This document shows, piece by piece, positions 1-64,000 of a stretch of DNA of 64,000 nt. The DNA is from Prevotella sp. (lineage in GTDB: Bacteria; Bacteroidota; Bacteroidia; Bacteroidales; Bacteroidaceae): positions 1 through 64,000 of the forward strand of contig JAFYYV010000001.1 of the NCBI GenBank assembly GCA_017557405.1. The letters are read 5' to 3'. A program made the translations under genes and the position numbers. Position 1 is the first letter of the stretch; every line of letters starts with the position of its first letter. The notes under the pieces are model-generated. The model searched no databases, was not told where the DNA came from, and saw only the letters and a list, made by a program, of their open reading frames with translations.

Positions 1-14
1 AGCAAATTATCCCC

Positions 15-186
15 AACAGTCACAGAATCACAGTCACAGTTCAAAAATAATGTCACATTCCATGTCAACATCCGCTTCTAAACATTCATAACTAATTAAT
101 AATCAATTAATTATATATATAATAAGATATAATAAGAAGAAACGGATGTGGGTTTTAAACTAACTGTGACTCTGTGACTGTGACTG
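15..186. repeat. Long-hairpin MITE-like element 1
   Basis: The outer arms (15-42 and 162-186) are built from CACAGT-type words and are inverted: 21 of 25 positions match when the right arm is reverse-complemented. A second inverted pair lies inside (ACATCCGCTTCT near 69-80 against AGAAGAAACGGATGT at 135-149), around an AT-rich near-palindromic core of TTAATTAAT and TATATA words. The whole would fold into one long hairpin. There is no coding capacity and no transposase nearby. A second element with the same design lies at 18491-18628. Classification as a miniature element is inference from structure. Confidence 0.6.
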
Positions 187-705
187 CGAAGGGTGTCAGC
201 AATCATATAATAGTCTAAGAATCAATGAATTACATAATTTTGACAACAAGGCTCTAGCATCATTTTACCTATTACAGACACAGAAACCGGCCATTTTTTC
301 CTCTAAAAGGCCTCAAAAAACGTGCTTGAGACGCTTGTTTCAAAGCTTTCCCTACCAATTTAGCATATTTTAATGTTTGTGAAATTCAACATTCTGACCT
401 CATTTGGAAGGCATTTTGTGCTCAAATGGCAGTCTCGTAGCAGAAAATGGAGATAACAATTGCCATTTTTCACTACTAATTGGAACAATTGTGAGACTAT
501 TTTGTAACCATAATGTAACGAAAATGTTGGTAAATAGCACCTCCCAAGCCTAAACGCTTGTTTTGTAAAGAAAATTATAGATTTTGGTGCCACGAGAAGG
601 CCAACGTTTTGAAAAAATTCTTCCTCGTGGGCAAATATGCGAGTTTTGAGCGTTTTCGGAAATCATTGGGAATCAACGACTTCTGTTTTCTTTACATTTT
701 ATAGC
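187..705. other. Non-coding stretch, no recognisable gene
   Basis: I see no convincing gene. The only long open frame (360-593, minus strand, 77 residues) lacks a start context, a recognisable domain and neighbours. An imperfect inverted repeat, with arms at 588-599 (TGCCACGAGAAG) and 621-633 (TTCCTCGTGGGCA), could form a hairpin. It may be a terminator or remnant from a gene to the left of the window. Confidence 0.5.
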
Positions 706-837
706 GTTGTCAGAGCTATGCAATGAGGTGGTCAAAGCTATGGAATGAGCTTGTCATAGCTATGCTTTGAGGGCGTCAGATGCCACATGTAAGCGTGTCA
801 AAGCATAACTATGAGCGTCTTAGATGCCACATGTGAC
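706..837. repeat. 22-bp-period array, six units (intergenic)
   Basis: Six consecutive units of exactly 22 bp start at 706, 728, 750, 772, 794 and 816. Each has three variable bases, then a core such as GTCAAAGCTATGGAATGAG. Units 4 and 6 share a variant core containing AGATGCCACATGT. There are no unique spacers, so it is not a CRISPR. Arrays of the same period and related core occur at 18367-18454 and 45111-45198. Confidence 0.85.
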
Positions 838-980
838 AATTTCGGATGTGGAAAATGAGGAAATTGGAGCAGAAAAGTCGTTTTCTTACTCCATTTTCTT
901 TTCTAGATTGAACGAAAAAGTTGACAGTTTTTTGTAAATAAAAATACTTATATTTTATCATTCTGCTGCCAACCTACGCT

Positions 981-1062
981 CGTAATTTTGACTTCGCCGA
1001 AGGTAATCGTAATTTTAACTTCGTTGAAAATTAATCGTAACTTTGGCTACGCCGAACGTAGG
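981..1062. repeat. Three tandem copies of a 27-28-bp unit
   Basis: Units at 981-1007, 1008-1035 and 1036-1062 each begin CGTAA(T/C)TTT and contain a (T/G)GCTACGCCGAA- or ACTTCGCCGAA-like segment; the middle copy is the most diverged. The sequence is unrelated to the 22-bp array nearby. Function unknown. Confidence 0.7.
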
Positions 1063-1149
1063 AGGCACCTCGGAACCAACGGTCATCGGCCACGTAGTGG
1101 GAAAGATAAATGAGGAATAATACTTATTCCTTGTTTATTCTCCCTCCCC

Positions 1150-1173
1150 CACCTTCTAAGCGAGCTTAAGGTG
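1150..1173. other. Stable hairpin upstream of the HAD gene
   Basis: CACCTT (1150-1155) pairs with AAGGTG (1168-1173), and AAGC pairs with GCTT inside the loop. Flanking CCCT/AGGG can extend the stem with a bulge. It lies about 30 bp before the predicted HAD promoter and is followed by an A-rich run, so it could end transcription entering from the left. Role not certain. Confidence 0.45.
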
Positions 1174-1202
1174 AGGGCGAAAGAATAAAAAAACAAAATA
1201 AA

Positions 1203-1234
1203 TTTGGCATTTCTCTCGGTTTTCACTACCTTTG
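1203..1234 (+). promoter_or_regulatory. Bacteroidetes-type promoter for the HAD operon
   Basis: TTTG at 1203-1206 and TACCTTTG at 1227-1234 are 20 nt apart, an exact match to the Bacteroidetes sigma-ABfr pattern. Transcription would begin around 1240, only a few bases before the ATG at 1243, so the message would be nearly leaderless. Confidence 0.7.
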
Positions 1235-1242
1235 TCACAACT

Positions 1243-1860
1243 ATGAGTTATAAGAACATCATTTTCGACCTGGGGGGCGTGCTGGTGGGGCTGGATGGAC
1301 AGCGTTGCATCGAGGCTTTCATGCGCATTGGATGCCCTGAGGTGGCACGATATGTGGAGCTGCACCTGACGGAGGACTTGTTCTTCGACATTGAGCTGGG
1401 CAACATCTCCACGCATGAGTTTTGCGACGAGGTGCGCCGCATGAGTGGGTGCACGGCGGACGATGACGCGATTGTGAGTGCATGGAACGCCCTGCTCACG
1501 ACGATTCCCGACCACAAGAAGAAGCTGCTGCTCGACCTGCGGGAACAGGGAAAGAGGCTCTTCCTATTGAGCAATACGAACGACATGCACTGGACGTACA
1601 CGGTGGAGGAGCTGCTGCCAATGGGTCCGTGGGGCGCAAGCGACTATTTTGAGCAGACGTTTGTATCCTACGAGATGCATCTGGCCAAGCCGTCGGAGGA
1701 CATTTTCCGCGAAGTGCTTCGCCAGGCAGGCATCAAAGCCAGTGAGACGCTCTTCATCGACGACAGCCGCGACAACATTGAAGCAGCACGTCGCTTGGGC
1801 ATTCACGGTTTTCTAGAGACCACAGGCGAAGAGTGGATGCGCGAAGTGGTAAGGATTTAG
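1243..1860 (+). CDS. HAD-superfamily phosphatase, YihX-like
   Basis: A 205-residue haloacid dehalogenase-like hydrolase of subclass IA. The nucleophile motif is FDLGG (Asp9), motif II is LLSNTND, the lysine motif is AKPSEDIF, and the metal-binding acidic pair is FIDDSRDN. The base usually two positions after the nucleophile is Gly, as in the YihX group where it is Asn or Gly; this hints at a sugar-phosphate or nucleotide phosphatase, but the substrate cannot be read from sequence. A TTG at 1204 is in frame but lies inside the predicted promoter, so the ATG at 1243 is preferred. The stop is 15 bp before ribF, so the two are probably co-transcribed. Confidence 0.85.
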   Translation: MSYKNIIFDLGGVLVGLDGQRCIEAFMRIGCPEVARYVELHLTEDLFFDIELGNISTHEFCDEVRRMSGCTADDDAIVSAWNALLTTIPDHKKKLLLDLREQGKRLFLLSNTNDMHWTYTVEELLPMGPWGASDYFEQTFVSYEMHLAKPSEDIFREVLRQAGIKASETLFIDDSRDNIEAARRLGIHGFLETTGEEWMREVVRI

Positions 1861-1875
1861 GAATAGGAAACGACA

Positions 1876-2838
1876 TTGAAGACGACAGACAACATACAGG
1901 GGCCGTGTGTGGCCACGATAGGCTTCTTCGACGGTGTGCATCGCGGCCATCAGTTCGTGCTCAGGCAAGTGGCTGACGAGGCTCGCGCAACAGGACGGGA
2001 GTCGGTAGTGGTAACGTTCGACCGCCATCCACGCGAGGTGTTGCGGGGCGATTCGCCAACCGATGTATCGGCCAGCGAATGCCGATTGCTCACTCCGCTC
2101 GACATGAAGCTTCAGTTGCTTCAAGCCTCGGGCGTCGACCGTTGTGTGGTGTTGCCTTTCAACAAGGAGTTGGCAGCACTATCGGCGCGTGACTTTATGG
2201 CCAACATCCTGCGCGACCGCCTTCATGCCGACGTGTTGGTCATCGGCTACGACAACCGCTTCGGGCATAATCGCGCTGAGGGCTTCGACGACTACGTGCT
2301 TCATGGTCGCGACTTGGGCATACAGGTGGTGAGAAGCCGCGAATGTGAGGTGCCGGAAAGTATGGCGGGGCTTCATGTCTGTTCGTCGACGATTCGTCAT
2401 CTGCTGAAGGAGGGCGACATCCGTCGGGCAAATTGGTGTCTGGGCCGTCGATACGAAATCAGGGGAATGGTCTCTCACGGTTATGCCGAAGGGCGCCGAT
2501 TGGGATTCCCAACGGCCAATCTGCAAGCCGAGAGCATCGGCCAGTTGATTCCCGCCACAGGCGTCTATGCCGTAGAGGTTAGTGTGGGAGAGGGTATCGG
2601 TGGTGAACGTTATGCAGGCATGCTCAACATAGGAACCCGCCCCACCTACGACGGTCATGCGCTGACATTGGAGACGCACATCTTCGGCTTCGACAAAGAC
2701 ATCTACGGGCAGCGGCTGACGCTGGATTTCGTAGACCGCATACGCGATGAGCGGCGCTTCGAGTCACCCGACGAGTTGCGCCTTCAGCTGGAGGCCGACA
2801 AATGCGCGGTGAAGGCGTTGCTGGAAAATAAGGAATAA
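1876..2838 (+). CDS. ribF: Bifunctional riboflavin kinase/FAD synthetase
   Basis: Converts riboflavin to FMN and then FAD in the cytoplasm. The N-terminal FAD synthetase half has the nucleotidyltransferase signature HRGH (residues 22-25) in GFFDGVHRGH and a later SSTIRHLLKEGDI motif. The C-terminal flavokinase half has the GFPTANL motif near residue 210. At 320 residues the length is normal for the family. The start appears to be TTG at 1876, since no ATG is placed correctly ahead of the conserved VATIGFFDGVH core. It lies between the HAD phosphatase and a CPBP protease at very short spacing, as part of a run of same-strand genes. Confidence 0.95.
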   Translation: MKTTDNIQGPCVATIGFFDGVHRGHQFVLRQVADEARATGRESVVVTFDRHPREVLRGDSPTDVSASECRLLTPLDMKLQLLQASGVDRCVVLPFNKELAALSARDFMANILRDRLHADVLVIGYDNRFGHNRAEGFDDYVLHGRDLGIQVVRSRECEVPESMAGLHVCSSTIRHLLKEGDIRRANWCLGRRYEIRGMVSHGYAEGRRLGFPTANLQAESIGQLIPATGVYAVEVSVGEGIGGERYAGMLNIGTRPTYDGHALTLETHIFGFDKDIYGQRLTLDFVDRIRDERRFESPDELRLQLEADKCAVKALLENKE

Positions 2839-2855
2839 AATAATGAAAGCCTAAA

Positions 2856-3689
2856 ATGAATAAAGTAGTGAAAGACATGCTGAACGCCATTTGGTATCTG
2901 GTGGTGTTCTTGTTGATTCAAGCCTTTGCGATGTTTATCGTGGGGACTATTTGGTATGTATCGCAGGGAAAAGACTTGCAAACAGCCGTTCAGACTGTTG
3001 GCAATGGGACAACCGATGGTTTGGTGGTTGTGTTGTGGACGATAGTCTCCAGCCTTCTGACCATCCTGATTTTCGCCCTTTGCCGTTGGTCGCCTTTCTC
3101 GCGCAGCTATCTGCGCACGCACCCCTGGCTGTCGTTGCTGTGGGTGGTATTGCTGGCTTGTGGCACCATCATCCCTTCGGAATGGCTGCTCGAACAACTG
3201 AACATACAGATGCCCGAGGGTACAGAGAAAATGTTCGAGGATATCATGGGACGTCCCGAAGGCTACATCGTGATAGGCATATTGGCTCCGATAGCCGAGG
3301 AAATGGTGTTTCGCGGCGCCATTCTGCGCTCGCTGCTCAAGGCTTTCAGTTCGCAGATGCATTGGCTGGCCATCATCCTCTCGGCCTTGCTGTTCGGTGT
3401 GGCTCATCTGAATTTGCCCCAAGGCTGTCACGCCTTCGTGATAGGTTTGTTGCTGGGTTGGCTTTACTATCGCACGAACTCCATCGTTCCGTGTGTGGTG
3501 TTCCACTGGGTGAACAATACGGTGGCCTACGTGATGTTCAACCTGCTGCCACAGGCGGGAGACGGCAAACTCATCGACCTCTTCCACGGAAACCATCGCA
3601 TGATGATGTACGCCATCGGCTTCTCGCTCTGCATACTGCTTCCGGCGCTCTTCCAGTTGGCATTGAGGCTGCGCAGACCTAAAGAATAA
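2856..3689 (+). CDS. CPBP-family intramembrane metalloprotease
   Basis: A 277-residue polytopic membrane protein of the CPBP (Abi/CAAX protease-related) family. The glutamate motif EEMVFRG (Glu148, Glu149, Arg153), the FxxxH motif FGVAH (His184) and the late histidine motif FHWVNN (His217) are all intact, so it should be an active intramembrane metalloprotease. About seven or eight hydrophobic segments can be counted. Substrates are unknown. In some bacteria relatives modify peptides or protect against bacteriocins, but no precursor peptide or immunity context is visible here. It follows ribF by 17 bp and precedes the esterase by 12 bp. Confidence 0.85.
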   Translation: MNKVVKDMLNAIWYLVVFLLIQAFAMFIVGTIWYVSQGKDLQTAVQTVGNGTTDGLVVVLWTIVSSLLTILIFALCRWSPFSRSYLRTHPWLSLLWVVLLACGTIIPSEWLLEQLNIQMPEGTEKMFEDIMGRPEGYIVIGILAPIAEEMVFRGAILRSLLKAFSSQMHWLAIILSALLFGVAHLNLPQGCHAFVIGLLLGWLYYRTNSIVPCVVFHWVNNTVAYVMFNLLPQAGDGKLIDLFHGNHRMMMYAIGFSLCILLPALFQLALRLRRPKE

Positions 3690-3701
3690 CCATTTGAAAC
3701 A

Positions 3702-5165
3702 ATGAGCGCCATGAAGATGAAAGCATTGATGACAGCCGCCCTGGTGGCTTTTGCGTTGAACGGACAGGCAAAAGTGAGACTGCCCCACATCCTGGGCGAC
3801 AACATGGTCGTGCAGCAAAACACGCAGGTGCGCCTGTGGGGTTGGGCGAAGGCTGGCAGCAAGGTCAACGTGAAGACCTCGTGGAGCGACGGCGTGGAGT
3901 CCACCAAGACGGGCAAAGACGGCCGCTGGATGGTGAAGGTGGCGACGCCCAAGGCCAGTTATGAACCGCTGAGCATCACCTTCGATGATGGCGATGGCGT
4001 GGTTGTTCTTCAGAATGTCCTCTCGGGTGAGGTGTGGGTTTGTGCCGGACAGTCGAACATGGAGATGCCCATGAAGGGCTTTGGCAACTGCCCTGTCGAA
4101 GGATACAACGAAGAGGTGATTGACGCCCGGCAGTATCGGGGCATCCACTACGTGAAGATTCCCAGCGAGATGAGGGTGGAGCCGCAAGAAGACGCGCTGT
4201 GCGAATGGAAGGAAAACAGTCCTGAGACGATTGGTGACGCTTCGGCAACGGGCTATTTCTTCGCCCAGATGGTGAACCGCGCGCTCGATGTACCTGTGGG
4301 GCTCATCATGGCCAACAAGGGCGGAAGTCGCGTGGAGAGTTGGCTGACGAAGGAGAATCTGGAGAAATACACCGACGAGCCGACGGACTCGGCTGGCATC
4401 GTGCGCTTCAAACCCGAATATGACTACTACCGCGCCCTGCTGTGGGGCAACGGTACGTTCAACCCCATCCTGAACTACACCATCAAGGGAATCCTCTATT
4501 ACCAAGGTTGTTCGAACGTGGGCGACCCTGGCAACCAATATTCGGAACGCATGAAGATATTGGTGGACCAATGGCGCAAACAGTTTGACTTGGGCGAGAT
4601 TCCGTTCTATTTCGTGGAAATCGCCCCATTCCACTATGACAACGTGAATGCCGACAACGCCTCACGGCTGCGCGAACAGCAGTATCGTGCCTCGACTATC
4701 ATCCCAAACAGCGGATTGGTGTGCACGAACGACCTTGTCTATCCTTACGAGAAGACGCAGATTCACCCCGCACAGAAACGTCAGGTGGGGCAACGGTTGG
4801 CTTATCTGGCGCTGAACAAGACCTACGGGATGACTACGGTGGGCTGTCTGAGTCCATCGTTCAAGGACATGAAGATTGTGGGCAACACGGTGGACATCCA
4901 TCTGAACAACGACTTGGGCGCCATTAACCGCTTCGAGGACATCCAAGGGTTTGAGTTGGCTGGCGAGGACCACGTTTTCCACCCCGCTCGGGCAGAGCAT
5001 TTCTGGCAGCCTGGTGGTGGCTATTGGGATGAGACGATACGAATCACGTCGCCCGATGTGAAACAACCTGTGGCAGTGCGCTATTGCTTCAAGAACTTCC
5101 AGATAGGAAACTTGAAGAATGCCGCTGGACTGCCGCTCTTCCCCTTTCGCACTGACAATTGGTAA
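3702..5165 (+). CDS. Secreted sialate O-acetylesterase
   Basis: A 487-residue SGNH-type esterase of the SASA family, which removes O-acetyl groups from sialic acids or other acetylated glycans. The first 24 residues form a signal peptide ending near NGQAK, so it acts in the periplasm or at the surface. The mature protein opens with the family's LPHILGDNMVVQQ segment. The catalytic serine is Ser118 in AGQSNME and the histidine is His355 in TQIHPAQK. Length is typical. No sialidase or sialic-acid transport genes occur in the window, so the true acetylated substrate is undetermined. Its position next to housekeeping genes does not help. Confidence 0.88.
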   Translation: MSAMKMKALMTAALVAFALNGQAKVRLPHILGDNMVVQQNTQVRLWGWAKAGSKVNVKTSWSDGVESTKTGKDGRWMVKVATPKASYEPLSITFDDGDGVVVLQNVLSGEVWVCAGQSNMEMPMKGFGNCPVEGYNEEVIDARQYRGIHYVKIPSEMRVEPQEDALCEWKENSPETIGDASATGYFFAQMVNRALDVPVGLIMANKGGSRVESWLTKENLEKYTDEPTDSAGIVRFKPEYDYYRALLWGNGTFNPILNYTIKGILYYQGCSNVGDPGNQYSERMKILVDQWRKQFDLGEIPFYFVEIAPFHYDNVNADNASRLREQQYRASTIIPNSGLVCTNDLVYPYEKTQIHPAQKRQVGQRLAYLALNKTYGMTTVGCLSPSFKDMKIVGNTVDIHLNNDLGAINRFEDIQGFELAGEDHVFHPARAEHFWQPGGGYWDETIRITSPDVKQPVAVRYCFKNFQIGNLKNAAGLPLFPFRTDNW

Positions 5166-5204
5166 GTATTGAAAACAAAAACATAAAATAAAAGAACTAA
5201 CAGT

Positions 5205-5744
5205 ATGAAGAAATTTTTATTCCTTATGGTAGTCCTGCTGATAGCTGCGATTGCCTTTATGACCCGCCCCGACAAACAGGCTCATAAGGAGGCCATGATG
5301 AAGGCCGTGAGAGAGTATGTGGACGAAGAAGCTGCCAACAAAGGTTTTGGCGACAATGGTCTGACCCGATTGGGCAAGAACATCGTGAACAAGGCCGTGG
5401 AAGCCGCCCTGAACAGCAAACTGAAGGTGGACGACTACTATCTGTTCAACATGACGCACGTGAAGATGGGCGACAAGCAGAAAACGCTCTCGCTGGGTCT
5501 TTTCGGCAAGGTCTTCACTTTCGACAAGGAAATGCTGCGCGATGCACTTGAAGACTCGGGTGCCACCGACTTCAAGGACGAATTGAAAAGTTCGTTGAAG
5601 GAGCAGAAGCGTGAAGCCAAACGATTGGAGAAAGAGCAACGCAAGGAGCAGAAACGACTGGAGAAAGAAGCAAAAAAGGCTGAGAAAGAGGCCAAGAAGG
5701 CCGAGAAGGAACGCCTGAAGAGGGAGAAGGAAAACGAGGAATAG
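5205..5744 (+). CDS. Small membrane-anchored protein with charged tail
   Basis: A 179-residue protein of unknown function. Residues 1-20 form one hydrophobic helix (MKKFLFLMVVLLIAAIAF) that is a membrane anchor or uncleaved signal. A globular part (about 25-125) resembles the DUF4359 type in length and in its KMGDKQKTLSLGLFG-like strand, a tentative match. The final 50 residues are almost wholly Lys, Glu, Arg and Ala in heptad-like order, predicting a single long charged helix or coiled coil. It is 39 bp after the esterase and 18 bp before the Nudix gene. Confidence 0.7.
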   Translation: MKKFLFLMVVLLIAAIAFMTRPDKQAHKEAMMKAVREYVDEEAANKGFGDNGLTRLGKNIVNKAVEAALNSKLKVDDYYLFNMTHVKMGDKQKTLSLGLFGKVFTFDKEMLRDALEDSGATDFKDELKSSLKEQKREAKRLEKEQRKEQKRLEKEAKKAEKEAKKAEKERLKREKENEE

Positions 5745-5762
5745 AACGGAATATATCTAGAA

Positions 5763-6296
5763 ATGAAGCATCCATTCGAGCGTTTTTTGTTCTGCCCCGA
5801 GTGCGGAAGTCGTGAGTTCGTGGTCAACAGCCCCAAAAGCAAACGTTGCGAGGCTTGTGGCTTCGAGCTGTTTATGAACGCGAGTGCGGCAAACGTGGCT
5901 TTCATCACTAACAAGCGAGGTGAATTGCTGGTCACACGGCGCAAGAAAGACCCCGCAAAAGGCACTCTCGACCTGCCAGGTGGCTTTGCCGACCCTGGTG
6001 AGACGGCTGAAGAGGGGGTGATGCGCGAGGTGATGGAGGAGATTGGCTTACGCGTGACGCGTGTACATTATCTCTTCAGCCTGCCCAACGAATACCTCTA
6101 TAGCGGATTGACCATTCCAACGCTCGACATGTTTTTCCGTTGCGAGGTGGCCGACACGTCGAACATTCGTGCGATGGACGATGTAGCCGAGTGCATGTGG
6201 ATGCCCTTTGATGAAATCAATCCTGCCGACTTCGGTCTGCAATCCATCAGCATGGGAGTGGCTCGTTTCATAGCGATGGAAGGGGGAAAAACTTAA
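5763..6296 (+). CDS. Nudix hydrolase with N-terminal zinc ribbon
   Basis: Hydrolyses a nucleoside diphosphate linked to another group. Residues 11-35 carry two Cys pairs, CPEC and CEAC, which form a zinc ribbon like that of NADH pyrophosphatase NudC but at the very N-terminus. The Nudix box begins at GGFADPGETAEEG and continues MREVMEEIGL, a full G-x5-E-x7-REUxEExGU match. The 177-residue size is that of short zinc-ribbon Nudix proteins rather than full NudC. Substrate unknown. It lies 84 bp ahead of topA, which has its own promoter. Confidence 0.85.
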   Translation: MKHPFERFLFCPECGSREFVVNSPKSKRCEACGFELFMNASAANVAFITNKRGELLVTRRKKDPAKGTLDLPGGFADPGETAEEGVMREVMEEIGLRVTRVHYLFSLPNEYLYSGLTIPTLDMFFRCEVADTSNIRAMDDVAECMWMPFDEINPADFGLQSISMGVARFIAMEGGKT

Positions 6297-6346
6297 AAAA
6301 AGTAAAAAGTTACATATATAATAAGGTGTAAGCAAAAGTTTTTCGT

Positions 6347-6354
6347 TACTTTTG
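6347..6354 (+). promoter_or_regulatory. Likely -7 element of the topA promoter
   Basis: TACTTTTG fits TAnnTTTG and is followed by GCGCCC. The expected -33 element is poor. It lies 27 bp before the topA ATG and after a short AT-rich gap, so topA need not depend on read-through. Confidence 0.5.
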
Positions 6355-6380
6355 CGCCCTAAAACATTTGTAACGTAAAG

Positions 6381-8741
6381 ATGACGGAACAGAAAACCAG
6401 CGCCAGTAGAGGCGAAAAGAAGAATTTAGTGATTGTAGAGAGTCCGGCCAAGGCCAAGACTATTGAGCGTTTCTTGGGCAAGGACTACAAAGTGATGTCG
6501 AGCTATGGACACATTCGTGATTTGAAGAAGAAGGAGATCAGCATCGACATGAATACGCTGGAACCCGACTATGAGATTCCAGAAGAGAAGAAAAAATTGG
6601 TTGCCGAGTTGAAGTCGCAGGCGAAGAAAGCCCAGAAGGTGTGGCTGGCTTCCGATGAAGACCGTGAAGGAGAGGCTATCTCGTGGCATCTATGTGAAGT
6701 ATTGGGATTGGACGAAGAGAACACCAATCGTATCGTGTTCCACGAGATTACGAAGCCCGCCATTCTCGAGGCCATCGAGCATCCGCGCCACTTGGACATG
6801 AATCTGGTGAACGCCCAGCAGGCTCGCCGTGTGCTCGACCGCATTGTAGGCTTCAAACTCTCGCCCGTGCTGTGGCGCAAGGTGAAACCCGCCCTCTCGG
6901 CAGGACGTGTGCAGAGCGTGGCCGTCAGACTCATTGTTGAGCGCGAACGCGAGATTCAGGAGTTCAACAGCGAACCTTATTTCCGCGTGAATGCCATCTT
7001 CGGCCTGACGAACACCGACGGGTCGCAAAGTGAGGTGAAGGCCGAACTCGACACCCGATTCAAGACTCACGACGAAGCAGTGGCTTTCCTCGAACTGTGC
7101 AAGGATGCGAAATTCACGGTGTCGGCTGTGCAGAAGAAGCCTCTGAAGCGTGTTCCTGCTCCGCCTTTCACCACCTCTACACTGCAGCAAGAGGCTGCCC
7201 GCAAACTCGGCTTCACGGTGAGCCAGACGATGATGGTGGCGCAGCATCTTTACGAAAGCGGACGCATCACCTACATGCGTACCGACTCGGTGAACCTTTC
7301 GGGGTTGTGCATCGGAGCCAGCAAGGCCGAGATCGTGAAACTCTATGGCGAACAATATAGCAAGGTGCGCCAGTATCATACGAGTTCAAAGGGCGCGCAA
7401 GAGGCTCACGAGGCCATCCGTCCCACCTACATGGATCAGACGGAGATTGAAGGCTCGGCCCAGGAACGTCGTCTTTACGACCTCATCTGGAAGCGCACGG
7501 CAGCCTCTCAGATGGCTGATGCCAAGATTGAGAAGACCATCGTGAACATCAAAATTGATGGCGAGGCGATGAAGAAGGCTCCGAAGCTGATGCGCGACTC
7601 CATGTTCGTAGCTCAAGGCGAAGTGGTGACATTCGACGGCTTCTTGAAGGTCTATCGTGAATCCATCGACGACGAGGACAACGGACAAGAGGAGATGCAG
7701 CACTTGCTGCCTGCCATCAGCGAGGGTAGCGAGCTTGAACGCCGCGAGATCAACGCAATGGAGCGCTTCAGCCAAGGTCCCATCCGCTACACGGAGGCCA
7801 GTCTGGTTCATAAGTTGGAGGAGCTGGGCATCGGACGTCCATCAACCTACGCGCCCACGATTTCTACCATCCAGCAGCGCGAATACGTACACAAGGGCGA
7901 CAAGAAGGGTGAAGAGCGCTCGTTCACCATCGATACGCTGAAAGGCAATCGTGTGACGACACGCAACAAGAAGGAAGTGGCTGGCAGCGAGAAAGGAAAA
8001 TTGCTGCCTACAGATATCGGAATCGTGGTGAACGACTTCCTGATGGACAATTTCCCCGACATCATGGACTATAATTTCACTGCCAACGTGGAAGAGAAGT
8101 TCGACCAAATTGCTGAGGGAAAGACCGAATGGATCAAGGTTCTTAAAAGCTTCGACAAGAAGTTCGAGCCTGTGGTGGAGAAGGTGATCAACGCCCGTTC
8201 GGAGCACAAGGCTGGTGAACGCGAACTTGGCATAGACCCCAAGAGTGGCAAGCCTGTGTTTGTGAAGATTGGTCGTTTCGGTCCTGTGGTGCAGATTGGT
8301 TCTGCCGACGACAAGGAAAAACCTCGTTTCGCTCAACTGCCTGCTGAGATGAGCATGGAGAACATCACGCTCGAAGAGGCGTTGGAACTGTTCAAACTGC
8401 CGCGCGTGGTGGGTGAATACGAAGGCGATGAGGTCGTAATTGGCACAGGTCGTTTCGGTCCCTACGTGATGCATCAGAAGAAATACGTGTCGTTGCCTAA
8501 GGATGAAGATCCGCTGGCTGTGACTTTGGAAACCGCCATCGCTCTCATCGAAGAGAAGCGTCAGCAGGAGCAGAAACGCCATCTGAAGATTTTCGACGAA
8601 GATCCGAAACTGGAGATTCTCAACGGTCGCTATGGTCCCTACATCGTCTATGACGGCAAAAACTATCGCATGCCGAAAACCATGCATGCAAAAGCAACCG
8701 AGCTGACCTACGAGCAGTGCATGGAGATTGTCAAGAAATAG
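6381..8741 (+). CDS. topA: DNA topoisomerase I
   Basis: Type IA topoisomerase that relaxes negative supercoils. The TOPRIM domain opens at NLVIVESPAKAKTIE (Glu20), and the acidic triad is Asp92, Asp94 and Glu96 in SDEDREGE. The active-site tyrosine is Tyr298 in GRITYMRTDS. After about residue 600 there are TopA C-terminal repeats of the form GRFGPVVQIG, GRFGPYVMHQKKYVSL and GRYGPYIVYDGKNYRM in place of Cys4 zinc fingers, as is usual in Bacteroidetes. Length 786 is normal. It is followed at 23 bp by aroK and heads the topA-aroK-(CotH)-speA-argB run. Confidence 0.96.
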   Translation: MTEQKTSASRGEKKNLVIVESPAKAKTIERFLGKDYKVMSSYGHIRDLKKKEISIDMNTLEPDYEIPEEKKKLVAELKSQAKKAQKVWLASDEDREGEAISWHLCEVLGLDEENTNRIVFHEITKPAILEAIEHPRHLDMNLVNAQQARRVLDRIVGFKLSPVLWRKVKPALSAGRVQSVAVRLIVEREREIQEFNSEPYFRVNAIFGLTNTDGSQSEVKAELDTRFKTHDEAVAFLELCKDAKFTVSAVQKKPLKRVPAPPFTTSTLQQEAARKLGFTVSQTMMVAQHLYESGRITYMRTDSVNLSGLCIGASKAEIVKLYGEQYSKVRQYHTSSKGAQEAHEAIRPTYMDQTEIEGSAQERRLYDLIWKRTAASQMADAKIEKTIVNIKIDGEAMKKAPKLMRDSMFVAQGEVVTFDGFLKVYRESIDDEDNGQEEMQHLLPAISEGSELERREINAMERFSQGPIRYTEASLVHKLEELGIGRPSTYAPTISTIQQREYVHKGDKKGEERSFTIDTLKGNRVTTRNKKEVAGSEKGKLLPTDIGIVVNDFLMDNFPDIMDYNFTANVEEKFDQIAEGKTEWIKVLKSFDKKFEPVVEKVINARSEHKAGERELGIDPKSGKPVFVKIGRFGPVVQIGSADDKEKPRFAQLPAEMSMENITLEEALELFKLPRVVGEYEGDEVVIGTGRFGPYVMHQKKYVSLPKDEDPLAVTLETAIALIEEKRQQEQKRHLKIFDEDPKLEILNGRYGPYIVYDGKNYRMPKTMHAKATELTYEQCMEIVKK

Positions 8742-8764
8742 TAGCTACACGCGCATAATCCCTT

Positions 8765-9292
8765 ATGATTAGAATCATCATCATCGGATATATGGGTGCT
8801 GGAAAGACAACGGTCGGAAAAGCACTAGGCAAGGAACTGGGTGTTCCATTCTACGACCTCGATTGGTATATCGAGACGCGTATGCGCAAGACGGTGAAGC
8901 AGATTTTCGATGAACGCGGCGAGGAAGGATTCCGGAAGATGGAGTACAACATGCTTCATGAGGTGGCGGAGTTCGAGAATATCATCATTAGCTGTGGTGG
9001 AGGGACTCCCTGCTTCTTCGACAACATGGACTACATGAACCAACAAGGGGAAACCATCTACCTGAAAGCCACGCCCGAAGTGCTCTATGGGCACCTCAGA
9101 ATGGGCAAGGGTGTCCGCCCTCTGCTGCTGAACAAGACGCCCGAAGAGATGCAGACTTTCATCCGCGAGCAACTTGCCTACCGCGAACCTTTCTACGAAA
9201 AGGCCAAGCATATACTCGACGTGAATCTAATGGATGATTACGAGAAAATCAAGATTACCACAGAGAAAATTAAAGAATTATTAAATCTGTAA
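8765..9292 (+). CDS. aroK: Shikimate kinase
   Basis: Phosphorylates shikimate in aromatic amino-acid synthesis. The P-loop GYMGAGKTT is at residues 8-16, the shikimate-binding DLD lies near residue 31, and the second nucleotide and substrate motifs are SCGGGTP and RPLL. The 175-residue length is typical. The stop TAA at 9290-9292 is followed after a single codon, in the same reading frame, by the ATG of the CotH gene, so nothing upstream can extend the next protein. Confidence 0.95.
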   Translation: MIRIIIIGYMGAGKTTVGKALGKELGVPFYDLDWYIETRMRKTVKQIFDERGEEGFRKMEYNMLHEVAEFENIIISCGGGTPCFFDNMDYMNQQGETIYLKATPEVLYGHLRMGKGVRPLLLNKTPEEMQTFIREQLAYREPFYEKAKHILDVNLMDDYEKIKITTEKIKELLNL

Positions 9293-9295
9293 ATT

Positions 9296-12200
9296 ATGAC
9301 TACAAGTATCCTCAGCTTTGCTATTGTCATTAACGAACTAATGGCTGCAAATGCAGGCTCTGTGATGAGTCCAGCCATTAATTTCGACAGTTGGATTGAG
9401 CTCTACAACCCCACAGAACAGGTCATCGACCTCGGGGGTATGTACCTAAGTGATGACCCTAATAACCTGACGCGTTGGCAGATGCCCTCCGACATGGGCT
9501 CTATTCCTGCCAATGGCTACAAAGTGATATGGCTCGGGTCAAATGACATCAAACTCGGAAGGAATTTAACCGATGTAGGTAAATATCAGGCCACCTTCAA
9601 ACTTGATTGTGACGGCGGCAGTATTTACCTCAGCGACCAGAGCGGAAATCTTATCACCAGCGAAGACTATCCAGAAGCCATGAGCCGCACCGCTTGGGCT
9701 CGTACTACCGACGGCGGTGACGAGTGGGGCTGGACTGCTGATGCAACGCCTGGTGCAAGTAACGCTACAGCAGTTTTTGCTGAGGAACGTTTAGCCGCAC
9801 CCGCCGTCGACAAAGGTAGTCAACTTTTCTCGAGTTCCTTAAACGTAAGAGTCACTATTCCTGAAGGTGCCACGCTGATGTACACTACAGATGGTAGCTT
9901 ACCCAAGATTAATCCAAACTATGTAAAAAACGGCAATTGCGAGGGCACAGACGCGACCTGCTTCGGCAGTAAAGACAGCAATAGCAACACCATTGGGTAT
10001 ACTATTACACCTGAAGTAGGTGTCGACAACTCACGTGGAATCAAGGTCTATGCTGCGAAAAGAACTTCCAGCGCCCAGTTTTTCGTCTATACCCCCAACC
10101 ACACATGGCAATCTGGCGAGAAATACCGCTTTCGCATGAAAGTGCGCGCCGACAGAGAGGCATCCATCGCAGCCTATGCCTATAAGACTCCTGGCAACAA
10201 GATTTCCAACATGAGGGACTATACTATGCTGAAAGGTAGTAGTTACACTGTGAACACAGAGTGGACAGAAATTAGTTATGAAGGCACGGTTACCTCAAAT
10301 CAGTCTGGTAATTCTACGCTACAAACAATCGCTTTTAACTTAACTAACAACAATCGTAATTATGATATTAACTTCTATTTCGATGATATTTCGTGGGAAA
10401 CTCTCTTAAGCTACGAGAGCGAGGACGGCCAATTCAATCTCACTGAAACCACCAACCTCACCTGCCGCCTTTTTCAGGATGGTTTCTTGCCTAGCGTACC
10501 TGTTACACGCAGTTATATTAAGACCAGCAACAATTATACACTACCTATCATCTCGATAGTCGGTGACACAAAGTACTTCACCGACTCAAAGATTGGTTTC
10601 GATTGTGATGGTGACGGCTCAAATGGTATAACTGGTAATGGTCAAAACTCACCCAAGAACTATAATCAAGACTGGGATCGTCCTGTAAACTTCAGTTATC
10701 TGAGTCCCGAGGGTGAGATGCTCTTTAACCAAGACGTCAACATCAAGTCATCAGGCGGTTATACACGTACACAATCATACCGCTCTTTCAAACTGAAAGC
10801 AAACAAAGTGTTCGACGGGCAGAACCGCTACGATTATTCGTTCTTCCCTCAGAAACCCTATATTCGCAGCAAAACACTACTTATCCGTAACGGTGGTAAT
10901 GACATCTGGAGGCATAATGCACGCTTCATAGACCCTGCTTTGGAGACTATTATCCAGCGCTCAGGTATTGATGTCGATGTTCAATCCTACGTGCCCGTCA
11001 TAGAATATGTGAATGGTCAACTGCGCGGTGTCTTCAACTTGCGTGAACCCAACAATGACGATTTTGCTTACGCTAACTGGGGGTATGACGACGAGGAACT
11101 CGATCATTTCGAAAACCTTGAGATGAAGAAAGGCGACAACGTTGCCATTAACCGTATCTTTGAACTGGCCAAAAACATTAATACCAATGGTGCTTACGAC
11201 GAGCTGAAGACATTGCTCGATATCGACGAGTACACCAACTATATGGCCGCCACCCTTTTCCTCTACAACGATGACTGGCCCGACAACAACATCAAGGCAT
11301 ATCGTAGCCGTAACGATGGCCGTTATCGCTTCGTCAGCTACGACCTCGACTATGCTTTCAAAGGATGTTGGGCAACTGCGGCACAAAACCCGAGTTATGA
11401 CAATCCCTTTACTAACTTCGAAAGATTCAAAGATGACAATGGTCCGAAGAGAAATAACCACCCTATAGTTTATAATAAAGAGTTTGTAAACCTCTTCCTC
11501 GACCTACTCAACCACGACGGCTATCGCCGTAAGTTTATCGACACTTTCTGTTTGATGGGTGGTAGTGTATTTGAGCCAACACATGCCAACGCCATTGTCG
11601 ACGAGCTATTGGCAAAGGTAAAACCCATGTGTGATTTAATGAAGCAACAAAATATCAGCTCTGGACACAATCCCGAATCTTCTGCCAACACTATTAAGAC
11701 CAATCTGGCAGGACGATCGCAGTTAATGGCTGATTACATGAAGGAATTCTCTTACTTGCAACTCAGTAGTATCAACTACCAGAGTGTCACGCTGAATACA
11801 GATGCCGAGGGTGCTCGTCTTTTTATCAACGACATCAATGTACCCTATGATGACTTCAACGGTCACCTCTTTGCACCTGTCACACTCCGCGCCGAGGCTC
11901 CTGCCGGCTATAGCTTCGCTGGTTGGAAACAGGGAGAAACCATTGTGAGCAACAATATCGAGATGAACCTACCAGCAGATGCTACTGTCAGCCTTACCGC
12001 TACTTTCATTCCTCTTGCAGATAACGATCTGCCACCCGTTCGCATCAACGAAGTGAGTGCTGCAAATAGCATTTACGTCAATGAGTATTTCAAGCGCAAC
12101 GACTGGGTTGAATTGTACAATACCACTTCTGCTCCCATCAATGTTCAAGGAATGTATCTCTCTGACAACATAGACAAACCACATAAATACCAGATCTCTG

Positions 12201-12700
12201 CTGCTCCAAATGCCACAGAGAGCACTACCATCCCACCATATGGTTATCTTGTTGTCTGGTGCGACAAACTTGAACCGGAGTCACAACTTCACACTTCGTT
12301 CAAATTGGGTGCCGAAGGCGGCGACGTGCTACTTACTGCCAGTGACGACTCATGGAGTGACCGTCTCACTTATGCAGAACACAAGAGCGATGAAACAGTG
12401 GGACGCTATCCCGACGGAGGTGATATGGTCTTCATTATGAATATGCCTACCATTGAGAAGGCTAATATGATAAGCAGTTATTCCATCTCCGTAGAACAGC
12501 CTGAACCAGAGGTCATCATACCCGGCGACGTGAATGGCGACGGCAATGTGGACATTGTTGACGTAACTTGCATCACTAGCTACATCCTTGGAAACATTCC
12601 TACTCCGTTCATTGAGAAGGCGGCCGACTTGAATCACGACAATGAAATCAATATCATTGACGTGACAGCAGTCACAGCAATCATCTTATCCTCAAATTAA
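9296..12700 (+). CDS. CotH-kinase / lamin-tail / dockerin protein
   Basis: A 1134-residue multidomain protein. In order: a lamin-tail domain (about 10-140, INELMAANAG), a chitobiase-C-type repeat starting near 175 (LMYTTDGSLP) interrupted by a CBM4/9-like beta-sandwich (about 209-370) and resuming at SEDGQFNLTE, a CotH-type protein-kinase-like domain (about 400-830; GVFNLREPNN, SYDLDYAFKG), an InlB-type beta repeat (about 840-900), a second lamin-tail domain (about 915-1060) and a C-terminal type I dockerin-like pair (GDVNGDGNVDIVDVT, DLNHDNEINIIDVT). The layout is that of a surface protein, yet no clear signal peptide is present: MTTSILSFA runs straight into the first domain. It sits inside a housekeeping run, 3 bp after aroK and 13 bp before speA. 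No cohesin is seen. Confidence 0.82.
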   Translation: MTTSILSFAIVINELMAANAGSVMSPAINFDSWIELYNPTEQVIDLGGMYLSDDPNNLTRWQMPSDMGSIPANGYKVIWLGSNDIKLGRNLTDVGKYQATFKLDCDGGSIYLSDQSGNLITSEDYPEAMSRTAWARTTDGGDEWGWTADATPGASNATAVFAEERLAAPAVDKGSQLFSSSLNVRVTIPEGATLMYTTDGSLPKINPNYVKNGNCEGTDATCFGSKDSNSNTIGYTITPEVGVDNSRGIKVYAAKRTSSAQFFVYTPNHTWQSGEKYRFRMKVRADREASIAAYAYKTPGNKISNMRDYTMLKGSSYTVNTEWTEISYEGTVTSNQSGNSTLQTIAFNLTNNNRNYDINFYFDDISWETLLSYESEDGQFNLTETTNLTCRLFQDGFLPSVPVTRSYIKTSNNYTLPIISIVGDTKYFTDSKIGFDCDGDGSNGITGNGQNSPKNYNQDWDRPVNFSYLSPEGEMLFNQDVNIKSSGGYTRTQSYRSFKLKANKVFDGQNRYDYSFFPQKPYIRSKTLLIRNGGNDIWRHNARFIDPALETIIQRSGIDVDVQSYVPVIEYVNGQLRGVFNLREPNNDDFAYANWGYDDEELDHFENLEMKKGDNVAINRIFELAKNINTNGAYDELKTLLDIDEYTNYMAATLFLYNDDWPDNNIKAYRSRNDGRYRFVSYDLDYAFKGCWATAAQNPSYDNPFTNFERFKDDNGPKRNNHPIVYNKEFVNLFLDLLNHDGYRRKFIDTFCLMGGSVFEPTHANAIVDELLAKVKPMCDLMKQQNISSGHNPESSANTIKTNLAGRSQLMADYMKEFSYLQLSSINYQSVTLNTDAEGARLFINDINVPYDDFNGHLFAPVTLRAEAPAGYSFAGWKQGETIVSNNIEMNLPADATVSLTATFIPLADNDLPPVRINEVSAANSIYVNEYFKRNDWVELYNTTSAPINVQGMYLSDNIDKPHKYQISAAPNATESTTIPPYGYLVVWCDKLEPESQLHTSFKLGAEGGDVLLTASDDSWSDRLTYAEHKSDETVGRYPDGGDMVFIMNMPTIEKANMISSYSISVEQPEPEVIIPGDVNGDGNVDIVDVTCITSYILGNIPTPFIEKAADLNHDNEINIIDVTAVTAIILSSN

Positions 12701-12713
12701 AGTATCTGACCAT

Positions 12714-14606
12714 ATGAAGAGATGGACCATTGAAGATTCGAAGGAGCTCTACAACATCAACGGATGGGGCACTTCCTATTTTGGCGTCAACCCAAAAGGC
12801 GACGTTTATGTGACTCCTTGCAAGGACAACACTCAGATTGACTTGCGCGAAGTGATGGACGAACTTGCCTTGCGTGATGTGACTCCACCTGTGTTGCTTC
12901 GATTCCCCGACATTCTTGACAACCGAATCGAAAAGACTTGGAGTTGTTTCAAGAAAGCGGCAGCGGAATATGACTATAAAGGTGAGAATTACGTGGTCTA
13001 TCCTATCAAGGTGAATCAGATGCAACCTGTGGTCGAGGAGATTATCTCTCACGGTCGCAAGTTCAACCTTGGGTTGGAGGCTGGTTCGAAGCCTGAACTG
13101 CATGCGGTGATTGCTGTGCAGTGCCAAAGCGACTCCATCATCATCTGTAATGGCTACAAAGACGACAATTACATTGAATTGGCGTTGCTAGCGCAGAAGA
13201 TGGGAAAACGCATCTTCATTGTGGTGGAGAAACTCAACGAATTGGACATCATCGCCCGTAAGGCCAAGAAACTGAATGTCAGACCCAACATCGGCATTCG
13301 CATCAAGTTGGCCAGCAGCGGTAGTGGAAAATGGGAAGAGAGTGGTGGCGACGCCTCGAAGTTTGGTTTGACCAGCGCTGAATTGCTTGAAGCCCTTGAG
13401 TTGCTCGACAAGAAGAACATGCGCGACTGCCTCCGACTGATTCATTTCCATATTGGCTCGCAGATAACCAAGATACGCCGCATTCAAACAGCATTGCGCG
13501 AAGCCTCTCAATTCTACATCCAACTGCACAAGATGGGTTACAACGTTGACTTCGTGGATTGCGGTGGTGGATTGGGCGTTGACTACGATGGCACTCGTTC
13601 GCCAACAAGTGAGAGTTCGGTGAACTATTCTATACAAGAATATGTCAACGATTGCCTTTATGCTTTCATCGATGCTGCCAACAAGAACGGTCTTCCCCAC
13701 CCCAACATCATCACTGAAAGCGGACGCTCGCTGGCCGCCCACCATTCCGTGTTGGTCATCGATGTGCTTGAAACGGCTTCTCTTCCTGAGATGCCTGAAG
13801 AGTTCGAACCCGACGAGAACAGCCATCAGTTGGTGAGGGACCTTTATGAGATTTGGGACAACTTGTCGCCGCGCAACGTGCTCGAAGACTGGCACGACGC
13901 CGAGCAGATTCGCGAGGAAGTGCTCAATTTGTTCGCTTTGGGTATGGTGGACTTGAAGACCCGCGCTGAGATAGAGGCCATGTATTGGAGCGTTTGCCAC
14001 GAAATCAATGCGTTGGCCAAGAATCTGAAGCATATCCCCGAGGAGTTGATGAACATCGACAAACTATTGGCAGACAAGTATTTCTGCAACTTCTCGCTCT
14101 TCCAAAGCCTGCCCGACCTATGGGCCATCGACCAGATGTTCCCCATTATGCCGTTGCAAAGGCTCGACGAACGTCCTACTCGCAACGCTACGTTGCAAGA
14201 CATCACTTGCGACTCTGACGGAAAAATTGTCAACTTTGTGACCAATCGCCACAACTCGCACTCTCTCCCCGTGCACCCCTTGCGTTCGGGCGAGCACTAT
14301 TATCTAGGTGTTTTCCTCGTAGGAGCTTATCAGGAAATTCTCGGCGATTTGCACAACCTCTTTGGCGATACAAACGCTGTTCATGTCTCAGTGAAAGACG
14401 ACACTTACCACATCGACCAGATCATCGATGGTGAGACGGTAGCCGAGGTGCTCGACTACGTGCAATACCAACCCAAGAAGCTGGTTCGTCAACTGGAGGT
14501 GTGGGTGGCCAAGAGTGTCAAGCAAGGCAAAATCTCACTCGAAGAAGGCAAGGAGTTCCTCAGCAACTATCGCTCCGGACTCTATGGTTACACCTATTTG
14601 GAATAG
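12714..14606 (+). CDS. speA: Biosynthetic arginine decarboxylase
   Basis: Pyridoxal-phosphate enzyme turning arginine into agmatine for polyamine synthesis. It is an alanine-racemase-fold decarboxylase of the SpeA type, 630 residues, close to the family's usual 630-660. The PLP lysine is Lys99 in YPIKVNQ. The glycine-rich phosphate motif is DCGGGLGVDYDG, and the later ESGRSLAAHHS segment is typical. Agmatine deiminase and carbamoylputrescine amidase genes are not in the window. argB follows 32 bp downstream. Confidence 0.95.
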   Translation: MKRWTIEDSKELYNINGWGTSYFGVNPKGDVYVTPCKDNTQIDLREVMDELALRDVTPPVLLRFPDILDNRIEKTWSCFKKAAAEYDYKGENYVVYPIKVNQMQPVVEEIISHGRKFNLGLEAGSKPELHAVIAVQCQSDSIIICNGYKDDNYIELALLAQKMGKRIFIVVEKLNELDIIARKAKKLNVRPNIGIRIKLASSGSGKWEESGGDASKFGLTSAELLEALELLDKKNMRDCLRLIHFHIGSQITKIRRIQTALREASQFYIQLHKMGYNVDFVDCGGGLGVDYDGTRSPTSESSVNYSIQEYVNDCLYAFIDAANKNGLPHPNIITESGRSLAAHHSVLVIDVLETASLPEMPEEFEPDENSHQLVRDLYEIWDNLSPRNVLEDWHDAEQIREEVLNLFALGMVDLKTRAEIEAMYWSVCHEINALAKNLKHIPEELMNIDKLLADKYFCNFSLFQSLPDLWAIDQMFPIMPLQRLDERPTRNATLQDITCDSDGKIVNFVTNRHNSHSLPVHPLRSGEHYYLGVFLVGAYQEILGDLHNLFGDTNAVHVSVKDDTYHIDQIIDGETVAEVLDYVQYQPKKLVRQLEVWVAKSVKQGKISLEEGKEFLSNYRSGLYGYTYLE

Positions 14607-14638
14607 AATCTATCGGATTTCCATATCACAAAAAAGAA

Positions 14639-15418
14639 ATGATGAAAGAGCCTTTGACAATCGTGAAAGTGGGCGGTGCCGTTGTAGAAGACGAAGGGCA
14701 ACTTGCCCAGTTGCTGAAGGATTTTTCCGCTATTCCGGGTCGTAAAGTATTGGTGCATGGTGGTGGTCGCAGGGCTACGCGAGTGGCTGAGAAACTGGGC
14801 ATTGAGACTCAGATGGTGAACGGACGTCGCATCACTGATGCGCAAATGCTCGAAGTGGTCACGATGGTCTATGGCGGCTTGGTCAACAAGAACCTTGTGG
14901 CACGTTTGCAAGCCCACGGCGTGAATGCACTGGGGTTGACAGGAGCCGACATCGATGTGATTCGTTCCCACAAACGCCCACTGAAGAATGGAGTTGACTA
15001 TGGTTTTGTGGGCGACGTGGATCGTGCTGATGGTCAGATGTTGCAAACGCTCATAGAGGCTGGAATCACACCCGTTATGGCGCCTCTCACCCACGATGGA
15101 CAAGGCAGTATCCTCAACACTAATGCCGATACTATAGCCTCGGAAACAGCCAAAGCATTAGCTCCCTTCTACGATGTTACCCTTATCTTCTCGTTCGAGA
15201 AGCGAGGAGTGTTGTCCAATCCTGACGATGACAATAGTGTGATTCCCGTTATCACACGCCCGCTCTTCAACCAGTATGTCGCCGATGGCGTCATCTCGGG
15301 CGGTATGATTCCCAAGATTGAGAACGCTTTGACTGCTGTTGATGCTGGTGTTTCACGAGTGGTTATCACCCTTGCTACCGCTCTCGATGGAAACCATGGA
15401 ACGGTCATTCATGCTTAG
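14639..15418 (+). CDS. argB: N-acetylglutamate kinase (or N-succinylglutamate kinase)
   Basis: Second step of arginine synthesis: phosphorylates an N-acylated glutamate. Amino-acid-kinase fold, with the phosphate-binding lysine in KVGGAVV, the glycine loop VHGGGRRAT, the substrate segment GLTGADIDVI and the late GGMIPKIENA motif. The start is one of two adjacent ATGs at 14639 and 14642, giving about 258 residues, normal for ArgB; the open frame extends upstream only by overlapping speA. Some Bacteroidetes make arginine through N-succinylornithine, so the acyl group may be succinyl; the sequence alone does not settle it. Confidence 0.92.
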   Translation: MMKEPLTIVKVGGAVVEDEGQLAQLLKDFSAIPGRKVLVHGGGRRATRVAEKLGIETQMVNGRRITDAQMLEVVTMVYGGLVNKNLVARLQAHGVNALGLTGADIDVIRSHKRPLKNGVDYGFVGDVDRADGQMLQTLIEAGITPVMAPLTHDGQGSILNTNADTIASETAKALAPFYDVTLIFSFEKRGVLSNPDDDNSVIPVITRPLFNQYVADGVISGGMIPKIENALTAVDAGVSRVVITLATALDGNHGTVIHA

Positions 15419-15451
15419 TCGACAATAAAGACAAAGTGTAAAATACAAGAT

Positions 15452-15479
15452 AATAGTCCTAACATCTGTTGGGACTATT
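15452..15479. terminator. Bidirectional terminator between argB and the methyltransferase
   Basis: AATAGTCC (15452-15459) pairs with GGACTATT (15472-15479). The inner bases AACA/TGTT extend the stem across a U-G pair to about 13 bp. TTATTTT follows on the plus strand, so it ends argB. The right arm contains the stop codon of the convergent methyltransferase (15475-15477), so the two genes share the hairpin. Confidence 0.8.
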
Positions 15480-16731
15480 TTATTTTCTTGCAAACTAACA
15501 AAATATGGTCGCCCTCACAAGTAGTAGTACCAAAGATATAGGTGTCGCCACCATCCTTCAAATGAAGGCGTTGCCGCAATTGGTCTGCGCTGAGAAGAAA
15601 ATTCCTTACGCTGATATTTGCGCGGTCTATTCCTTGTAAGGTCTGTCGAAGCGACTTCTTGTTCATCGTTGAAATGGAGAAAATCTGGAACTTGCGGCCA
15701 GGAAAATTCTCGATGAAATCGGGCGAAACGAAGAGATGACTGTTTTCCGCAATAGCCTTCACGCCAAATCTTTCGCATAGTTCGGCAAAGCAACCCGCCT
15801 TCATAATAGAAGCGTTGGGCTCATACAAGTAATCATTAACGATTAACAATTGCCCGCTCGGCCCGCAGGGACGCTTGCCAGAGCTAGAATTGACATTTTC
15901 CTGTTGTGGCCCAAAATTGTAAATTGTCAACTGTAAATTGTCAATTGAAAACAGCTCTTCATCATTAATACACACCAACCGCAAAGGAACTTTCATCTTG
16001 TCGGAAAGAATGAGCAGGAGCTCTTTGCATTCACCTCCAGTAGAGACGATACGTACTTCCGTATATTGGGCAGGAAGTTGGCGTACTGCCTCACGCCAAT
16101 CGAGCATAGGTGAGAGTTTCACCACGATGAAATCGGCCTTTTTCAACAATTCCTCACGCAAAGCCACCACATCGGGCGTACAATCACTAATGGCATAAGT
16201 CTTACCTCCGTGTTCGTTGCGACGTGCAGGGTCGAGATAAATGACACTCGCATGCTCTTGCATCTGATGCAAATATTCCACCCCATCTCCGCAAACCACC
16301 TCAGCCTGATGCAACCCCAATAGGTGGAAATTATGACGAGCAATGGCGCAAAGGTCCTCCTGTCGTTCCACATAAACCGCCCTTTTGAAATACTGTGCCA
16401 TGAACGAGAAATCCACACCGAATCCGCCCGTTAAGTCAATAAGCAAACCATCATCCGTTGAGGAAGGAAAAGTGGTTTTCATCTTTGCCGTCTGCTCACT
16501 GGAACATTGCTCCATAGAGAGATGAGGAGGATAGACCATCCCTTCCACAGCCGCCCACGAAGGCAGTTTGCGACGAGCCATCTGCCAACCTGCAATCTGT
16601 TGCAACGCCCACGACATGTCCACATCGGGATGTTTATCGGCCATGAATGCCAACAGGCGCACGTCGTCGGCTCTATGGTCGGCAACGAACGCCTGTGTTG
16701 CTTCGTCGTTCAGACGATGTTGTATGTCCAT
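15475..16731 (-). CDS. SAM-dependent methyltransferase, THUMP-like type
   Basis: A 418-residue class I methyltransferase of the type annotated with a THUMP-like C-terminal domain in Bacteroidetes; probably an RNA methyltransferase, target unknown. The SAM-binding motif is LIDLTGGFGVDFS near residue 98, and the catalytic-region motif is YLDPARRNE near residue 170, like RsmD-type DPP/DPAR loops. Residues about 261-300 are an insertion encoded by repeat-type DNA (see 15838-15950). The C-terminal end (TYIFGTTTCEGDHILLVCKK) is typical of the family. The start is 8 bp after the endonuclease stop on the same strand, so the two are likely co-transcribed. Confidence 0.8.
   Translation of the reverse strand: MDIQHRLNDEATQAFVADHRADDVRLLAFMADKHPDVDMSWALQQIAGWQMARRKLPSWAAVEGMVYPPHLSMEQCSSEQTAKMKTTFPSSTDDGLLIDLTGGFGVDFSFMAQYFKRAVYVERQEDLCAIARHNFHLLGLHQAEVVCGDGVEYLHQMQEHASVIYLDPARRNEHGGKTYAISDCTPDVVALREELLKKADFIVVKLSPMLDWREAVRQLPAQYTEVRIVSTGGECKELLLILSDKMKVPLRLVCINDEELFSIDNLQLTIYNFGPQQENVNSSSGKRPCGPSGQLLIVNDYLYEPNASIMKAGCFAELCERFGVKAIAENSHLFVSPDFIENFPGRKFQIFSISTMNKKSLRQTLQGIDRANISVRNFLLSADQLRQRLHLKDGGDTYIFGTTTCEGDHILLVCKKIK
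15838..15950. repeat. Repeat-flanked insertion inside the methyltransferase gene
   Basis: On the plus strand the left edge reads ATTAACGATTAACAATTG and the right edge, at 15920-15947, consists of AATTGTCAACTGTAAATTG-type words. The right edge reverse-complemented matches the left at about 13 of 18 positions, so the ends are imperfect inverted repeats around a GC-richer middle. The segment stays in frame, adding roughly 38 residues (SIDNLQLTIYNF through QLLIVND). The same word family occurs at 29356-29385. Confidence 0.6.
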
Positions 16732-16738
16732 TCAAAAA

Positions 16739-18265
16739 CTATTTGACCACGAATTTCTTGCCGTCGCGGATATATACTCCCTTAGGCAATTGGGTGGTTT
16801 TCACTTGCTGACCACGCAGGTTGTAAACGGTTTTCCCGTTCATACTCGCCCATTTCATCGAGACTATGCCCGTTGGGGGATCTGTCGGTTCCGAAGAAAT
16901 CGTGCGATAGTAGAGGACGACTGGACTAGCAAACGAGCCTGCATTGGCATATGTGGTAAAACGGGGCGCGTCCTTATTAAATAACAAGTAGCCTTTAGGA
17001 GTCTCCAAGGTATAGCCATCATCTGTACTGGAAATGGTCCATGTGGCAACCTCGGTATCGCTCCACGCCATAGTCTTCGTTGCTGTCGATGTGAGATATC
17101 CCTCGCTGCCCTTCAACGACCAGGCATCTTTTGAACCACCGAGTGTCAAGATGACCACCGACTCGCTGGGAGAAACAGCATCGTTGTCAATCGTTACATC
17201 CACGGGCAACATATACGTCTTTTCCAAAGCACCCATTGCAACACTTTTGGCCTCGTTCACAACGATATATTCATAGCCAGCCTTCACTTGCCCATTGGTA
17301 GTCACCTTCACGAAATCGCCTGTGCCAGGAGTCGGATCGGGCGTATCGGGATCTGGGTCATCTGGGTCAGGATCGTCTGGATCGGGATCATCGGGTATTG
17401 TTCCATCGTAGTTGTCATAAGAGAACGCCTGGTCTTTCTTGCTTCCCCACACATACTCCTCCAATCCTGGATAGTCGACAAAGGGATTGCGATTGCCTTG
17501 CACGTCCTTCTGGTAGACTGCATTATTACGGGCAATCTCCACATCATCGACAGGGTCTTCTTTCGACCACTTCATCAGCATGTTGAGATACCACGTGGTG
17601 AAAGCAGGATAGGTAGTGCCGTTGAAAACGTTGCTAGCTGTAGCGTTGCCGTTCCACTTGTTCACAACATTCTCGTAGCACGTGGCCATGTAGAAATAGA
17701 TGCGAGCCATATCACCCTTGATTTCATCGTTGGGCTCGAAAACCTGACCACTATATCCGCTGACCGAACAACTACCCAATTTGCAATAATTGTTCTTCGA
17801 CTTATATGTTGCAGTTCCCACCTCTGCCAACGGATAGTTGCTACGGCGGTTATTGACATAGCCGTCAGTGGGCAATACGTGCACAATGTCGGCCTTGATG
17901 ATGCCTGCATCTGCGTAACTTTCGAACCAACTTTGTGGCACCGAATGCTCGCGGTTGTAGCAGTCACCCTCTTGACTATACGACCCAGCTTTGTCTTTCA
18001 CGTGGGTGTAGTTTGTGGCGTTTGAATACCAGTCGCGCACTTTGCCATCGGCTCGTGTGTCGGTCTTCTTGTATGCTTCATATAGACCGTCGTAGCCGAT
18101 GTTTCTGTGACTATAAATGATGTTATGCATCGCCGTCTTCAGCGCCTGGCCTTTCTTTCCGTTGGCAGCCTTGTAATAGTCTTTGCTGCCATTGGGTCCT
18201 TGCGCCCATGCTGTGGACGTAGCCAGCACCAGAGCCAGAGCTATCAAGATATTTCTTCTTTTCAT
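16739..18265 (-). CDS. Secreted endonuclease I with accessory module and sorting tail
   Basis: A 508-residue extracellular or surface DNase/RNase of the endonuclease I family. Signal peptide 1-21 (to AWAQ). The nuclease domain (about 25-280) has the metal and His motif YNREHSVPQSWF (His107) and HVLPTDGYVNNRRSN, both intact. A Pro-Asp linker (DPDPDDPDPD repeats) joins it to a beta-rich module (about 315-460) that recurs in other secreted proteins of this window. The last 40 residues are a sorting-type tail (VYNLRGQQV, KGVYIRDGKKFVVK). The likely role is scavenging nucleic acid or cutting biofilm DNA. It has its own promoter at 18310-18341. Confidence 0.9.
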   Translation of the reverse strand: MKRRNILIALALVLATSTAWAQGPNGSKDYYKAANGKKGQALKTAMHNIIYSHRNIGYDGLYEAYKKTDTRADGKVRDWYSNATNYTHVKDKAGSYSQEGDCYNREHSVPQSWFESYADAGIIKADIVHVLPTDGYVNNRRSNYPLAEVGTATYKSKNNYCKLGSCSVSGYSGQVFEPNDEIKGDMARIYFYMATCYENVVNKWNGNATASNVFNGTTYPAFTTWYLNMLMKWSKEDPVDDVEIARNNAVYQKDVQGNRNPFVDYPGLEEYVWGSKKDQAFSYDNYDGTIPDDPDPDDPDPDDPDPDTPDPTPGTGDFVKVTTNGQVKAGYEYIVVNEAKSVAMGALEKTYMLPVDVTIDNDAVSPSESVVILTLGGSKDAWSLKGSEGYLTSTATKTMAWSDTEVATWTISSTDDGYTLETPKGYLLFNKDAPRFTTYANAGSFASPVVLYYRTISSEPTDPPTGIVSMKWASMNGKTVYNLRGQQVKTTQLPKGVYIRDGKKFVVK

Positions 18266-18309
18266 AATCTTCGGTTTTTTAGTTCATACATAGTGATGTT
18301 ATCTGCCTG

Positions 18310-18341
18310 CAAAGATACATCATTTCGGAGATAAAAGCAAA
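18310..18341 (-). promoter_or_regulatory. Promoter of the endonuclease gene
   Basis: On the minus strand TTTG (18341-18338), 20 nt, then TATCTTTG (18317-18310): a full match to the Bacteroidetes consensus. The 5' leader would be about 40 nt. Confidence 0.75.
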
Positions 18342-18366
18342 TAACGACGATAAAAAAAACAATTAT

Positions 18367-18454
18367 CTTGTCAAAGACCACAAATGACATTGTAAGAGCT
18401 ATGCAATGACGCGGTCAAAGACCATCAATGACAACGTCAAAGACCATCAATGAC
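18367..18454. repeat. 22-bp-period array, four units (intergenic)
   Basis: Units of exactly 22 bp start at 18367, 18389, 18411 and 18433, each ending ATGAC. Three carry the core GTCAAAGACCA(T/C)(C/A)AATGAC; the second reads TGTAAGAGCTATGCAATGAC, nearly the core of the first array near position 706. The array lies just upstream of the endonuclease promoter and beside hairpin element 2. Confidence 0.85.
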
Positions 18455-18490
18455 AACACCACGGGGGGCGATGCGTGTAAATCAAACACC

Positions 18491-18628
18491 CGTACAGTAT
18501 TACAGTTACAGTTTACCTTTGTGGAATTGTGAAAGTGAGTTTATTTATATATATAATATAATATATTATATATTAAATAAAAATTCTGATACCACTTTTT
18601 CTCGATAAAAAAACTGTTATACTGTACG
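18491..18628. repeat. Long-hairpin MITE-like element 2
   Basis: CGTACAGTATTACAGTT (18491-18507) and AACTGTTATACTGTACG (18612-18628) are inverted, with 16 of 17 positions matching. Between them is a strongly palindromic AT core (about 18540-18585) of TATATA and ATAATATAAT words. The arm words (ACAGTTACAGTT) echo the CACAGTCACAGTT arms of element 1. No protein is encoded. The remainder of 18266-18750 holds no gene. Confidence 0.65.
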
Positions 18629-18750
18629 TTCGTACGCTTTTGGTATCTCCTACCTCACAAACAAAAAAATGCAGCCATTTCTGACTGCATTTTAATTGAT
18701 ATTCGTTTTGCCCTCACTCCCTTTATTTAATAAGGTATAGGGGCAACGGA

Positions 18751-18927
18751 TTATTCATCCCACACGTTGGGAGCCTTGGGGAGGCCTTCATCATTAAAGA
18801 TTCCCTTCTTACTCAGGTCATCTCCATCATCATCTTCGTCAATCTCAGGATATGAGCCTGCCAACAAATCCTCTTCATCAAAGAAGAGCATCTTCGTCTC
18901 TGGTTTGATATACATGAATTTATCCAT
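18751..18927 (-). CDS. Small acidic protein, unknown function
   Basis: A 58-residue protein (MDKFMYIKPETKMLFFDEE...). Its middle is very acidic (EIDEDDDGDD), and the end KAPNVWDE together with the YIKPET opening looks like a family of small Bacteroidales proteins that I recognise only by general appearance. There is no signal peptide or Cys. A clear AGGAG Shine-Dalgarno stands 10 bp before the ATG at 18927, unusual in Bacteroidetes and evidence that the frame is real; an in-frame TTG at 18933 is less likely. It begins 23 bp after the stop of the 1016-residue surface protein, so it is probably co-transcribed with it. Confidence 0.6.
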   Translation of the reverse strand: MDKFMYIKPETKMLFFDEEDLLAGSYPEIDEDDDGDDLSKKGIFNDEGLPKAPNVWDE

Positions 18928-18950
18928 AGTCAAAATCTCTCCTTTCTCAT

Positions 18951-21900
18951 TTATTTGTTAATCATTTTCTTACCATTCTCAATCACTACACCCTTGTAGT
19001 TCTTATCGACGCGCAGGCCATTCAGGTTGTAACGATCACCGTTCATCTGCTCGTTGCCAACAGTCTTGATGCCAGTGACAATTTCATTCAAGTAGATGAA
19101 CTCAAGACCCTTAGCACCAGAGGTAGCAGGCAGACGCAGGTAGCTCTTGCCAGTTCCAAAGGTAAAGTCCACCTTCTTCTTCTGGAAGCCAACCTTACCG
19201 GTGCTTGCCGACTTGAACAAACCATAAACAAAGCCATAATCGTCTGAGGTTACAGTGTAAGCCTCGCTAGCTGTGCTTACAAGCAGGTTGTCTTCCACGT
19301 CATCGAACGTTGCATCAGCAGCAGCTACTGGAATTTGGTATGTACCCTCTTCACCTTCAACAACGAGTCCTGTTTCAGCAGGAACCACAGTCACTGTCTG
19401 GCTCTTGAAACTAGAACCATCCTTTTCGGTAACAATGTTGGCGGTCAATCCACTCTCGCTGAAGTCAAGAGCATACTTGCTGCTGAACGACACTGCACCA
19501 GCAGCAGAGATTGTAACCTCGACAGCTGTTACCTTCTTGTAAAGTGACAAGGCGCCACCTGTAGATGTACCATAGCAAGCGAAACCATATGTACTGTTAT
19601 TGCGGAGGTTAGCATTGACTTCATTCTCAGTATTCTTTTTATTTACAAACTCATAAGTTTCTCCAGCTTCTTCATCAAGAGTAACTATCCACAAAGCTTT
19701 ATCATCTGTGCCATCTGCTAACATTTGAGCAGCGTTCTTTGCGCCAGTACTAGCTGCGAATGCTTCTGCGTCTGCACTATAAATCGTCCAATAGTCACCG
19801 CTCTTAGCAATATGCCAAACAATAGCAGCATCAGCAGTGTTAATAACATCGTCCTCGGGAGTGACTTCTGCGTATTGCAAACGATTACTAGCAACCGTAT
19901 TCTTCATAGCCTTTCCGTTGTAGTAGATGATATAGTCACCTTCAACGAGATCACCACTGAAGAGTTCGTATGCGTCAGTTGCTGGAGCTAAAGCTACAGT
20001 AGCAGTGATGGTGACATTGCTCTCAGGCATGATGAATGTCCACATACCAGCATCACCTTCTGTCACATCAATGTTGTTGTTGTCAGCATCTGTAACATTG
20101 ATTGCGTCAAGTACGTATCCTGTTGCGGGATCAGGACTCACATAGATTGTCGTGCCCCAAGGAATCTGTGCACCAGTTGTTAAGGTTTCACTTCCATTAG
20201 GATCATCAAAAATATACAAATCAATGTTCTCCAACGTTCCTATGGTAAGGGTATATTTCTCATGTTCAGGACGATTGAGTGATACAATGTAGTTGTCTTG
20301 TGCTATCTCTTTAGTATCGTTATACGTAGTAAGCTTACCCTGAATAACCACGACATCACCTATTTGCAAATCGTCATCACTACTGAAAGCAACATTATTC
20401 AAGCCTTTACCTTTATATACCAAGAGTTGGTCGGTAGTTGAGCCATCATCAGAGATATAATAACGGTGACTGCTATCACCCGTAATACCAGTATTCTCTC
20501 CAAAGAATGATGAAACAATACCTTGTACATAAACTACATCAGAAGTTCCACTAGCAGGGGTTGCTTCAAGTGCCTCAGCAACTGTTAAAGGAGTTGAAAG
20601 CGTGAAAACCTCAGTAACAATCTCACTGGTATTGCTCTCAAGTACAGCAATGGCCTTAACGGTGGTTGTAGCAGTAATTGTGAAGGGGGCGCTGTACTGT
20701 GCACTACTCGTTGTTGGATCAGTTCCATCAGTAGTATAGTAGATCGTTGCTTCATCATCAGCTGTAATCGTTATAGTTGTTTCACCTAAGAAAGGAGTAG
20801 TACCAGAAATAGTGGGAGGAGCAACTGTGCCCTCAGGGGTAATGGTGACAACGACCTGTGAAAGACGAACTTGAGCAGAAGCAGAAAATACTACTGATGT
20901 GGCACTACCAGTCCATGTTCCACCATTATATGAACCTGTCTCTGTTGAAAGGTTATCGACGGAATAACTTCCTGTCTTTGTAAAGACAATCTTCGTGATT
21001 TTGCCAGATGTTGTTGAGAAAGTCGTTGTAGAATTAGCATAAAGTCGATATTCTGATGTAGCGAAAGCTGCATCAGTACTGGACATCGTAACGCCAGATT
21101 TGGTAACAACATCTGGACTATTATTGGCTGATGTAGTTCCCATGTCGGTACCAGCTACAAAAGTCACATCACCTCCCTCAAATGGAGAACTATCAGTAAC
21201 TGTCAAAGTATATGTTGCATAAGACTCATTGTATTCTCCTGACACACCTTCATATGTAGCTGTAATAATTGTTGTTCCTTCGGCAACGAGTGTTACATTA
21301 CCACTTTCATCAATAGTTGCTACATTTTCGTTGCTACTTTCCCAAGAAACGGTTGCACCGCTGATAGCGGAGCCATTAGCAGTTACAGTTGCTGTTAGTT
21401 GACCTGCTGTCGTACTCGTATGAACATCGGTATTGAAATCCGTAGGAACATTAATAGCGGTTGTTGTGTTAACGGCACCATCTGTGACTACCTTATAGAA
21501 AAAAGCCATAGTACCAGTTGTTCCAGCATATGAACGCAAGCCACTGGTACCATTTATACGGAGGTGACGAGCGGTTGTGGTCTTATTGGCAACTGCATAG
21601 TTTGCATCAGAAACCTGAGTTGTACCAATAATAAGGTCGGTGTTTGTTCCTGCCTCGGTTGCCATACTGAATGTGTTCGAGGTGGGGACCTGAAGGTAAT
21701 AGGTCGTTTCGCCGATAGTGGCTTGTGCGGTGAACGAATTACCATCAGCTGCCTTTGTAAGGGTGTAGTAAATCGGAGTCTGAGCTGTAGGAAGAGCTGT
21801 CTTTCCCCAACTACTAGTACCGTCGTAATGGAAACCAGTACCATCTATACCAAGAACATACTGAGCAGACTCGTCAATATTGGCGATTGAGGTTAATTGT

Positions 21901-22001
21901 TCATATGTATCTCCCCACGCTGTTCCAGCGCCAATGATGCACATGACGGCCAGCAGCAGTAAGCCGCGTAGTCGTTTCAAATTTAGTAATTTTTCTTTCA
22001 T
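18951..22001 (-). CDS. Large secreted multidomain surface protein
   Basis: A 1016-residue protein with signal peptide (1-30, ending near GTAWG). Then: a beta-rich accessory module (about 31-172), a bacterial Ig-like group 2 domain (about 180-270; WESSNENVATIDESGNVT), a beta-sandwich region, a chitobiase-C-type repeat (about 395-465; IYYTTDGTDPTTSS), an OB-fold-like domain (about 475-580; VVYVQGIVSS, IGDVVVIQGKL), an InlB-like beta repeat (about 590-670), a second copy of the accessory module (about 676-825), a further beta domain, and a sorting-type tail (RYNLNGLRV, GVVIENGKKMINK). No catalytic motif is visible; it may be an adhesin or a glycan-binding scaffold. Its promoter is at 22123-22153. 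Confidence 0.75.
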   Translation of the reverse strand: MKEKLLNLKRLRGLLLLAVMCIIGAGTAWGDTYEQLTSIANIDESAQYVLGIDGTGFHYDGTSSWGKTALPTAQTPIYYTLTKAADGNSFTAQATIGETTYYLQVPTSNTFSMATEAGTNTDLIIGTTQVSDANYAVANKTTTARHLRINGTSGLRSYAGTTGTMAFFYKVVTDGAVNTTTAINVPTDFNTDVHTSTTAGQLTATVTANGSAISGATVSWESSNENVATIDESGNVTLVAEGTTIITATYEGVSGEYNESYATYTLTVTDSSPFEGGDVTFVAGTDMGTTSANNSPDVVTKSGVTMSSTDAAFATSEYRLYANSTTTFSTTSGKITKIVFTKTGSYSVDNLSTETGSYNGGTWTGSATSVVFSASAQVRLSQVVVTITPEGTVAPPTISGTTPFLGETTITITADDEATIYYTTDGTDPTTSSAQYSAPFTITATTTVKAIAVLESNTSEIVTEVFTLSTPLTVAEALEATPASGTSDVVYVQGIVSSFFGENTGITGDSSHRYYISDDGSTTDQLLVYKGKGLNNVAFSSDDDLQIGDVVVIQGKLTTYNDTKEIAQDNYIVSLNRPEHEKYTLTIGTLENIDLYIFDDPNGSETLTTGAQIPWGTTIYVSPDPATGYVLDAINVTDADNNNIDVTEGDAGMWTFIMPESNVTITATVALAPATDAYELFSGDLVEGDYIIYYNGKAMKNTVASNRLQYAEVTPEDDVINTADAAIVWHIAKSGDYWTIYSADAEAFAASTGAKNAAQMLADGTDDKALWIVTLDEEAGETYEFVNKKNTENEVNANLRNNSTYGFACYGTSTGGALSLYKKVTAVEVTISAAGAVSFSSKYALDFSESGLTANIVTEKDGSSFKSQTVTVVPAETGLVVEGEEGTYQIPVAAADATFDDVEDNLLVSTASEAYTVTSDDYGFVYGLFKSASTGKVGFQKKKVDFTFGTGKSYLRLPATSGAKGLEFIYLNEIVTGIKTVGNEQMNGDRYNLNGLRVDKNYKGVVIENGKKMINK

Positions 22002-22095
22002 AATGATGTATTTTTGTTAATGTTGATATTTAAGTTTCGTATGAATCACTTTAGTGGTGATAAGTGAGAGGTAAGAGGTTAGACACACCAAATCG

Positions 22096-22153
22096 GTGGA
22101 GTTTTACTCCACTATTCGAGTGCAAAAATAGAAAAACTATTTATAAGTAACAA
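22096..22153 (-). promoter_or_regulatory. Promoter and leader hairpin of the 1016-residue protein
   Basis: Minus-strand TTG (22153-22151), 20 nt, then TATTTTTG (22130-22123). Shortly downstream the leader can fold GTGGAG/CTCCAC (22096-22101 with 22107-22112, five-base loop). The leader to the ATG is about 115 nt. The first transcribed bases closely resemble those of the promoter at 22905. Confidence 0.7.
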
Positions 22154-22213
22154 CAAAATTGGTGTTAAATCTTTCATAAACAATGATTTTTTCTCCTATT
22201 AGCTCCAAAATGG

Positions 22214-22837
22214 CTATTGTTGCTTCTTCAGAATGATGTTCACAAGGGTAGTAACGTCTCTAACATCAACTTCTCCATCACCGTTCACATCGCCCTTGAG
22301 ATCATCATTAGAACCTGTTTCAATAAGTTGATAAACTTTTATCGCATGGGGGTAAGTACTTAAACTTAAACTGGAAGCAGCATATGCTTTATATACATGA
22401 GAAGTTGAAGAAGTATAACCTAAATAACGATTCTCATTGCTCGTGTTTTGAATATAAGCAGTTCCATCTGTCTGAAAAACAAAAGCCCAAACAGATCCAG
22501 CACTACCCAATGAAACATCAGTACCACTATTATTCGTAAGCAAATTATTAGAAGTTCCGTTACTTACGTTCTTCATAGTAAAACCACCTTTAGCAGTCCC
22601 CAACTTCCACACATAGGTTTCGGTTCCTGACAATCCTTCTGTATTATAAGAATTTGTCGTTTGGAGCGCACCATCAGTAGCAACATTATTCATCACATGT
22701 CCATCTTGCTCAAACACATACAGACCACCTGCCTGAACAGTAGTTACCTGCACCAATTTGTAGGTTGTATCTGCCCATGTCGTACCAAATACAGCCAAAA
22801 GCAGCATTGTGCACCATAATCTTATTAGTTTTTTCAT
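22214..22837 (-). CDS. Small secreted dockerin-like protein
   Basis: A 207-residue protein: signal peptide 1-22 (to TTWA), one beta-rich module (about 24-172; GGLYVFEQDG, VWAFVFQTDG, RYLGYTS) of the kind repeated in the neighbouring 1016-residue protein, and a C-terminal single dockerin-like repeat (GDVNGDGEVDVRDVTTLVNIIL). It has no catalytic domain, so it is in effect the module plus an anchor. It is separated from the 1016-residue gene by 212 bp that hold that gene's promoter, so it is transcribed from its own promoter at 22905. Function unknown. Confidence 0.7.
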   Translation of the reverse strand: MKKLIRLWCTMLLLAVFGTTWADTTYKLVQVTTVQAGGLYVFEQDGHVMNNVATDGALQTTNSYNTEGLSGTETYVWKLGTAKGGFTMKNVSNGTSNNLLTNNSGTDVSLGSAGSVWAFVFQTDGTAYIQNTSNENRYLGYTSSTSHVYKAYAASSLSLSTYPHAIKVYQLIETGSNDDLKGDVNGDGEVDVRDVTTLVNIILKKQQ

Positions 22838-22904
22838 AAGGAAAATAGGTTTAGATGGTTATTTTCTAGTCATTATGATTTCGGTAATAGAGCTTATTCG
22901 ATGG

Positions 22905-22935
22905 CAAAAATAGAAAAAGAAATCCGTAAATGCAA
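22905..22935 (-). promoter_or_regulatory. Promoter of the small dockerin protein
   Basis: Minus-strand TTG (22935-22933), 20 nt, then TATTTTTG (22912-22905). The leader is about 65 nt. It diverges from miaB, whose own -7 element is about 90 bp away. Confidence 0.7.
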
Positions 22936-22997
22936 GCGAAACAGGGGCTTAATGTGTGAAAAAAGGAAAAATGGCCATGAAAAAGCTATTTTTTGTG

Positions 22998-23005
22998 TAA
23001 TTTTG
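22998..23005 (+). promoter_or_regulatory. Likely -7 element of the miaB promoter
   Basis: TAATTTTG followed by CAG, about 20 bp before the miaB ATG. The -33 region is not a good match. The position may be off by one base. Confidence 0.5.
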
Positions 23006-23024
23006 CAGCCAAAAAGGAGAGGAA

Positions 23025-24380
<1,356 letters not shown>

Positions 24381-24413
24381 TAATCAAAGATTTCTCATCT
24401 AATTTATCAAATG

Positions 24414-24454
24414 AAGAAAGCATAGCCTCGGAGTTCCCAAAGCTATGCTTTCTT
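24414..24454. terminator. Terminator between miaB and the OmpA gene
   Basis: AAGAAAGCATAGC (24414-24426) pairs perfectly over 13 bp with GCTATGCTTTCTT (24442-24454), followed by a T run on the plus strand. It serves miaB and probably the convergent OmpA gene, whose stop is 17 bp further. Confidence 0.85.
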
Positions 24455-24471
24455 TTTGTATATTCAAAAGG

Positions 24472-25611
24472 TCAACGAATTTCTTGTATTTCCTTGTGGC
24501 TACCCTTGCCGTCGATGATGACACAACGGTTCTTGTCGTTCTCATCGAAGGGCTGCACAGTGTCACCCTTGTAGTCAATAGACAAGCGGGTGGCGTCGCA
24601 ACCATAAGTATCGATGAGTTCCTGACGACAGTTCTCGGCGCGTTTCTTGGAATAGCCAATGTTGAGCGTAGGATTACCCGTTCCCTTGTCAGCATATCCC
24701 ACAATCATCACGCGAGCATCAGGATTGCGCTTCATGAAGTCGGCCACCTTTTGCATCTGTCTCACACCCACCTCGGGATCGCTTTTGCAAATGACGTAGA
24801 AAATCTCCTCGTGGAGAGTCTCATTGACGGTGATTTCCTGCTTGACCGGCTCTCTTATAATGGGTTTTTCAGGTTCGGGTTCGACTACGGGTTCAGGCTC
24901 TACAATAGGTTCGGGTTCGACTACGGGTTCAGGTTTCTTCTCGCAACACTTCTTGTACTTGTGGCCGAAGCGGAAACTGACACCGAGTTGTGCGGTAAAC
25001 ATCCAGTCGTCGGCATCATTGGTCTTCGAGTTGAAACGGTCACTCAAGCTGTTGGCGGCCACTTCGAGAGAGAGACCGAGAGGTTTGGTGACATTGGTCT
25101 CCAAACGAAGACCAGCACGAATGTTATGGGAAAGACGATTCTTGTCCCATGCCAATGGTGTGTGAATGGTGGGATAAGCAGCACGCAAATCTTTCAACTC
25201 GTCGTTGTTCCACGCATTGGTGAGTCCGAATCCGCCGACTAAGATGAGATTGAGCGGTCGTGAATAATTCTTGCTGAAGAGGTTGCTGACGTTGACTAGC
25301 AGATCGGCGTCAGTGGTGATATAGTTCCATTTATAATACTTGTCGAGAGTATCAAAACCACTTTTCGACTGCCAACCATTGACGTGGAGCCGCAACCCAA
25401 CGGCGGGGAAGAAATAGTGTCCGAAGGAGAGCGACGCTGTAGGCATGAGCAATTTGTCAATAGAAGCGTCGGTAGAGGTGAAATGCACACCGCCCTGTGC
25501 CTCAATGAACGAGTAGGATTTGAGTTTTCCATTTTCACAGTCTTGCGCCATTGCCGTCGTGGCAAGCAGCATAGTGGCCAAAGCCGTGATCAGTAGTCGT
25601 TTCGTTTTCAT
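24472..25611 (-). CDS. OmpA-family outer-membrane protein
   Basis: A 379-residue protein linking the outer membrane to peptidoglycan. Signal peptide 1-22 (to AMAQ). An N-terminal eight-strand-type beta barrel (about 25-215) has alternating aromatic strands. A proline linker of EPEPVVEPEP repeats (about 222-245) leads to a C-terminal OmpA domain (about 255-375) with ARVMIVGYADKGTGNP and YSKKRAENCRQELI, the peptidoglycan-binding helix. Two Cys pairs (CEN near the mature N-terminus and CC after the barrel) may be oxidised. It has its own promoter at 25652-25682. Confidence 0.9.
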   Translation of the reverse strand: MKTKRLLITALATMLLATTAMAQDCENGKLKSYSFIEAQGGVHFTSTDASIDKLLMPTASLSFGHYFFPAVGLRLHVNGWQSKSGFDTLDKYYKWNYITTDADLLVNVSNLFSKNYSRPLNLILVGGFGLTNAWNNDELKDLRAAYPTIHTPLAWDKNRLSHNIRAGLRLETNVTKPLGLSLEVAANSLSDRFNSKTNDADDWMFTAQLGVSFRFGHKYKKCCEKKPEPVVEPEPIVEPEPVVEPEPEKPIIREPVKQEITVNETLHEEIFYVICKSDPEVGVRQMQKVADFMKRNPDARVMIVGYADKGTGNPTLNIGYSKKRAENCRQELIDTYGCDATRLSIDYKGDTVQPFDENDKNRCVIIDGKGSHKEIQEIR

Positions 25612-25651
25612 AATTAAAATAGTTTGTTTGATTAATAGAATATTTTCGATG

Positions 25652-25682
25652 CAAATTTAACTTTTCTCGTTTAAAATAACAA
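25652..25682 (-). promoter_or_regulatory. Promoter of the OmpA-family gene
   Basis: Minus-strand TTG (25682-25680), 20 nt, then TAAATTTG (25659-25652), followed by CATCGAA, an initially transcribed sequence similar to those at 22123 and 22905. Confidence 0.7.
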
Positions 25683-25713
25683 ATTTTTCTTCGGTTTTAT
25701 CGCACAAAATGTT

Positions 25714-25721
25714 TAACTTTG
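25714..25721 (+). promoter_or_regulatory. Likely -7 element for the acyltransferase-parE-protease run
   Basis: TAACTTTG followed by CAG, 30 bp before the acyltransferase ATG; the candidate -33 (TTCGG, near 25690) is imperfect. It diverges from the OmpA promoter within 60 bp. Confidence 0.55.
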
Positions 25722-25750
25722 CAGAATATTACTAAAAACTTACACGAAAC

Positions 25751-26902
25751 ATGTCCTCAGTGGAAATCAAGAAAGTGTCCTCACGGCGGGACCTGAAGAC
25801 CTTTGTGGAGTTTCACTACGACCTTTACAAAGGGAACAAATACGACGCTCCGAACCTTTTCAGCGATGATATGAATACGCTGGACGAAAAGAAAAACGCC
25901 GCTTTCGAGTTCTGCGAAGCTGAGTATTATATTGCCTATAAAGACGGGAAGGTGGTGGGCCGTGTGGCTGCCATCATCAACCATCATGCCAACGAGAAGT
26001 GGAACCGCAAGAGCGTACGCTTCGGTTGGATTGACTTCGTTGACGACACGGAAGTGTCAGAGGCATTGATGAAGGCTGTAGAAGACTATGGTCGGCGCAA
26101 AGGAATGACCGAGATTATCGGTCCATTGGGGTTCACCGACATGGATCCCGAAGGTATGCTGACCTATGGTTTCGACCAGATGGGTACAATGGCCACTATC
26201 TACAACTATCCCTATTATCCGCAACACATCGAGAGACTGGGCGGATATGAAAAGGACAACGACTACGTGGAATATAAGGTCTATGTACCCGAGAAAATTC
26301 CCGAGAAGATTGTGAAGATCTCGGAAATGATCATGAAACGCTACAACCTCCGTGTTCGCACAACGACAAAGAAGGAGGTGTTCAAGGAGGGTATGGGACA
26401 GAAGATCTTCGATGTCATCAACGGCACGTTCGGTCATCTGTATGGCTACAGCACGTTGTCGGAGAACCAGATCAAACAATACGTTGACATGTATTTCCCG
26501 ATGGTTGACCTCGACTTGGTGCCCATCATTGAGGATTGGTCGACCGAAGAGCACAAGGTGATTGGTGTGGGAATTACGTTGCCCTCGCTGACAAAAGCCC
26601 TGCAGAAATGTTGGCGCGGAAGACTCTATCCTTTCGGTTGGTGGCACATCATACGCGCACTGAAGTTCCACAAGGCCCCCTGCGCCGACTTGTTACTTAT
26701 CGGAGTATTGCCCGAATACCGCAAAAAGGGTGCCAATGCCCTGCTTTTCTACCACCTCATCCCATTCTATCGGAAATATGGATTCGCATGGGGAGAGACA
26801 CACGTGGAAATGGAAACCAACGACAAGGTACAAAGTCAATGGCTGTATTTTGACCACGAGCAGCACAAACGCCGCAGATGCTATAAAAAGAATATTGGGT
26901 GA
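25751..26902 (+). CDS. GNAT-like acyltransferase (YghO type)
   Basis: A 383-residue cytoplasmic protein with a degenerate GNAT acetyltransferase architecture similar to E. coli YghO. The N-terminal half has the YYIAYKDGKVVGRVAAIINH strand pair, and GPLGFTDMDPEGML is highly typical of the family. The C-terminal half has a second GNAT-like piece with LLIGVLPEYRKKGANALLF, an acetyl-CoA-binding-type loop. Substrate unknown; relatives are often guessed to act on lipids or amines without proof. Its stop codon TGA (26900-26902) lies inside a repeat-like tract that continues into the next intergenic stretch. Confidence 0.75.
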   Translation: MSSVEIKKVSSRRDLKTFVEFHYDLYKGNKYDAPNLFSDDMNTLDEKKNAAFEFCEAEYYIAYKDGKVVGRVAAIINHHANEKWNRKSVRFGWIDFVDDTEVSEALMKAVEDYGRRKGMTEIIGPLGFTDMDPEGMLTYGFDQMGTMATIYNYPYYPQHIERLGGYEKDNDYVEYKVYVPEKIPEKIVKISEMIMKRYNLRVRTTTKKEVFKEGMGQKIFDVINGTFGHLYGYSTLSENQIKQYVDMYFPMVDLDLVPIIEDWSTEEHKVIGVGITLPSLTKALQKCWRGRLYPFGWWHIIRALKFHKAPCADLLLIGVLPEYRKKGANALLFYHLIPFYRKYGFAWGETHVEMETNDKVQSQWLYFDHEQHKRRRCYKKNIG

Positions 26903-26911
26903 TAGCTGATA

Positions 26912-27378
26912 GGTGTTAGGTGATGGGTATTAGATGCTAATAATGGCTGATGGATATTTGACAAAATGGAGAAATTCTATTATAGACGGCTAGATGTATA
27001 TCAAAATGCAAAGAAACTGGCCATAGATGTCAATGAAACCCTAAAGTCTTTTCCAGTGGAAGAGCGATTTGGGTTGAGTAGCCAACTAAGAAGGGCATCG
27101 ACTTCCATCATGTTCAACATTGCTGAAGCCTTCGGTAGATATAGTGACAAAGAACGAGCCTATTTCTTGGACATAGCCAACGGGTCGTTAATGGAATCGT
27201 CAAGTGAATTGGAGTTAGCGCAGGCGTATGGATATATTTCAAAAGAAGAATTGGATTCATACGACGAAGTAATTCTTATAATAGTTAAACAATTGGCAAA
27301 ATTGAGAACTTCTTTAAACAAATGAACATGCAGGAAAACGAAGAAATAGCCAACATCCAACATCCAACACCCAACACC
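26912..27378. mobile_element. Possible small cassette: inverted repeats around a four-helix-bundle gene
   Basis: The left repeat at 26912-26937 (GGTGTTAGGTGATGGG...) and the right repeat at 27353-27378 (reverse complement GGTGTTGGGTGTTGGATG...) match at 20 of 26 positions in inverted orientation. They enclose the 360-bp four-helix-bundle gene. Repeat-like words continue outside on both sides (from about 26897, and to 27383). No transposase is encoded, so movement would have to be helped in trans or be historical. The element reading is inference. Confidence 0.4.
26966..27325 (+). CDS. Four-helix-bundle protein (S23/IVP family)
   Basis: A 119-residue all-alpha protein of the family first found in intervening sequences of 23S rRNA genes (TIGR02436 type). 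Family marks are the opening [14 protein letters not shown], the central [22 protein letters not shown], and the end [16 protein letters not shown]. Relatives form pentameric bundles and include the Avd accessory of diversity-generating retroelements, but no reverse transcriptase is present here. The stop overlaps the parE start (ATGA). It lies between imperfect inverted repeats, unlike its housekeeping neighbours, suggesting insertion between the acyltransferase and parE. Confidence 0.88.
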
Positions 27379-29334
27379 CCAAAATATACTGATGAAAATA
27401 TCCGACACCTTTCGGACATGGAGCATGTGCGCACTAGACCAGGTATGTATATCGGTCGATTGGGCGACGGCCAACTGCCAGAAGATGGTATTTACGTGCT
27501 GTTGAAGGAGGTAATTGACAACAGCATTGACGAATTCAAGATGAATGCTGGCAAGCGCATAGAGGTGGATATTGACGAGAAACTTCGTGTGAGTGTCCGC
27601 GACTATGGACGTGGAATTCCGCAAGGAAAACTCGTAGAGGCTGTTAGTGTGCTCAATACGGGTGGAAAATACGATTCGAAAGCGTTCAAGAAGTCGGTGG
27701 GATTGAACGGTGTAGGTGTAAAAGCAGTTAACGCTCTCAGCGCTCTATTCGAAGTGAAATCATTCCGCGAAGGGAAGGTGCGCCATCTGGTCTTCGAGCG
27801 CGGTGAGAAGAAAAGCGATAAAACTCAAAAGAGCAACGACGAAAACGGCACATACATTTTCTTTGAACCCGACTCGACCTTGTTCAAGGGATACCAGTTT
27901 CAGGACGATATCGTGGAGACCATGCTCCGTAACTACACGTATCTGAACTCTGGTCTCATCATCATGTATAATGGTAGGCGCATCGTCAGTCGGAACGGAT
28001 TGCAAGACCTGCTCAACGACAACATGACGAACGACGGCCTATATCCCATCATCCATTGCAAGGGTGAAGACATTGAGATTGCATTCACACATGCCAACCA
28101 ATATGGTGAGGAATACCACTCGTTTGTCAATGGTCAGCACACTACGCAGGGCGGTACCCATCAGAGTGCTTTCAAAGAACATATCGCCAAGACCATCAAA
28201 GAGTTCTATGGCAAGAACTACGAATATGGCGACATCAGAAACGGCATTGTAGCCGCCATCGCCATCAACGTAGAAGAACCCGTGTTTGAAAGTCAGACAA
28301 AGATTAAACTCGGTTCAACAAGCATGGCGCCAAACGGCGAAGTGTCAATCAACAAATATGTGGGTGACTTTATCAAACAACAGGTGGACAACTATCTGCA
28401 CAAGAATCCCGATGTGGCAGAAGTGATGCAGCAAAAGATTACCGAGAGCGAACGTGAGCGCAAGGCTATGGCCGGTGTGACGAAACTAGCTCGTGAAAGG
28501 GCGAAGAAAGCCAACCTACACAACAAAAAACTACGCGACTGCCGCATTCATTACAGCGACACGAAGAACAACCGCAAGGAGGAAAGTTGCATCTTCATCA
28601 CTGAGGGCGACTCAGCGAGCGGAAGCATCACTAAAAGCCGCGACGTGAACACGCAGGCCGTGTTCTCGCTCCGAGGAAAGCCTCTCAACTCCTTCGGACT
28701 TACCAAGAAGGTGGTTTATGAGAACGAAGAGTTCAACCTGCTGCAAGCCGCACTCGACATCGAAGATGGACTCGACACACTGCGTTACAATAAGGTCATC
28801 GTGGCTACCGATGCTGATGTGGACGGAATGCACATTCGTCTGCTTATCATCACTTTCTTCCTGCAGTTCTTTCCCGAACTCATCAAGAAAGGACATGTCT
28901 ATGTGCTGCAGACACCACTCTTCCGTGTTCGAAACCGAAGGACGAAAATCAAAAACAAACAGGTTCTTGCTGAGGCTGACGCCAAACAACAAACGACCGA
29001 TACTCAACGACCTACATCCAACACCAAGAAATCGGATTTCATTACCTATTATTGCTATAGCGAAGAAGAACGATTGAAGGCCATCAGTGAATTGGGCCCC
29101 GACCCTGAAATCACTCGATTCAAAGGACTCGGTGAAATATCACCCGACGAATTCGTTCATTTCATTGGTCCTGACATGCGATTGGAACAAGTGACGATCC
29201 ACAAAAACGACCAAGTCCACAAACTTCTCGAGTATTACATGGGGAAAAACACGCCTGAAAGGCAGAACTTTATCATTGACAATCTTGTCATTGAAGAAGA
29301 CTTACCCGAAGACGAAGAAAAACTAGAAGCATGA
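27322..29334 (+). CDS. parE: DNA topoisomerase IV subunit B
   Basis: ATPase subunit of a type II topoisomerase, 670 residues. The GHKL ATPase motifs are [10 protein letters not shown] (about 63-72), DYGRGIP and [14 protein letters not shown]. The TOPRIM motifs are EGDSASGSI (about 428) and [11 protein letters not shown] (about 496). The C-terminal PE/QGxGE-type segment is [13 protein letters not shown]. It is called parE rather than gyrB on the [16 protein letters not shown] opening and short length typical of Bacteroidetes ParE. Two repeat-derived parts stand out: the N-terminal [10 protein letters not shown] and an insertion (about 540-572) within LFRVRNRR...YCYSEEE. The start overlaps the previous stop and the stop overlaps the next start. 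Confidence 0.9.
27349..27383 (+). repeat. CCAACACCC-type repeat at the parE N-terminus
   Basis: CCAACATCCAACATCC and CAACACCCAACACCCC words encode [10 protein letters not shown] ahead of the conserved [13 protein letters not shown]. This is the right inverted repeat of the proposed cassette. Confidence 0.6.
28981..29027 (+). repeat. CCAACACC-type repeat inside parE
   Basis: CAAACAACAAACGACCG, CAACGACC and TACATCCAACACC words encode [17 protein letters not shown], a hydrophilic insertion in the TOPRIM-proximal region where ParE homologues normally pass straight from RVRN to the YCYSEEE segment. Confidence 0.55.
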
Positions 29335-30944
29335 AAAGAAAAATCCTCATACTCCTGTCAATTGTCAGTTGTCAACTGTCAATTGCTCAGTTCCGACTGA
29401 ATGTCGGAAGCGAAAGCCCCATCAGAAAACTGCAAATAGCGGAAATGGCCATCAACAACCTCTATGTTGACTCTGTTGACGAACAAAAACTCGTCGAGGA
29501 CGGCATACGAGGCATGATTGAAAAACTCGATCCCCACTCCGCCTACTCCACCGCCAAGGAGACAAAAGCCATGAACGAACCCCTACAAGGGTCGTTCGAA
29601 GGCATTGGCGTGCAGTTCAATATGGTGGAAGATACCCTTCTCGTCATACAACCTGTACTCGGCGGTCCTTCTGAAAAAGTGGGAATCCTTGCTGGCGACC
29701 GCATTGTCACTGTCAACGATTCTGCCATCGCTGGTGTTAAGATGTCGAAAGAGGACATCATGAAGCGGCTTCGTGGCAAGAAAGGAACAAAAGTTGAATT
29801 GGGTATTGTACGTCGAGGTATTAAGGATCATCTGAAGTTCGTCGTCACACGCGACAAGATACCCGTTCACACCCTTGATGCCGCATATATGATACGACCA
29901 GGAGTGGGCTACATCCGCATCGGTTCTTTTGGAGCGACAACCTTCGATGAATTCATGGAAGCATTTGGAAAACTCCAAGAGCAGCACCCGACACCTATCA
30001 GCCTCATCCTTGACTTGCAAGACAATGGAGGTGGATACCTGCAAGCTGCGGTTCAGATAGCCAATCAGTTCTTGCAGCGTGGTGACCTCATCGTCTACAC
30101 ACAAGGACGAAGCGTACCGCGACAAGAATACGAAGCAGAAGGAAATGGACGCCTCATCCCACAGCCAACAGCTAACAACCAACACCCATCACCCGAAGTC
30201 ATCGTCCTCGTGAACGAATACACTGCCTCGGCAGCAGAGATCGTAACGGGAGCATTGCAAGATCAGGATCGTGGTCTTGTCATCGGACGACGCACATTTG
30301 GAAAAGGACTTGTCCAACGTCCCATCGAGTTCTCCGATGGTTCGATGATACGTCTTACCGTTGCCCATTACTACACACCTTCTGGTCGGTGCATTCAGAA
30401 GCCATACGTGAAAGGTGACTCTAAGGAATATGCCGAAGACATCGAAAAGAGATTCAAGCATGGAGAGCTATACTCTGCCGACAGTATCCATTTCGAGGAT
30501 TCATTGAAGACCTATACCTTACGTCGCCATCGTACCGTTTATGGTGGAGGAGGTATTATGCCCGACATCTTCGTGCCACTCGATACTCTTCAATACACGA
30601 AACTCCATCGGCAACTTGCCGCTAAGAGTATTATTATCAATGCTAACTTGCAATACGTGGACCAAAACAGGAAACAACTGCATGCCAAATACAAAACCTT
30701 CCAACAGTTCGAACAAGAGTTCCAAGTACCACAAACGCTCATCGACAAAATCAAGGCCGATGCCGTAAAGGAAAAAATTAGTATCAAAAATCCTGAAGAA
30801 GAATGGGCACAAACCATGCCTATGCTTCGTACACAACTCAAGGCGCTAATAGCTCGCGACCTTTGGGACATGACGGAGTATTTTGCCATCATGAACCAAC
30901 AAAATCATATTGTGCAACGAGCGTTGCAGGAACTGGACAAATAA
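29331..30944 (+). CDS. S41-family C-terminal processing protease
   Basis: A 537-residue periplasmic serine protease. The signal peptide is unusual because its core ([14 protein letters not shown]) is encoded by TGTCAATTGTCA-type repeat DNA. After an N-terminal helical part comes a PDZ domain (about 90-170; [38 protein letters not shown]) and the S41 catalytic domain (about 175-375). Catalytic Ser300 is in [10 protein letters not shown], and the lysine is in [12 protein letters not shown] repeat-derived loop ([13 protein letters not shown], about 275-288) precedes the catalytic strand. The start overlaps the parE stop. Likely role: trimming or turnover of envelope proteins. Confidence 0.9.
29356..29385 (+). 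repeat. TGTCAATTG-type repeat in a signal-peptide coding region
   Basis: TGTCAATTGTCAGTTGTCAA followed by CTGTCAATTG, made of alternating TGTCAATTG and GTCAACTG words, in frame and encoding most of the hydrophobic core of the S41 protease signal peptide. The same word type flanks the insertion in the methyltransferase gene at 15838-15950. Confidence 0.6.
30155..30195 (+). repeat. CCAACACCC-type repeat inside the S41 protease gene
   Basis: CATCCC, ACAGCCAACAGC, TAACAACCAACACCC and ATCACCC words, C-rich on the coding strand, encode a loop immediately before the conserved [14 protein letters not shown] strand. Confidence 0.6.
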
Positions 30945-30960
30945 TCAATTCATCATACAT

Positions 30961-30993
30961 AATTAGGGCGAAGCCAAAAGCTTCGCCCTAATT
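30961..30993. terminator. Strong bidirectional terminator
   Basis: AATTAGGGCGAAGC (30961-30974) and GCTTCGCCCTAATT (30980-30993) pair perfectly over 14 bp with a five-base loop. It lies between the convergent S41 protease and lipoprotein genes and can serve both. Confidence 0.88.
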
Positions 30994-31024
30994 AGTTGTG
31001 TTGACTTTCTCTAGCCCAACTAGA

Positions 31025-31834
31025 TTATTCCAACCCGTAGATATTGACGATATTCGTCCAACTTCTCGGCAATTCAGTCAGTATTTCCGTTGCTTGTATT
31101 TCTTTGTCCTTATCATCGCGCAGTGAATACTTTCCACTAACTTCGTTCGCCTTGTATTGCGTAGGATCAGACACACACAACAGTTTTTCCTTTTCTTTTA
31201 AATTACCACCATCCCAAACGCTGCGCGTCATAACGAACAGGCAATAAGATCCACTTCCACCTTCGTAAATCGACTTCGTGCCAGGCTCTAAGATGAAACC
31301 TTGCAATGAAGGCTCTCCCAACGAACCGATACGGACGAACTCCTCACAAGCAGGATTCCAAATCAGCAAGGTACTATATGTGCGCGATTCACCCGGACCG
31401 ATGAAAATATCGGTCATACCATCGAAATTCGCATCGAGGAACCTCACGGGAATGTCACCACCAGCAGCAACGAGAGAACCTTCTTTGTCTTCAACCGTCT
31501 GTATCAGTTTCCCATCATAATAGATATCCGCCTTATCATTGTCTTCCGACAATTTCACCTCCAGATGCTTGTCAGTCATCGGGCATTGGCCAAGAGTTAT
31601 CAACCCTTGGCCGTCAGTTTCAATCTTTGGCGCAGCCATATATGCCTCTTCCTCGTTTGTCCCACTTACTTCATCAGTCTCTACCACCTTCGCTGTAGAG
31701 TCCGAGGCTGCTTCCGTCCCTTTCGAAGGATTGGGGGAAGAGTTGCATCCCATTAAAAACAATAGCACAAATACTGCTAATAGATGAACAGAAGCGCCTT
31801 TCCACTTCCAAGATTCCATTTTATTCTTCTTCAT
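31025..31834 (-). CDS. Lipoprotein with calcium-loop-like repeat
   Basis: A 269-residue predicted lipoprotein: hydrophobic stretch then lipobox LMGC (Cys about residue 30), followed by a Ser/Pro/Thr-rich tether. The first ATG gives MKKNKMESW; a start at the internal Met6 is equally possible. The mature part contains RFLDANFDGMTDIFIG, which looks like a DxNxDGxxD calcium loop as in FG-GAP/VCBS repeats, and beta strands throughout. No enzyme motif. It lies 48 bp downstream of the M6 protease gene on the same strand, so the two may be expressed together. Function unknown. Confidence 0.72.
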   Translation of the reverse strand: MKKNKMESWKWKGASVHLLAVFVLLFLMGCNSSPNPSKGTEAASDSTAKVVETDEVSGTNEEEAYMAAPKIETDGQGLITLGQCPMTDKHLEVKLSEDNDKADIYYDGKLIQTVEDKEGSLVAAGGDIPVRFLDANFDGMTDIFIGPGESRTYSTLLIWNPACEEFVRIGSLGEPSLQGFILEPGTKSIYEGGSGSYCLFVMTRSVWDGGNLKEKEKLLCVSDPTQYKANEVSGKYSLRDDKDKEIQATEILTELPRSWTNIVNIYGLE

Positions 31835-31882
31835 GTCAATTTAGTATTTTAAGTATTAAACAATTTTCATTATTGAAACGTG

Positions 31883-34612
31883 CTATTTCACCACGTATTT
31901 CTTTCCTCCGCAAATATAAACACCCTTGGGCAATTGATCGAAAGAGACTCCCTTCAACAAACGTCCTGAAATGTCGTAGACAGAAGTTGGGTGATGGGTG
32001 ATGGATGTTGGATGATGAATAATTCCCGTCGTCGTTGCTATCTCTTTGTAGAGTACCACATCTTTCTGAGTTCCTGTATAACAACAGAAACGCTGTCCAT
32101 TCGATGCACTATTGTATTGCAGTTTGCGTCCTGGATTAAACGCGCTTGTAATACCGTCGGTAGCACTGACAATCCATAACGTGCCATCATCCGTAGCGTT
32201 ATCCGTTACAAAGATGTTATTGTTTTTATTTGTACCAATAGGCTTGTCGTATTGCAGATAACCGTCTGAGGTCTCCATATACCATTGACCGTTGTCACCA
32301 TCCAATAGTGTTACAACGGCTGCACCTGCTTTCGTGTTGTCGATGATGCCATTGGCGATAGTAACATCCACCTTGCAACCAATATCGTTGGAAACACCGC
32401 TGAAAGCCACGCCTTCTGTTTCCGAATCCTCATAGACTATTAGATAGCTGCGGTTGGATTCTAGTTCGGAATCACTTATCACACGCTTGAATTTTCCATC
32501 GCCAGCAACATCACCACCTGATGGGTCTATTGGGTCGACAGGAGAATCTCCTCCACCCTGCGACAAGTCATTCACATAGAGCACCGCCGCCGATTGACTT
32601 CCACTCAGATAGTTCATGAAGCGAGGTACACCCTTGTTGTATTGTATCTTCCCGTAATCATCACTCTCCACGACAAACCCACCAGCATCCATCGAATAAT
32701 TGATTCCCCAGATAGACGACTTGGTGGCAGTGTATTCCAACTTTCTATCTTCTTTGGTGATCAGATATTCTCCAGCTGTGTTCTGCAACGAATAGACGTA
32801 GCCATTCCCGCCCAATGTGAACACTTCCACCTCATCGTCATCAATGATGATAGAACCATTATTTATTTCGATATCAACAGCTTCCAAATACTTGCCGTTC
32901 AGTTCGCCCGCAGCCTTCTCAGCATTCTCGTTCACCAAGATGTAATGTTTGCCAGCTGTAATCTGATCCTCACTGGTCACTTTGACAAACACATTGTCCT
33001 CAGTAGGCTCAACGATTTCTCCACCCGTGTTGACCAGATAACTGAACGTAATGGTGCCATCTTGGTTTTTCGTAATATTGTAGATAGGCTTAGTAGTCAA
33101 CTTCGAACCACTATAAAGCGGCAAACTCGTGATGTTCTTCTGGAGGTTGCCATATAGATGTTCTTGTGAACCCGAATAATACATTTTTTTGCCATTGGCC
33201 GTGATGACCATAGCGCGTTTCTTTTTCTGTGTGTTATTCAGTGTGTTTTCATCCCATTCGGTCTTGTCGTAGGCGAAACGGGTCAACAACAAACCGCTGC
33301 CCATGTCGTCAGGATACCATATGTCAGGCTGCCGGTTCTCCAAGATGAAATATTCCTTCTGCGAGTTCCTGATCAACACAGCGGGATTGCCTGTTGAATC
33401 ATCATAGCGGGCTAGTGTCACGTCGCCCATCTCGGTTAATTCGGGAATATCAAGCCATCCCAAATAACTGCGTTCGTAGGCATTGTAACCAATAGGCGAT
33501 CGTGAGTCATTCACATATGCTCCAGTATCCATAATTGACCAGTTACTCATTGCGTCATCGTTGGTGTAATTTCCATCTGTGCAATAGAAATCGGGTAAGC
33601 CCAACGCGTGGCCAAACTCATGACAGAACACACCCATTCCCATCAAGGAATCACCGTAATCAAGTTCGTTTCCCACAAAATAAGAATTGAAGTGTACACC
33701 CTCAATATCCTCTTCAATATCGTATTCGCAAGGCCAAATATAGTCATCACCATCATCTTCAGTGGCCTCGCCAGGACCAGCATAAAGAATGCTGACCAAA
33801 GGAACGCCTCCATTCACCACGTATTTGTTAAAGTCAACACCCTGCTCAACAGCCTTCTTGACAGCCTCTATTACAAAGAAATTGTCCTCAGCCAGACCAA
33901 CGTCGTAACCCTTATATTCACCACTGGTGATGTTTCTTCCATATTTGACATAATCCTTGTCAAGTGTAACGATGCCTACAATTTCAAAGGTAGGAATGAA
34001 CATACCGCGGCTCTGACTCTTGAAATAGTCGCGCACCGACCCAACACACAACGTCTCGTCGGAATAGCCTTCTTCATTATAGAAACGGGTCATCTTGGCC
34101 TTCGTGGTTGATGACTGGAATTTCAAGTCCTTGAACTGCACCATGATTACAGGAATGGTATACTCGCCGATGCTGTTCACAGCCCCCATACCACTCTGTC
34201 TATATTTGCCCAAACCATCGTCTGTGGAGGCATAACAGGCTGGTCGCTTCGGGGCTCGCCGACGTTGGACCTTTTGTTGTACAATTGCATTTCCAGGTTG
34301 CAATGCTTTCATTTCTACGTAGGTCTTCTCCACAGCAGAACGATCGGCCTCGTTGTGAGCCATAACATTGCCAGCAACTAGCCTTCCATCACTATCGAGA
34401 ATAGCGTAGCATAAATCGCCCTGCTCGTTCTTCACCACCACATGGTTGTCGAGCGTAGTATAGTAAGCTAGGTGACCATCGCCATTCTTATAAACCATCA
34501 CTTGTGTGCCGTCGCTTTGGGCAACAGAGAACGCAACATGACGAGGTCGAATGGCCTCAACCTTTAACACCAATGAAAAAAGTACTAGCGTGATTAGAAC
34601 AATTCTTTTCAT
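31883..34612 (-). CDS. Secreted M6-family metalloprotease with two accessory modules
   Basis: A 909-residue protein: signal peptide (about 1-20), propeptide-like region (to about 145), and an M6 peptidase domain with zinc motif HEFGH (His331, Glu332, His335) in GVFCHEFGHALGLPDFY and a following NWSIMDTGAY Met-turn-like segment. Two copies of the beta-rich accessory module follow (about 538-678, FVKVTSEDQ; about 705-857, FKRVISDSE) and then a sorting-type tail (VYDISGRLL, KGVYICGGKKYVVK). A repeat-derived stretch (HHPTSITHHPTS) sits right before the tail. The likely role is degrading host or dietary proteins at the surface. The promoter at 34635-34665 is a full consensus. Confidence 0.9.
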   Translation of the reverse strand: MKRIVLITLVLFSLVLKVEAIRPRHVAFSVAQSDGTQVMVYKNGDGHLAYYTTLDNHVVVKNEQGDLCYAILDSDGRLVAGNVMAHNEADRSAVEKTYVEMKALQPGNAIVQQKVQRRRAPKRPACYASTDDGLGKYRQSGMGAVNSIGEYTIPVIMVQFKDLKFQSSTTKAKMTRFYNEEGYSDETLCVGSVRDYFKSQSRGMFIPTFEIVGIVTLDKDYVKYGRNITSGEYKGYDVGLAEDNFFVIEAVKKAVEQGVDFNKYVVNGGVPLVSILYAGPGEATEDDGDDYIWPCEYDIEEDIEGVHFNSYFVGNELDYGDSLMGMGVFCHEFGHALGLPDFYCTDGNYTNDDAMSNWSIMDTGAYVNDSRSPIGYNAYERSYLGWLDIPELTEMGDVTLARYDDSTGNPAVLIRNSQKEYFILENRQPDIWYPDDMGSGLLLTRFAYDKTEWDENTLNNTQKKKRAMVITANGKKMYYSGSQEHLYGNLQKNITSLPLYSGSKLTTKPIYNITKNQDGTITFSYLVNTGGEIVEPTEDNVFVKVTSEDQITAGKHYILVNENAEKAAGELNGKYLEAVDIEINNGSIIIDDDEVEVFTLGGNGYVYSLQNTAGEYLITKEDRKLEYTATKSSIWGINYSMDAGGFVVESDDYGKIQYNKGVPRFMNYLSGSQSAAVLYVNDLSQGGGDSPVDPIDPSGGDVAGDGKFKRVISDSELESNRSYLIVYEDSETEGVAFSGVSNDIGCKVDVTIANGIIDNTKAGAAVVTLLDGDNGQWYMETSDGYLQYDKPIGTNKNNNIFVTDNATDDGTLWIVSATDGITSAFNPGRKLQYNSASNGQRFCCYTGTQKDVVLYKEIATTTGIIHHPTSITHHPTSVYDISGRLLKGVSFDQLPKGVYICGGKKYVVK
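31986..32017 (-). repeat. Repeat inside the M6 protease gene
   Basis: Read on the coding (minus) strand it is ATCATCCAACATCC then ATCACCC words, encoding HHPTSITHHPTS between the second accessory module and the sorting tail. It is again the C-rich orientation on the sense strand. Confidence 0.6.
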
Positions 34613-34634
34613 GTTAACAAAATAATCTTATCCG

Positions 34635-34665
34635 CAAAGATAAATAATTTAGTCTACACAACAAA
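34635..34665 (-). promoter_or_regulatory. Promoter of the M6 protease gene
   Basis: Minus-strand TTTG (34665-34662), 19 nt, then TATCTTTG (34642-34635), 23 bp ahead of the ATG, giving a short leader. Confidence 0.72.
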
Positions 34666-34700
34666 GGTATTCATCGGTATTTTATACTTTTTTTATGTTC

Positions 34701-34786
34701 TATAAAGTATAAATAGTGCTTTATATCAATTAAAGTACCGCTTTACATTCACTAAAAACGCCACTTATATTACATAAATGGCGCTT
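34701..34786. repeat. AT-rich intergenic tract with 20-23-bp units
   Basis: Four units (34701-34721, 34722-34743, 34744-34766, 34767-34786), each AT-rich and closing with a GCTT or ACTT end such as CCGCTT, GCCACTT or GGCGCTT. The period is close to the 22-bp arrays but the sequence differs. It lies between the GH43 stop and the M6 protease promoter. Confidence 0.5.
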
Positions 34787-34832
34787 AACTTCTTTGTTTC
34801 GCTCTGCAATCAACAAAGTCTAACAACAATCT

Positions 34833-37800
34833 TTATTCGGCAGATTTGACAATCTTCATCGAACGAACTTGTCCGTCAAGTGTCACTTCGCGACGAATAT
34901 AGATGCCAGGTGTTGTTGGTGCTTTCTTACCAAGTGAACGTCCATCGATAGTGTAATAGGTGGTGGAGCCTTGGACTTTCGAGTCGTTGAAAGGAATTGT
35001 TTGAATACCTACCCAAATATTCTCGATGTCAATATTGACGGGATCAATACCACGGCGAGTGGGTTGGACTTGTTGAATGGTTCCATCATCATTGAACGTC
35101 AGTTTGTCGATACAGACCTCACGGTGTGTGCCAGGCCCATTGTTAATGTGTGAACGGTTGATGCGATGATAAACGATGTACCAGTCATCAGTTCCTGGAA
35201 TATTGATAATGGAGTTATGTCCAGTTCCGTAGATTTGTTGTGATGGATCCTGTATGATGACGATGGGTTCCTTAGCGACACGTATGGGACCGGTTGGTTT
35301 TGTACTCGTTCCGTAAGCAACATGGTAATTGGCGGAACCTGTATCATCGACGCTCCAAAGGAAATAGTAGATACCATTACGATAGAAAACATAGGTTCCT
35401 TCGCGGAAGGCATAGTCTTGCAGGGTTCCTCCTGTTGGAGTGATAGTGTATTCTTCGCCCACGCTGAGCATATCGTCAGAGAGAAGACGATAGTGCATTA
35501 GACTGTTCCCATAATAGTAGTAGGTTTTTCCCGATACCGGATCAGTAAAGACATCGGAGTCAATCATCTGTCCGCCACTAGTTTCGGTGAAGAGAGGGGA
35601 GTTGGAAGCTTTGAAAGGTCCTGTGGGCGATTCGGATACGGCAACGCCAAGCGTTTTACGTCCCAACGAATTGTTTTGTCCACTGAAATAGAAATAATAT
35701 TTCCATTTGCCATCAATCATTTTCTCCTCGATGCATGGTGCCCAAGCATTGCCTGAAGCCCAAGGGACCTGAGAGGTGGAGAGGTCAAGGAAGGTTCCTT
35801 CATTGGTGAAATGTACGAGGTCGGGAGACGAGAATACGTCAAACGAGAAACCGCCCCAACCATCATAGCCGTCTGTTGTGGGATAGACATAGAACCTTCC
35901 TGTTTGCTGGGAGAACAGCACCTCAGGATCGGCATGGAAACCAGGGATTACAGGATTTGCCTCGATGGTGGCAGAAACGCGATAAGTACGGCTCGTGGTT
36001 CCATTAGTCACCACATATTCGACTGCGCCCTGCGTAAAGTCTTGCGGCCCTGTGGGGCTAATGGTGCAGCCCATAGAGGTGACGAGTTGTGGGTCAAAGG
36101 TATGTAGATCAACATCGGGACTCACGGGAATAGTGACATTAGTACCCGAGATGAGGACATTCTCTTGCTGAGCCTGTTGGCTATTGGAACCTTGGATGGT
36201 AGGTGAAGCCAACTGACTATTGGGGAATGCTTGCAACAACGCTGCCGTCTCTTCGGGTGTGATAGGCAGAACTGTTCCGTGACGAGGCGTGAAAGCACCT
36301 GTTGTCTCTGTATTTTGGACAAATGTGAAGTTCTCGAGGTCGGTAGACGAACAGAACTGATAGTGTTTGTTGTCGTAGCAGTCGTACATGAGAATCCATT
36401 CGTCGCTGTTAATCCGCTTGAACACGCCAGCTCCTTCTACTCGCTCAGTGGTCTGCTGCAACGTGCCCGAAGGTTTACTCCACTGGCTTCCATCGGGTTC
36501 ACCAGGGAGAGGTGTCAGCCTACGTGCTGTGACCTTACAAATACCACCCTGACCTTCATTCTTATAAAAACCATGATAGAGCGAGTCAGCAGGATTAAAG
36601 ACTATGTCCATGTCAATGGTAGCCGAACCACGGTCGTAGAAGAACGTAGGCGTGGAGAGCAAGTCTGTGAAATCATCATTGGCATAGCAATAGAAATCCT
36701 TATCGTAGGGCACAGTGTTGTCATTGGTAAGAATGGAGAAATAAACCATGAGTCGTCCACGTGTTCCATCGGGATTCACGTAATCGGGATCGAAGATTGT
36801 CTCAGGCGCCCAGACACGCGTGACATTGGCGAAGTTGGTGCCAGCATATTTGTCGGGGAAGTTAACGCGACTATGTGTCCAATGAATCAAGTCGGGCGAC
36901 TTCATCATGACGAGTCCTCGGTTACTTTCCCATCCCTGAGCGGAACGCATGTCGGTGCAAACCATATAGAAGTTGCCATCGGGAGCGCGAAGGACATGTG
37001 GGTCGCGCACACCGCCTTTGAGGGAGATGGTGTCACTGTTGACTACCATTTGTCCGTTGTTGATGGGCGTGTAATTGTAACCATCCGTAGAGAGGGCATA
37101 ATAAATATTCTCGTCTTGATTGGAGGGGAAATAGACGAAGAGATAAGCCGAATAAGGTTCCTGCTCACGCAAGATGACATCAAAGACATGCTGCTGACGT
37201 ACCTTATTCTTGATAATGGTGGCGGTGAGCGTAGCGTGATGATTACCCTCTCCTATTGCCGGGAGTCGTAGTACACGTCCTTCGTTGGTAATCCATTCTT
37301 CGTCATTGGACTTCCACAAGATAACAGTGCCTGCTTCTCCTGTGGTGGGCAGGGCAATGTTGCCATAGACACTACTAAGTCGCAACTTCGTACGCAATTG
37401 GTTGATGGCGTATTCAACGGACTCTGCATCTGACATTTCGGGAACGACACCGACTTCAAATCGCAAGGTGTCGGCACATTTACCACCTGAGAGGTAGGCG
37501 GTGAGCGTAGCATGAGCAACAGGACTTCCAGCTCGCGGTCTTGTTATATGTCCGTCGGCCGTGATGACCTTGCTGTCACTGGTCTCCCATTTGATAGAGA
37601 TTCGTCCTTTATAGATGCGCGGTAGGGTGATATCGTCAGTCAAGGCGCTGACATCGCCAAGCGTGAAATTTCGCATGTCTTGTGCCATAGCGACAGAATC
37701 TTCATATTCGCGCTGTACCTGTCGAAGAGAGTCTTCGTAGGCATTCAACCTTGATGCTTCCTCACGCAACGAGGTAAGACTGGTATTAGCGAAGTCACAG

Positions 37801-38441
37801 ACGCGGAAACTGGAGAATTTAGCCCCTTGAAGGGTTTCGTTACCATCGAGTGAGCGCCCGAGATAGAAATTGGGTGTTTGTTGGAAGATGTTAGCAGGTG
37901 TCAACGTGGTTTTAGCAGAGCGTGATCCACCATTGACATAGAGATAGTTTCGTCCTGAGCGTCGGAAAACGATGATATTGTTCCACCGTCCTCGCTCTAA
38001 AGTTTCAGTAGGTAGAAGCTCCTCAACTGTAGCATCGTCACCATTTGTAACAATATACTTTGAGGATTTAGGATCGAAATAGATGGCAGGAGCCGCCTCT
38101 CCTTCTTGAGAGGGAGACGCTATGAGGAATACAGGCGGTTGAGAGGTCTGTTCCTGCTCATTGGCGGGCAGATAGACGTTGGTGACGATAGTGTATTCGT
38201 CAAGTTGTGCAAAAAACTTCGCAAATTGCTCATCGAATTGGAACCATCCTTGAGTACCAAGGTCGAGAATGTTGTATCCTCCGTATTCCGTGAGTTTCGC
38301 ACCTCCTTCGAGCGTTCCACCATACTTTCCACTCTGGTCGGTGATGGAGGAGAAGTCGTAGAGGACGGTTGTATTTTGCGCATGGGATGTAATTGCGAAA
38401 GCACCCATTAATGACAGGATGCCAAGGAGTATTTTTCTCAT
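34833..38441 (-). CDS. Secreted double GH43-type glycosidase
   Basis: A 1202-residue protein with signal peptide 1-21 (to SHAQ). Order: LamG-like jelly-roll (about 25-215), a helical linker, two atrophied bacterial Ig-like domains (about 258-420), a first GH43-like five-blade propeller (about 425-740; Asp near 478 in GVRDPHVL, Glu near 667 in RVEGAGVF), an Ig-like spacer, a second GH43 propeller (about 827-1130; Asp near 839 in GFHADPEVL, Glu near 1013 in REGTYVF), and a short sorting-type tail. GH43 enzymes remove arabinose, xylose or galactose from plant polysaccharides; two tandem catalytic units suggest two linkages. No SusCD pair is adjacent, so it is not in a conventional utilisation locus here. 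Confidence 0.85.
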   Translation of the reverse strand: MRKILLGILSLMGAFAITSHAQNTTVLYDFSSITDQSGKYGGTLEGGAKLTEYGGYNILDLGTQGWFQFDEQFAKFFAQLDEYTIVTNVYLPANEQEQTSQPPVFLIASPSQEGEAAPAIYFDPKSSKYIVTNGDDATVEELLPTETLERGRWNNIIVFRRSGRNYLYVNGGSRSAKTTLTPANIFQQTPNFYLGRSLDGNETLQGAKFSSFRVCDFANTSLTSLREEASRLNAYEDSLRQVQREYEDSVAMAQDMRNFTLGDVSALTDDITLPRIYKGRISIKWETSDSKVITADGHITRPRAGSPVAHATLTAYLSGGKCADTLRFEVGVVPEMSDAESVEYAINQLRTKLRLSSVYGNIALPTTGEAGTVILWKSNDEEWITNEGRVLRLPAIGEGNHHATLTATIIKNKVRQQHVFDVILREQEPYSAYLFVYFPSNQDENIYYALSTDGYNYTPINNGQMVVNSDTISLKGGVRDPHVLRAPDGNFYMVCTDMRSAQGWESNRGLVMMKSPDLIHWTHSRVNFPDKYAGTNFANVTRVWAPETIFDPDYVNPDGTRGRLMVYFSILTNDNTVPYDKDFYCYANDDFTDLLSTPTFFYDRGSATIDMDIVFNPADSLYHGFYKNEGQGGICKVTARRLTPLPGEPDGSQWSKPSGTLQQTTERVEGAGVFKRINSDEWILMYDCYDNKHYQFCSSTDLENFTFVQNTETTGAFTPRHGTVLPITPEETAALLQAFPNSQLASPTIQGSNSQQAQQENVLISGTNVTIPVSPDVDLHTFDPQLVTSMGCTISPTGPQDFTQGAVEYVVTNGTTSRTYRVSATIEANPVIPGFHADPEVLFSQQTGRFYVYPTTDGYDGWGGFSFDVFSSPDLVHFTNEGTFLDLSTSQVPWASGNAWAPCIEEKMIDGKWKYYFYFSGQNNSLGRKTLGVAVSESPTGPFKASNSPLFTETSGGQMIDSDVFTDPVSGKTYYYYGNSLMHYRLLSDDMLSVGEEYTITPTGGTLQDYAFREGTYVFYRNGIYYFLWSVDDTGSANYHVAYGTSTKPTGPIRVAKEPIVIIQDPSQQIYGTGHNSIINIPGTDDWYIVYHRINRSHINNGPGTHREVCIDKLTFNDDGTIQQVQPTRRGIDPVNIDIENIWVGIQTIPFNDSKVQGSTTYYTIDGRSLGKKAPTTPGIYIRREVTLDGQVRSMKIVKSAE

Positions 38442-38525
38442 TGTCTTTTCGTATTTGTTTCTTCTATAAATACGTTTTGAAAGGGCGTTTCACTCGATAA
38501 GAGAGTCTTTTTTTGCATACAAAAC

Positions 38526-38558
38526 AAATAGAGGGAGTCGATTCAACTCCCTCTATTT
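38526..38558 (-). terminator. Terminator of the korAB genes
   Basis: AAATAGAGGGAGT (38526-38538) and ACTCCCTCTATTT (38546-38558) form a perfect 13-bp stem with a seven-base loop. On the minus strand it is followed by TTTGTTTTG. It lies 44 bp after the korB stop. Confidence 0.85.
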
Positions 38559-38602
38559 CCTTCAATTCTCCTTCCACCACTTCAAGAGAAAGGAATATCT
38601 TA

Positions 38603-39610
38603 TCATTTCACTTCCCAAGTATCCTGGGTTTGAAGCAGTTCCATAAAGTTATGATAGTTCTTCTTTTCCTTGATCTCATCGAGCTGTTGGTTGACTGCTT
38701 GATCGTAGGTAGGTGCCTGTACATCACGAATCACACCGAGTGCGATGGGGAATCCTTGCGTGGGATCCATATTGGCAAGCTTCTGCTGAAGAGTGGAATC
38801 CTGGCAATGTGCATCATGTACGAGAATATCATCGATGGTGATACCATCTTCTCCCAATTTGACCACCTTGAGTTGGAATCCATCCTGCTTGAGTCCATAT
38901 TCGTTATTAGGACCAAAAAGGAGTTTCTCACCATGACGAAGGTAGATGGCGTTTTGTTTACGTCCGTCTTTGGTGTAAACCGATTCGTAACATCCATTGT
39001 TGAAGATGACGCAGTTCTGTAGGATTTCACATACGGCAGCGCCTTTATGTTGTTGTGCAGCTTTGAGTATCTGGACTGTCTCATCGCCATCGTTAGCCAC
39101 AGAGCGTGCAAAGAAGGTCCCGCGTGCACCGAAAGCGAGTTCGGCGGGTCGGAATGGTTCCTCAACGGTTCCGTAGGGTGAGGATTTGGAAACAAACCCT
39201 CGTGGACTTGTCGGGCTGTACTGTCCTTTGGTAAGTCCGTAGATGCGGTTGTTGAGCAATATGATGTTGATATCGATATTACGCCGCATGGCGTGAATGA
39301 AGTGGTTTCCTCCGATAGCGAGTGCATCACCATCACCGCTGATTTGCCATATCGTTAGATTTGGATTGACCACTTTTGCACCTGTTGCGATGGCAGCTGC
39401 ACGCCCGTGAATGGTCTGCATAGCATAGGTATTGACGTAATACGGCAATCGGCTGGAACATCCGATACCACTAATAACGGCAGTCTGATAAGGTGGTATT
39501 CCTATTTCAGCCATTGCCTTGTGGAGACTGGCAAGGAGGAAGTGGTCGCCACATCCCGGACACCAACGTGGTTGTCCTTTTTTGAAATCTTGTGCTGTAT
39601 ATTGTTGCAT
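38603..39610 (-). CDS. korB: 2-oxoacid:ferredoxin oxidoreductase, beta subunit
   Basis: Thiamine-diphosphate-binding subunit of 2-oxoglutarate (or related 2-oxoacid) synthase. The cysteine motif WCPGCGDH is near the N-terminus, and the TPP-binding GDGDALAIGGNHFIHAMRRN and NNRIYGLTKGQYSPTS segments are typical of KorB. 335 residues. The start is 14 bp after the korA stop. Four-Cys ferredoxin inserts of the PorD type are absent, so electrons go to a separate ferredoxin. The exact 2-oxoacid is not decided by sequence, but 2-oxoglutarate is the best guess. Confidence 0.92.
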   Translation of the reverse strand: MQQYTAQDFKKGQPRWCPGCGDHFLLASLHKAMAEIGIPPYQTAVISGIGCSSRLPYYVNTYAMQTIHGRAAAIATGAKVVNPNLTIWQISGDGDALAIGGNHFIHAMRRNIDINIILLNNRIYGLTKGQYSPTSPRGFVSKSSPYGTVEEPFRPAELAFGARGTFFARSVANDGDETVQILKAAQQHKGAAVCEILQNCVIFNNGCYESVYTKDGRKQNAIYLRHGEKLLFGPNNEYGLKQDGFQLKVVKLGEDGITIDDILVHDAHCQDSTLQQKLANMDPTQGFPIALGVIRDVQAPTYDQAVNQQLDEIKEKKNYHNFMELLQTQDTWEVK

Positions 39611-39624
39611 ATGGTTTTGTAAGT

Positions 39625-41475
39625 TTAGGAGTTGATGATTTCTTGGAAAGCATGAACGAGTTCGCTGACAACGAATGGCTGTCCCTTGACTTGATTGAAC
39701 TTATAGGGTACGAATCCGTTGATGCGAATTCGGAGATAAGCACGGAATTGTCCAAGGTTCTGTTCTGCCACAACGACCTTCTTATAGCGTTTGAGCACTT
39801 CGGCTGCATTGCGTGGCAGAGGATTGATGTATTGGAACTGGGCAAGTGCAACACGATGCCCAAGTTTCTGCAATTCCTGCATGGCTGAATAGAGATGTCC
39901 ATAAGTGGAACCGAAGCCTACAATGAGGAGTTCTGCATCATCTTTGTCGCCTTCCACTTCAAGGTCGGGAACAGGAATGCGCTGGACTTTGTCGTAGCGT
40001 TGAATGACCATGTGGTTATGGTTTTCAGGCTCTGTAGAGATGGCTCCCGTCCTTCCGTCCTTCTCAAGTCCACCGAGAATATGCTGGAATCCTTCCTGTC
40101 CAGGAATGGCCCAATAGCGAACATGGGACTCAGGATCACGCTGATAAGGTGTGTAACGATACTTTTGGTCGTCGGAGGCATAGTGTGGATGAATCTCTGG
40201 CAGTTCGTTGATGTCAGGAAGTTTCCATGCTGCCGATCCATTTGCGATGAAAGCATCTGTCAAAAGAATGACAGGCGTGAGATGCTCGAGTGCTATCTTG
40301 GCAGCCATGAAGGCGGCATCAAAACAATTGGTGGGACTTGTTGCTGCGATGACAGGCATGGGAGATTCTCCGTTACGTCCATAAAGAGCCTGCAACAAGT
40401 CAGTCTGCTCACTCTTGGTTGGCAATCCAGTGGAAGGTCCACCACGCTGTACGTCGATGACAACGAGTGGAAGCTCGTCGATGACAGCAAGGTTGATGGC
40501 TTCACTCTTCAAGCAAATGCCAGGCCCAGAGGTGCTTGTAGCTGCCAATGCTCCTGCAAAGGAAGCTCCAACAGCGCTGGCACATCCAGATATTTCGTCT
40601 TCACATTGCACGGTGATGACGTCCATTGACTTGTGTTTAGCGAGTTCGTGCAAGATGTCAGTTGCGGGCGTAATGGGATAAGAACCGAGGAAAAGGCGCA
40701 ATCCAGCTCGTTCGGCAGCGGCCATAAGTCCGTAGGCAGTTGCTTTGTTGCCCGTGATGTCCATGTAAGTTCCTGGTACTTTCACCTTCGACTCAACACG
40801 ATAGGTGGCAGGAACAGACGCGTGAATGTTGTGTCCGTAGTTATATCCGGCATTCACAACGAGTATATTGTTTTCAGCAATTTCGGGTTTACGTTTGAAT
40901 TTCTCACGCAGGAAATTCTCAACAAGGGCGATGTCACGATTGAAAAGCCAGCAAACGAGTCCGAGAGGGAACATATTGCGACACTTCAAAATGGATTTGT
41001 TGTCCATACCAGAGTCGGCAAGACAGTCTTTCACCATTTTCGTGATGGGACATGCAATAACACGGTCGGGATCGATACCGAGTTCCTGCAGATAGTCGTC
41101 GCTGGCAATTTCAGCCTTTTTGAGGTCGTTTGGTCCGAAAGAATCGGTATCAATAATGATAGTCGCCTGCGGTTTTGCATAGCGCAACTGGGTTTTCAAT
41201 GCAGCGGCATTCATAGCCACGAGAACATCGCAAAGGTCTCCAGGGGTGTAAACACGTCCTGCGCCTATATGAACCTGATAACCACTAACGCCCGTCAGTG
41301 AACCTTGCGGGGCTCGGATGTCAGCAGGATAATCTGGAAAAGTGGAAATTCCGTTACCCACCGTTGCCGAAACGGTGGAGAAAATGCTACCAGCAAGTTG
41401 CATTCCGTCGCCTGAGTCGCCTGAGAATCTAACGACAACTTGCTCTAATTCTTTAACTTCAATTTGTTCAGACAT
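39625..41475 (-). CDS. korA: 2-oxoacid:ferredoxin oxidoreductase, fused gamma-alpha subunit
   Basis: A 616-residue fusion of the gamma domain (about 1-190; VVRFSGDSGDGMQLAG, GAGRVYTPGDLCDVLVAMN) with the alpha pyrimidine-binding domain (about 200-610; GNKATAYGLMAAAERAGLRLFLGSYPITPATD, VVIDVQRGGPSTGLPTKSEQ). This is the common Bacteroidetes arrangement. With korB it would make 2-oxoglutarate from succinyl-CoA or the reverse, feeding amino-acid synthesis in an anaerobe. The leader between this gene and the nucleoside kinase is a short-repeat tract (41504-41565). Confidence 0.92.
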   Translation of the reverse strand: MSEQIEVKELEQVVVRFSGDSGDGMQLAGSIFSTVSATVGNGISTFPDYPADIRAPQGSLTGVSGYQVHIGAGRVYTPGDLCDVLVAMNAAALKTQLRYAKPQATIIIDTDSFGPNDLKKAEIASDDYLQELGIDPDRVIACPITKMVKDCLADSGMDNKSILKCRNMFPLGLVCWLFNRDIALVENFLREKFKRKPEIAENNILVVNAGYNYGHNIHASVPATYRVESKVKVPGTYMDITGNKATAYGLMAAAERAGLRLFLGSYPITPATDILHELAKHKSMDVITVQCEDEISGCASAVGASFAGALAATSTSGPGICLKSEAINLAVIDELPLVVIDVQRGGPSTGLPTKSEQTDLLQALYGRNGESPMPVIAATSPTNCFDAAFMAAKIALEHLTPVILLTDAFIANGSAAWKLPDINELPEIHPHYASDDQKYRYTPYQRDPESHVRYWAIPGQEGFQHILGGLEKDGRTGAISTEPENHNHMVIQRYDKVQRIPVPDLEVEGDKDDAELLIVGFGSTYGHLYSAMQELQKLGHRVALAQFQYINPLPRNAAEVLKRYKKVVVAEQNLGQFRAYLRIRINGFVPYKFNQVKGQPFVVSELVHAFQEIINS

Positions 41476-41503
41476 GATTTATTTAGGTTTTTGGTCTTTT
41501 TTA

Positions 41504-41565
41504 GGGATTTATGGGATTTATGGGGATTAATGGGATTGATGGGGTGAATGGGGTTGATGGGTGAT
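41504..41565. repeat. Tandem 9-10-bp GGGATTTAT-type tract
   Basis: About seven degenerate units (GGGATTTAT, GGGGATTAAT, GGGATTGAT, GGGGTGAAT, GGGGTTGAT) between korA and the nucleoside kinase, ending at the kinase stop codon. On the minus strand it reads ATCACCCATCAACCCC, resembling the C-rich repeat seen inside several genes. Confidence 0.6.
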
Positions 41566-43250
41566 TAATATTCAAAAGAACTGCCGCCCAAGAACTCGCG
41601 TAAGAGCGAAGTTGGGGGAAGATTGGTGAACGAGACGGGCTCGAAATACTTCAGGAATTTGCGCAATCGATATGCTTCTGCATATTCCTCGCAATTCTCA
41701 TGCACTTGCTCGAGTGCAGGTTCGGCCTGCGTTCTTATGACGGCAAGCTCGTAAATCATAGCGGTATTGAACATCGCGTCAGCATTCTCCTGATATGGAA
41801 AAATCCACTTTCTTTCACCAGCACGCACACTAGGCCAACGACGAATGGTCTCGGCAGCGGAGCAACCACGATACTTAACATCGCGGATAATGCGGCGCAA
41901 CAAACGATTGTCGGTGGTTGGAATATAGTTGTGGGTATCGAGAAGAATAGTTGTCAATGCCGATGCATAGACACGATACTTCTGTTCATCGGGTATCTGT
42001 GCGGTCAACAAAGGGTTGAGAGCATGTATTCCCTCCAACACGAGAACCTCATGACTTCCGAGTTTGAGTCGTCTTCCACTTTTCTCGCTACGTCCCGTAT
42101 GGAAATTGTAATGAGGCAGTTCCACTTCCTCACCGCGGAAGAGGGCGGCAAGTTGGTTGTTGAGCAATTCGAGGTTCAGCGAATAGATGCTCTCATAGTC
42201 ATATTCACCTTTCTCATCACGGGGCGTAAACTCACGATCTACGAAATAGTCGTCAAGAGATATTTGAACAGGACGAATACCATTGGCGAACAACTGTATG
42301 GAGAGACGCTTGCAAGTGGTGGTCTTTCCACTCGATGAAGGACCTGCTATAAGCACCATCTTCACACCTTGTCGGGCGGCAATCTCATCGGCAATCTGTG
42401 CGATTCTCTTCTCTTGCAAGGCTTCGCTTACGTTGATAATCTCGTTCACATGTCCTGCCTGCACAACGGCATTGAATTCGCCTACAGTACCACACCCCAT
42501 GATATTCTGCCAACGATGATGCTCTTTGAAAACCTCGAACATCTTGTCCTGTCGGGTCATCTCGCCCAACACTTGAGGATCATCCATCGAGGGGATGCGC
42601 AACAGAAGTCCATCGTAATATTTCTCCAAACCATAGAGATAAAGCTGGTTGGTGTTGGTCAACAAAGAACCATAGAAATAGTCCACATAACCATCAAGGT
42701 CGTAATAGGTGGTGTAAAGCGAACCGAGCGTTTCCAAAAGCTTCACCTTCGAATGCGTACCCAACGCGCTGAACAACTTGACGGCTTCCTCTGTAGGTGC
42801 TTCATGACGTCGGATAGGAAGTCCAGCTTCCACAATCTCTTTCATGCGCTGACGAAGATTGTCCACGTCTTGCTGAACGACTGGCCGTCCAATCTTCAGA
42901 TTACAATAATAACCGTTCGACACGGGGATGTCGATGACCACCGACCCTTCAGGATAGAGGTCGCGCACGGCCTTGCAGAGCACGAAGAACAGCGTGCGGG
43001 TATAGGCTCGCGAGCCCGTTGGCGTATCCATCCCCAAAAACTCGATGTCCTTAGGATGATAGAGACGGAATCCCATTCCCTCCACTTTGTTGTTCACCTT
43101 GGCACTTACGGGGCCGCAAGGCATGTTTTTCTGGTCGCTGAGCGATCCGTCGGCATTTAATTCACGAAAAACATCAGAAAGTGAGCTTCCTATGCTTACC
43201 TTCTGAGTTTTTTTATTATTTTTGCAACGGATTTGTATTTCCTGTTTCAT
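41565..43250 (-). CDS. Nucleoside (uridine-like) kinase with tRNA-synthetase-type N-terminus
   Basis: A 561-residue protein typical of Bacteroidetes and Clostridia: a TGS/ubiquitin-like segment (about 1-65), a threonyl-tRNA-synthetase-like second domain (about 66-200) and a phosphoribulokinase/uridine-kinase domain (about 290-480). The P-loop is AGPSSSGKTT (Lys309), followed by SLDDYFVDR and the PHYNFHTG lid segment. It probably phosphorylates uridine or cytidine, though the N-terminal domains suggest RNA or nucleotide sensing that is not understood. It precedes korA on the same strand, 89 bp apart. Confidence 0.85.
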   Translation of the reverse strand: MKQEIQIRCKNNKKTQKVSIGSSLSDVFRELNADGSLSDQKNMPCGPVSAKVNNKVEGMGFRLYHPKDIEFLGMDTPTGSRAYTRTLFFVLCKAVRDLYPEGSVVIDIPVSNGYYCNLKIGRPVVQQDVDNLRQRMKEIVEAGLPIRRHEAPTEEAVKLFSALGTHSKVKLLETLGSLYTTYYDLDGYVDYFYGSLLTNTNQLYLYGLEKYYDGLLLRIPSMDDPQVLGEMTRQDKMFEVFKEHHRWQNIMGCGTVGEFNAVVQAGHVNEIINVSEALQEKRIAQIADEIAARQGVKMVLIAGPSSSGKTTTCKRLSIQLFANGIRPVQISLDDYFVDREFTPRDEKGEYDYESIYSLNLELLNNQLAALFRGEEVELPHYNFHTGRSEKSGRRLKLGSHEVLVLEGIHALNPLLTAQIPDEQKYRVYASALTTILLDTHNYIPTTDNRLLRRIIRDVKYRGCSAAETIRRWPSVRAGERKWIFPYQENADAMFNTAMIYELAVIRTQAEPALEQVHENCEEYAEAYRLRKFLKYFEPVSFTNLPPTSLLREFLGGSSFEY

Positions 43251-43366
43251 TGGCTTTACAAGTTTTCATGTAGAGTTTGAGGGCGTAAAGGTACAAATAA
43301 AATAAAAGAAAAAAGAACGAAACGAGAAGAAATTTTGATTTTTAAATTATAATTTGATATTTACAC

Positions 43367-45082
43367 ATGTCGATTTGGATTATTTTCAAACTTCTGGGCT
43401 CGCTCGCTTTGTTGATGTTCGGTATGAAGTCAATGAGCGAAAGTCTTCAAAAAATGGCCGGACCACAACTGCGACACGTTCTGGGCGCAATGACCACCAA
43501 CCGATTCACAGGCATGCTGACGGGTATGTTCGTTACAGCCGCCGTGCAGTCGAGTACAGCCACCACGCTGATGACCGTCTCGTTTGTCAACGCAGGTCTG
43601 CTCACTCTTGCACAAGCCATCTCGGTCATCATGGGCGCAAACATCGGAACCACCCTGACAGCTTGGATCATGTCGCTCGGTTTCTCATTCAACATCACCG
43701 ACTTTGTCTATCCAGCCTTCTTCATCGGCATCATCCTCATATACATGAAAAAACGCCGCATCATCGGCGATTTCCTCTTTGGTATAGCATTTCTTTTCCT
43801 CGGACTAGGCACCCTGCGCCAAACGGGCATCGATATGCACTTGGGAGAACAGCAAGCCGTGTTGGATTTCTTTGCATCGTTCGACCCAAACTCATTCCTC
43901 ACCACCATCATCTTCTTGTTGTTGGGAGGCGTCTTGACCTTCTGCGTACAATCGTCGGCAGCTGTTATGGCTATTACTATGATACTTTGTTCGAGTGGCG
44001 TGTTGCCCATCTATCAAGGTGTAGCGCTTGTTATGGGTGAAAACATTGGCACCACCGTTACCTCAAACTTGGCGGCCATGTCGGCTAACACCCAAGCAAG
44101 AAGGGCTGCCTTGGCACATATGTTCTTTAATGTGTTTGGTGTCATTTGGATCTTGTTTATCTTCCGACCGTTCGTAGATATGGTCTGCCACATGGTGGGC
44201 TACGATGTAACTATCACTAAGGAGGCTGCTGGCGCACAAGCATTCCTAGCCAATGCCGCCAAACTCTCATTTGTACTTGCAGCATTCCACACATGTTTCA
44301 ATGTGGTAAATACTCTGATTCTCATCTGGTTCATCCCACAGATTGAGCGTTTTGTCTGCTGGGTCATCAAACCAAAGCGCATGGATGAGGAAGAAGATTT
44401 CCGTCTGCATTTCATTACTGCTGGCTTCATGAAGACGCCCGAACTTTCGGTGCTTGAAGCGCAGAAAGAAATTCAATCGTTTTCCGAACGTATGCAACGC
44501 ATGTTCGCGATGGTGGGCGAATTGCTAGTTGAGAAAGACTTGCAGAAATTTGCCAAGCTCTTCTCTCGCATCGAGAAGTATGAAGGCATTTCCGACAACA
44601 TGGAATTGGAAATCGCCAAATATCTCGACCAAGTATCCGATGCCCATCTTTCTGATGACACGAAGGCCAAGATTCGTGCTATGTTGCGCGAAATCAGCGA
44701 ATTGGAGTCGATTGGCGACTCGTGCTACAATATGGCGCGCACCATCAACCGCAAAGTTCAAGGCAAGCAGGATCACTTTACCCAACAACAATACGAGCAT
44801 CTGCACCAGATGATGCAACTTACCGACAACGCCCTCACACAGATGAATCGTCTGATGGCTGGTCGAAAGGAGTCGTACGACATCAACCGCACGTTCAACA
44901 TCGAGAACGAAATCAACAATTTCCGCAACCAACTGAAATCGCAGAACATCGTTGACATCAACAACCACGAGTACACATACGCCGTAGGAACCATCTATAT
45001 GGACCTCATCAACGAGTGTGAAAAGCTTGGCGACTATGTAGTGAACGTCGTGGAGGCCCGTATGAATTTACGCCAACGATAA
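43367..45082 (+). CDS. Na/Pi cotransporter with PhoU-like tail
   Basis: A 571-residue inner-membrane protein. Two Na/Pi-cotransporter repeats (about 8-150 and 175-330), each with the QSS motif (TAAVQSSTATTLM and TFCVQSSAAVMAITM), and a GANIGTT/GENIGTT pair are the substrate-binding hallmarks. The C-terminal 190 residues are helical and PhoU-like, as in the NptA/YjbB group. It imports or exports phosphate coupled to sodium. No pho regulator is nearby. It diverges from the nucleoside kinase. Confidence 0.9.
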   Translation: MSIWIIFKLLGSLALLMFGMKSMSESLQKMAGPQLRHVLGAMTTNRFTGMLTGMFVTAAVQSSTATTLMTVSFVNAGLLTLAQAISVIMGANIGTTLTAWIMSLGFSFNITDFVYPAFFIGIILIYMKKRRIIGDFLFGIAFLFLGLGTLRQTGIDMHLGEQQAVLDFFASFDPNSFLTTIIFLLLGGVLTFCVQSSAAVMAITMILCSSGVLPIYQGVALVMGENIGTTVTSNLAAMSANTQARRAALAHMFFNVFGVIWILFIFRPFVDMVCHMVGYDVTITKEAAGAQAFLANAAKLSFVLAAFHTCFNVVNTLILIWFIPQIERFVCWVIKPKRMDEEEDFRLHFITAGFMKTPELSVLEAQKEIQSFSERMQRMFAMVGELLVEKDLQKFAKLFSRIEKYEGISDNMELEIAKYLDQVSDAHLSDDTKAKIRAMLREISELESIGDSCYNMARTINRKVQGKQDHFTQQQYEHLHQMMQLTDNALTQMNRLMAGRKESYDINRTFNIENEINNFRNQLKSQNIVDINNHEYTYAVGTIYMDLINECEKLGDYVVNVVEARMNLRQR

Positions 45083-45110
45083 GCAGAAAAACCCAAAGCT
45101 ATCATCTGAC

Positions 45111-45198
45111 AAAATGTAAGCTATGCTTTGAGCTTGTCAAAGCATAGCTATGAGGCGGTCAAAGCATATCTTTGAGAGGGTCAAAGCATAGCTATGGG
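45111..45198. repeat. 22-bp-period array, four units (intergenic)
   Basis: Units of exactly 22 bp start at 45111, 45133, 45155 and 45177. Two share GTCAAAGCATAGCTATG; the third is GTCAAAGCATATCTTTGAG and the first ends GCTATGCTTTGAG, close to unit 3 of the first array (750-771). After it, CGGTT/AACCG at 45233-45248 forms a weak hairpin that may end the transporter transcript. The rest of 45083-45350 contains no gene. Confidence 0.85.
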
Positions 45199-45350
45199 AA
45201 AATCAGACGATAAATAAAATATCTCAACAAAACGGTTATTTAAAACCGCCTTTTGCTTTACATTTTGTCTGCGAAACAGCGATTTCGCTAACAAAATGAT
45301 TTCGGACCATATTGCCTCATCCTTTCAAGACTTCAACACAAACAAAAAAA

Positions 45351-45380
45351 GAGTGGAAGCAACAATCGTTGCCCCCACTC
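45351..45380 (-). terminator. Terminator of the SusCD-fasciclin operon
   Basis: GAGTGG/CCACTC with an inner GCAAC/GTTGC stem around a four-base loop. On the minus strand a run of seven T follows (45344-45350). It lies 35 bp after the last SusD stop. Confidence 0.85.
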
Positions 45381-45415
45381 CATTCGTTTTATCATTCAAC
45401 ATCTGATTCTGCCAC

Positions 45416-47269
45416 TTACTTGAATGGCAGATACCAGTTGTGTTCGTCAGTCAAGCTCACTACAGGATTCTTGTAGGCCAACTTCGTAGCGAGCCAACGA
45501 CCACCAAAGTTGCTCTCGTAGAGATTGGCTCTGTTCTTGTGGCGGGCAATGCGGCAAAGGTCGCCGAAACGATTTCCTTCGTAAGCGAACTCCAATGCGT
45601 ACTCGTCGCAAAGCAGGTCTTCAACAGCGTTGATGGTATCGTTGAGGGTTCCTGTCGGCTGGATGTTATAAATGCGTTGCAACTCCTGAATCTTCTTGCC
45701 TACGATAGTATCCATCTGATAAACCGATGATTTTCCGCGTGTATATCCACTACCATGAGCATGAATACCGTAATTGTTGGTGAAATAATTGCGGTAACGC
45801 TCTGCATAGAAGGGGATTACATTGGTAAACATGTCGCGAGTCTCCTGACGAATATAGGTCGTATCGATGAGCGTCGGCGTGGAGTTGATACCATCTTTCA
45901 GAATCGCAAATGCAGCATCGGGATAACCCATACGATTGAGAGCCTCAGCCAAACGCAGATAAACGGTGGAACCACGATATACGGGGATGTTTCCATAGTT
46001 GAACTTGCGCATGACTTTGAAGTTCTCACGCGTTGTCTCAGACTGACGGGAGATGAACGTAGAATAATAGCGCATGTCGCCCAAAAGCACAGAACTACCC
46101 TTGTCGGCGGCTGCAGAATTCACTTGATAATAGTAGTCTTGCGATTCTGCCAACTCCTTGAAGGGTGCTGATGCATCGATTTCACGCTCTTCCAGATACA
46201 TAGTGCTGGAGACTATCGAATAGACTGTATCCTCCGACAAGATGTCTGTTGAATAAAGATCATAACCGAAGAGTTTGGGCAACGATGTTGTTTCACCACG
46301 CAGACGGTTGACTGCCATAGGCACCAAAGTGATGATGTCTGTCTGGTCGGCTGGGTCGCGGGCGAAGATGTCAAGCCAACCAGGTACTGAAGCATAAGAC
46401 ACGAAGTCGTTAGGCAAATCCTTGCGGCGAGCACTTGGCAGGTTTCCTATACCAGCATAGCATATACTCATCGTCAACCGATTGTTGACAATGTAGTTGA
46501 AATAGGCTTTGGCAGCCTGCTCATATTGTCCGCTCTCCAGATAGAGGTCGCCCAGTACGATGTCTACAGGGAACATCATGTTACGGCTGGAAACGGTCTT
46601 ACGTCCACCATTGTTGAAGTTGCCTGCCACAATATCACCATAACGCGGCACACCAATATAGGTGGTATCGGCGGTTCCTAATGCAGATGACTGGTTGGCC
46701 AGCCTCAACAAGTCGGGGATAAGAGCATCACAGATGCCTTGCAAGTCTTTCGTCTCCATCACTTCGTTGGCCTGCGAGATGCTGGTTACGGGATAGGTAT
46801 AGAAAGGCACTGTGCCATAGGTCTTGGCTAATTGCAGATAAGTCCAAGCACGAATGGCGTAGGCTTGCACATACTCTTGCATGGCCACCTGACGGCTTCC
46901 CGTACGCAACGAGGTGTCGCGGTGGGCAATGTAGTAGTTGCAATTGTTGATGATGCGATAATAAAGATAGGCTGAATCGTACTTGTTGGTGGCATCAGCC
47001 GAGAAATTGGCCAACTGACGCAGATCGGTCTGCGTATATTTGTTGACCTCAGTCAGGTCGCCGCGCATTTCGTTGACCAACACATACTGGTCGATGGCCT
47101 GTTGCACACTCTTGAGGATTCCCAACGTATAGAACATCGAATCGGTCTTCTGGTCGAGGGCGGGCTCAAAGATCTGACGGTCGGAATCGGTCTCCATGAA
47201 ATCTTGACAGGAGGTGAAAGCCATGCACATTCCGAGGAATGCTGCTAAAATATATGATTTCGTTTTCAT
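45416..47269 (-). CDS. SusD/RagB-family outer-membrane lipoprotein (pair 2)
   Basis: A 617-residue nutrient-binding lid protein of a SusCD transporter. Lipobox FTSC (Cys about 21) after a 20-residue signal. TPR-type helices such as AYAIRAWTYLQLAKTYGTVPF (the family's most typical segment), and a C-terminal LCDEYALEFAYEGNRFGDLCRIARH, are diagnostic of RagB/SusD. It is the last gene of the operon, 13 bp after its SusC partner. Ligand cannot be inferred because no degradative enzyme is linked. Confidence 0.93.
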   Translation of the reverse strand: MKTKSYILAAFLGMCMAFTSCQDFMETDSDRQIFEPALDQKTDSMFYTLGILKSVQQAIDQYVLVNEMRGDLTEVNKYTQTDLRQLANFSADATNKYDSAYLYYRIINNCNYYIAHRDTSLRTGSRQVAMQEYVQAYAIRAWTYLQLAKTYGTVPFYTYPVTSISQANEVMETKDLQGICDALIPDLLRLANQSSALGTADTTYIGVPRYGDIVAGNFNNGGRKTVSSRNMMFPVDIVLGDLYLESGQYEQAAKAYFNYIVNNRLTMSICYAGIGNLPSARRKDLPNDFVSYASVPGWLDIFARDPADQTDIITLVPMAVNRLRGETTSLPKLFGYDLYSTDILSEDTVYSIVSSTMYLEEREIDASAPFKELAESQDYYYQVNSAAADKGSSVLLGDMRYYSTFISRQSETTRENFKVMRKFNYGNIPVYRGSTVYLRLAEALNRMGYPDAAFAILKDGINSTPTLIDTTYIRQETRDMFTNVIPFYAERYRNYFTNNYGIHAHGSGYTRGKSSVYQMDTIVGKKIQELQRIYNIQPTGTLNDTINAVEDLLCDEYALEFAYEGNRFGDLCRIARHKNRANLYESNFGGRWLATKLAYKNPVVSLTDEHNWYLPFK

Positions 47270-47282
47270 TGTTGTCGGTCGT

Positions 47283-50200
47283 TTAAAGATTAATTCTCAT
47301 TCCGAAAGTGAACGTGCGACCCAAGGCGACATTGCCAGCGTCAATGCCCTGATAGAGAACACCGTTAGCAACTGAGAACTCGGGGTCGCTTCCCAAATAG
47401 TGAGTGATCGTGAAGACATTGTTGGCCTCAGCCCAGAAGGCAAGTCCTTGCAGCCAACTCCAATTGCTGGGTACAGGTACCTTGTAATTGAGACGCACGG
47501 TCTTCAAGCGCAGGTAGGAACCATCCTCAATCCAACGATCGCTAAAGCGGCTGTTGCCCTGGGGATCCTCGTATGCGATACGCGGAATATCGGTCTGCTG
47601 TCCATTGTAACGCCAACGGTTGGTCATAGCAACTGTCTGGTTGTAGAAGTTGTTACCACCTTCAAGCAGACTACGCTGATAGTTAAATACATCGTTGCCG
47701 AGTGAATAGTTGAAACCTACATAGAGCGTGAAGTTCTTCCACATCACATTAGCGAAGATGTTTCCATAGATGTCAGGATTTGGATTCCCGATGATGGTCT
47801 TGTCAGCATCGCTAATAATTCCATCGCCATTGAGGTCTTGGAAATGCATGTCGCCAGCCACGAATGGAATCTTGGTTCCAGTCTTGTCTATGCTGTAGAG
47901 ATAGTCACCGCCAGCAGCGTTCTTGGCCTCGGCATCGGTGGCAAAGACGCCAGCAGTCTTGAATCCGTAGAAACTGCCTACCGACTCACCCACGATAGTA
48001 GCGATGTTGTTCGTGCCATAGATGGATGAGGTGTAGCCCTGAACTGTCTGTGCACCGTTGAGATAGATACGGTTGTTGTTGGGCAGGCTCTTCACCTTGT
48101 TCACATAGTGTCCCATCGAGGCTCCCACCTCCACGTTAAGCGACTTGGAAATGATAGGCTTGCCTGTTACGGAGAGTTCGAAGCCTGTGTTGTCAAGCGA
48201 ACCACCGTTGCTCCAATAGTTGTTGATACCAGCCACGGGGTTGTCGAAGCTCTTCAAAGTGAGCAGGTTGCTAGTGTGGTTGATATAGTAATCGAAGTCC
48301 ACACCCAATCGGTTGTTGAGCCAATAAGACTTCAAACCGACATTGATCTTATTAGTCTGCTCCCATTGAATCTTGTCGTTACCGATGTTGTTGAGCTGGG
48401 CTGCGGTAGAACGATCGAGATACTGCACAGAGTTGAACGATGTGCGAGCAGCATAGTTGCTGATGTCGTCGTTTCCACTAATATCATAACCAGCACGAAG
48501 CAACAGATAATTCACGGCGTGTGTCTTGGGGAACCACTTCTCGTTAGTGATAGCCCATCCTGCCTGAATGCTGGGGAAGATGCCCCATTTCACTCCTGCG
48601 AGGCTCAGTCCATCAGCGTTCTCACCAAAGCGGCTGTTGCTCTCCATAGCTACAGTAGCCTGCAAGAAATAGAGGTTGCGATAGTTGTAATCGGCATTGG
48701 CATACCATGTGATGCTTCGCCAAGAGTCGCTGGTTCCAAGTGCACGCTTATACTTACTACTTGCCGAGATATTGGGCTGCTTGTCGTTGCCACCCTTGTC
48801 GTCTTGTGCCTCAGGTTGGTTGTCGTCGTAAGCGAACGAACTGAATCGCATGCCACCGAAGGCATTGAGATAATGAGCACCGAAATGCTTGTTGAAACTC
48901 AGTCGGGTGTCGCTCATGACGGAGGTCTCCTTTGAGAACATCGACATGATGAGACGCTGCACAGTTCCCACACCATCAATCAGGAATTCAGGCATACCGT
49001 AGATGGGACGGTAGTAGCGCTGCGAAACGCGGTTCAGCGTGTAGTTGAACGTCTCGCTCAGCACGAGGTTCTTACTGAACTCATAGCGCGGAGCGATGAC
49101 AGCATAGAACTCGGTGTTCTCCACGCGGTTCTTGTTGACTGCCTCACCATATTCCAACAAAGCAGTCGGGTTACCTAACGTGATGGTGGGGTCGAGACGT
49201 ACCAAATAGTCATCAGCCTGCGACAGGGTTGATGAAAGCTTGCCTGTCGAAGCATAGTAAGTGTAAGGATTCAAGAACGGCGACTTGATAAGACTGAGGA
49301 ATGTGGGAGATGCCACAGGACCAGCAGTCAAGTCTTCAGCTGCACCATCGTCGAACACGTTGCGGTTGATTTTGGCAAAAGCCATATCGAAACGTGTAGA
49401 GAGGTTGCCAATGACGTTGATGTCGGTATTGAAGCGCACATTCAAGCGGTTGAATCCATTCTTGCGAGCTGTGCTCTGGGCGTCTGTGTAACCAAGTGAG
49501 AGATTATACATACCTACATCATCACCACCTTGCACATTGATGTTATAATTCTGTGTGAGGGCGGTACGATAGACTTCCTTGGTCCAATCGGTCTCATTAT
49601 GATACATATTGTAATAATAGCCGTTGGGGTCGTCGTTCAGGAAGTTGTACTTGATGTCATAGTTGTTGACATTTGGGTAGGTTCCCAAGAGTTCCGAAGC
49701 ATAAAGACGATATTGCGAAGCATTCATCACCTCGGGCAGACGTGGTTGGAGCGATACACCCACACCAATGTTGGCATCAATGCGGGTAGCCATACTACGT
49801 CCACGTTTTGTAGTGATGAGGATAACTCCATTTCCACCCTTGGCTCCATAGAGTGCCGTTCCGTTCTTCAGAATCTGCACATTATCGATATCCTCGGGAT
49901 TGATGTTGAGAAGTAGATTGTTGAAATCGCCATCGTGAAGTCCCATGCGGGTCTGTTGCATGTCACGTACAATGCCATCAACCACGATGAGCGGCTGTGC
50001 ATTGGCATTCAGCGAATTAAGACCACGGATGAACATGGCGGCTCCATAACCAGGACCTCCAGAACGGTTAATGGCATGGATGTCAGCACCAAGGATATTC
50101 TCAATCTCGTTTTCAACAGTCGTCGCAGTAGTATTATTGATTTTTGCAACAGGAGCTGCCAACACATTGGTACCATTCTCGTACATGGCGCCGAACTTAT

Positions 50201-50591
50201 CGGCAATCATAACGATGTGAAGGTCGGCATCTTGTCCAATGCCCACTTGCTGACTGAGATATTGCGCAGTGTGGACAAAAAGCGACGTGGCAAAAGTGGG
50301 TACACTGATGGTAAACTCGCCCTGTGCATTAGTCATGGCGGTGAAACGGTTGTCATTAAGAGTCTGCACCTGCACACCGGCAAGCGGTGCTTTAGTGGCT
50401 GCATCGACGACAACACCCTTCACTTCCTTCATGGGATATTGAGGTTGTTTCTTGACAGGAACGGGCTTCTTGACAACAGTTTCCTGTTGAGCGCCTTCTG
50501 CATAGACCACCTCATCCTCATCCTGCGCATAGGCGGTAGAGACACCCAATGCCAGAAGTATGCCGATAGATAGAATATGATGTCTTTTCAT
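47283..50591 (-). CDS. SusC/RagA-family TonB-dependent transporter (pair 2)
   Basis: A 1102-residue outer-membrane barrel. Signal peptide to YAQ, then an unusual acidic and Lys/Pro-rich N-terminal stretch (QDEDEVVYAEG, KKPVPVKKQPQYP) before the carboxypeptidase-regulatory-like domain (about 55-130; GVVVDAATKAPLAGVQV). The plug (about 165-270) has MFIRGLNSLNANAQPLIVVDG and INPEDIDNVQILKNGTALYGAKGGNGVI, typical of SusC. The barrel ends in a final strand (ALGRTFTFGMRINL). The family TonB box is not obvious. It is 24 bp after a fasciclin lipoprotein. Confidence 0.93.
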   Translation of the reverse strand: MKRHHILSIGILLALGVSTAYAQDEDEVVYAEGAQQETVVKKPVPVKKQPQYPMKEVKGVVVDAATKAPLAGVQVQTLNDNRFTAMTNAQGEFTISVPTFATSLFVHTAQYLSQQVGIGQDADLHIVMIADKFGAMYENGTNVLAAPVAKINNTTATTVENEIENILGADIHAINRSGGPGYGAAMFIRGLNSLNANAQPLIVVDGIVRDMQQTRMGLHDGDFNNLLLNINPEDIDNVQILKNGTALYGAKGGNGVILITTKRGRSMATRIDANIGVGVSLQPRLPEVMNASQYRLYASELLGTYPNVNNYDIKYNFLNDDPNGYYYNMYHNETDWTKEVYRTALTQNYNINVQGGDDVGMYNLSLGYTDAQSTARKNGFNRLNVRFNTDINVIGNLSTRFDMAFAKINRNVFDDGAAEDLTAGPVASPTFLSLIKSPFLNPYTYYASTGKLSSTLSQADDYLVRLDPTITLGNPTALLEYGEAVNKNRVENTEFYAVIAPRYEFSKNLVLSETFNYTLNRVSQRYYRPIYGMPEFLIDGVGTVQRLIMSMFSKETSVMSDTRLSFNKHFGAHYLNAFGGMRFSSFAYDDNQPEAQDDKGGNDKQPNISASSKYKRALGTSDSWRSITWYANADYNYRNLYFLQATVAMESNSRFGENADGLSLAGVKWGIFPSIQAGWAITNEKWFPKTHAVNYLLLRAGYDISGNDDISNYAARTSFNSVQYLDRSTAAQLNNIGNDKIQWEQTNKINVGLKSYWLNNRLGVDFDYYINHTSNLLTLKSFDNPVAGINNYWSNGGSLDNTGFELSVTGKPIISKSLNVEVGASMGHYVNKVKSLPNNNRIYLNGAQTVQGYTSSIYGTNNIATIVGESVGSFYGFKTAGVFATDAEAKNAAGGDYLYSIDKTGTKIPFVAGDMHFQDLNGDGIISDADKTIIGNPNPDIYGNIFANVMWKNFTLYVGFNYSLGNDVFNYQRSLLEGGNNFYNQTVAMTNRWRYNGQQTDIPRIAYEDPQGNSRFSDRWIEDGSYLRLKTVRLNYKVPVPSNWSWLQGLAFWAEANNVFTITHYLGSDPEFSVANGVLYQGIDAGNVALGRTFTFGMRINL

Positions 50592-50615
50592 ATTATTCTT
50601 GATTTAAATAGTGAC

Positions 50616-52349
50616 TTAATTTTTGGGGCGATAAAACTTGTAGTCAGGATGCTCCTTGATATAGGTGTCGAGTTCTTTCGGCACCAAAATGACGCAATCA
50701 AGACGAATGGGGTATTCGTAGGTCTTTCCAGTAGCCTGGCCTTGGAACACCAGCGAAGGATAATAGTTGCCAGTACCAGCGTAAGCTATCGGGAATGTGA
50801 AGTCGCTGACAAAGACAGTATCAATCTTCGTGGGGTCTGTAGTCACGCGTGCCAACGATGTCAATCGACGAGCTCCATTAGGACGCACGCCATTGAGGTC
50901 TCCCGTCTCGGTGTTGTAACTAATCTGAACATTCACAAGGTTAGGTTTGGGTACTGTATCGTAGACGTTCGTGATGTTAGACGGCACAAACACCGCATAG
51001 ATGGCGTAAGTCGTTGACAATACTTCGGGCAAATAAACGCTGAAGGTCGGGTTAGCCGAAGAGTTCGACACTTCCACATAACCATAGTTGGAAAGATGTC
51101 CAGGAACAACAGGGTTCTGCGCATCGGATGTATACACATAGATGTTGTTGGCAAAACCTATATCCACATTGGTGGCAGAGCTCTCACCTTCTACCTGTAT
51201 AACTGGGTTGAAGGTGTTCCATGGACGCTGGCGTAACGTGTCGGTCAGCCACATGAATCCATTACTTCTCTCCAAACGTGTAGCACCCAAGAAGAGGTCG
51301 TTGGCGTCTTCGTTGTAAATGATGCCTTGATAGGGCTCCACCTCGTTATAAGTGGATATGAGCGAGTCGTTCATCAACCTTCCACCCTGTTGCAGCGTCA
51401 TCAACGCCTTGTTGTCGTAGAGGTTGTTGTTGTAGAAGAGGTTACTCATAATGCCTTTGCGAATGAGTGAATCGCGCAAGTATTCCGCATCGAACGTCAC
51501 GATCGTGTCGGCATCGGCAAGACTTCTGTCATCGAACTTGTAACCCGACACATAATTGTAGTACTTGGAGATGGCATTGTATGCTTTTGTCCAAGCCTCG
51601 TTGGTGGGAACAATCATCGTGTAGTTACTATCTTCTTCATTGATATAGTTCCATCCGTAGCGAGTAAACAAGGTGTTATCCTCGTAGAACACTGAGTCGA
51701 GATAAGTAATCTCACCATTGACGATAGGACCTTCAACACTCAAATTTGTACGGAGTTCCTTACGATCATACTGATGGAAGAAGTTGGCTATCGAATCGAT
51801 AGGATACTGCACAGCATGAAGACTCTCGTAAATGTTAGGCAGGAAAGGTAGTTTTCCTTGCAAGGTATGGATGACACCATTCTTGCTGGCGATGTTGGGG
51901 GTTGCCACAGATATATTACTCATGGTATAACTACCATTGCCTTGGAACAACGTAGTCTTCTTGTTGAGCATATAAATTTTATCTTCGACCGTTCCTACTG
52001 CAGGGAAGTTACTGCGAGCGATATGGTTCTCAATAAACTCGTTCAACAACGTGTCGGAGGCGGTCTGCATCAAACGGTCGAAGTCGAACGTGTCGTTCAA
52101 TGGAGCCCAGACTGTAAAGGTCTGCGAGGAATTGAGGTTCTGGTCGAAACCCGCTTTCTTGAGCAACGTGGCAAACTGCGAGAGTTGCGAATCAGCCTGT
52201 ATGTTCTCCCAAAGGGTGGCATTGGCGTTACCTTGCATGGCGGCATCAGCAACATAATGGTCGTCCCAATCGGAGCAAGCGGTGGTCAAGGCTCCCAATG
52301 CGAGAGCCATGACTGCCATTGCGTTTCTATATATCTTTTTCATATTCAT
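50616..52349 (-). CDS. Fasciclin-domain lipoprotein C
   Basis: A 577-residue lipoprotein: signal peptide and lipobox TTAC (Cys about 25), then a fasciclin (FAS1) domain (about 40-170; TFTVWAPLNDTFD, GVIHTLQGKLPFLPN), a second partial FAS1-like part (about 230-345; TMIVPTNEAWTKAYN, GIIYNEDAND) and a C-terminal beta-sandwich (about 375-577). FAS1 domains usually mediate adhesion. It stands where a SusE/SusF-type surface binding protein would be expected, upstream of the SusCD pair, so it may be an accessory surface binder. No enzyme motif. Confidence 0.8.
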   Translation of the reverse strand: MNMKKIYRNAMAVMALALGALTTACSDWDDHYVADAAMQGNANATLWENIQADSQLSQFATLLKKAGFDQNLNSSQTFTVWAPLNDTFDFDRLMQTASDTLLNEFIENHIARSNFPAVGTVEDKIYMLNKKTTLFQGNGSYTMSNISVATPNIASKNGVIHTLQGKLPFLPNIYESLHAVQYPIDSIANFFHQYDRKELRTNLSVEGPIVNGEITYLDSVFYEDNTLFTRYGWNYINEEDSNYTMIVPTNEAWTKAYNAISKYYNYVSGYKFDDRSLADADTIVTFDAEYLRDSLIRKGIMSNLFYNNNLYDNKALMTLQQGGRLMNDSLISTYNEVEPYQGIIYNEDANDLFLGATRLERSNGFMWLTDTLRQRPWNTFNPVIQVEGESSATNVDIGFANNIYVYTSDAQNPVVPGHLSNYGYVEVSNSSANPTFSVYLPEVLSTTYAIYAVFVPSNITNVYDTVPKPNLVNVQISYNTETGDLNGVRPNGARRLTSLARVTTDPTKIDTVFVSDFTFPIAYAGTGNYYPSLVFQGQATGKTYEYPIRLDCVILVPKELDTYIKEHPDYKFYRPKN

Positions 52350-52363
52350 GATTCTATTAGGAA

Positions 52364-54463
52364 TTAATACATGTCCTCAAGATACATGGGATTGTTATAG
52401 ATGCTCGATGGAACAATCTCAATGTAGTCCAAGTGGAACTGCGTGTTCGTATTGTCGGGAAGAGCCGTCTTGAAACGCAGCCAATACTCGCCCTGTTCCA
52501 ACTGCTGACGAGCGATGATGCGACGAAGGTCTTGCTCATTACTACGAGCAATGGTACCACCTCGTCCCACACTGTAATAGAGCGGGCCTCGCATCCATCC
52601 CAAATTGTGCATGTTCTTATCCGTCTGAACTCCCTTGTCGGTTTCATCCGTCCAAGGCGTCCATCCCGTAGCGATATTAGCTTCCGATGTAAGGTTCGAA
52701 GTGCTAGGCACACGACGCATGTCAAGCGGGATGTCAAGTGCCTTCATCTGAAGCACGTTCGGATTACGTCCCAAGAACATCTGCACCATTCCGCGGTTAC
52801 CATTTGCTGTGTATCCCATACGAATCTCATACAAGCCATCGGGTACCGGCGGCAGACGCATAGAGAAGTCGTAAGCACCCTTAGCCATCAACTCGTCAGC
52901 TTGATAGTTACTCCAAGAAGCATTCGTACAGTTAGGAAGGTACATGAAGCGAGTGTTATCGCCATTGTAGATGCGAAGATAATCGAAGAAGTCCTCAGCA
53001 AACTGAATGTAGTCTCCTCCCAAGTTGGCTCCATCATTACCGATGATTCCACCATTGAGACTTCTAATGTATTCATCCTGAGCCGAGCGGAAACTATTGT
53101 TCATCATCTCAGGCAGAAGAGCGGTGTCATCGAAACGAAGACGCTCGTTGAGCAAGCCACTTGGCACGGTACTATCATAAACCAACATACCATTGATGCG
53201 ATGAATGTAGCCATTGAGCGGTTGCTGATAGTCGTTGTTAAGAAGAATGGTCAAACCTTCGGAAAGAACTCGGTGAACAGAAATCTTATCAACCTCTAAA
53301 GAGTCGTTTTCATTGAGCGAACTATTCAATTCCCAATGGTTGACTGTTCGGTCGCTGGTAGTCGTACGAGCGTACACTTTCAACAATGTAAATGGCAACA
53401 TCGTCTCGTTGTATTCGTAGAATCCAACTTCCTTGCTCGACTCATTCAGACCAGTATAAACCAGTCGGTCGTAAGGGATACGATATTTAATAATGTGGTA
53501 ACGCACAAACATGTTTAGGCAGTTCCAGGGATTCTCGTAGTCGTTGCCTGTACTGACCTCAATGTTATGGTTACGAGCATAGTCGTACCAACCTGTTCCT
53601 GGTTTTGCACAATCCTTATAAGCATTGTTGGCAAAAGCAATCAAATCATCGATAGAGTTGATTTTGTTCTTCTGCAAAACCTCATTGGTTTCGACAAAAA
53701 TCGTATAACCCAACATGCAGTCTGTGGGTGCATAGAAATATGGGTTTTTGACGGTATACGTCTTGTCTTTCTTGGTTTCGCCCAAAGAATCCACGAGTCC
53801 TGTCAATTCCAAAGCATTGTAGAAGATGGAGAACTGCTCAGGGTGCTTGGTCATTTCACCTGCAACAAGGTTGTTGGAGCGTGTAATAACATGATCGATG
53901 ATGTGAAGCACACCATTTTCCAATTCGTTGTCGAGGTTGATGATCTGAGCATCAGTGTTTACACGCGTGTTGCCCGACAACGTGTCGATGGTTGTCGAAA
54001 GGTCACGACCCAACATAGTGGTAATCGTGGTGTTTTTACTCATGTCAACCGCCATATACTCCTTGAAATCGACGATATGGAACTTGGCGATGTCGTTGCA
54101 GAGCGAGTCAGTAAGACCTTCAAGTCCAGGACCTGTCATACCATTGTGAGGAAGGTCTTCGTGGCTCATGTCGTTGTATAGACTGTCTACATATGACTGG
54201 ACAGCCTCGTTGATGGGGGCAAAACAAGTGAAGGTTCCATAACCGGAGAGACGCTTGTCAAGCCCAACACGCTGCAAGATATAGTTGAAATCGCTGAACT
54301 GATCGCTGCGGTTGGCCAAGAAGTCCTCGATGGTCTCACCTTTAAAGGTATAAAGGTTCGACTCATCGATATCCTCCTTACAACTGACCACGGCGAAGCA
54401 AGCGGGCAGCAATGCCAAAGCAACTAGTCTGCCGAAAAGCCTTTTATAATTGATTGTCTTCAT
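52364..54463 (-). CDS. Fasciclin-domain lipoprotein B
   Basis: A 699-residue lipoprotein: lipobox VVSC (Cys about 28), two FAS1 domains (about 45-190, FTCFAPINEAVQSYVDSL and LENGVLHIIDHVI; about 205-455, FYAPTDCMLGY and INGMLVYD), and a C-terminal beta-rich, discoidin-like part (about 480-690; YEIRMGYTANGNRGMVQMFL, WLRFKTALPDNTN). It is 6 bp after the first SusD and 14 bp before lipoprotein C. The C-terminal part differs from that of lipoprotein C, so the two are not simple duplicates. Function unknown beyond likely surface binding. Confidence 0.8.
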   Translation of the reverse strand: MKTINYKRLFGRLVALALLPACFAVVSCKEDIDESNLYTFKGETIEDFLANRSDQFSDFNYILQRVGLDKRLSGYGTFTCFAPINEAVQSYVDSLYNDMSHEDLPHNGMTGPGLEGLTDSLCNDIAKFHIVDFKEYMAVDMSKNTTITTMLGRDLSTTIDTLSGNTRVNTDAQIINLDNELENGVLHIIDHVITRSNNLVAGEMTKHPEQFSIFYNALELTGLVDSLGETKKDKTYTVKNPYFYAPTDCMLGYTIFVETNEVLQKNKINSIDDLIAFANNAYKDCAKPGTGWYDYARNHNIEVSTGNDYENPWNCLNMFVRYHIIKYRIPYDRLVYTGLNESSKEVGFYEYNETMLPFTLLKVYARTTTSDRTVNHWELNSSLNENDSLEVDKISVHRVLSEGLTILLNNDYQQPLNGYIHRINGMLVYDSTVPSGLLNERLRFDDTALLPEMMNNSFRSAQDEYIRSLNGGIIGNDGANLGGDYIQFAEDFFDYLRIYNGDNTRFMYLPNCTNASWSNYQADELMAKGAYDFSMRLPPVPDGLYEIRMGYTANGNRGMVQMFLGRNPNVLQMKALDIPLDMRRVPSTSNLTSEANIATGWTPWTDETDKGVQTDKNMHNLGWMRGPLYYSVGRGGTIARSNEQDLRRIIARQQLEQGEYWLRFKTALPDNTNTQFHLDYIEIVPSSIYNNPMYLEDMY

Positions 54464-54469
54464 AATCCA

Positions 54470-56254
54470 TTAATTTTTACTGATTGTTTCTTCTTCCTCA
54501 TAGACCGGATTCTGTATGAGATTCGGATTGACCTTCGTCTCACTCAACAGAATCGGGAAATAAAGATAAGGTTCTGTCTTCAGCTTATAGATCACGGCTT
54601 GACCGCCGCTCTCATACTTTCTGACCACCAGTTTCATCATGTCGTCATGGATACGGGGCCATGTGGTCTGGCTAGCTAAAGTGCGATGAATATCAACACC
54701 CTCCATGTGACGATAACTGTATCTCACGAGATCGAACCAACGCTTGCCCTCGAAACAAAGTTCGCGCAAACGCTCTGCCATGACCAAACGTTCCATGTTG
54801 GCTTTGCCTTTATTGGTACCATAGGTCAACGAGTCAGCTGTCATATCATCGGTGGAGAATCGGTCACGGGGTTCAATCCAAGAACGCTTGTTCACAGCTT
54901 TCACCAATTCGTAAGCACCACGCAATTTCACCTCATCGCTATCGGAAGCAGCTGTTTCCACCATGGCCTCGGCTTTCATTAACATGACGTCAGTCAAGCG
55001 ATAGACAATCCAGTTCTGAGCGTATTTGTTATAATCACCAATGCCAGAGAGTTTCGTTGCACCTTCCGTGGGAAGAGCTACCCTTTGAGCATAATAGGCA
55101 ATCGACGAACGATTGGCATATTTGCGAACGGGGAACTGTAATGCGGTGGAACTATTAACCAAACAAGCATTGTCCCAGAAACGATAGTCATGCGTATTCA
55201 GATAAGCATATTGGCTGGCTGCATTACCCGTCTTCTGGAAAATCGCAGTTCCTTGAACCATGCATGTGGTGTTGTTCTCAGCAATCTTCAGGTAATAATT
55301 TTCCAATTTGGTATTGGAAATGTATTCGCCATCATAAAGCCATTCAAGAATGCTTTCTTCTGACTCTCCTGCAGCAAAGATGCGACCAAAAGCCTGTATT
55401 CCATCTATCAAGTGGTACTTGTCCTCCTTATCAACTCCAGTCACACGGTCGTTATGGTATTGGCGGTAATAGGCGTCTTTAGAGTCAATCACCTTGTCAG
55501 CATATTGAATGCACATTTCATAGTCGCTTTTGCTATGGGTCATGGCGGCACGCCACAAATAGATATCGGACAGCAATGCCCAAACAGCATCACGAGTGAA
55601 ATACCCCCAGTTGCGGCCATCGTTGCGACCATATGCACCAGTTTTCAAGATGTAGCGCTCTGCCCATTGCAAATCATCAATACAATACTGCAATACACTG
55701 TCAGGTGCCATTTGCGGCAGAGCCTCAACATCCTCGTCACTTTCGTAACTCTTTTGAGTATAAGGTATATCACGGAAAGCCCGAACAAGATAGAAGTAGC
55801 AGAGACTTCTCAAAGCCTTCATCTGTGCACAAACCTCATCACAGTCGCCTTGAGTGAACTGCGGGTCAGACTCCATAACACCAGACACATGATTGAGCAC
55901 TATGTTGCAACGATTGATAACACCATAGAAGTCGCCCCATGAATTCAATGAATTACTAGGCAACAGGTTGGCGGCGCTGATGTTCTCAAGGTTATGATTG
56001 CTATATCCGTTTGTCTTCTCCAATTCGTCCGAACGGAAGGATCCCCAAACGATAGCTCTTTCCTGGATGCCTCCTCCTGCCATGGCTTGATAGGCGCCAC
56101 TCACCATTTCCTGCACATCAGCCTTGGTCTTCCAGAAATCGGGACCAATGGTCTTGTCGGTAGGATAGATAGTCAGGAAATCATTGCACGAGCCTAGCGT
56201 CAGCACCGCTGTCGCCATGACTATGCTTGATATGATTATATTTTTGATTTTCAT
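54470..56254 (-). CDS. SusD/RagB-family outer-membrane lipoprotein (pair 1)
   Basis: A 594-residue lipoprotein with lipobox LGSC (Cys about 23) and the mature start NDFLTIYPTDKTIGPDFW, classic for RagB/SusD. MKALRSLCYFYLVRAFRDIPYT and RLRELCFEGKRWFDLVRYS are the diagnostic segments. It is 13 bp after the SusC of pair 1 and 6 bp before fasciclin lipoprotein B. It is not close to the SusD of pair 2, arguing for two distinct cargoes rather than a recent duplication. Confidence 0.93.
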   Translation of the reverse strand: MKIKNIIISSIVMATAVLTLGSCNDFLTIYPTDKTIGPDFWKTKADVQEMVSGAYQAMAGGGIQERAIVWGSFRSDELEKTNGYSNHNLENISAANLLPSNSLNSWGDFYGVINRCNIVLNHVSGVMESDPQFTQGDCDEVCAQMKALRSLCYFYLVRAFRDIPYTQKSYESDEDVEALPQMAPDSVLQYCIDDLQWAERYILKTGAYGRNDGRNWGYFTRDAVWALLSDIYLWRAAMTHSKSDYEMCIQYADKVIDSKDAYYRQYHNDRVTGVDKEDKYHLIDGIQAFGRIFAAGESEESILEWLYDGEYISNTKLENYYLKIAENNTTCMVQGTAIFQKTGNAASQYAYLNTHDYRFWDNACLVNSSTALQFPVRKYANRSSIAYYAQRVALPTEGATKLSGIGDYNKYAQNWIVYRLTDVMLMKAEAMVETAASDSDEVKLRGAYELVKAVNKRSWIEPRDRFSTDDMTADSLTYGTNKGKANMERLVMAERLRELCFEGKRWFDLVRYSYRHMEGVDIHRTLASQTTWPRIHDDMMKLVVRKYESGGQAVIYKLKTEPYLYFPILLSETKVNPNLIQNPVYEEEETISKN

Positions 56255-56267
56255 ACGTTATCTGTAT

Positions 56268-59200
56268 TTAGAAACCTAAGTTAATATTCATCGTAACAGA
56301 CTTGCCGCGAGGTGTCTGAGACCAGTCGGTGGCAATACCCCATGCACCTGCAGAATGCTCAGGATCAGTTCCACTATATTTGGTCCAGCAGAAAAGATTT
56401 TGTGCTGAAAGACTCAACTGCAGTTTGCGGAGGCCGATTTTCTTTATCATTCTCTGATTAAAGTTATAGACCAACTGCACATAACTCATACGGACGAACG
56501 AGGCGTCTTCCACGTAGCGGTCACTGCCAAGGAAATTATAACCTGTGTCATAAAGAGCGCGTGGAATCATCGTGATATCGCCATTCTTGCGCCAACGCCA
56601 GTTGACAGAAGAAATTTGATTGTAGGCATTAAACATTTCCTCCAAATCCATCTTGGCATGATTCACAATCTTCACACCAGCACGATAGCTGAAACTGGTC
56701 TTCAAGGACCAATCTCCATAGAACAAGTTCACACCAAAACCTCCTTGCACTTTCGGGTTACTGTTACCCAAATAGACAATGTCGAGCGAGTTGATTTGTC
56801 CATCATGGTTCACATCTTCGTAGATGGCGTCACCACCCTTGAAAACATAAGTCTGTGAACCCTCGTCAAAGTTATACACCTGATGAACAGGCTCACCTCT
56901 TGATGTCATCAGCACATGACCTTCGTTATCAATAGCGATAGGAGCAGTATTCTGCTTGTCAGCGAGGAACACATTGTTAATCCAGTCGCGGAATTGTTCG
57001 CCAGTCATGTCGCCCTTCTGACGGAGCAACCATTCGTAAGAATAACGGTAGACACCTTTGTAACGCAAACCATAAATGGATCCTAACGGGTTTCCAACCT
57101 GAATACGGTTCAGATAAGCACCACGTGAGTTAGCGTCCCACTCGGCGTTGATAGACTCCAGCACGCTCTCGTCCATTGCCATAATCTCGTTGAAGTTCTG
57201 CGAGATGTTGAAGTTGGCACTCACTGATAACTTACCAAACTTGATGAACTTGTTTCCTTCAATATTCAACTCCCATCCTTTGTTCTTCATGTCGCCCACG
57301 TTACTCCACGAAAGCGAACCGAAACCAGTAGAGGAAGGAACACGAACACCACTCATCAACAAGTTGTGTGTCTTCTTGAAATAGTAGTTGAAATCACCCG
57401 TGATGAGGTCTTTGAAGAAACCGAAGTTGCCACCAAGGTTATATGACATGGTGCGTTCCCACATCAGTTTGTTCAACTGAAGACCTTCAAGATAGGTGAC
57501 TGATTGCCCAGCATACATGCCTCCAGTAGCATAGCGGGCATATTGTAAATATTCACTACCTGGCGTGTTACCCACGATACCCCAAGATGGACGGAAGGCC
57601 AACATGGAGAGCCATGAGTCAGACCATTTCATGAATGGTTCGTCTGAAATGTTCCAACGTCCTGACACACCAGGGAAGAAACCCCACTTCTTGTCATCAC
57701 CGAACTTGGTTGTACCATCTGCACGAAGTGAGAATGCGATAGAATAGCGTGATTTGTAAGAGAAGTGGCTGTTGAAGATACCACTCATCGAACGCCATTG
57801 TCCATTGCTGGTTCCCATGCTTGCTATATAACCTTCAGAAGCTGTAGTGGTGATGCCTGTAGGCAGATTCACCTTTTCCTCACTTTGGCTATTATTATTA
57901 CCAGTTGTCATCTCCCAACGACCAAACATCGTAGCGTAGAGGTCTTTGTTGCGGAATTTCGGTGTGAAGGTCAAAGTATGACGTGTGGTAAATTGCAATG
58001 AGTTATATTCGTAACTGTTCACTCGGTTGTATCCTCCCGTACTCCAAGCGTCAGTTGACAAAGAACCAGGCCAATATTTGGGTTCACTCTTCGAGAAAAT
58101 GTCGATATAGACCAGTCCACTATAGTCGAGTCGGGTCTCATCGTCTTCCTTACCCAATAGGTAATAGTCGAGTTTGAACTCAGGAGAAATACGATAAGTG
58201 GTCTCGTTGCGCCAAGCCAAATTGGCGATGGCGACAGGGTTACCCAATGAACGAACAGCTCCGAGAATCGACGAAGAAGTTCCTGCAACATATGAACCTG
58301 TCTCAGCGGCATTGGTCGCACCAATCATGTTAGCCACCGAGTTCCACTGTGCGTCAGTCGGTGATGGTAACATAACGTAGAACTCGTTAGTATTATTACC
58401 ATTAGCATCCTGACGATAGACACTCATGTTCGGGGCCAATTTCTGTGCGCGGCCCAAAATGTTGTCATCGTAGTTGCGATGGTTATCAGTATAAGTCAAC
58501 GGGAAGGTCGTTGAGAAACGGATACGGTCACTCACGTCGTAGTCAAGAACCAACTTGGTCGAGAAACGATCAAGTTTCTGTTTGATGATGGTACCCTCCT
58601 GTCGGTCGTAACCTGCTGAGATACGGAAATTGGCCTTCTCACCACCACCAGTGATTACCAGATAGTGGTATTGGCTCCATCCCGTCTTACTCACTTCCTT
58701 CACCCAGTCGGTATTGTTGTTCCAGTTCTCGTATTCAGCCCACGAACGGTTGTAATTCAACTCGTTGATATTCGTGGTCGAGATAGGTCTCTGTGCGGGA
58801 TTATAGAGTTCCTCTTTCATCAACATGGTATAGTCGTCACCATTCAGTAGATTGTAGCCTTTTGGCTGCCAACTAGCCTGCACACGCAACGAATAATCCA
58901 CGCGAGTCTTACCACGCGAACCACGTTTCGTGCGAATCACAATCACACCATTGGCACCACGCACACCCCAGATGGCGGTAGCAGCGGCGTCTTTCAATAC
59001 TTGGATATCCTCAATGTCCTGTGGGTTCACAGAGAGCAGTGAGGCGTAAGTCTCTTCGTTAGCGTTTTGGAAGTCGAAACTGGCATCGGGATTGTCAAAG
59101 ATATTTCCATCCACAACAATCAACGGTTCTGCCGAACCATTAATGGAGGTCACACCACGCAGACGCATAGAAGTTCCCGAACCAAGGTTACCCGAATTGG

Positions 59201-59690
59201 CCACAATGTCCAGACCAGCGATTTTACCTTGTAGGGCTTCGTCGGCACTGGTGAACGAAAGACCTTCCACTTCACTCATGTTGAAAGTCTGTGCGGCCAC
59301 TGACACCTCGTTCTCAGGAATGACAAGACCACCATGACGGAATCTCTTCTTGGCAACCACCACCACTTCTTTGATGGTGTTCTCGTCTTGCATCTCGATG
59401 TCAAATACGGTCTGGTCACCGATGGGAATCGTCACGGTCTTATAACCGATGTACGAAACACGGAGTTTGTTCTTCGTGTTTTTAATTTCCATCGAGAAGT
59501 TTCCGTTGATGTCGGTCTGCGAGTAAGAAATGTTACGATTGTTCGCATCGATCTCCACGACGTTACACATCATAACGGGTCCGTCGGGTGCATTCACCGT
59601 ACCCGAGATACGGACTCCCTGTCCCCATGCAACGCCACTGACGAGTGCAAAGGCAAACAGGATGAAATATTTTATACTTGCTGTTTTCAT
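56268..59690 (-). CDS. SusC/RagA-family TonB-dependent transporter (pair 1)
   Basis: A 1140-residue outer-membrane transporter: signal peptide to AWGQ, carboxypeptidase-regulatory-like domain (about 27-105; VRISGTVNAPDGPVMMCNVV, SYIGYKTVTIPIGD), a TonB-box-like EVVVVAKK (about 109-116), a plug (about 130-250; MRLRGVTSINGSAEPLIVVDG, INPQDIEDIQ-type core with WGVRGANGVIVIRTKRG) and a barrel ending FGLG-like in NINLGF. It is 12 bp after fasciclin lipoprotein A. Transport would be powered by TonB-ExbBD encoded elsewhere. Confidence 0.94.
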   Translation of the reverse strand: MKTASIKYFILFAFALVSGVAWGQGVRISGTVNAPDGPVMMCNVVEIDANNRNISYSQTDINGNFSMEIKNTKNKLRVSYIGYKTVTIPIGDQTVFDIEMQDENTIKEVVVVAKKRFRHGGLVIPENEVSVAAQTFNMSEVEGLSFTSADEALQGKIAGLDIVANSGNLGSGTSMRLRGVTSINGSAEPLIVVDGNIFDNPDASFDFQNANEETYASLLSVNPQDIEDIQVLKDAAATAIWGVRGANGVIVIRTKRGSRGKTRVDYSLRVQASWQPKGYNLLNGDDYTMLMKEELYNPAQRPISTTNINELNYNRSWAEYENWNNNTDWVKEVSKTGWSQYHYLVITGGGEKANFRISAGYDRQEGTIIKQKLDRFSTKLVLDYDVSDRIRFSTTFPLTYTDNHRNYDDNILGRAQKLAPNMSVYRQDANGNNTNEFYVMLPSPTDAQWNSVANMIGATNAAETGSYVAGTSSSILGAVRSLGNPVAIANLAWRNETTYRISPEFKLDYYLLGKEDDETRLDYSGLVYIDIFSKSEPKYWPGSLSTDAWSTGGYNRVNSYEYNSLQFTTRHTLTFTPKFRNKDLYATMFGRWEMTTGNNNSQSEEKVNLPTGITTTASEGYIASMGTSNGQWRSMSGIFNSHFSYKSRYSIAFSLRADGTTKFGDDKKWGFFPGVSGRWNISDEPFMKWSDSWLSMLAFRPSWGIVGNTPGSEYLQYARYATGGMYAGQSVTYLEGLQLNKLMWERTMSYNLGGNFGFFKDLITGDFNYYFKKTHNLLMSGVRVPSSTGFGSLSWSNVGDMKNKGWELNIEGNKFIKFGKLSVSANFNISQNFNEIMAMDESVLESINAEWDANSRGAYLNRIQVGNPLGSIYGLRYKGVYRYSYEWLLRQKGDMTGEQFRDWINNVFLADKQNTAPIAIDNEGHVLMTSRGEPVHQVYNFDEGSQTYVFKGGDAIYEDVNHDGQINSLDIVYLGNSNPKVQGGFGVNLFYGDWSLKTSFSYRAGVKIVNHAKMDLEEMFNAYNQISSVNWRWRKNGDITMIPRALYDTGYNFLGSDRYVEDASFVRMSYVQLVYNFNQRMIKKIGLRKLQLSLSAQNLFCWTKYSGTDPEHSAGAWGIATDWSQTPRGKSVTMNINLGF

Positions 59691-59702
59691 AGTCTATCAG
59701 TA

Positions 59703-62579
59703 TTATTGATGAAAGTCATAATCGTAGCGATAGATGCCGTCGCTGGTCTTCTGCGCTCCATTGGGGAGGTTCAGCGTTGGATTCAGCGGCGTTGAGATTT
59801 CGTGGATGATTGCAAACGACGAGGTCACCAAGAAGTTGTCCTGCAGAATCATTGGGTTCTTGTTGTACACCATGTCGCGTGCCATTTGGTTAGTCATCAC
59901 GCCTGGAGCCTCTTTGATTTCCACCGTATTACCTGTGTTATCAGTTATGGTCATTACACCACCACTACCACCAACTTTCAGCGGATAAGCCACATTGTTC
60001 TCGTTCAGACAGAAAGTCGAGAAGTTTCCATTCTCGATAATGTTGTCGACAAACACCGAATTGGCCTGGAAATGATAGCGGATGAAATCGTTGATGGCTT
60101 CACACATAGCCTGCACACGACCTTTCGAATACATGTCGTTGCGATTCATTTCAGCCACCACGTCATCCCATGAGGGCAGACCTGCACGGAAGGCTTTCTC
60201 CATTGCAGCGTTGTCGGGAGCATATACCGTATAGTTGTAAGAACTGAAGTAAGCTACGTCGTTGTCGAGACAAACTTTCGAACGAGCTCCGTTCGGTGTT
60301 TCAGTGAACACCTCAAATCTTGTCTGCTCGCTCACGCCGTTCTTCTTTATTGCGCTAAATCCTGCATAAGTCAAACAAGACGAACGAACCACGCTTCCTT
60401 CAGAGTTGCGGCCCAAGCAGAGTGCCATGAACTTCGAAAAACGCTCGTCGTTATCCAGCACCTTATAGACCGAGTTGTGAGGAGCCTCAATAGGATGATC
60501 CAAACTATAGGAAGTACCGTTGGCCTGATCGTACACTTGTACGATATGTGAAACGGGACGTCCATTATCTATCTGAGCACCACTAGCTGCAGTCATGTTT
60601 TGCAGGTCAATCAAAATGGCAGCACCATTCTTTGATTTATAATATTTCTTCTCTCCAATCTTCTCTCCCTCATCGAGCACGATAGTGTGCAAGTTCAAGA
60701 TATCAATCAGCTGCGACTTATAGTCGGTCTTGCTGACCAATCCCGGAATACTGTCACCCACTTCACCCGTATTGGGGTTGTAACGCCACTTCGAACAGCA
60801 GATATAGGGCTGTCCGGAAGCAACATCCTTGTCATAGAAGAATTTGAATGCACGTGAGTTACTACCTGCACCCAAAGCCACGGGGTCCACATAGAAAGTT
60901 TCGAAGGCCTGATCCAACGGAATAAAGAATCCATAGTTGGAGTTCATAGCCAACAGATATGCGAAATAATTCTGGTCAAAGCCCAAGTTAGTGGTAATAC
61001 CAGTCTTTCCGTCATTGATGGCATCGTGCATGATATTCATCTCGGTAGAGAACAACACAGGAGCGGAAACTGCTGAGAAATCATCTGGTGGGAACACCTT
61101 GTTCAGCATGTAGATCACACCGTTGTTTCCTATCTTCACTTCATATTTTCCATCTTTATATTCCAAATCGTCGAGTGTCAATCCCATGGGGTCACCCGAA
61201 CCCGACTTCACCACGAAATCAAATTTACTGGGCACCGACGAGATGAACGAAGTCTTCATCAAGTTTGTCAGCAGTTCCTTCACAATCTCGATGTCGATGT
61301 CATCGAGATTGGCCATCAGGTTGTTCACATCGTCCAAAGGCTCATGTGTACCATAACGACGAAGCAACTCCATACCTGAACCGCGCAGGAAGTATTCCTC
61401 GAAGGCAGCATCTGTCGGAACGAACATCACTTCGGCGTCCACCATCTCCTTGTAAGTAAGGTTCGAAGGAACACTGATAGGATAATACGTATTCCACCCT
61501 GGGTCGAAAGGCAATGTGTAGTCCACCGTCTTTCCGTATGGGTCGGTTCTGAAGGCGTTGGCACCTTGCGAACGAGCGCTCAGGTAACGTTTCTGATAAA
61601 TACGTGTGATGGGCGAAAGCGTTTTCTGTCCATTCTGAGCGGCCACCTTGTTATATTCCAACACGTAATCATTGTAGTTGTTGGTGGTGGTCATGTCCGA
61701 CACAGGTACGGCAAAACGCTCCAACATACGGCTGAAGTACTTGGTATTGTTACCTTGGCGTATCACTTCAGCCACATTGCCCGGCGGCACCAACACGTCT
61801 TCCAACTGCTGGATGTATCCGTTCTGGCAAGTCACATCGCTGTGGATTACCTTGTTGCGATAGACATAAGCCATACCCTCGCTGTATTCCGAGCCAGTGA
61901 TTACGGCAAAGTCACTCTGCGGACCATCAGTAGTGATACCGTTGCTCTGCAGTTGCTCCTTCGTGAAGTGCATCATCATGGGTGTAGTTCCATCCATCAC
62001 GATGTCAATTCCCGACTCGTAGAAGTCTTCCCAGTAACTGTTGTTCTGGGGCATGTCAGCTGGGCGGCTGATGTGCGTGATGGTGTCGATGATATTGGCA
62101 CCCGTCACATGTCGCATAGCAATACCTTCCTGCACGTTCGAATAAGTTCCGTCCGTGGCCGGCACGTTCGACATCATCTCCACCAAGATGGCGTTGTCGA
62201 GCATCGACGAGTAGAGCAGTTGCTTCTTCATGGCTGTAGTCAGGTCCTCATACCTGCTTACGCCCCACGAATTGTTCTTGAAGAAACGGTCGAACGCTTC
62301 ATCATTGGCTGGGAAAACGGTTTTCGAACCCGTTCGAGCCAATGTCTCTGCATAACCCATGTCATCTGCCAGCCGTAGATAGGTGGTGAAAGTACCCGTC
62401 AACAGCTTTTGGTCGGGATTCTTCAGCGATTCATAGATACTACTACCCAACCATTCGGGACGATTACCCTCATCATCGAGCTTGTAGTCATCATGACATG
62501 CTGTGAACCCCACGCAAACGACAGCCAAGCAAAGGCCACCAAGGGCCTTCTTGGTCAGATCATAAAAGCGGTAATTCAT
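59703..62579 (-). CDS. Fasciclin-domain lipoprotein A (large)
   Basis: A 958-residue lipoprotein with lipobox FTAC (Cys about 28). About four FAS1-like domains can be made out: about 50-270 (KTVFPANDEAFDRFF), about 370-520 (VMFVPTDAAFEEYFL, NGVIYMLNKVF), about 520-740 (YGFFIPLDQAFETFY) and about 740-945 (YTVYAPDNAAMEKAF, FAIIHEIST). It is the first gene of the operon that lies wholly within the window and begins 135 bp after the neighbouring partial gene. No clear consensus promoter is visible in that gap, so transcription may enter from the right. Confidence 0.82.
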   Translation of the reverse strand: MNYRFYDLTKKALGGLCLAVVCVGFTACHDDYKLDDEGNRPEWLGSSIYESLKNPDQKLLTGTFTTYLRLADDMGYAETLARTGSKTVFPANDEAFDRFFKNNSWGVSRYEDLTTAMKKQLLYSSMLDNAILVEMMSNVPATDGTYSNVQEGIAMRHVTGANIIDTITHISRPADMPQNNSYWEDFYESGIDIVMDGTTPMMMHFTKEQLQSNGITTDGPQSDFAVITGSEYSEGMAYVYRNKVIHSDVTCQNGYIQQLEDVLVPPGNVAEVIRQGNNTKYFSRMLERFAVPVSDMTTTNNYNDYVLEYNKVAAQNGQKTLSPITRIYQKRYLSARSQGANAFRTDPYGKTVDYTLPFDPGWNTYYPISVPSNLTYKEMVDAEVMFVPTDAAFEEYFLRGSGMELLRRYGTHEPLDDVNNLMANLDDIDIEIVKELLTNLMKTSFISSVPSKFDFVVKSGSGDPMGLTLDDLEYKDGKYEVKIGNNGVIYMLNKVFPPDDFSAVSAPVLFSTEMNIMHDAINDGKTGITTNLGFDQNYFAYLLAMNSNYGFFIPLDQAFETFYVDPVALGAGSNSRAFKFFYDKDVASGQPYICCSKWRYNPNTGEVGDSIPGLVSKTDYKSQLIDILNLHTIVLDEGEKIGEKKYYKSKNGAAILIDLQNMTAASGAQIDNGRPVSHIVQVYDQANGTSYSLDHPIEAPHNSVYKVLDNDERFSKFMALCLGRNSEGSVVRSSCLTYAGFSAIKKNGVSEQTRFEVFTETPNGARSKVCLDNDVAYFSSYNYTVYAPDNAAMEKAFRAGLPSWDDVVAEMNRNDMYSKGRVQAMCEAINDFIRYHFQANSVFVDNIIENGNFSTFCLNENNVAYPLKVGGSGGVMTITDNTGNTVEIKEAPGVMTNQMARDMVYNKNPMILQDNFLVTSSFAIIHEISTPLNPTLNLPNGAQKTSDGIYRYDYDFHQ

Positions 62580-62714
62580 ACATTAAAACGATTTAGTTAT
62601 TATTGTTTATTTCAAGTTTCTTTTTGTTAATACGAATAGCAAGTTCCATTTCCTCACATCATCGGTAGATAATTTTAAGTTAATTGTCTAATGTTGTTTA
62701 TATATAATAATGTG

Positions 62715-63998
62715 TTATTGCCCAGGAAAGGATTCCACTTTCTCGACCTGAAGCTCACCTTCCTTGATTGATATCTTCAGTACGTGTTTCCCAATGACTA
62801 CTTTCCTTTTCAGATGTTTCCCTTCGCTCGTGGCCGTAACAAAAAATCTATTTTTCCCTTTCAATGCGTTGAGCACATAGATGGTTGTCGGATCGCCTTC
62901 AGCCTGAATTGCCGAAAGACCACTTCCATTGATGAAGAATCGCAAAGTGTTCACGACCGAATGGTTCTCCTCAACGGCAAACTCAGCCGTAGAGCCACCC
63001 TCTGCAATGATGGTCGTTGTGGTGAAAACGGGATTACCTATTCGATTATTGATGTTTTTCAACGTACACTTCTGGTCGCTGGCGAAATTCGAGAGCAACA
63101 TGTAGTAAGTACAATATGGACCTTCACAGTCACCTTCAGGTACCATCACACCGTTCCATCCTTCAGGTGTGGTGAATGTCAGTTGTTCCATATCATGGAA
63201 GAAACTGTTGGTTTTTTCAGCGGTCATGTTTGAATAATAGGCAACGGCCCTGCGATCCACCACTTCGTTCTGCTTCACCGTTCGACTCTTGTCGTTGTAG
63301 TAGGCGTACAACTTTGCCGTCTGAATCGAGTTGTTGTTGGCCTTGTCCCCAAAAGCGATAATGTCGCTGTTGGTAGTCACGATGCTCAGTTCATTGTCGA
63401 TGTTCACCCACGGTCCAGGCAACATGGTTAGTTTGGTGCCGTCGAGTTCTGCCGAATGATTGGGATAATAGAACGTGCGACTAGTCTTCGTCAGTTCGTC
63501 CATACTAATGGCCATCAATCCGCCTTTCTCCTCAGTGATAGTGCAATCGGCCTTAGCACGCACATAATCAATATAAATAACGGCGTTGCCTGGCGTGGAA
63601 TAGATCGCGAATCGATTGTTCAACGTAGCATCGTTGGTGTTCAGTTCGCCATTCATCACCCAAGCGTCCCCTTGCAGTTGATATATACCGTTCACTACAG
63701 GTGTGGCATTTGTTTTGCGACCATTCACAGTATACAATCCAATGAAGTTGCCCGTGTTATTGGCGCGATAGGGAACAATAATCTTGTTCTTGTCCACCGA
63801 ATTGGCAGCAATATAACCCGTGTAGCTGTTCAGTCCCTCCGACCACGAGAATGTTGTGAAGCGGTCGCGAGTGAAAGCGCGCACAATGTTTTGCGTATTG
63901 AAGACCTTCGCCGCTGAATGGCGTTGGCGGAACGATTCGAAGTCAGTGGCCGTAAGGTCGGCGGTAGACATCACGTGGTGCATCAACCAAGTCATCAT
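62715..63998 (-). CDS. Partial secreted-type protein, unknown function
   Basis: The 427 residues seen are the C-terminal part of a longer protein; the frame is open to the right edge, so the Met near the edge is not a proven start. Beta-rich throughout. Segments include RDRFTTFSWSEGLNSYTGYI, YSTPGNAVIYIDYVRA and a C-terminal strand domain with TEKTN- and EGDCEGPYCTYY-like stretches. It looks like the C-terminal beta-sandwich portion of a large glycan-acting or binding enzyme, but I cannot name a family. If it is a polysaccharide lyase or hydrolase it would be the missing enzyme of the adjacent operon. Confidence 0.5.
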   Translation of the reverse strand: MMTWLMHHVMSTADLTATDFESFRQRHSAAKVFNTQNIVRAFTRDRFTTFSWSEGLNSYTGYIAANSVDKNKIIVPYRANNTGNFIGLYTVNGRKTNATPVVNGIYQLQGDAWVMNGELNTNDATLNNRFAIYSTPGNAVIYIDYVRAKADCTITEEKGGLMAISMDELTKTSRTFYYPNHSAELDGTKLTMLPGPWVNIDNELSIVTTNSDIIAFGDKANNNSIQTAKLYAYYNDKSRTVKQNEVVDRRAVAYYSNMTAEKTNSFFHDMEQLTFTTPEGWNGVMVPEGDCEGPYCTYYMLLSNFASDQKCTLKNINNRIGNPVFTTTTIIAEGGSTAEFAVEENHSVVNTLRFFINGSGLSAIQAEGDPTTIYVLNALKGKNRFFVTATSEGKHLKRKVVIGKHVLKISIKEGELQVEKVESFPGQ

Positions 63999-64000
63999 CA

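What the first reader, a model, noticed from the sequence alone, without database searches (positions are those of the whole stretch)
45416..62579. Operon of two SusCD pairs interleaved with three fasciclin lipoproteins and no enzyme
Seven genes with 6-24-bp gaps and one strong terminator: FAS-A, SusC1, SusD1, FAS-B, FAS-C, SusC2, SusD2. Ordinary utilisation loci contain glycosidases, lyases or proteases and a sensor/regulator; none is inside. FAS1 lipoproteins occupy the place of SusE/SusF-like binders. The operon may import a protein-derived, cofactor or host-glycoprotein cargo, or work as an adhesion-uptake machine. This is my best candidate for an undescribed system.
Basis: partly seen in the sequence, partly recalled or inferred. 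Interest (0 to 1): 0.82.

Follow-up and report, generated by a model that had tools for sequence, protein, structure and literature searches.

The report
Seven-gene surface uptake operon with fasciclins
A Prevotella-like bacterium carries a seven-gene, enzyme-free set of outer-membrane parts (two paired importers and three fasciclin-type surface proteins) whose exact gene order recurs in distant members of the same bacterial class, and which most likely captures and imports fragments of plant cell walls, perhaps pectin.

Summary
In detail: seven minus-strand genes, gaps 6-24 bp, a strong terminator-like hairpin, no recognised enzyme inside. It is not a one-off. The same genome has two more copies. 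Of 80 retrieved named loci, 58 have exactly the order FAS-A, SusC1, SusD1, FAS-B, FAS-C, SusC2, SusD2, as do 8 of 8 loci fetched from other orders of the class. SusC1 and SusC2 are two separate orthologue groups that stayed together. Ten searches of an open-licence library showed no description. Best reading: a SusCD glycan-uptake machine with FAS1 lipoproteins as surface binders. In the sister half of the window's clade 7 of 10 copies have a PL11 rhamnogalacturonan lyase within 15 kb; in the window's half 0 of 8 do. A relative in another order lies by pectin enzymes; other copies adjoin GH98, GH95, GH115 or nothing known. Pectin is the favoured, unproven cargo. The 'partial' gene at 62715 is a whole 890-aa gene, homologous to proteins directly upstream of the operon in three relatives; function unknown. 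No structure was predicted: the machine was busy at all 26 attempts.

The parts
59703..62579 (-). FAS-A, 958-aa lipoprotein with FAS1 domains (two clear, two weak and partial by profile comparison), first gene of the operon
56268..59690 (-). SusC1, 1140-aa SusC/RagA TonB-linked outer-membrane transporter
   Evidence: TIGR04056 9.4e-198
54470..56254 (-). SusD1, 594-aa SusD lipoprotein
   Evidence: PF07980 1.3e-25
52364..54463 (-). FAS-B, 699-aa lipoprotein: FAS1, a second FAS1-like part, and a conserved C-terminal part of about 200 aa with no known family
   Evidence: PF02469 9.4e-20
50616..52349 (-). FAS-C, 577-aa lipoprotein: FAS1, a second FAS1-like part, and a different C-terminal part of about 200 aa
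   Evidence: PF02469 2.3e-17
47283..50591 (-). SusC2, 1102-aa SusC/RagA transporter, an orthologue group separate from SusC1
   Evidence: TIGR04056 3.3e-174
45416..47269 (-). SusD2, 617-aa diverged SusD lipoprotein, last gene
   Evidence: PF07980 1.5e-7
45350..45381 (-). terminator-like hairpin with T run after SusD2
62715..64000 (-). part within the window of an 890-aa gene (contig 62715-65387), possibly an eighth 5' gene; homologues directly upstream of the operon in three relatives; function unknown

Best explanation
An outer-membrane glycan capture-and-import machine built as one unit. Two non-redundant SusCD transporters and three surface lipoproteins made of FAS1 domains (FAS-B and FAS-C with extra C-terminal parts) are made from one transcript. 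The FAS1 proteins hold long polysaccharide at the cell surface; each SusD lid passes fragments into its SusC barrel, powered by TonB. The enzymes that cut the polysaccharide are encoded elsewhere or beside the operon and differ between copies, so the import machine is the constant part and the cutter the exchangeable part. For the window copy the favoured cargo is a pectic polysaccharide of the rhamnogalacturonan type (my estimate 0.45); for uptake of some glycan, most often from plants, 0.75. Shown: gene content, order, conservation, lipoprotein-type N-termini, neighbours of relatives. Inferred: a single transcript, binding by FAS1 proteins, complex formation, cargo.
For: Exact order in 58 of 80 named loci, in 8 of 8 loci fetched from other orders of the class, and in 11 of 13 loci that I picked from a search of the same order. 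Multi-copy: 117 FAS-A genes in 49 genomes, which were chosen for carrying the operon (typed from the capped list with weak matches dropped). Own genome: all 7 Fasciclin matches lie in its three operons. Cysteines followed by acidic residues in FAS-A, FAS-B and FAS-C (FAS-A's read by eye; that this marks surface lipoproteins is recalled). Best-scoring solved SusC relative is 8aa4, the dextran utilisome. Sister half of the window's clade: 7 of 10 copies have a PL11 within 15 kb; around L020 lie 4 PL11, GH78, GH27, GDSL and SASA esterases, around L019 3 PL11 and the same others. In another order one copy has SASA, GH28, GDSL, GH88 and GH2 genes 3-15 kb upstream on the same strand, and one has a GDSL-SASA protein directly downstream. 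12 of 148 listed PL11 genes lie within 15 kb of an operon, at most 3.5 expected.
Against: The window copy's half of the clade has 0 of 8 copies with a listed PL11 within 15 kb, and a search of its own flanks with 28 representative proteins found only the 890-aa gene itself. Other copies adjoin other enzymes: within 15 kb, 6 of 31 GH98 genes (at most 0.8 expected) and 6 of 119 GH115 genes (at most 3.0, P 0.08); GH95 is the nearest upstream gene of 8 of 61 loci. Within 30 kb the PL11 excess shrinks to 15 of 148 against 6.9. The 12 PL11 genes lie at only 7 operons and the null is uniform along the genome, so the P value (2.6e-4) is too small. Known-enzyme matches in flanks (40 of 667 proteins) were not much commoner than in control regions (4 of 140). 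No library identifies the C-terminal parts as carbohydrate-binding, and a comparison with one CBM6-bearing protein found nothing.
Confidence: 0.62

Rival explanations
1. The cargo of the window copy is another polysaccharide (substituted heteroxylan, another hemicellulose or a fucosylated glycan), and pectin applies only to some clades.
For: GH98 next to the C45 copy and 6 of 31 GH98 genes within 15 kb of an operon; GH67, GH43, GH95 and GH115 beside several copies; no PL11 listed near the window's half of its clade.
Against: The GH98-linked copies that I could place (C45, L041) are in another clade than the window copy; the window's sister half has PL11. GH115 is not clearly enriched.
Confidence: 0.25
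2. An ordinary complex polysaccharide locus that happens to hold two redundant SusCD pairs; FAS1 is only a spacer fold, like DUF1735 or BACON domains in SusE/F-type proteins.
For: Tandem SusCD pairs occur in known loci (S. copri xylan locus, passages of PMC11784079); DUF1735 is proposed as a spacer at SusE/F positions (passages of PMC11216935).
Against: SusC1 and SusC2 share a median 25% identity within a copy, no more than with two unrelated SusCs (at most 26-28%), and each forms its own group in trees of 13 copies; among the loci examined that span the unit none had only one pair.
Confidence: 0.2
3. Peptide, protein or cofactor uptake of the RagAB or BtuBG kind.
For: RagA is among the solved relatives of both SusCs; no recognised carbohydrate enzyme in the window operon; one copy has a subtilase 591 bp upstream on the same strand.
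Against: RagA scores below the dextran and levan SusCs; neighbours of many relatives are carbohydrate enzymes.
Confidence: 0.08
4. An adhesion machine in which FAS1 proteins bind the plant surface and the transporters are secondary.
For: FAS1 proteins are often held to be adhesive (PMC6032426 and PMC10199937, passages only).
Against: The three FAS1 genes come with two transporter pairs in the intact loci examined; PMC6032426 itself warns that an adhesive role may mislead for bacteria.
Confidence: 0.07

Closest known systems
SusCD glycan-uptake loci and outer-membrane utilisomes (levan, dextran; PMC7618045, passages read)
   Same: SusC barrel, SusD lid, accessory surface lipoproteins; best-scoring solved SusC relative is the dextran one (8aa4)
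   Different: Two SusCD pairs of separate ancestry, three FAS1 lipoproteins, no recognised enzyme in the operon, gene order kept in distant members of the class
SusE/SusF-type surface glycan-binding proteins with Ig-like spacers (DUF1735, BACON; PMC11216935, passages read)
   Same: Lipoproteins near SusCD, N-terminal repeat domains plus a C-terminal part
   Different: FAS1 instead of Ig-like domains; C-terminal parts match no known family
Tandem SusCD loci for xylan (xusA-E of Prevotella bryantii, recalled; S. copri PUL17, PMC11784079 passages)
   Same: Two SusCD pairs in one locus
   Different: GH10 xylanase linked there; no recognised enzyme inside here, and three FAS1 genes
FAS1-domain proteins (Fasciclin, periostin, TGFBIp; PMC6032426, passages read)
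   Same: PF02469 domains
   Different: Bacterial lipoproteins tied to SusCD transporters

Membership tests
SusCD polysaccharide utilisation locus | adjacent susC and susD pair | tested here: met
   two pairs
SusCD polysaccharide utilisation locus | linked carbohydrate-active enzymes | tested here: inconclusive
   none recognised inside; none of the searched families in the window copy's flanks; present beside other copies; the 890-aa neighbour is unclassified
SusCD polysaccharide utilisation locus | linked regulator | tested here: inconclusive
   hybrid two-component regulators near 9 of 36 copies above 100 bits; near the window copy an ECF sigma factor at contig 65988-66503 and no match to the two hybrid-regulator representatives
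SusE/SusF-type surface glycan-binding protein | surface-type lipoprotein N-terminus | tested here: met
   cysteine followed by acidic residues in FAS-A (by eye), FAS-B, FAS-C; export not tested
SusE/SusF-type surface glycan-binding protein | carbohydrate-binding domain | tested here: inconclusive
   no Pfam or NCBIfam match outside FAS1; solved-structure matches are to FAS1 parts; no relation to one CBM6-bearing protein
FAS1 family | PF02469 over its cut-off | tested here: met
   all three proteins
tandem SusCD xylan locus | linked GH10 xylanase | tested here: not met
   no GH10 match among the ten window proteins scanned; flanks further out were not searched for GH10
utilisome | stable complex of SusCD with surface lipoproteins | not testable with these tools
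   no structure job was accepted (26 attempts)

The most novel reading that the evidence does not exclude
A seven-part machine with fixed stoichiometry in which two different SusCD transporters form a mixed (SusC1D1-SusC2D2) complex, bridged by three FAS1 lipoproteins, so that one long, branched polysaccharide such as rhamnogalacturonan-I is threaded or sorted between two barrels. Known SusCD complexes are homodimers (recalled; SusC2D2 with C2 symmetry in passages of PMC7618045).
Probability: 0.28. Interest if true: 0.86.

Novelty: new variant of a known kind. Interest (0 to 1): 0.66.

Why it matters
It suggests that a multi-copy outer-membrane uptake unit of many gut and rumen Bacteroidota has gone unnamed, perhaps because locus finders look for enzymes next to SusCD. 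It gives FAS1 domains a testable role in bacteria (glycan capture with a transporter), and its constant pairing of two unrelated SusCDs makes it possible to ask directly why some loci need two importers.

Tried and rejected
Xylan as the general cargo: first suggested by GH67, GH115, GH43 and GH98 neighbours, but GH115 proximity was near chance. A carbohydrate-binding C-terminal part in FAS-B: guessed from the look of the sequence, not supported by comparison with one CBM6-bearing protein; the FAS-B and FAS-C C-terminal parts are not related to each other by hhalign. Plasmid origin: a tblastn of FAS-B against 72,556 plasmid records gave one partial FAS1 match, in Nostoc. Naming the 890-aa neighbour as a lyase: the look of the sequence suggested a helical-toroid enzyme, but no library supports it, so I do not claim it. 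Congruent distances between the seven genes (r 0.885 to 0.964 over 79 copies) show travel as a unit but have no null for shared ancestry. The label shuffle compared only the PL11 and own-copy rows (90 of 500 shuffles as low) and says nothing either way.

Literature: ten searches of open-licence PMC papers; several listings were cut. One search gave two papers with fasciclin, SusD and Bacteroidetes (PMC10199937, PMC2668756); one search gave one with FAS1, SusC and SusD (PMC10199937). In the passages that I read neither describes this layout. A lead: PMC11107044 (passages and the discussion) reports previously unpredicted loci in Segatella bryantii and Xylanibacter ruminicola that respond most to rhamnogalacturonan. 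Their gene lists are in supplements that I could not open; the paper says that of the shared loci only the arabinan one keeps its gene organisation, which speaks against their being this fixed-order operon.

Dropped before a count: 5 of 65 listed flank proteins were not given, and its tally is not used above. FAS-A matches under about 110 bits were left out; four of them (G303:C14, G311:C272, G322:C6, G327:C91) have a PL11 on the same contig within about 20 kb and are rows L209-L212 of the tree, outside the window's clade.

Full report
Observation. Gaps are 12, 13, 6, 14, 24 and 13 bp and no gene has an internal stop. Pfam and NCBIfam confirm three Fasciclin, two SusC and two SusD proteins; SusD2 is diverged. 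A 14-pair hairpin with a T run follows SusD2. To the left lie a Na/Pi-type transporter and a uridine-kinase-like protein.

It is a repeated unit in this genome. A search of the window's own assembly with PF02469 gave 7 matches (one below the curated cut-off), all inside three operons: the window's (contig C44), C45:8116-24420 and C1:48965-65856. The three copies have the same seven genes in the same order; identities to the window copy are 47-53% for the SusCs and 29-36% for the five lipoproteins. In the FAS-A tree (quick method, midpoint root) each copy groups with a copy from another species and not with its two sisters in this genome, so the duplications are old.

It is a conserved unit elsewhere. 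A genome-contig scan with a FAS-B alignment kept the best 80 of 166 relatives. The nearest is an uncultured Prevotellaceae genome, 95% identical in FAS-B. With profiles made from the three own copies, 58 of 80 loci show exactly the seven genes, one strand, median gaps 9-32 bp. The other 22: 8 cut by contig ends; 4 with a second FAS-B-like gene (one of them also cut, one second gene only a 120-aa piece); 3 with a SusC split into two frames; 1 (L051) where my gene picker preferred an overlapping frame, all seven being present; and 6 with a FAS-B-like gene and no SusCD in the fetched stretch (L023, L027, L034, L035, L056, L076; in L027 and L056 FAS-B lies at a contig end, and L034 has a FAS-A-like gene cut by the edge of the stretch). 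Of 295 genomes of the order (own included), 61 match a FAS-C alignment at E 0.001, many only in part, and at most four first-look candidates per genome were scored. Of 13 loci that I picked and fetched from that search, 11 have the full order (in L178 the FAS-A place, in L187 the FAS-C place rest on weak matches and position), 1 has FAS-A moved to the far end (L184), 1 is cut by a contig end (L185). In 395 genomes of the phylum, 8 match FAS-A at 1e-20 (own included), all in the same class; only two candidates per genome were scored, so this is a lower bound. The 8 loci fetched from the 7 others have the exact order. A congener of the window's species gave no match in that search (G732). Copies number 117 in 49 genomes chosen for carrying the operon, mean 2.4, maximum 5, four of the 117 being partial matches.

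Two transporters that belong together. Within a copy SusC1 and SusC2 share a median 25% identity, about what either shares at best with two unrelated SusCs (26-28%), whereas orthologues share a median 37% and 34%; in quick trees of 13 copies each SusC forms its own group. SusD1 and SusD2 behave alike except that two diverged SusD2 rows are placed apart. Among the loci examined that span the unit none lacks one pair. Distances of all seven genes are congruent over the 79 of 100 loci with seven full-length genes, r 0.885 to 0.964, without a control for common descent.

The FAS1 proteins. FAS-A has FAS1-like signal in all four parts tested (profile probabilities 98.6, 79.2, 71.4, 98.2; the middle two over 40 and 27 columns only); FAS-B and FAS-C have a clear first FAS1 domain and a weaker second (95.2, 89.8), followed by about 200 residues each of unknown and mutually unrelated kind. 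The FAS-B C-terminal part keeps several residues in all 54 aligned rows (P541, R548, Q561, P579, D581, R647, E682, P685), so it is probably functional. The solved relatives are periostin, TGFBIp and other FAS1 proteins.

Neighbourhood. Nearest upstream genes of 61 of the 80 loci: 8 match GH95, 4 GH43, 3 GH67, 3 an esterase, 2 CotH; nearest downstream genes of 64: 6 FG-GAP, 3 'Glyco_hydro_cc', 2 GH27-type, 2 GH43, 2 two-component propellers, the rest mixed or housekeeping. I then fetched up to 20 kb on either side of 33 further copies and looked at them with the 3 own copies. Hybrid two-component regulators match in 9 of 36 copies above 100 bits (10 of 667 proteins; 0 of 140 in 13 control regions). 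Matches to the sampled enzyme families above 60 bits: 40 of 667 against 4 of 140, no strong difference. Ten of the 36 have none of 28 searched representatives, and the window copy has only the 890-aa gene itself. In 16 of 34 copies a gene of at least 400 aa lies within 500 bp upstream on the same strand; it differs: GH98 (C45, G295:C13, G313:C3), CotH-ricin-lectin, the 890-aa family, a 1200-aa unknown family, and others of unknown kind, not all of them shown to be secreted. This is the basis for the idea of a constant importer with exchangeable partners.

Cargo. The window copy belongs to an 18-row clade (support 100) that splits into a window half (8 rows, support 93) and a sister half (10 rows, support 98). 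Seven of the 10 sister copies have a PL11 rhamnogalacturonan lyase within 15 kb; none of the 8 has one in the capped list. The L020 copy sits between four PL11 genes, a GH78 rhamnosidase, a GH27, a GDSL/BD-FAE esterase and a SASA esterase; L019 has the same set with three PL11. In other orders one copy has SASA, GH28, a GDSL esterase, GH88 (a Pfam family that also covers GH105, recalled) and GH2 on the same strand 3-15 kb upstream, and another has a GDSL-SASA protein directly downstream. Over 49 genomes, within 15 kb of an operon lie 12 of 148 listed PL11 (more were not listed), 6 of 31 GH98 and 6 of 119 GH115, against at most 3.5, 0.8 and 3.0 expected; within 30 kb 15, 7 and 8 against at most 6.9, 1.6 and 6.0. 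The null is uniform over the genome and the 12 PL11 sit at 7 operons, so this is support, not proof. I conclude glycan uptake with fair confidence and a pectic cargo for the window clade with moderate confidence.

The gene at 62715. On the contig it is 62715-65387, 890 aa, 135 bp upstream of FAS-A. Relatives of 1191, 1339 and 1130 aa lie directly upstream of FAS-A in L014, L018 and G308:C11; they are 83, 65 and 70% identical to it over the aligned part, much as FAS-A is in the first two (91 and 59%). The relatives run on for up to about 300 residues, one with a weak match to the type IX secretion tail (E 0.0024, below the cut-off); the window gene stops earlier. No Pfam family passes its cut-off and no solved structure matches. 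It may be the missing enzyme of this clade, but that is a guess.

Verdict. A real, deeply conserved and apparently undescribed layout of a known kind of machine (SusCD glycan uptake). The largest gap is structural: no prediction job was accepted in 26 attempts (listed in Tried and rejected).

Noticed in passing
62715-64000 (contig C44 62715-65387): 890-aa gene of an unclassified family, 65-83% identical to three relatives upstream of the same operon but ending earlier at the C-terminus.
   Followed up: partly
contig C44 66555-70574 (L008:4555-8574): 1339-aa protein with no Pfam family; homologues lie near the operon in 6 further copies.
   Followed up: partly
contig C44 65988-66503 (L008:3988-4503): ECF-type sigma factor divergent from the 890-aa gene.
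   Followed up: no
contig C45 24605-27745 (L011:4605-7745): GH98 gene with an InlB-like repeat directly upstream of the second copy; 6 of 31 GH98 genes in 49 genomes lie within 15 kb of such an operon.
   Followed up: partly
L035, L076: FAS-B-like lipoprotein without SusCD in the fetched stretch, beside GH95 (L035) or GH31 (L076) and genes that look like an aldo/keto reductase and a zinc dehydrogenase (the last two labels are from the look of the sequence).
   Followed up: no
L021, L022, L068, L090: Two adjacent FAS-B-like genes in the operon.
   Followed up: no
L184: FAS-A lies at the 3' end of the operon instead of the 5' end.
   Followed up: no
L155:177-2231, L159:43-2094: CotH-kinase plus ricin-type lectin protein directly upstream of the operon in two species; the first scanned by Pfam, the second by similarity to it.
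   Followed up: no
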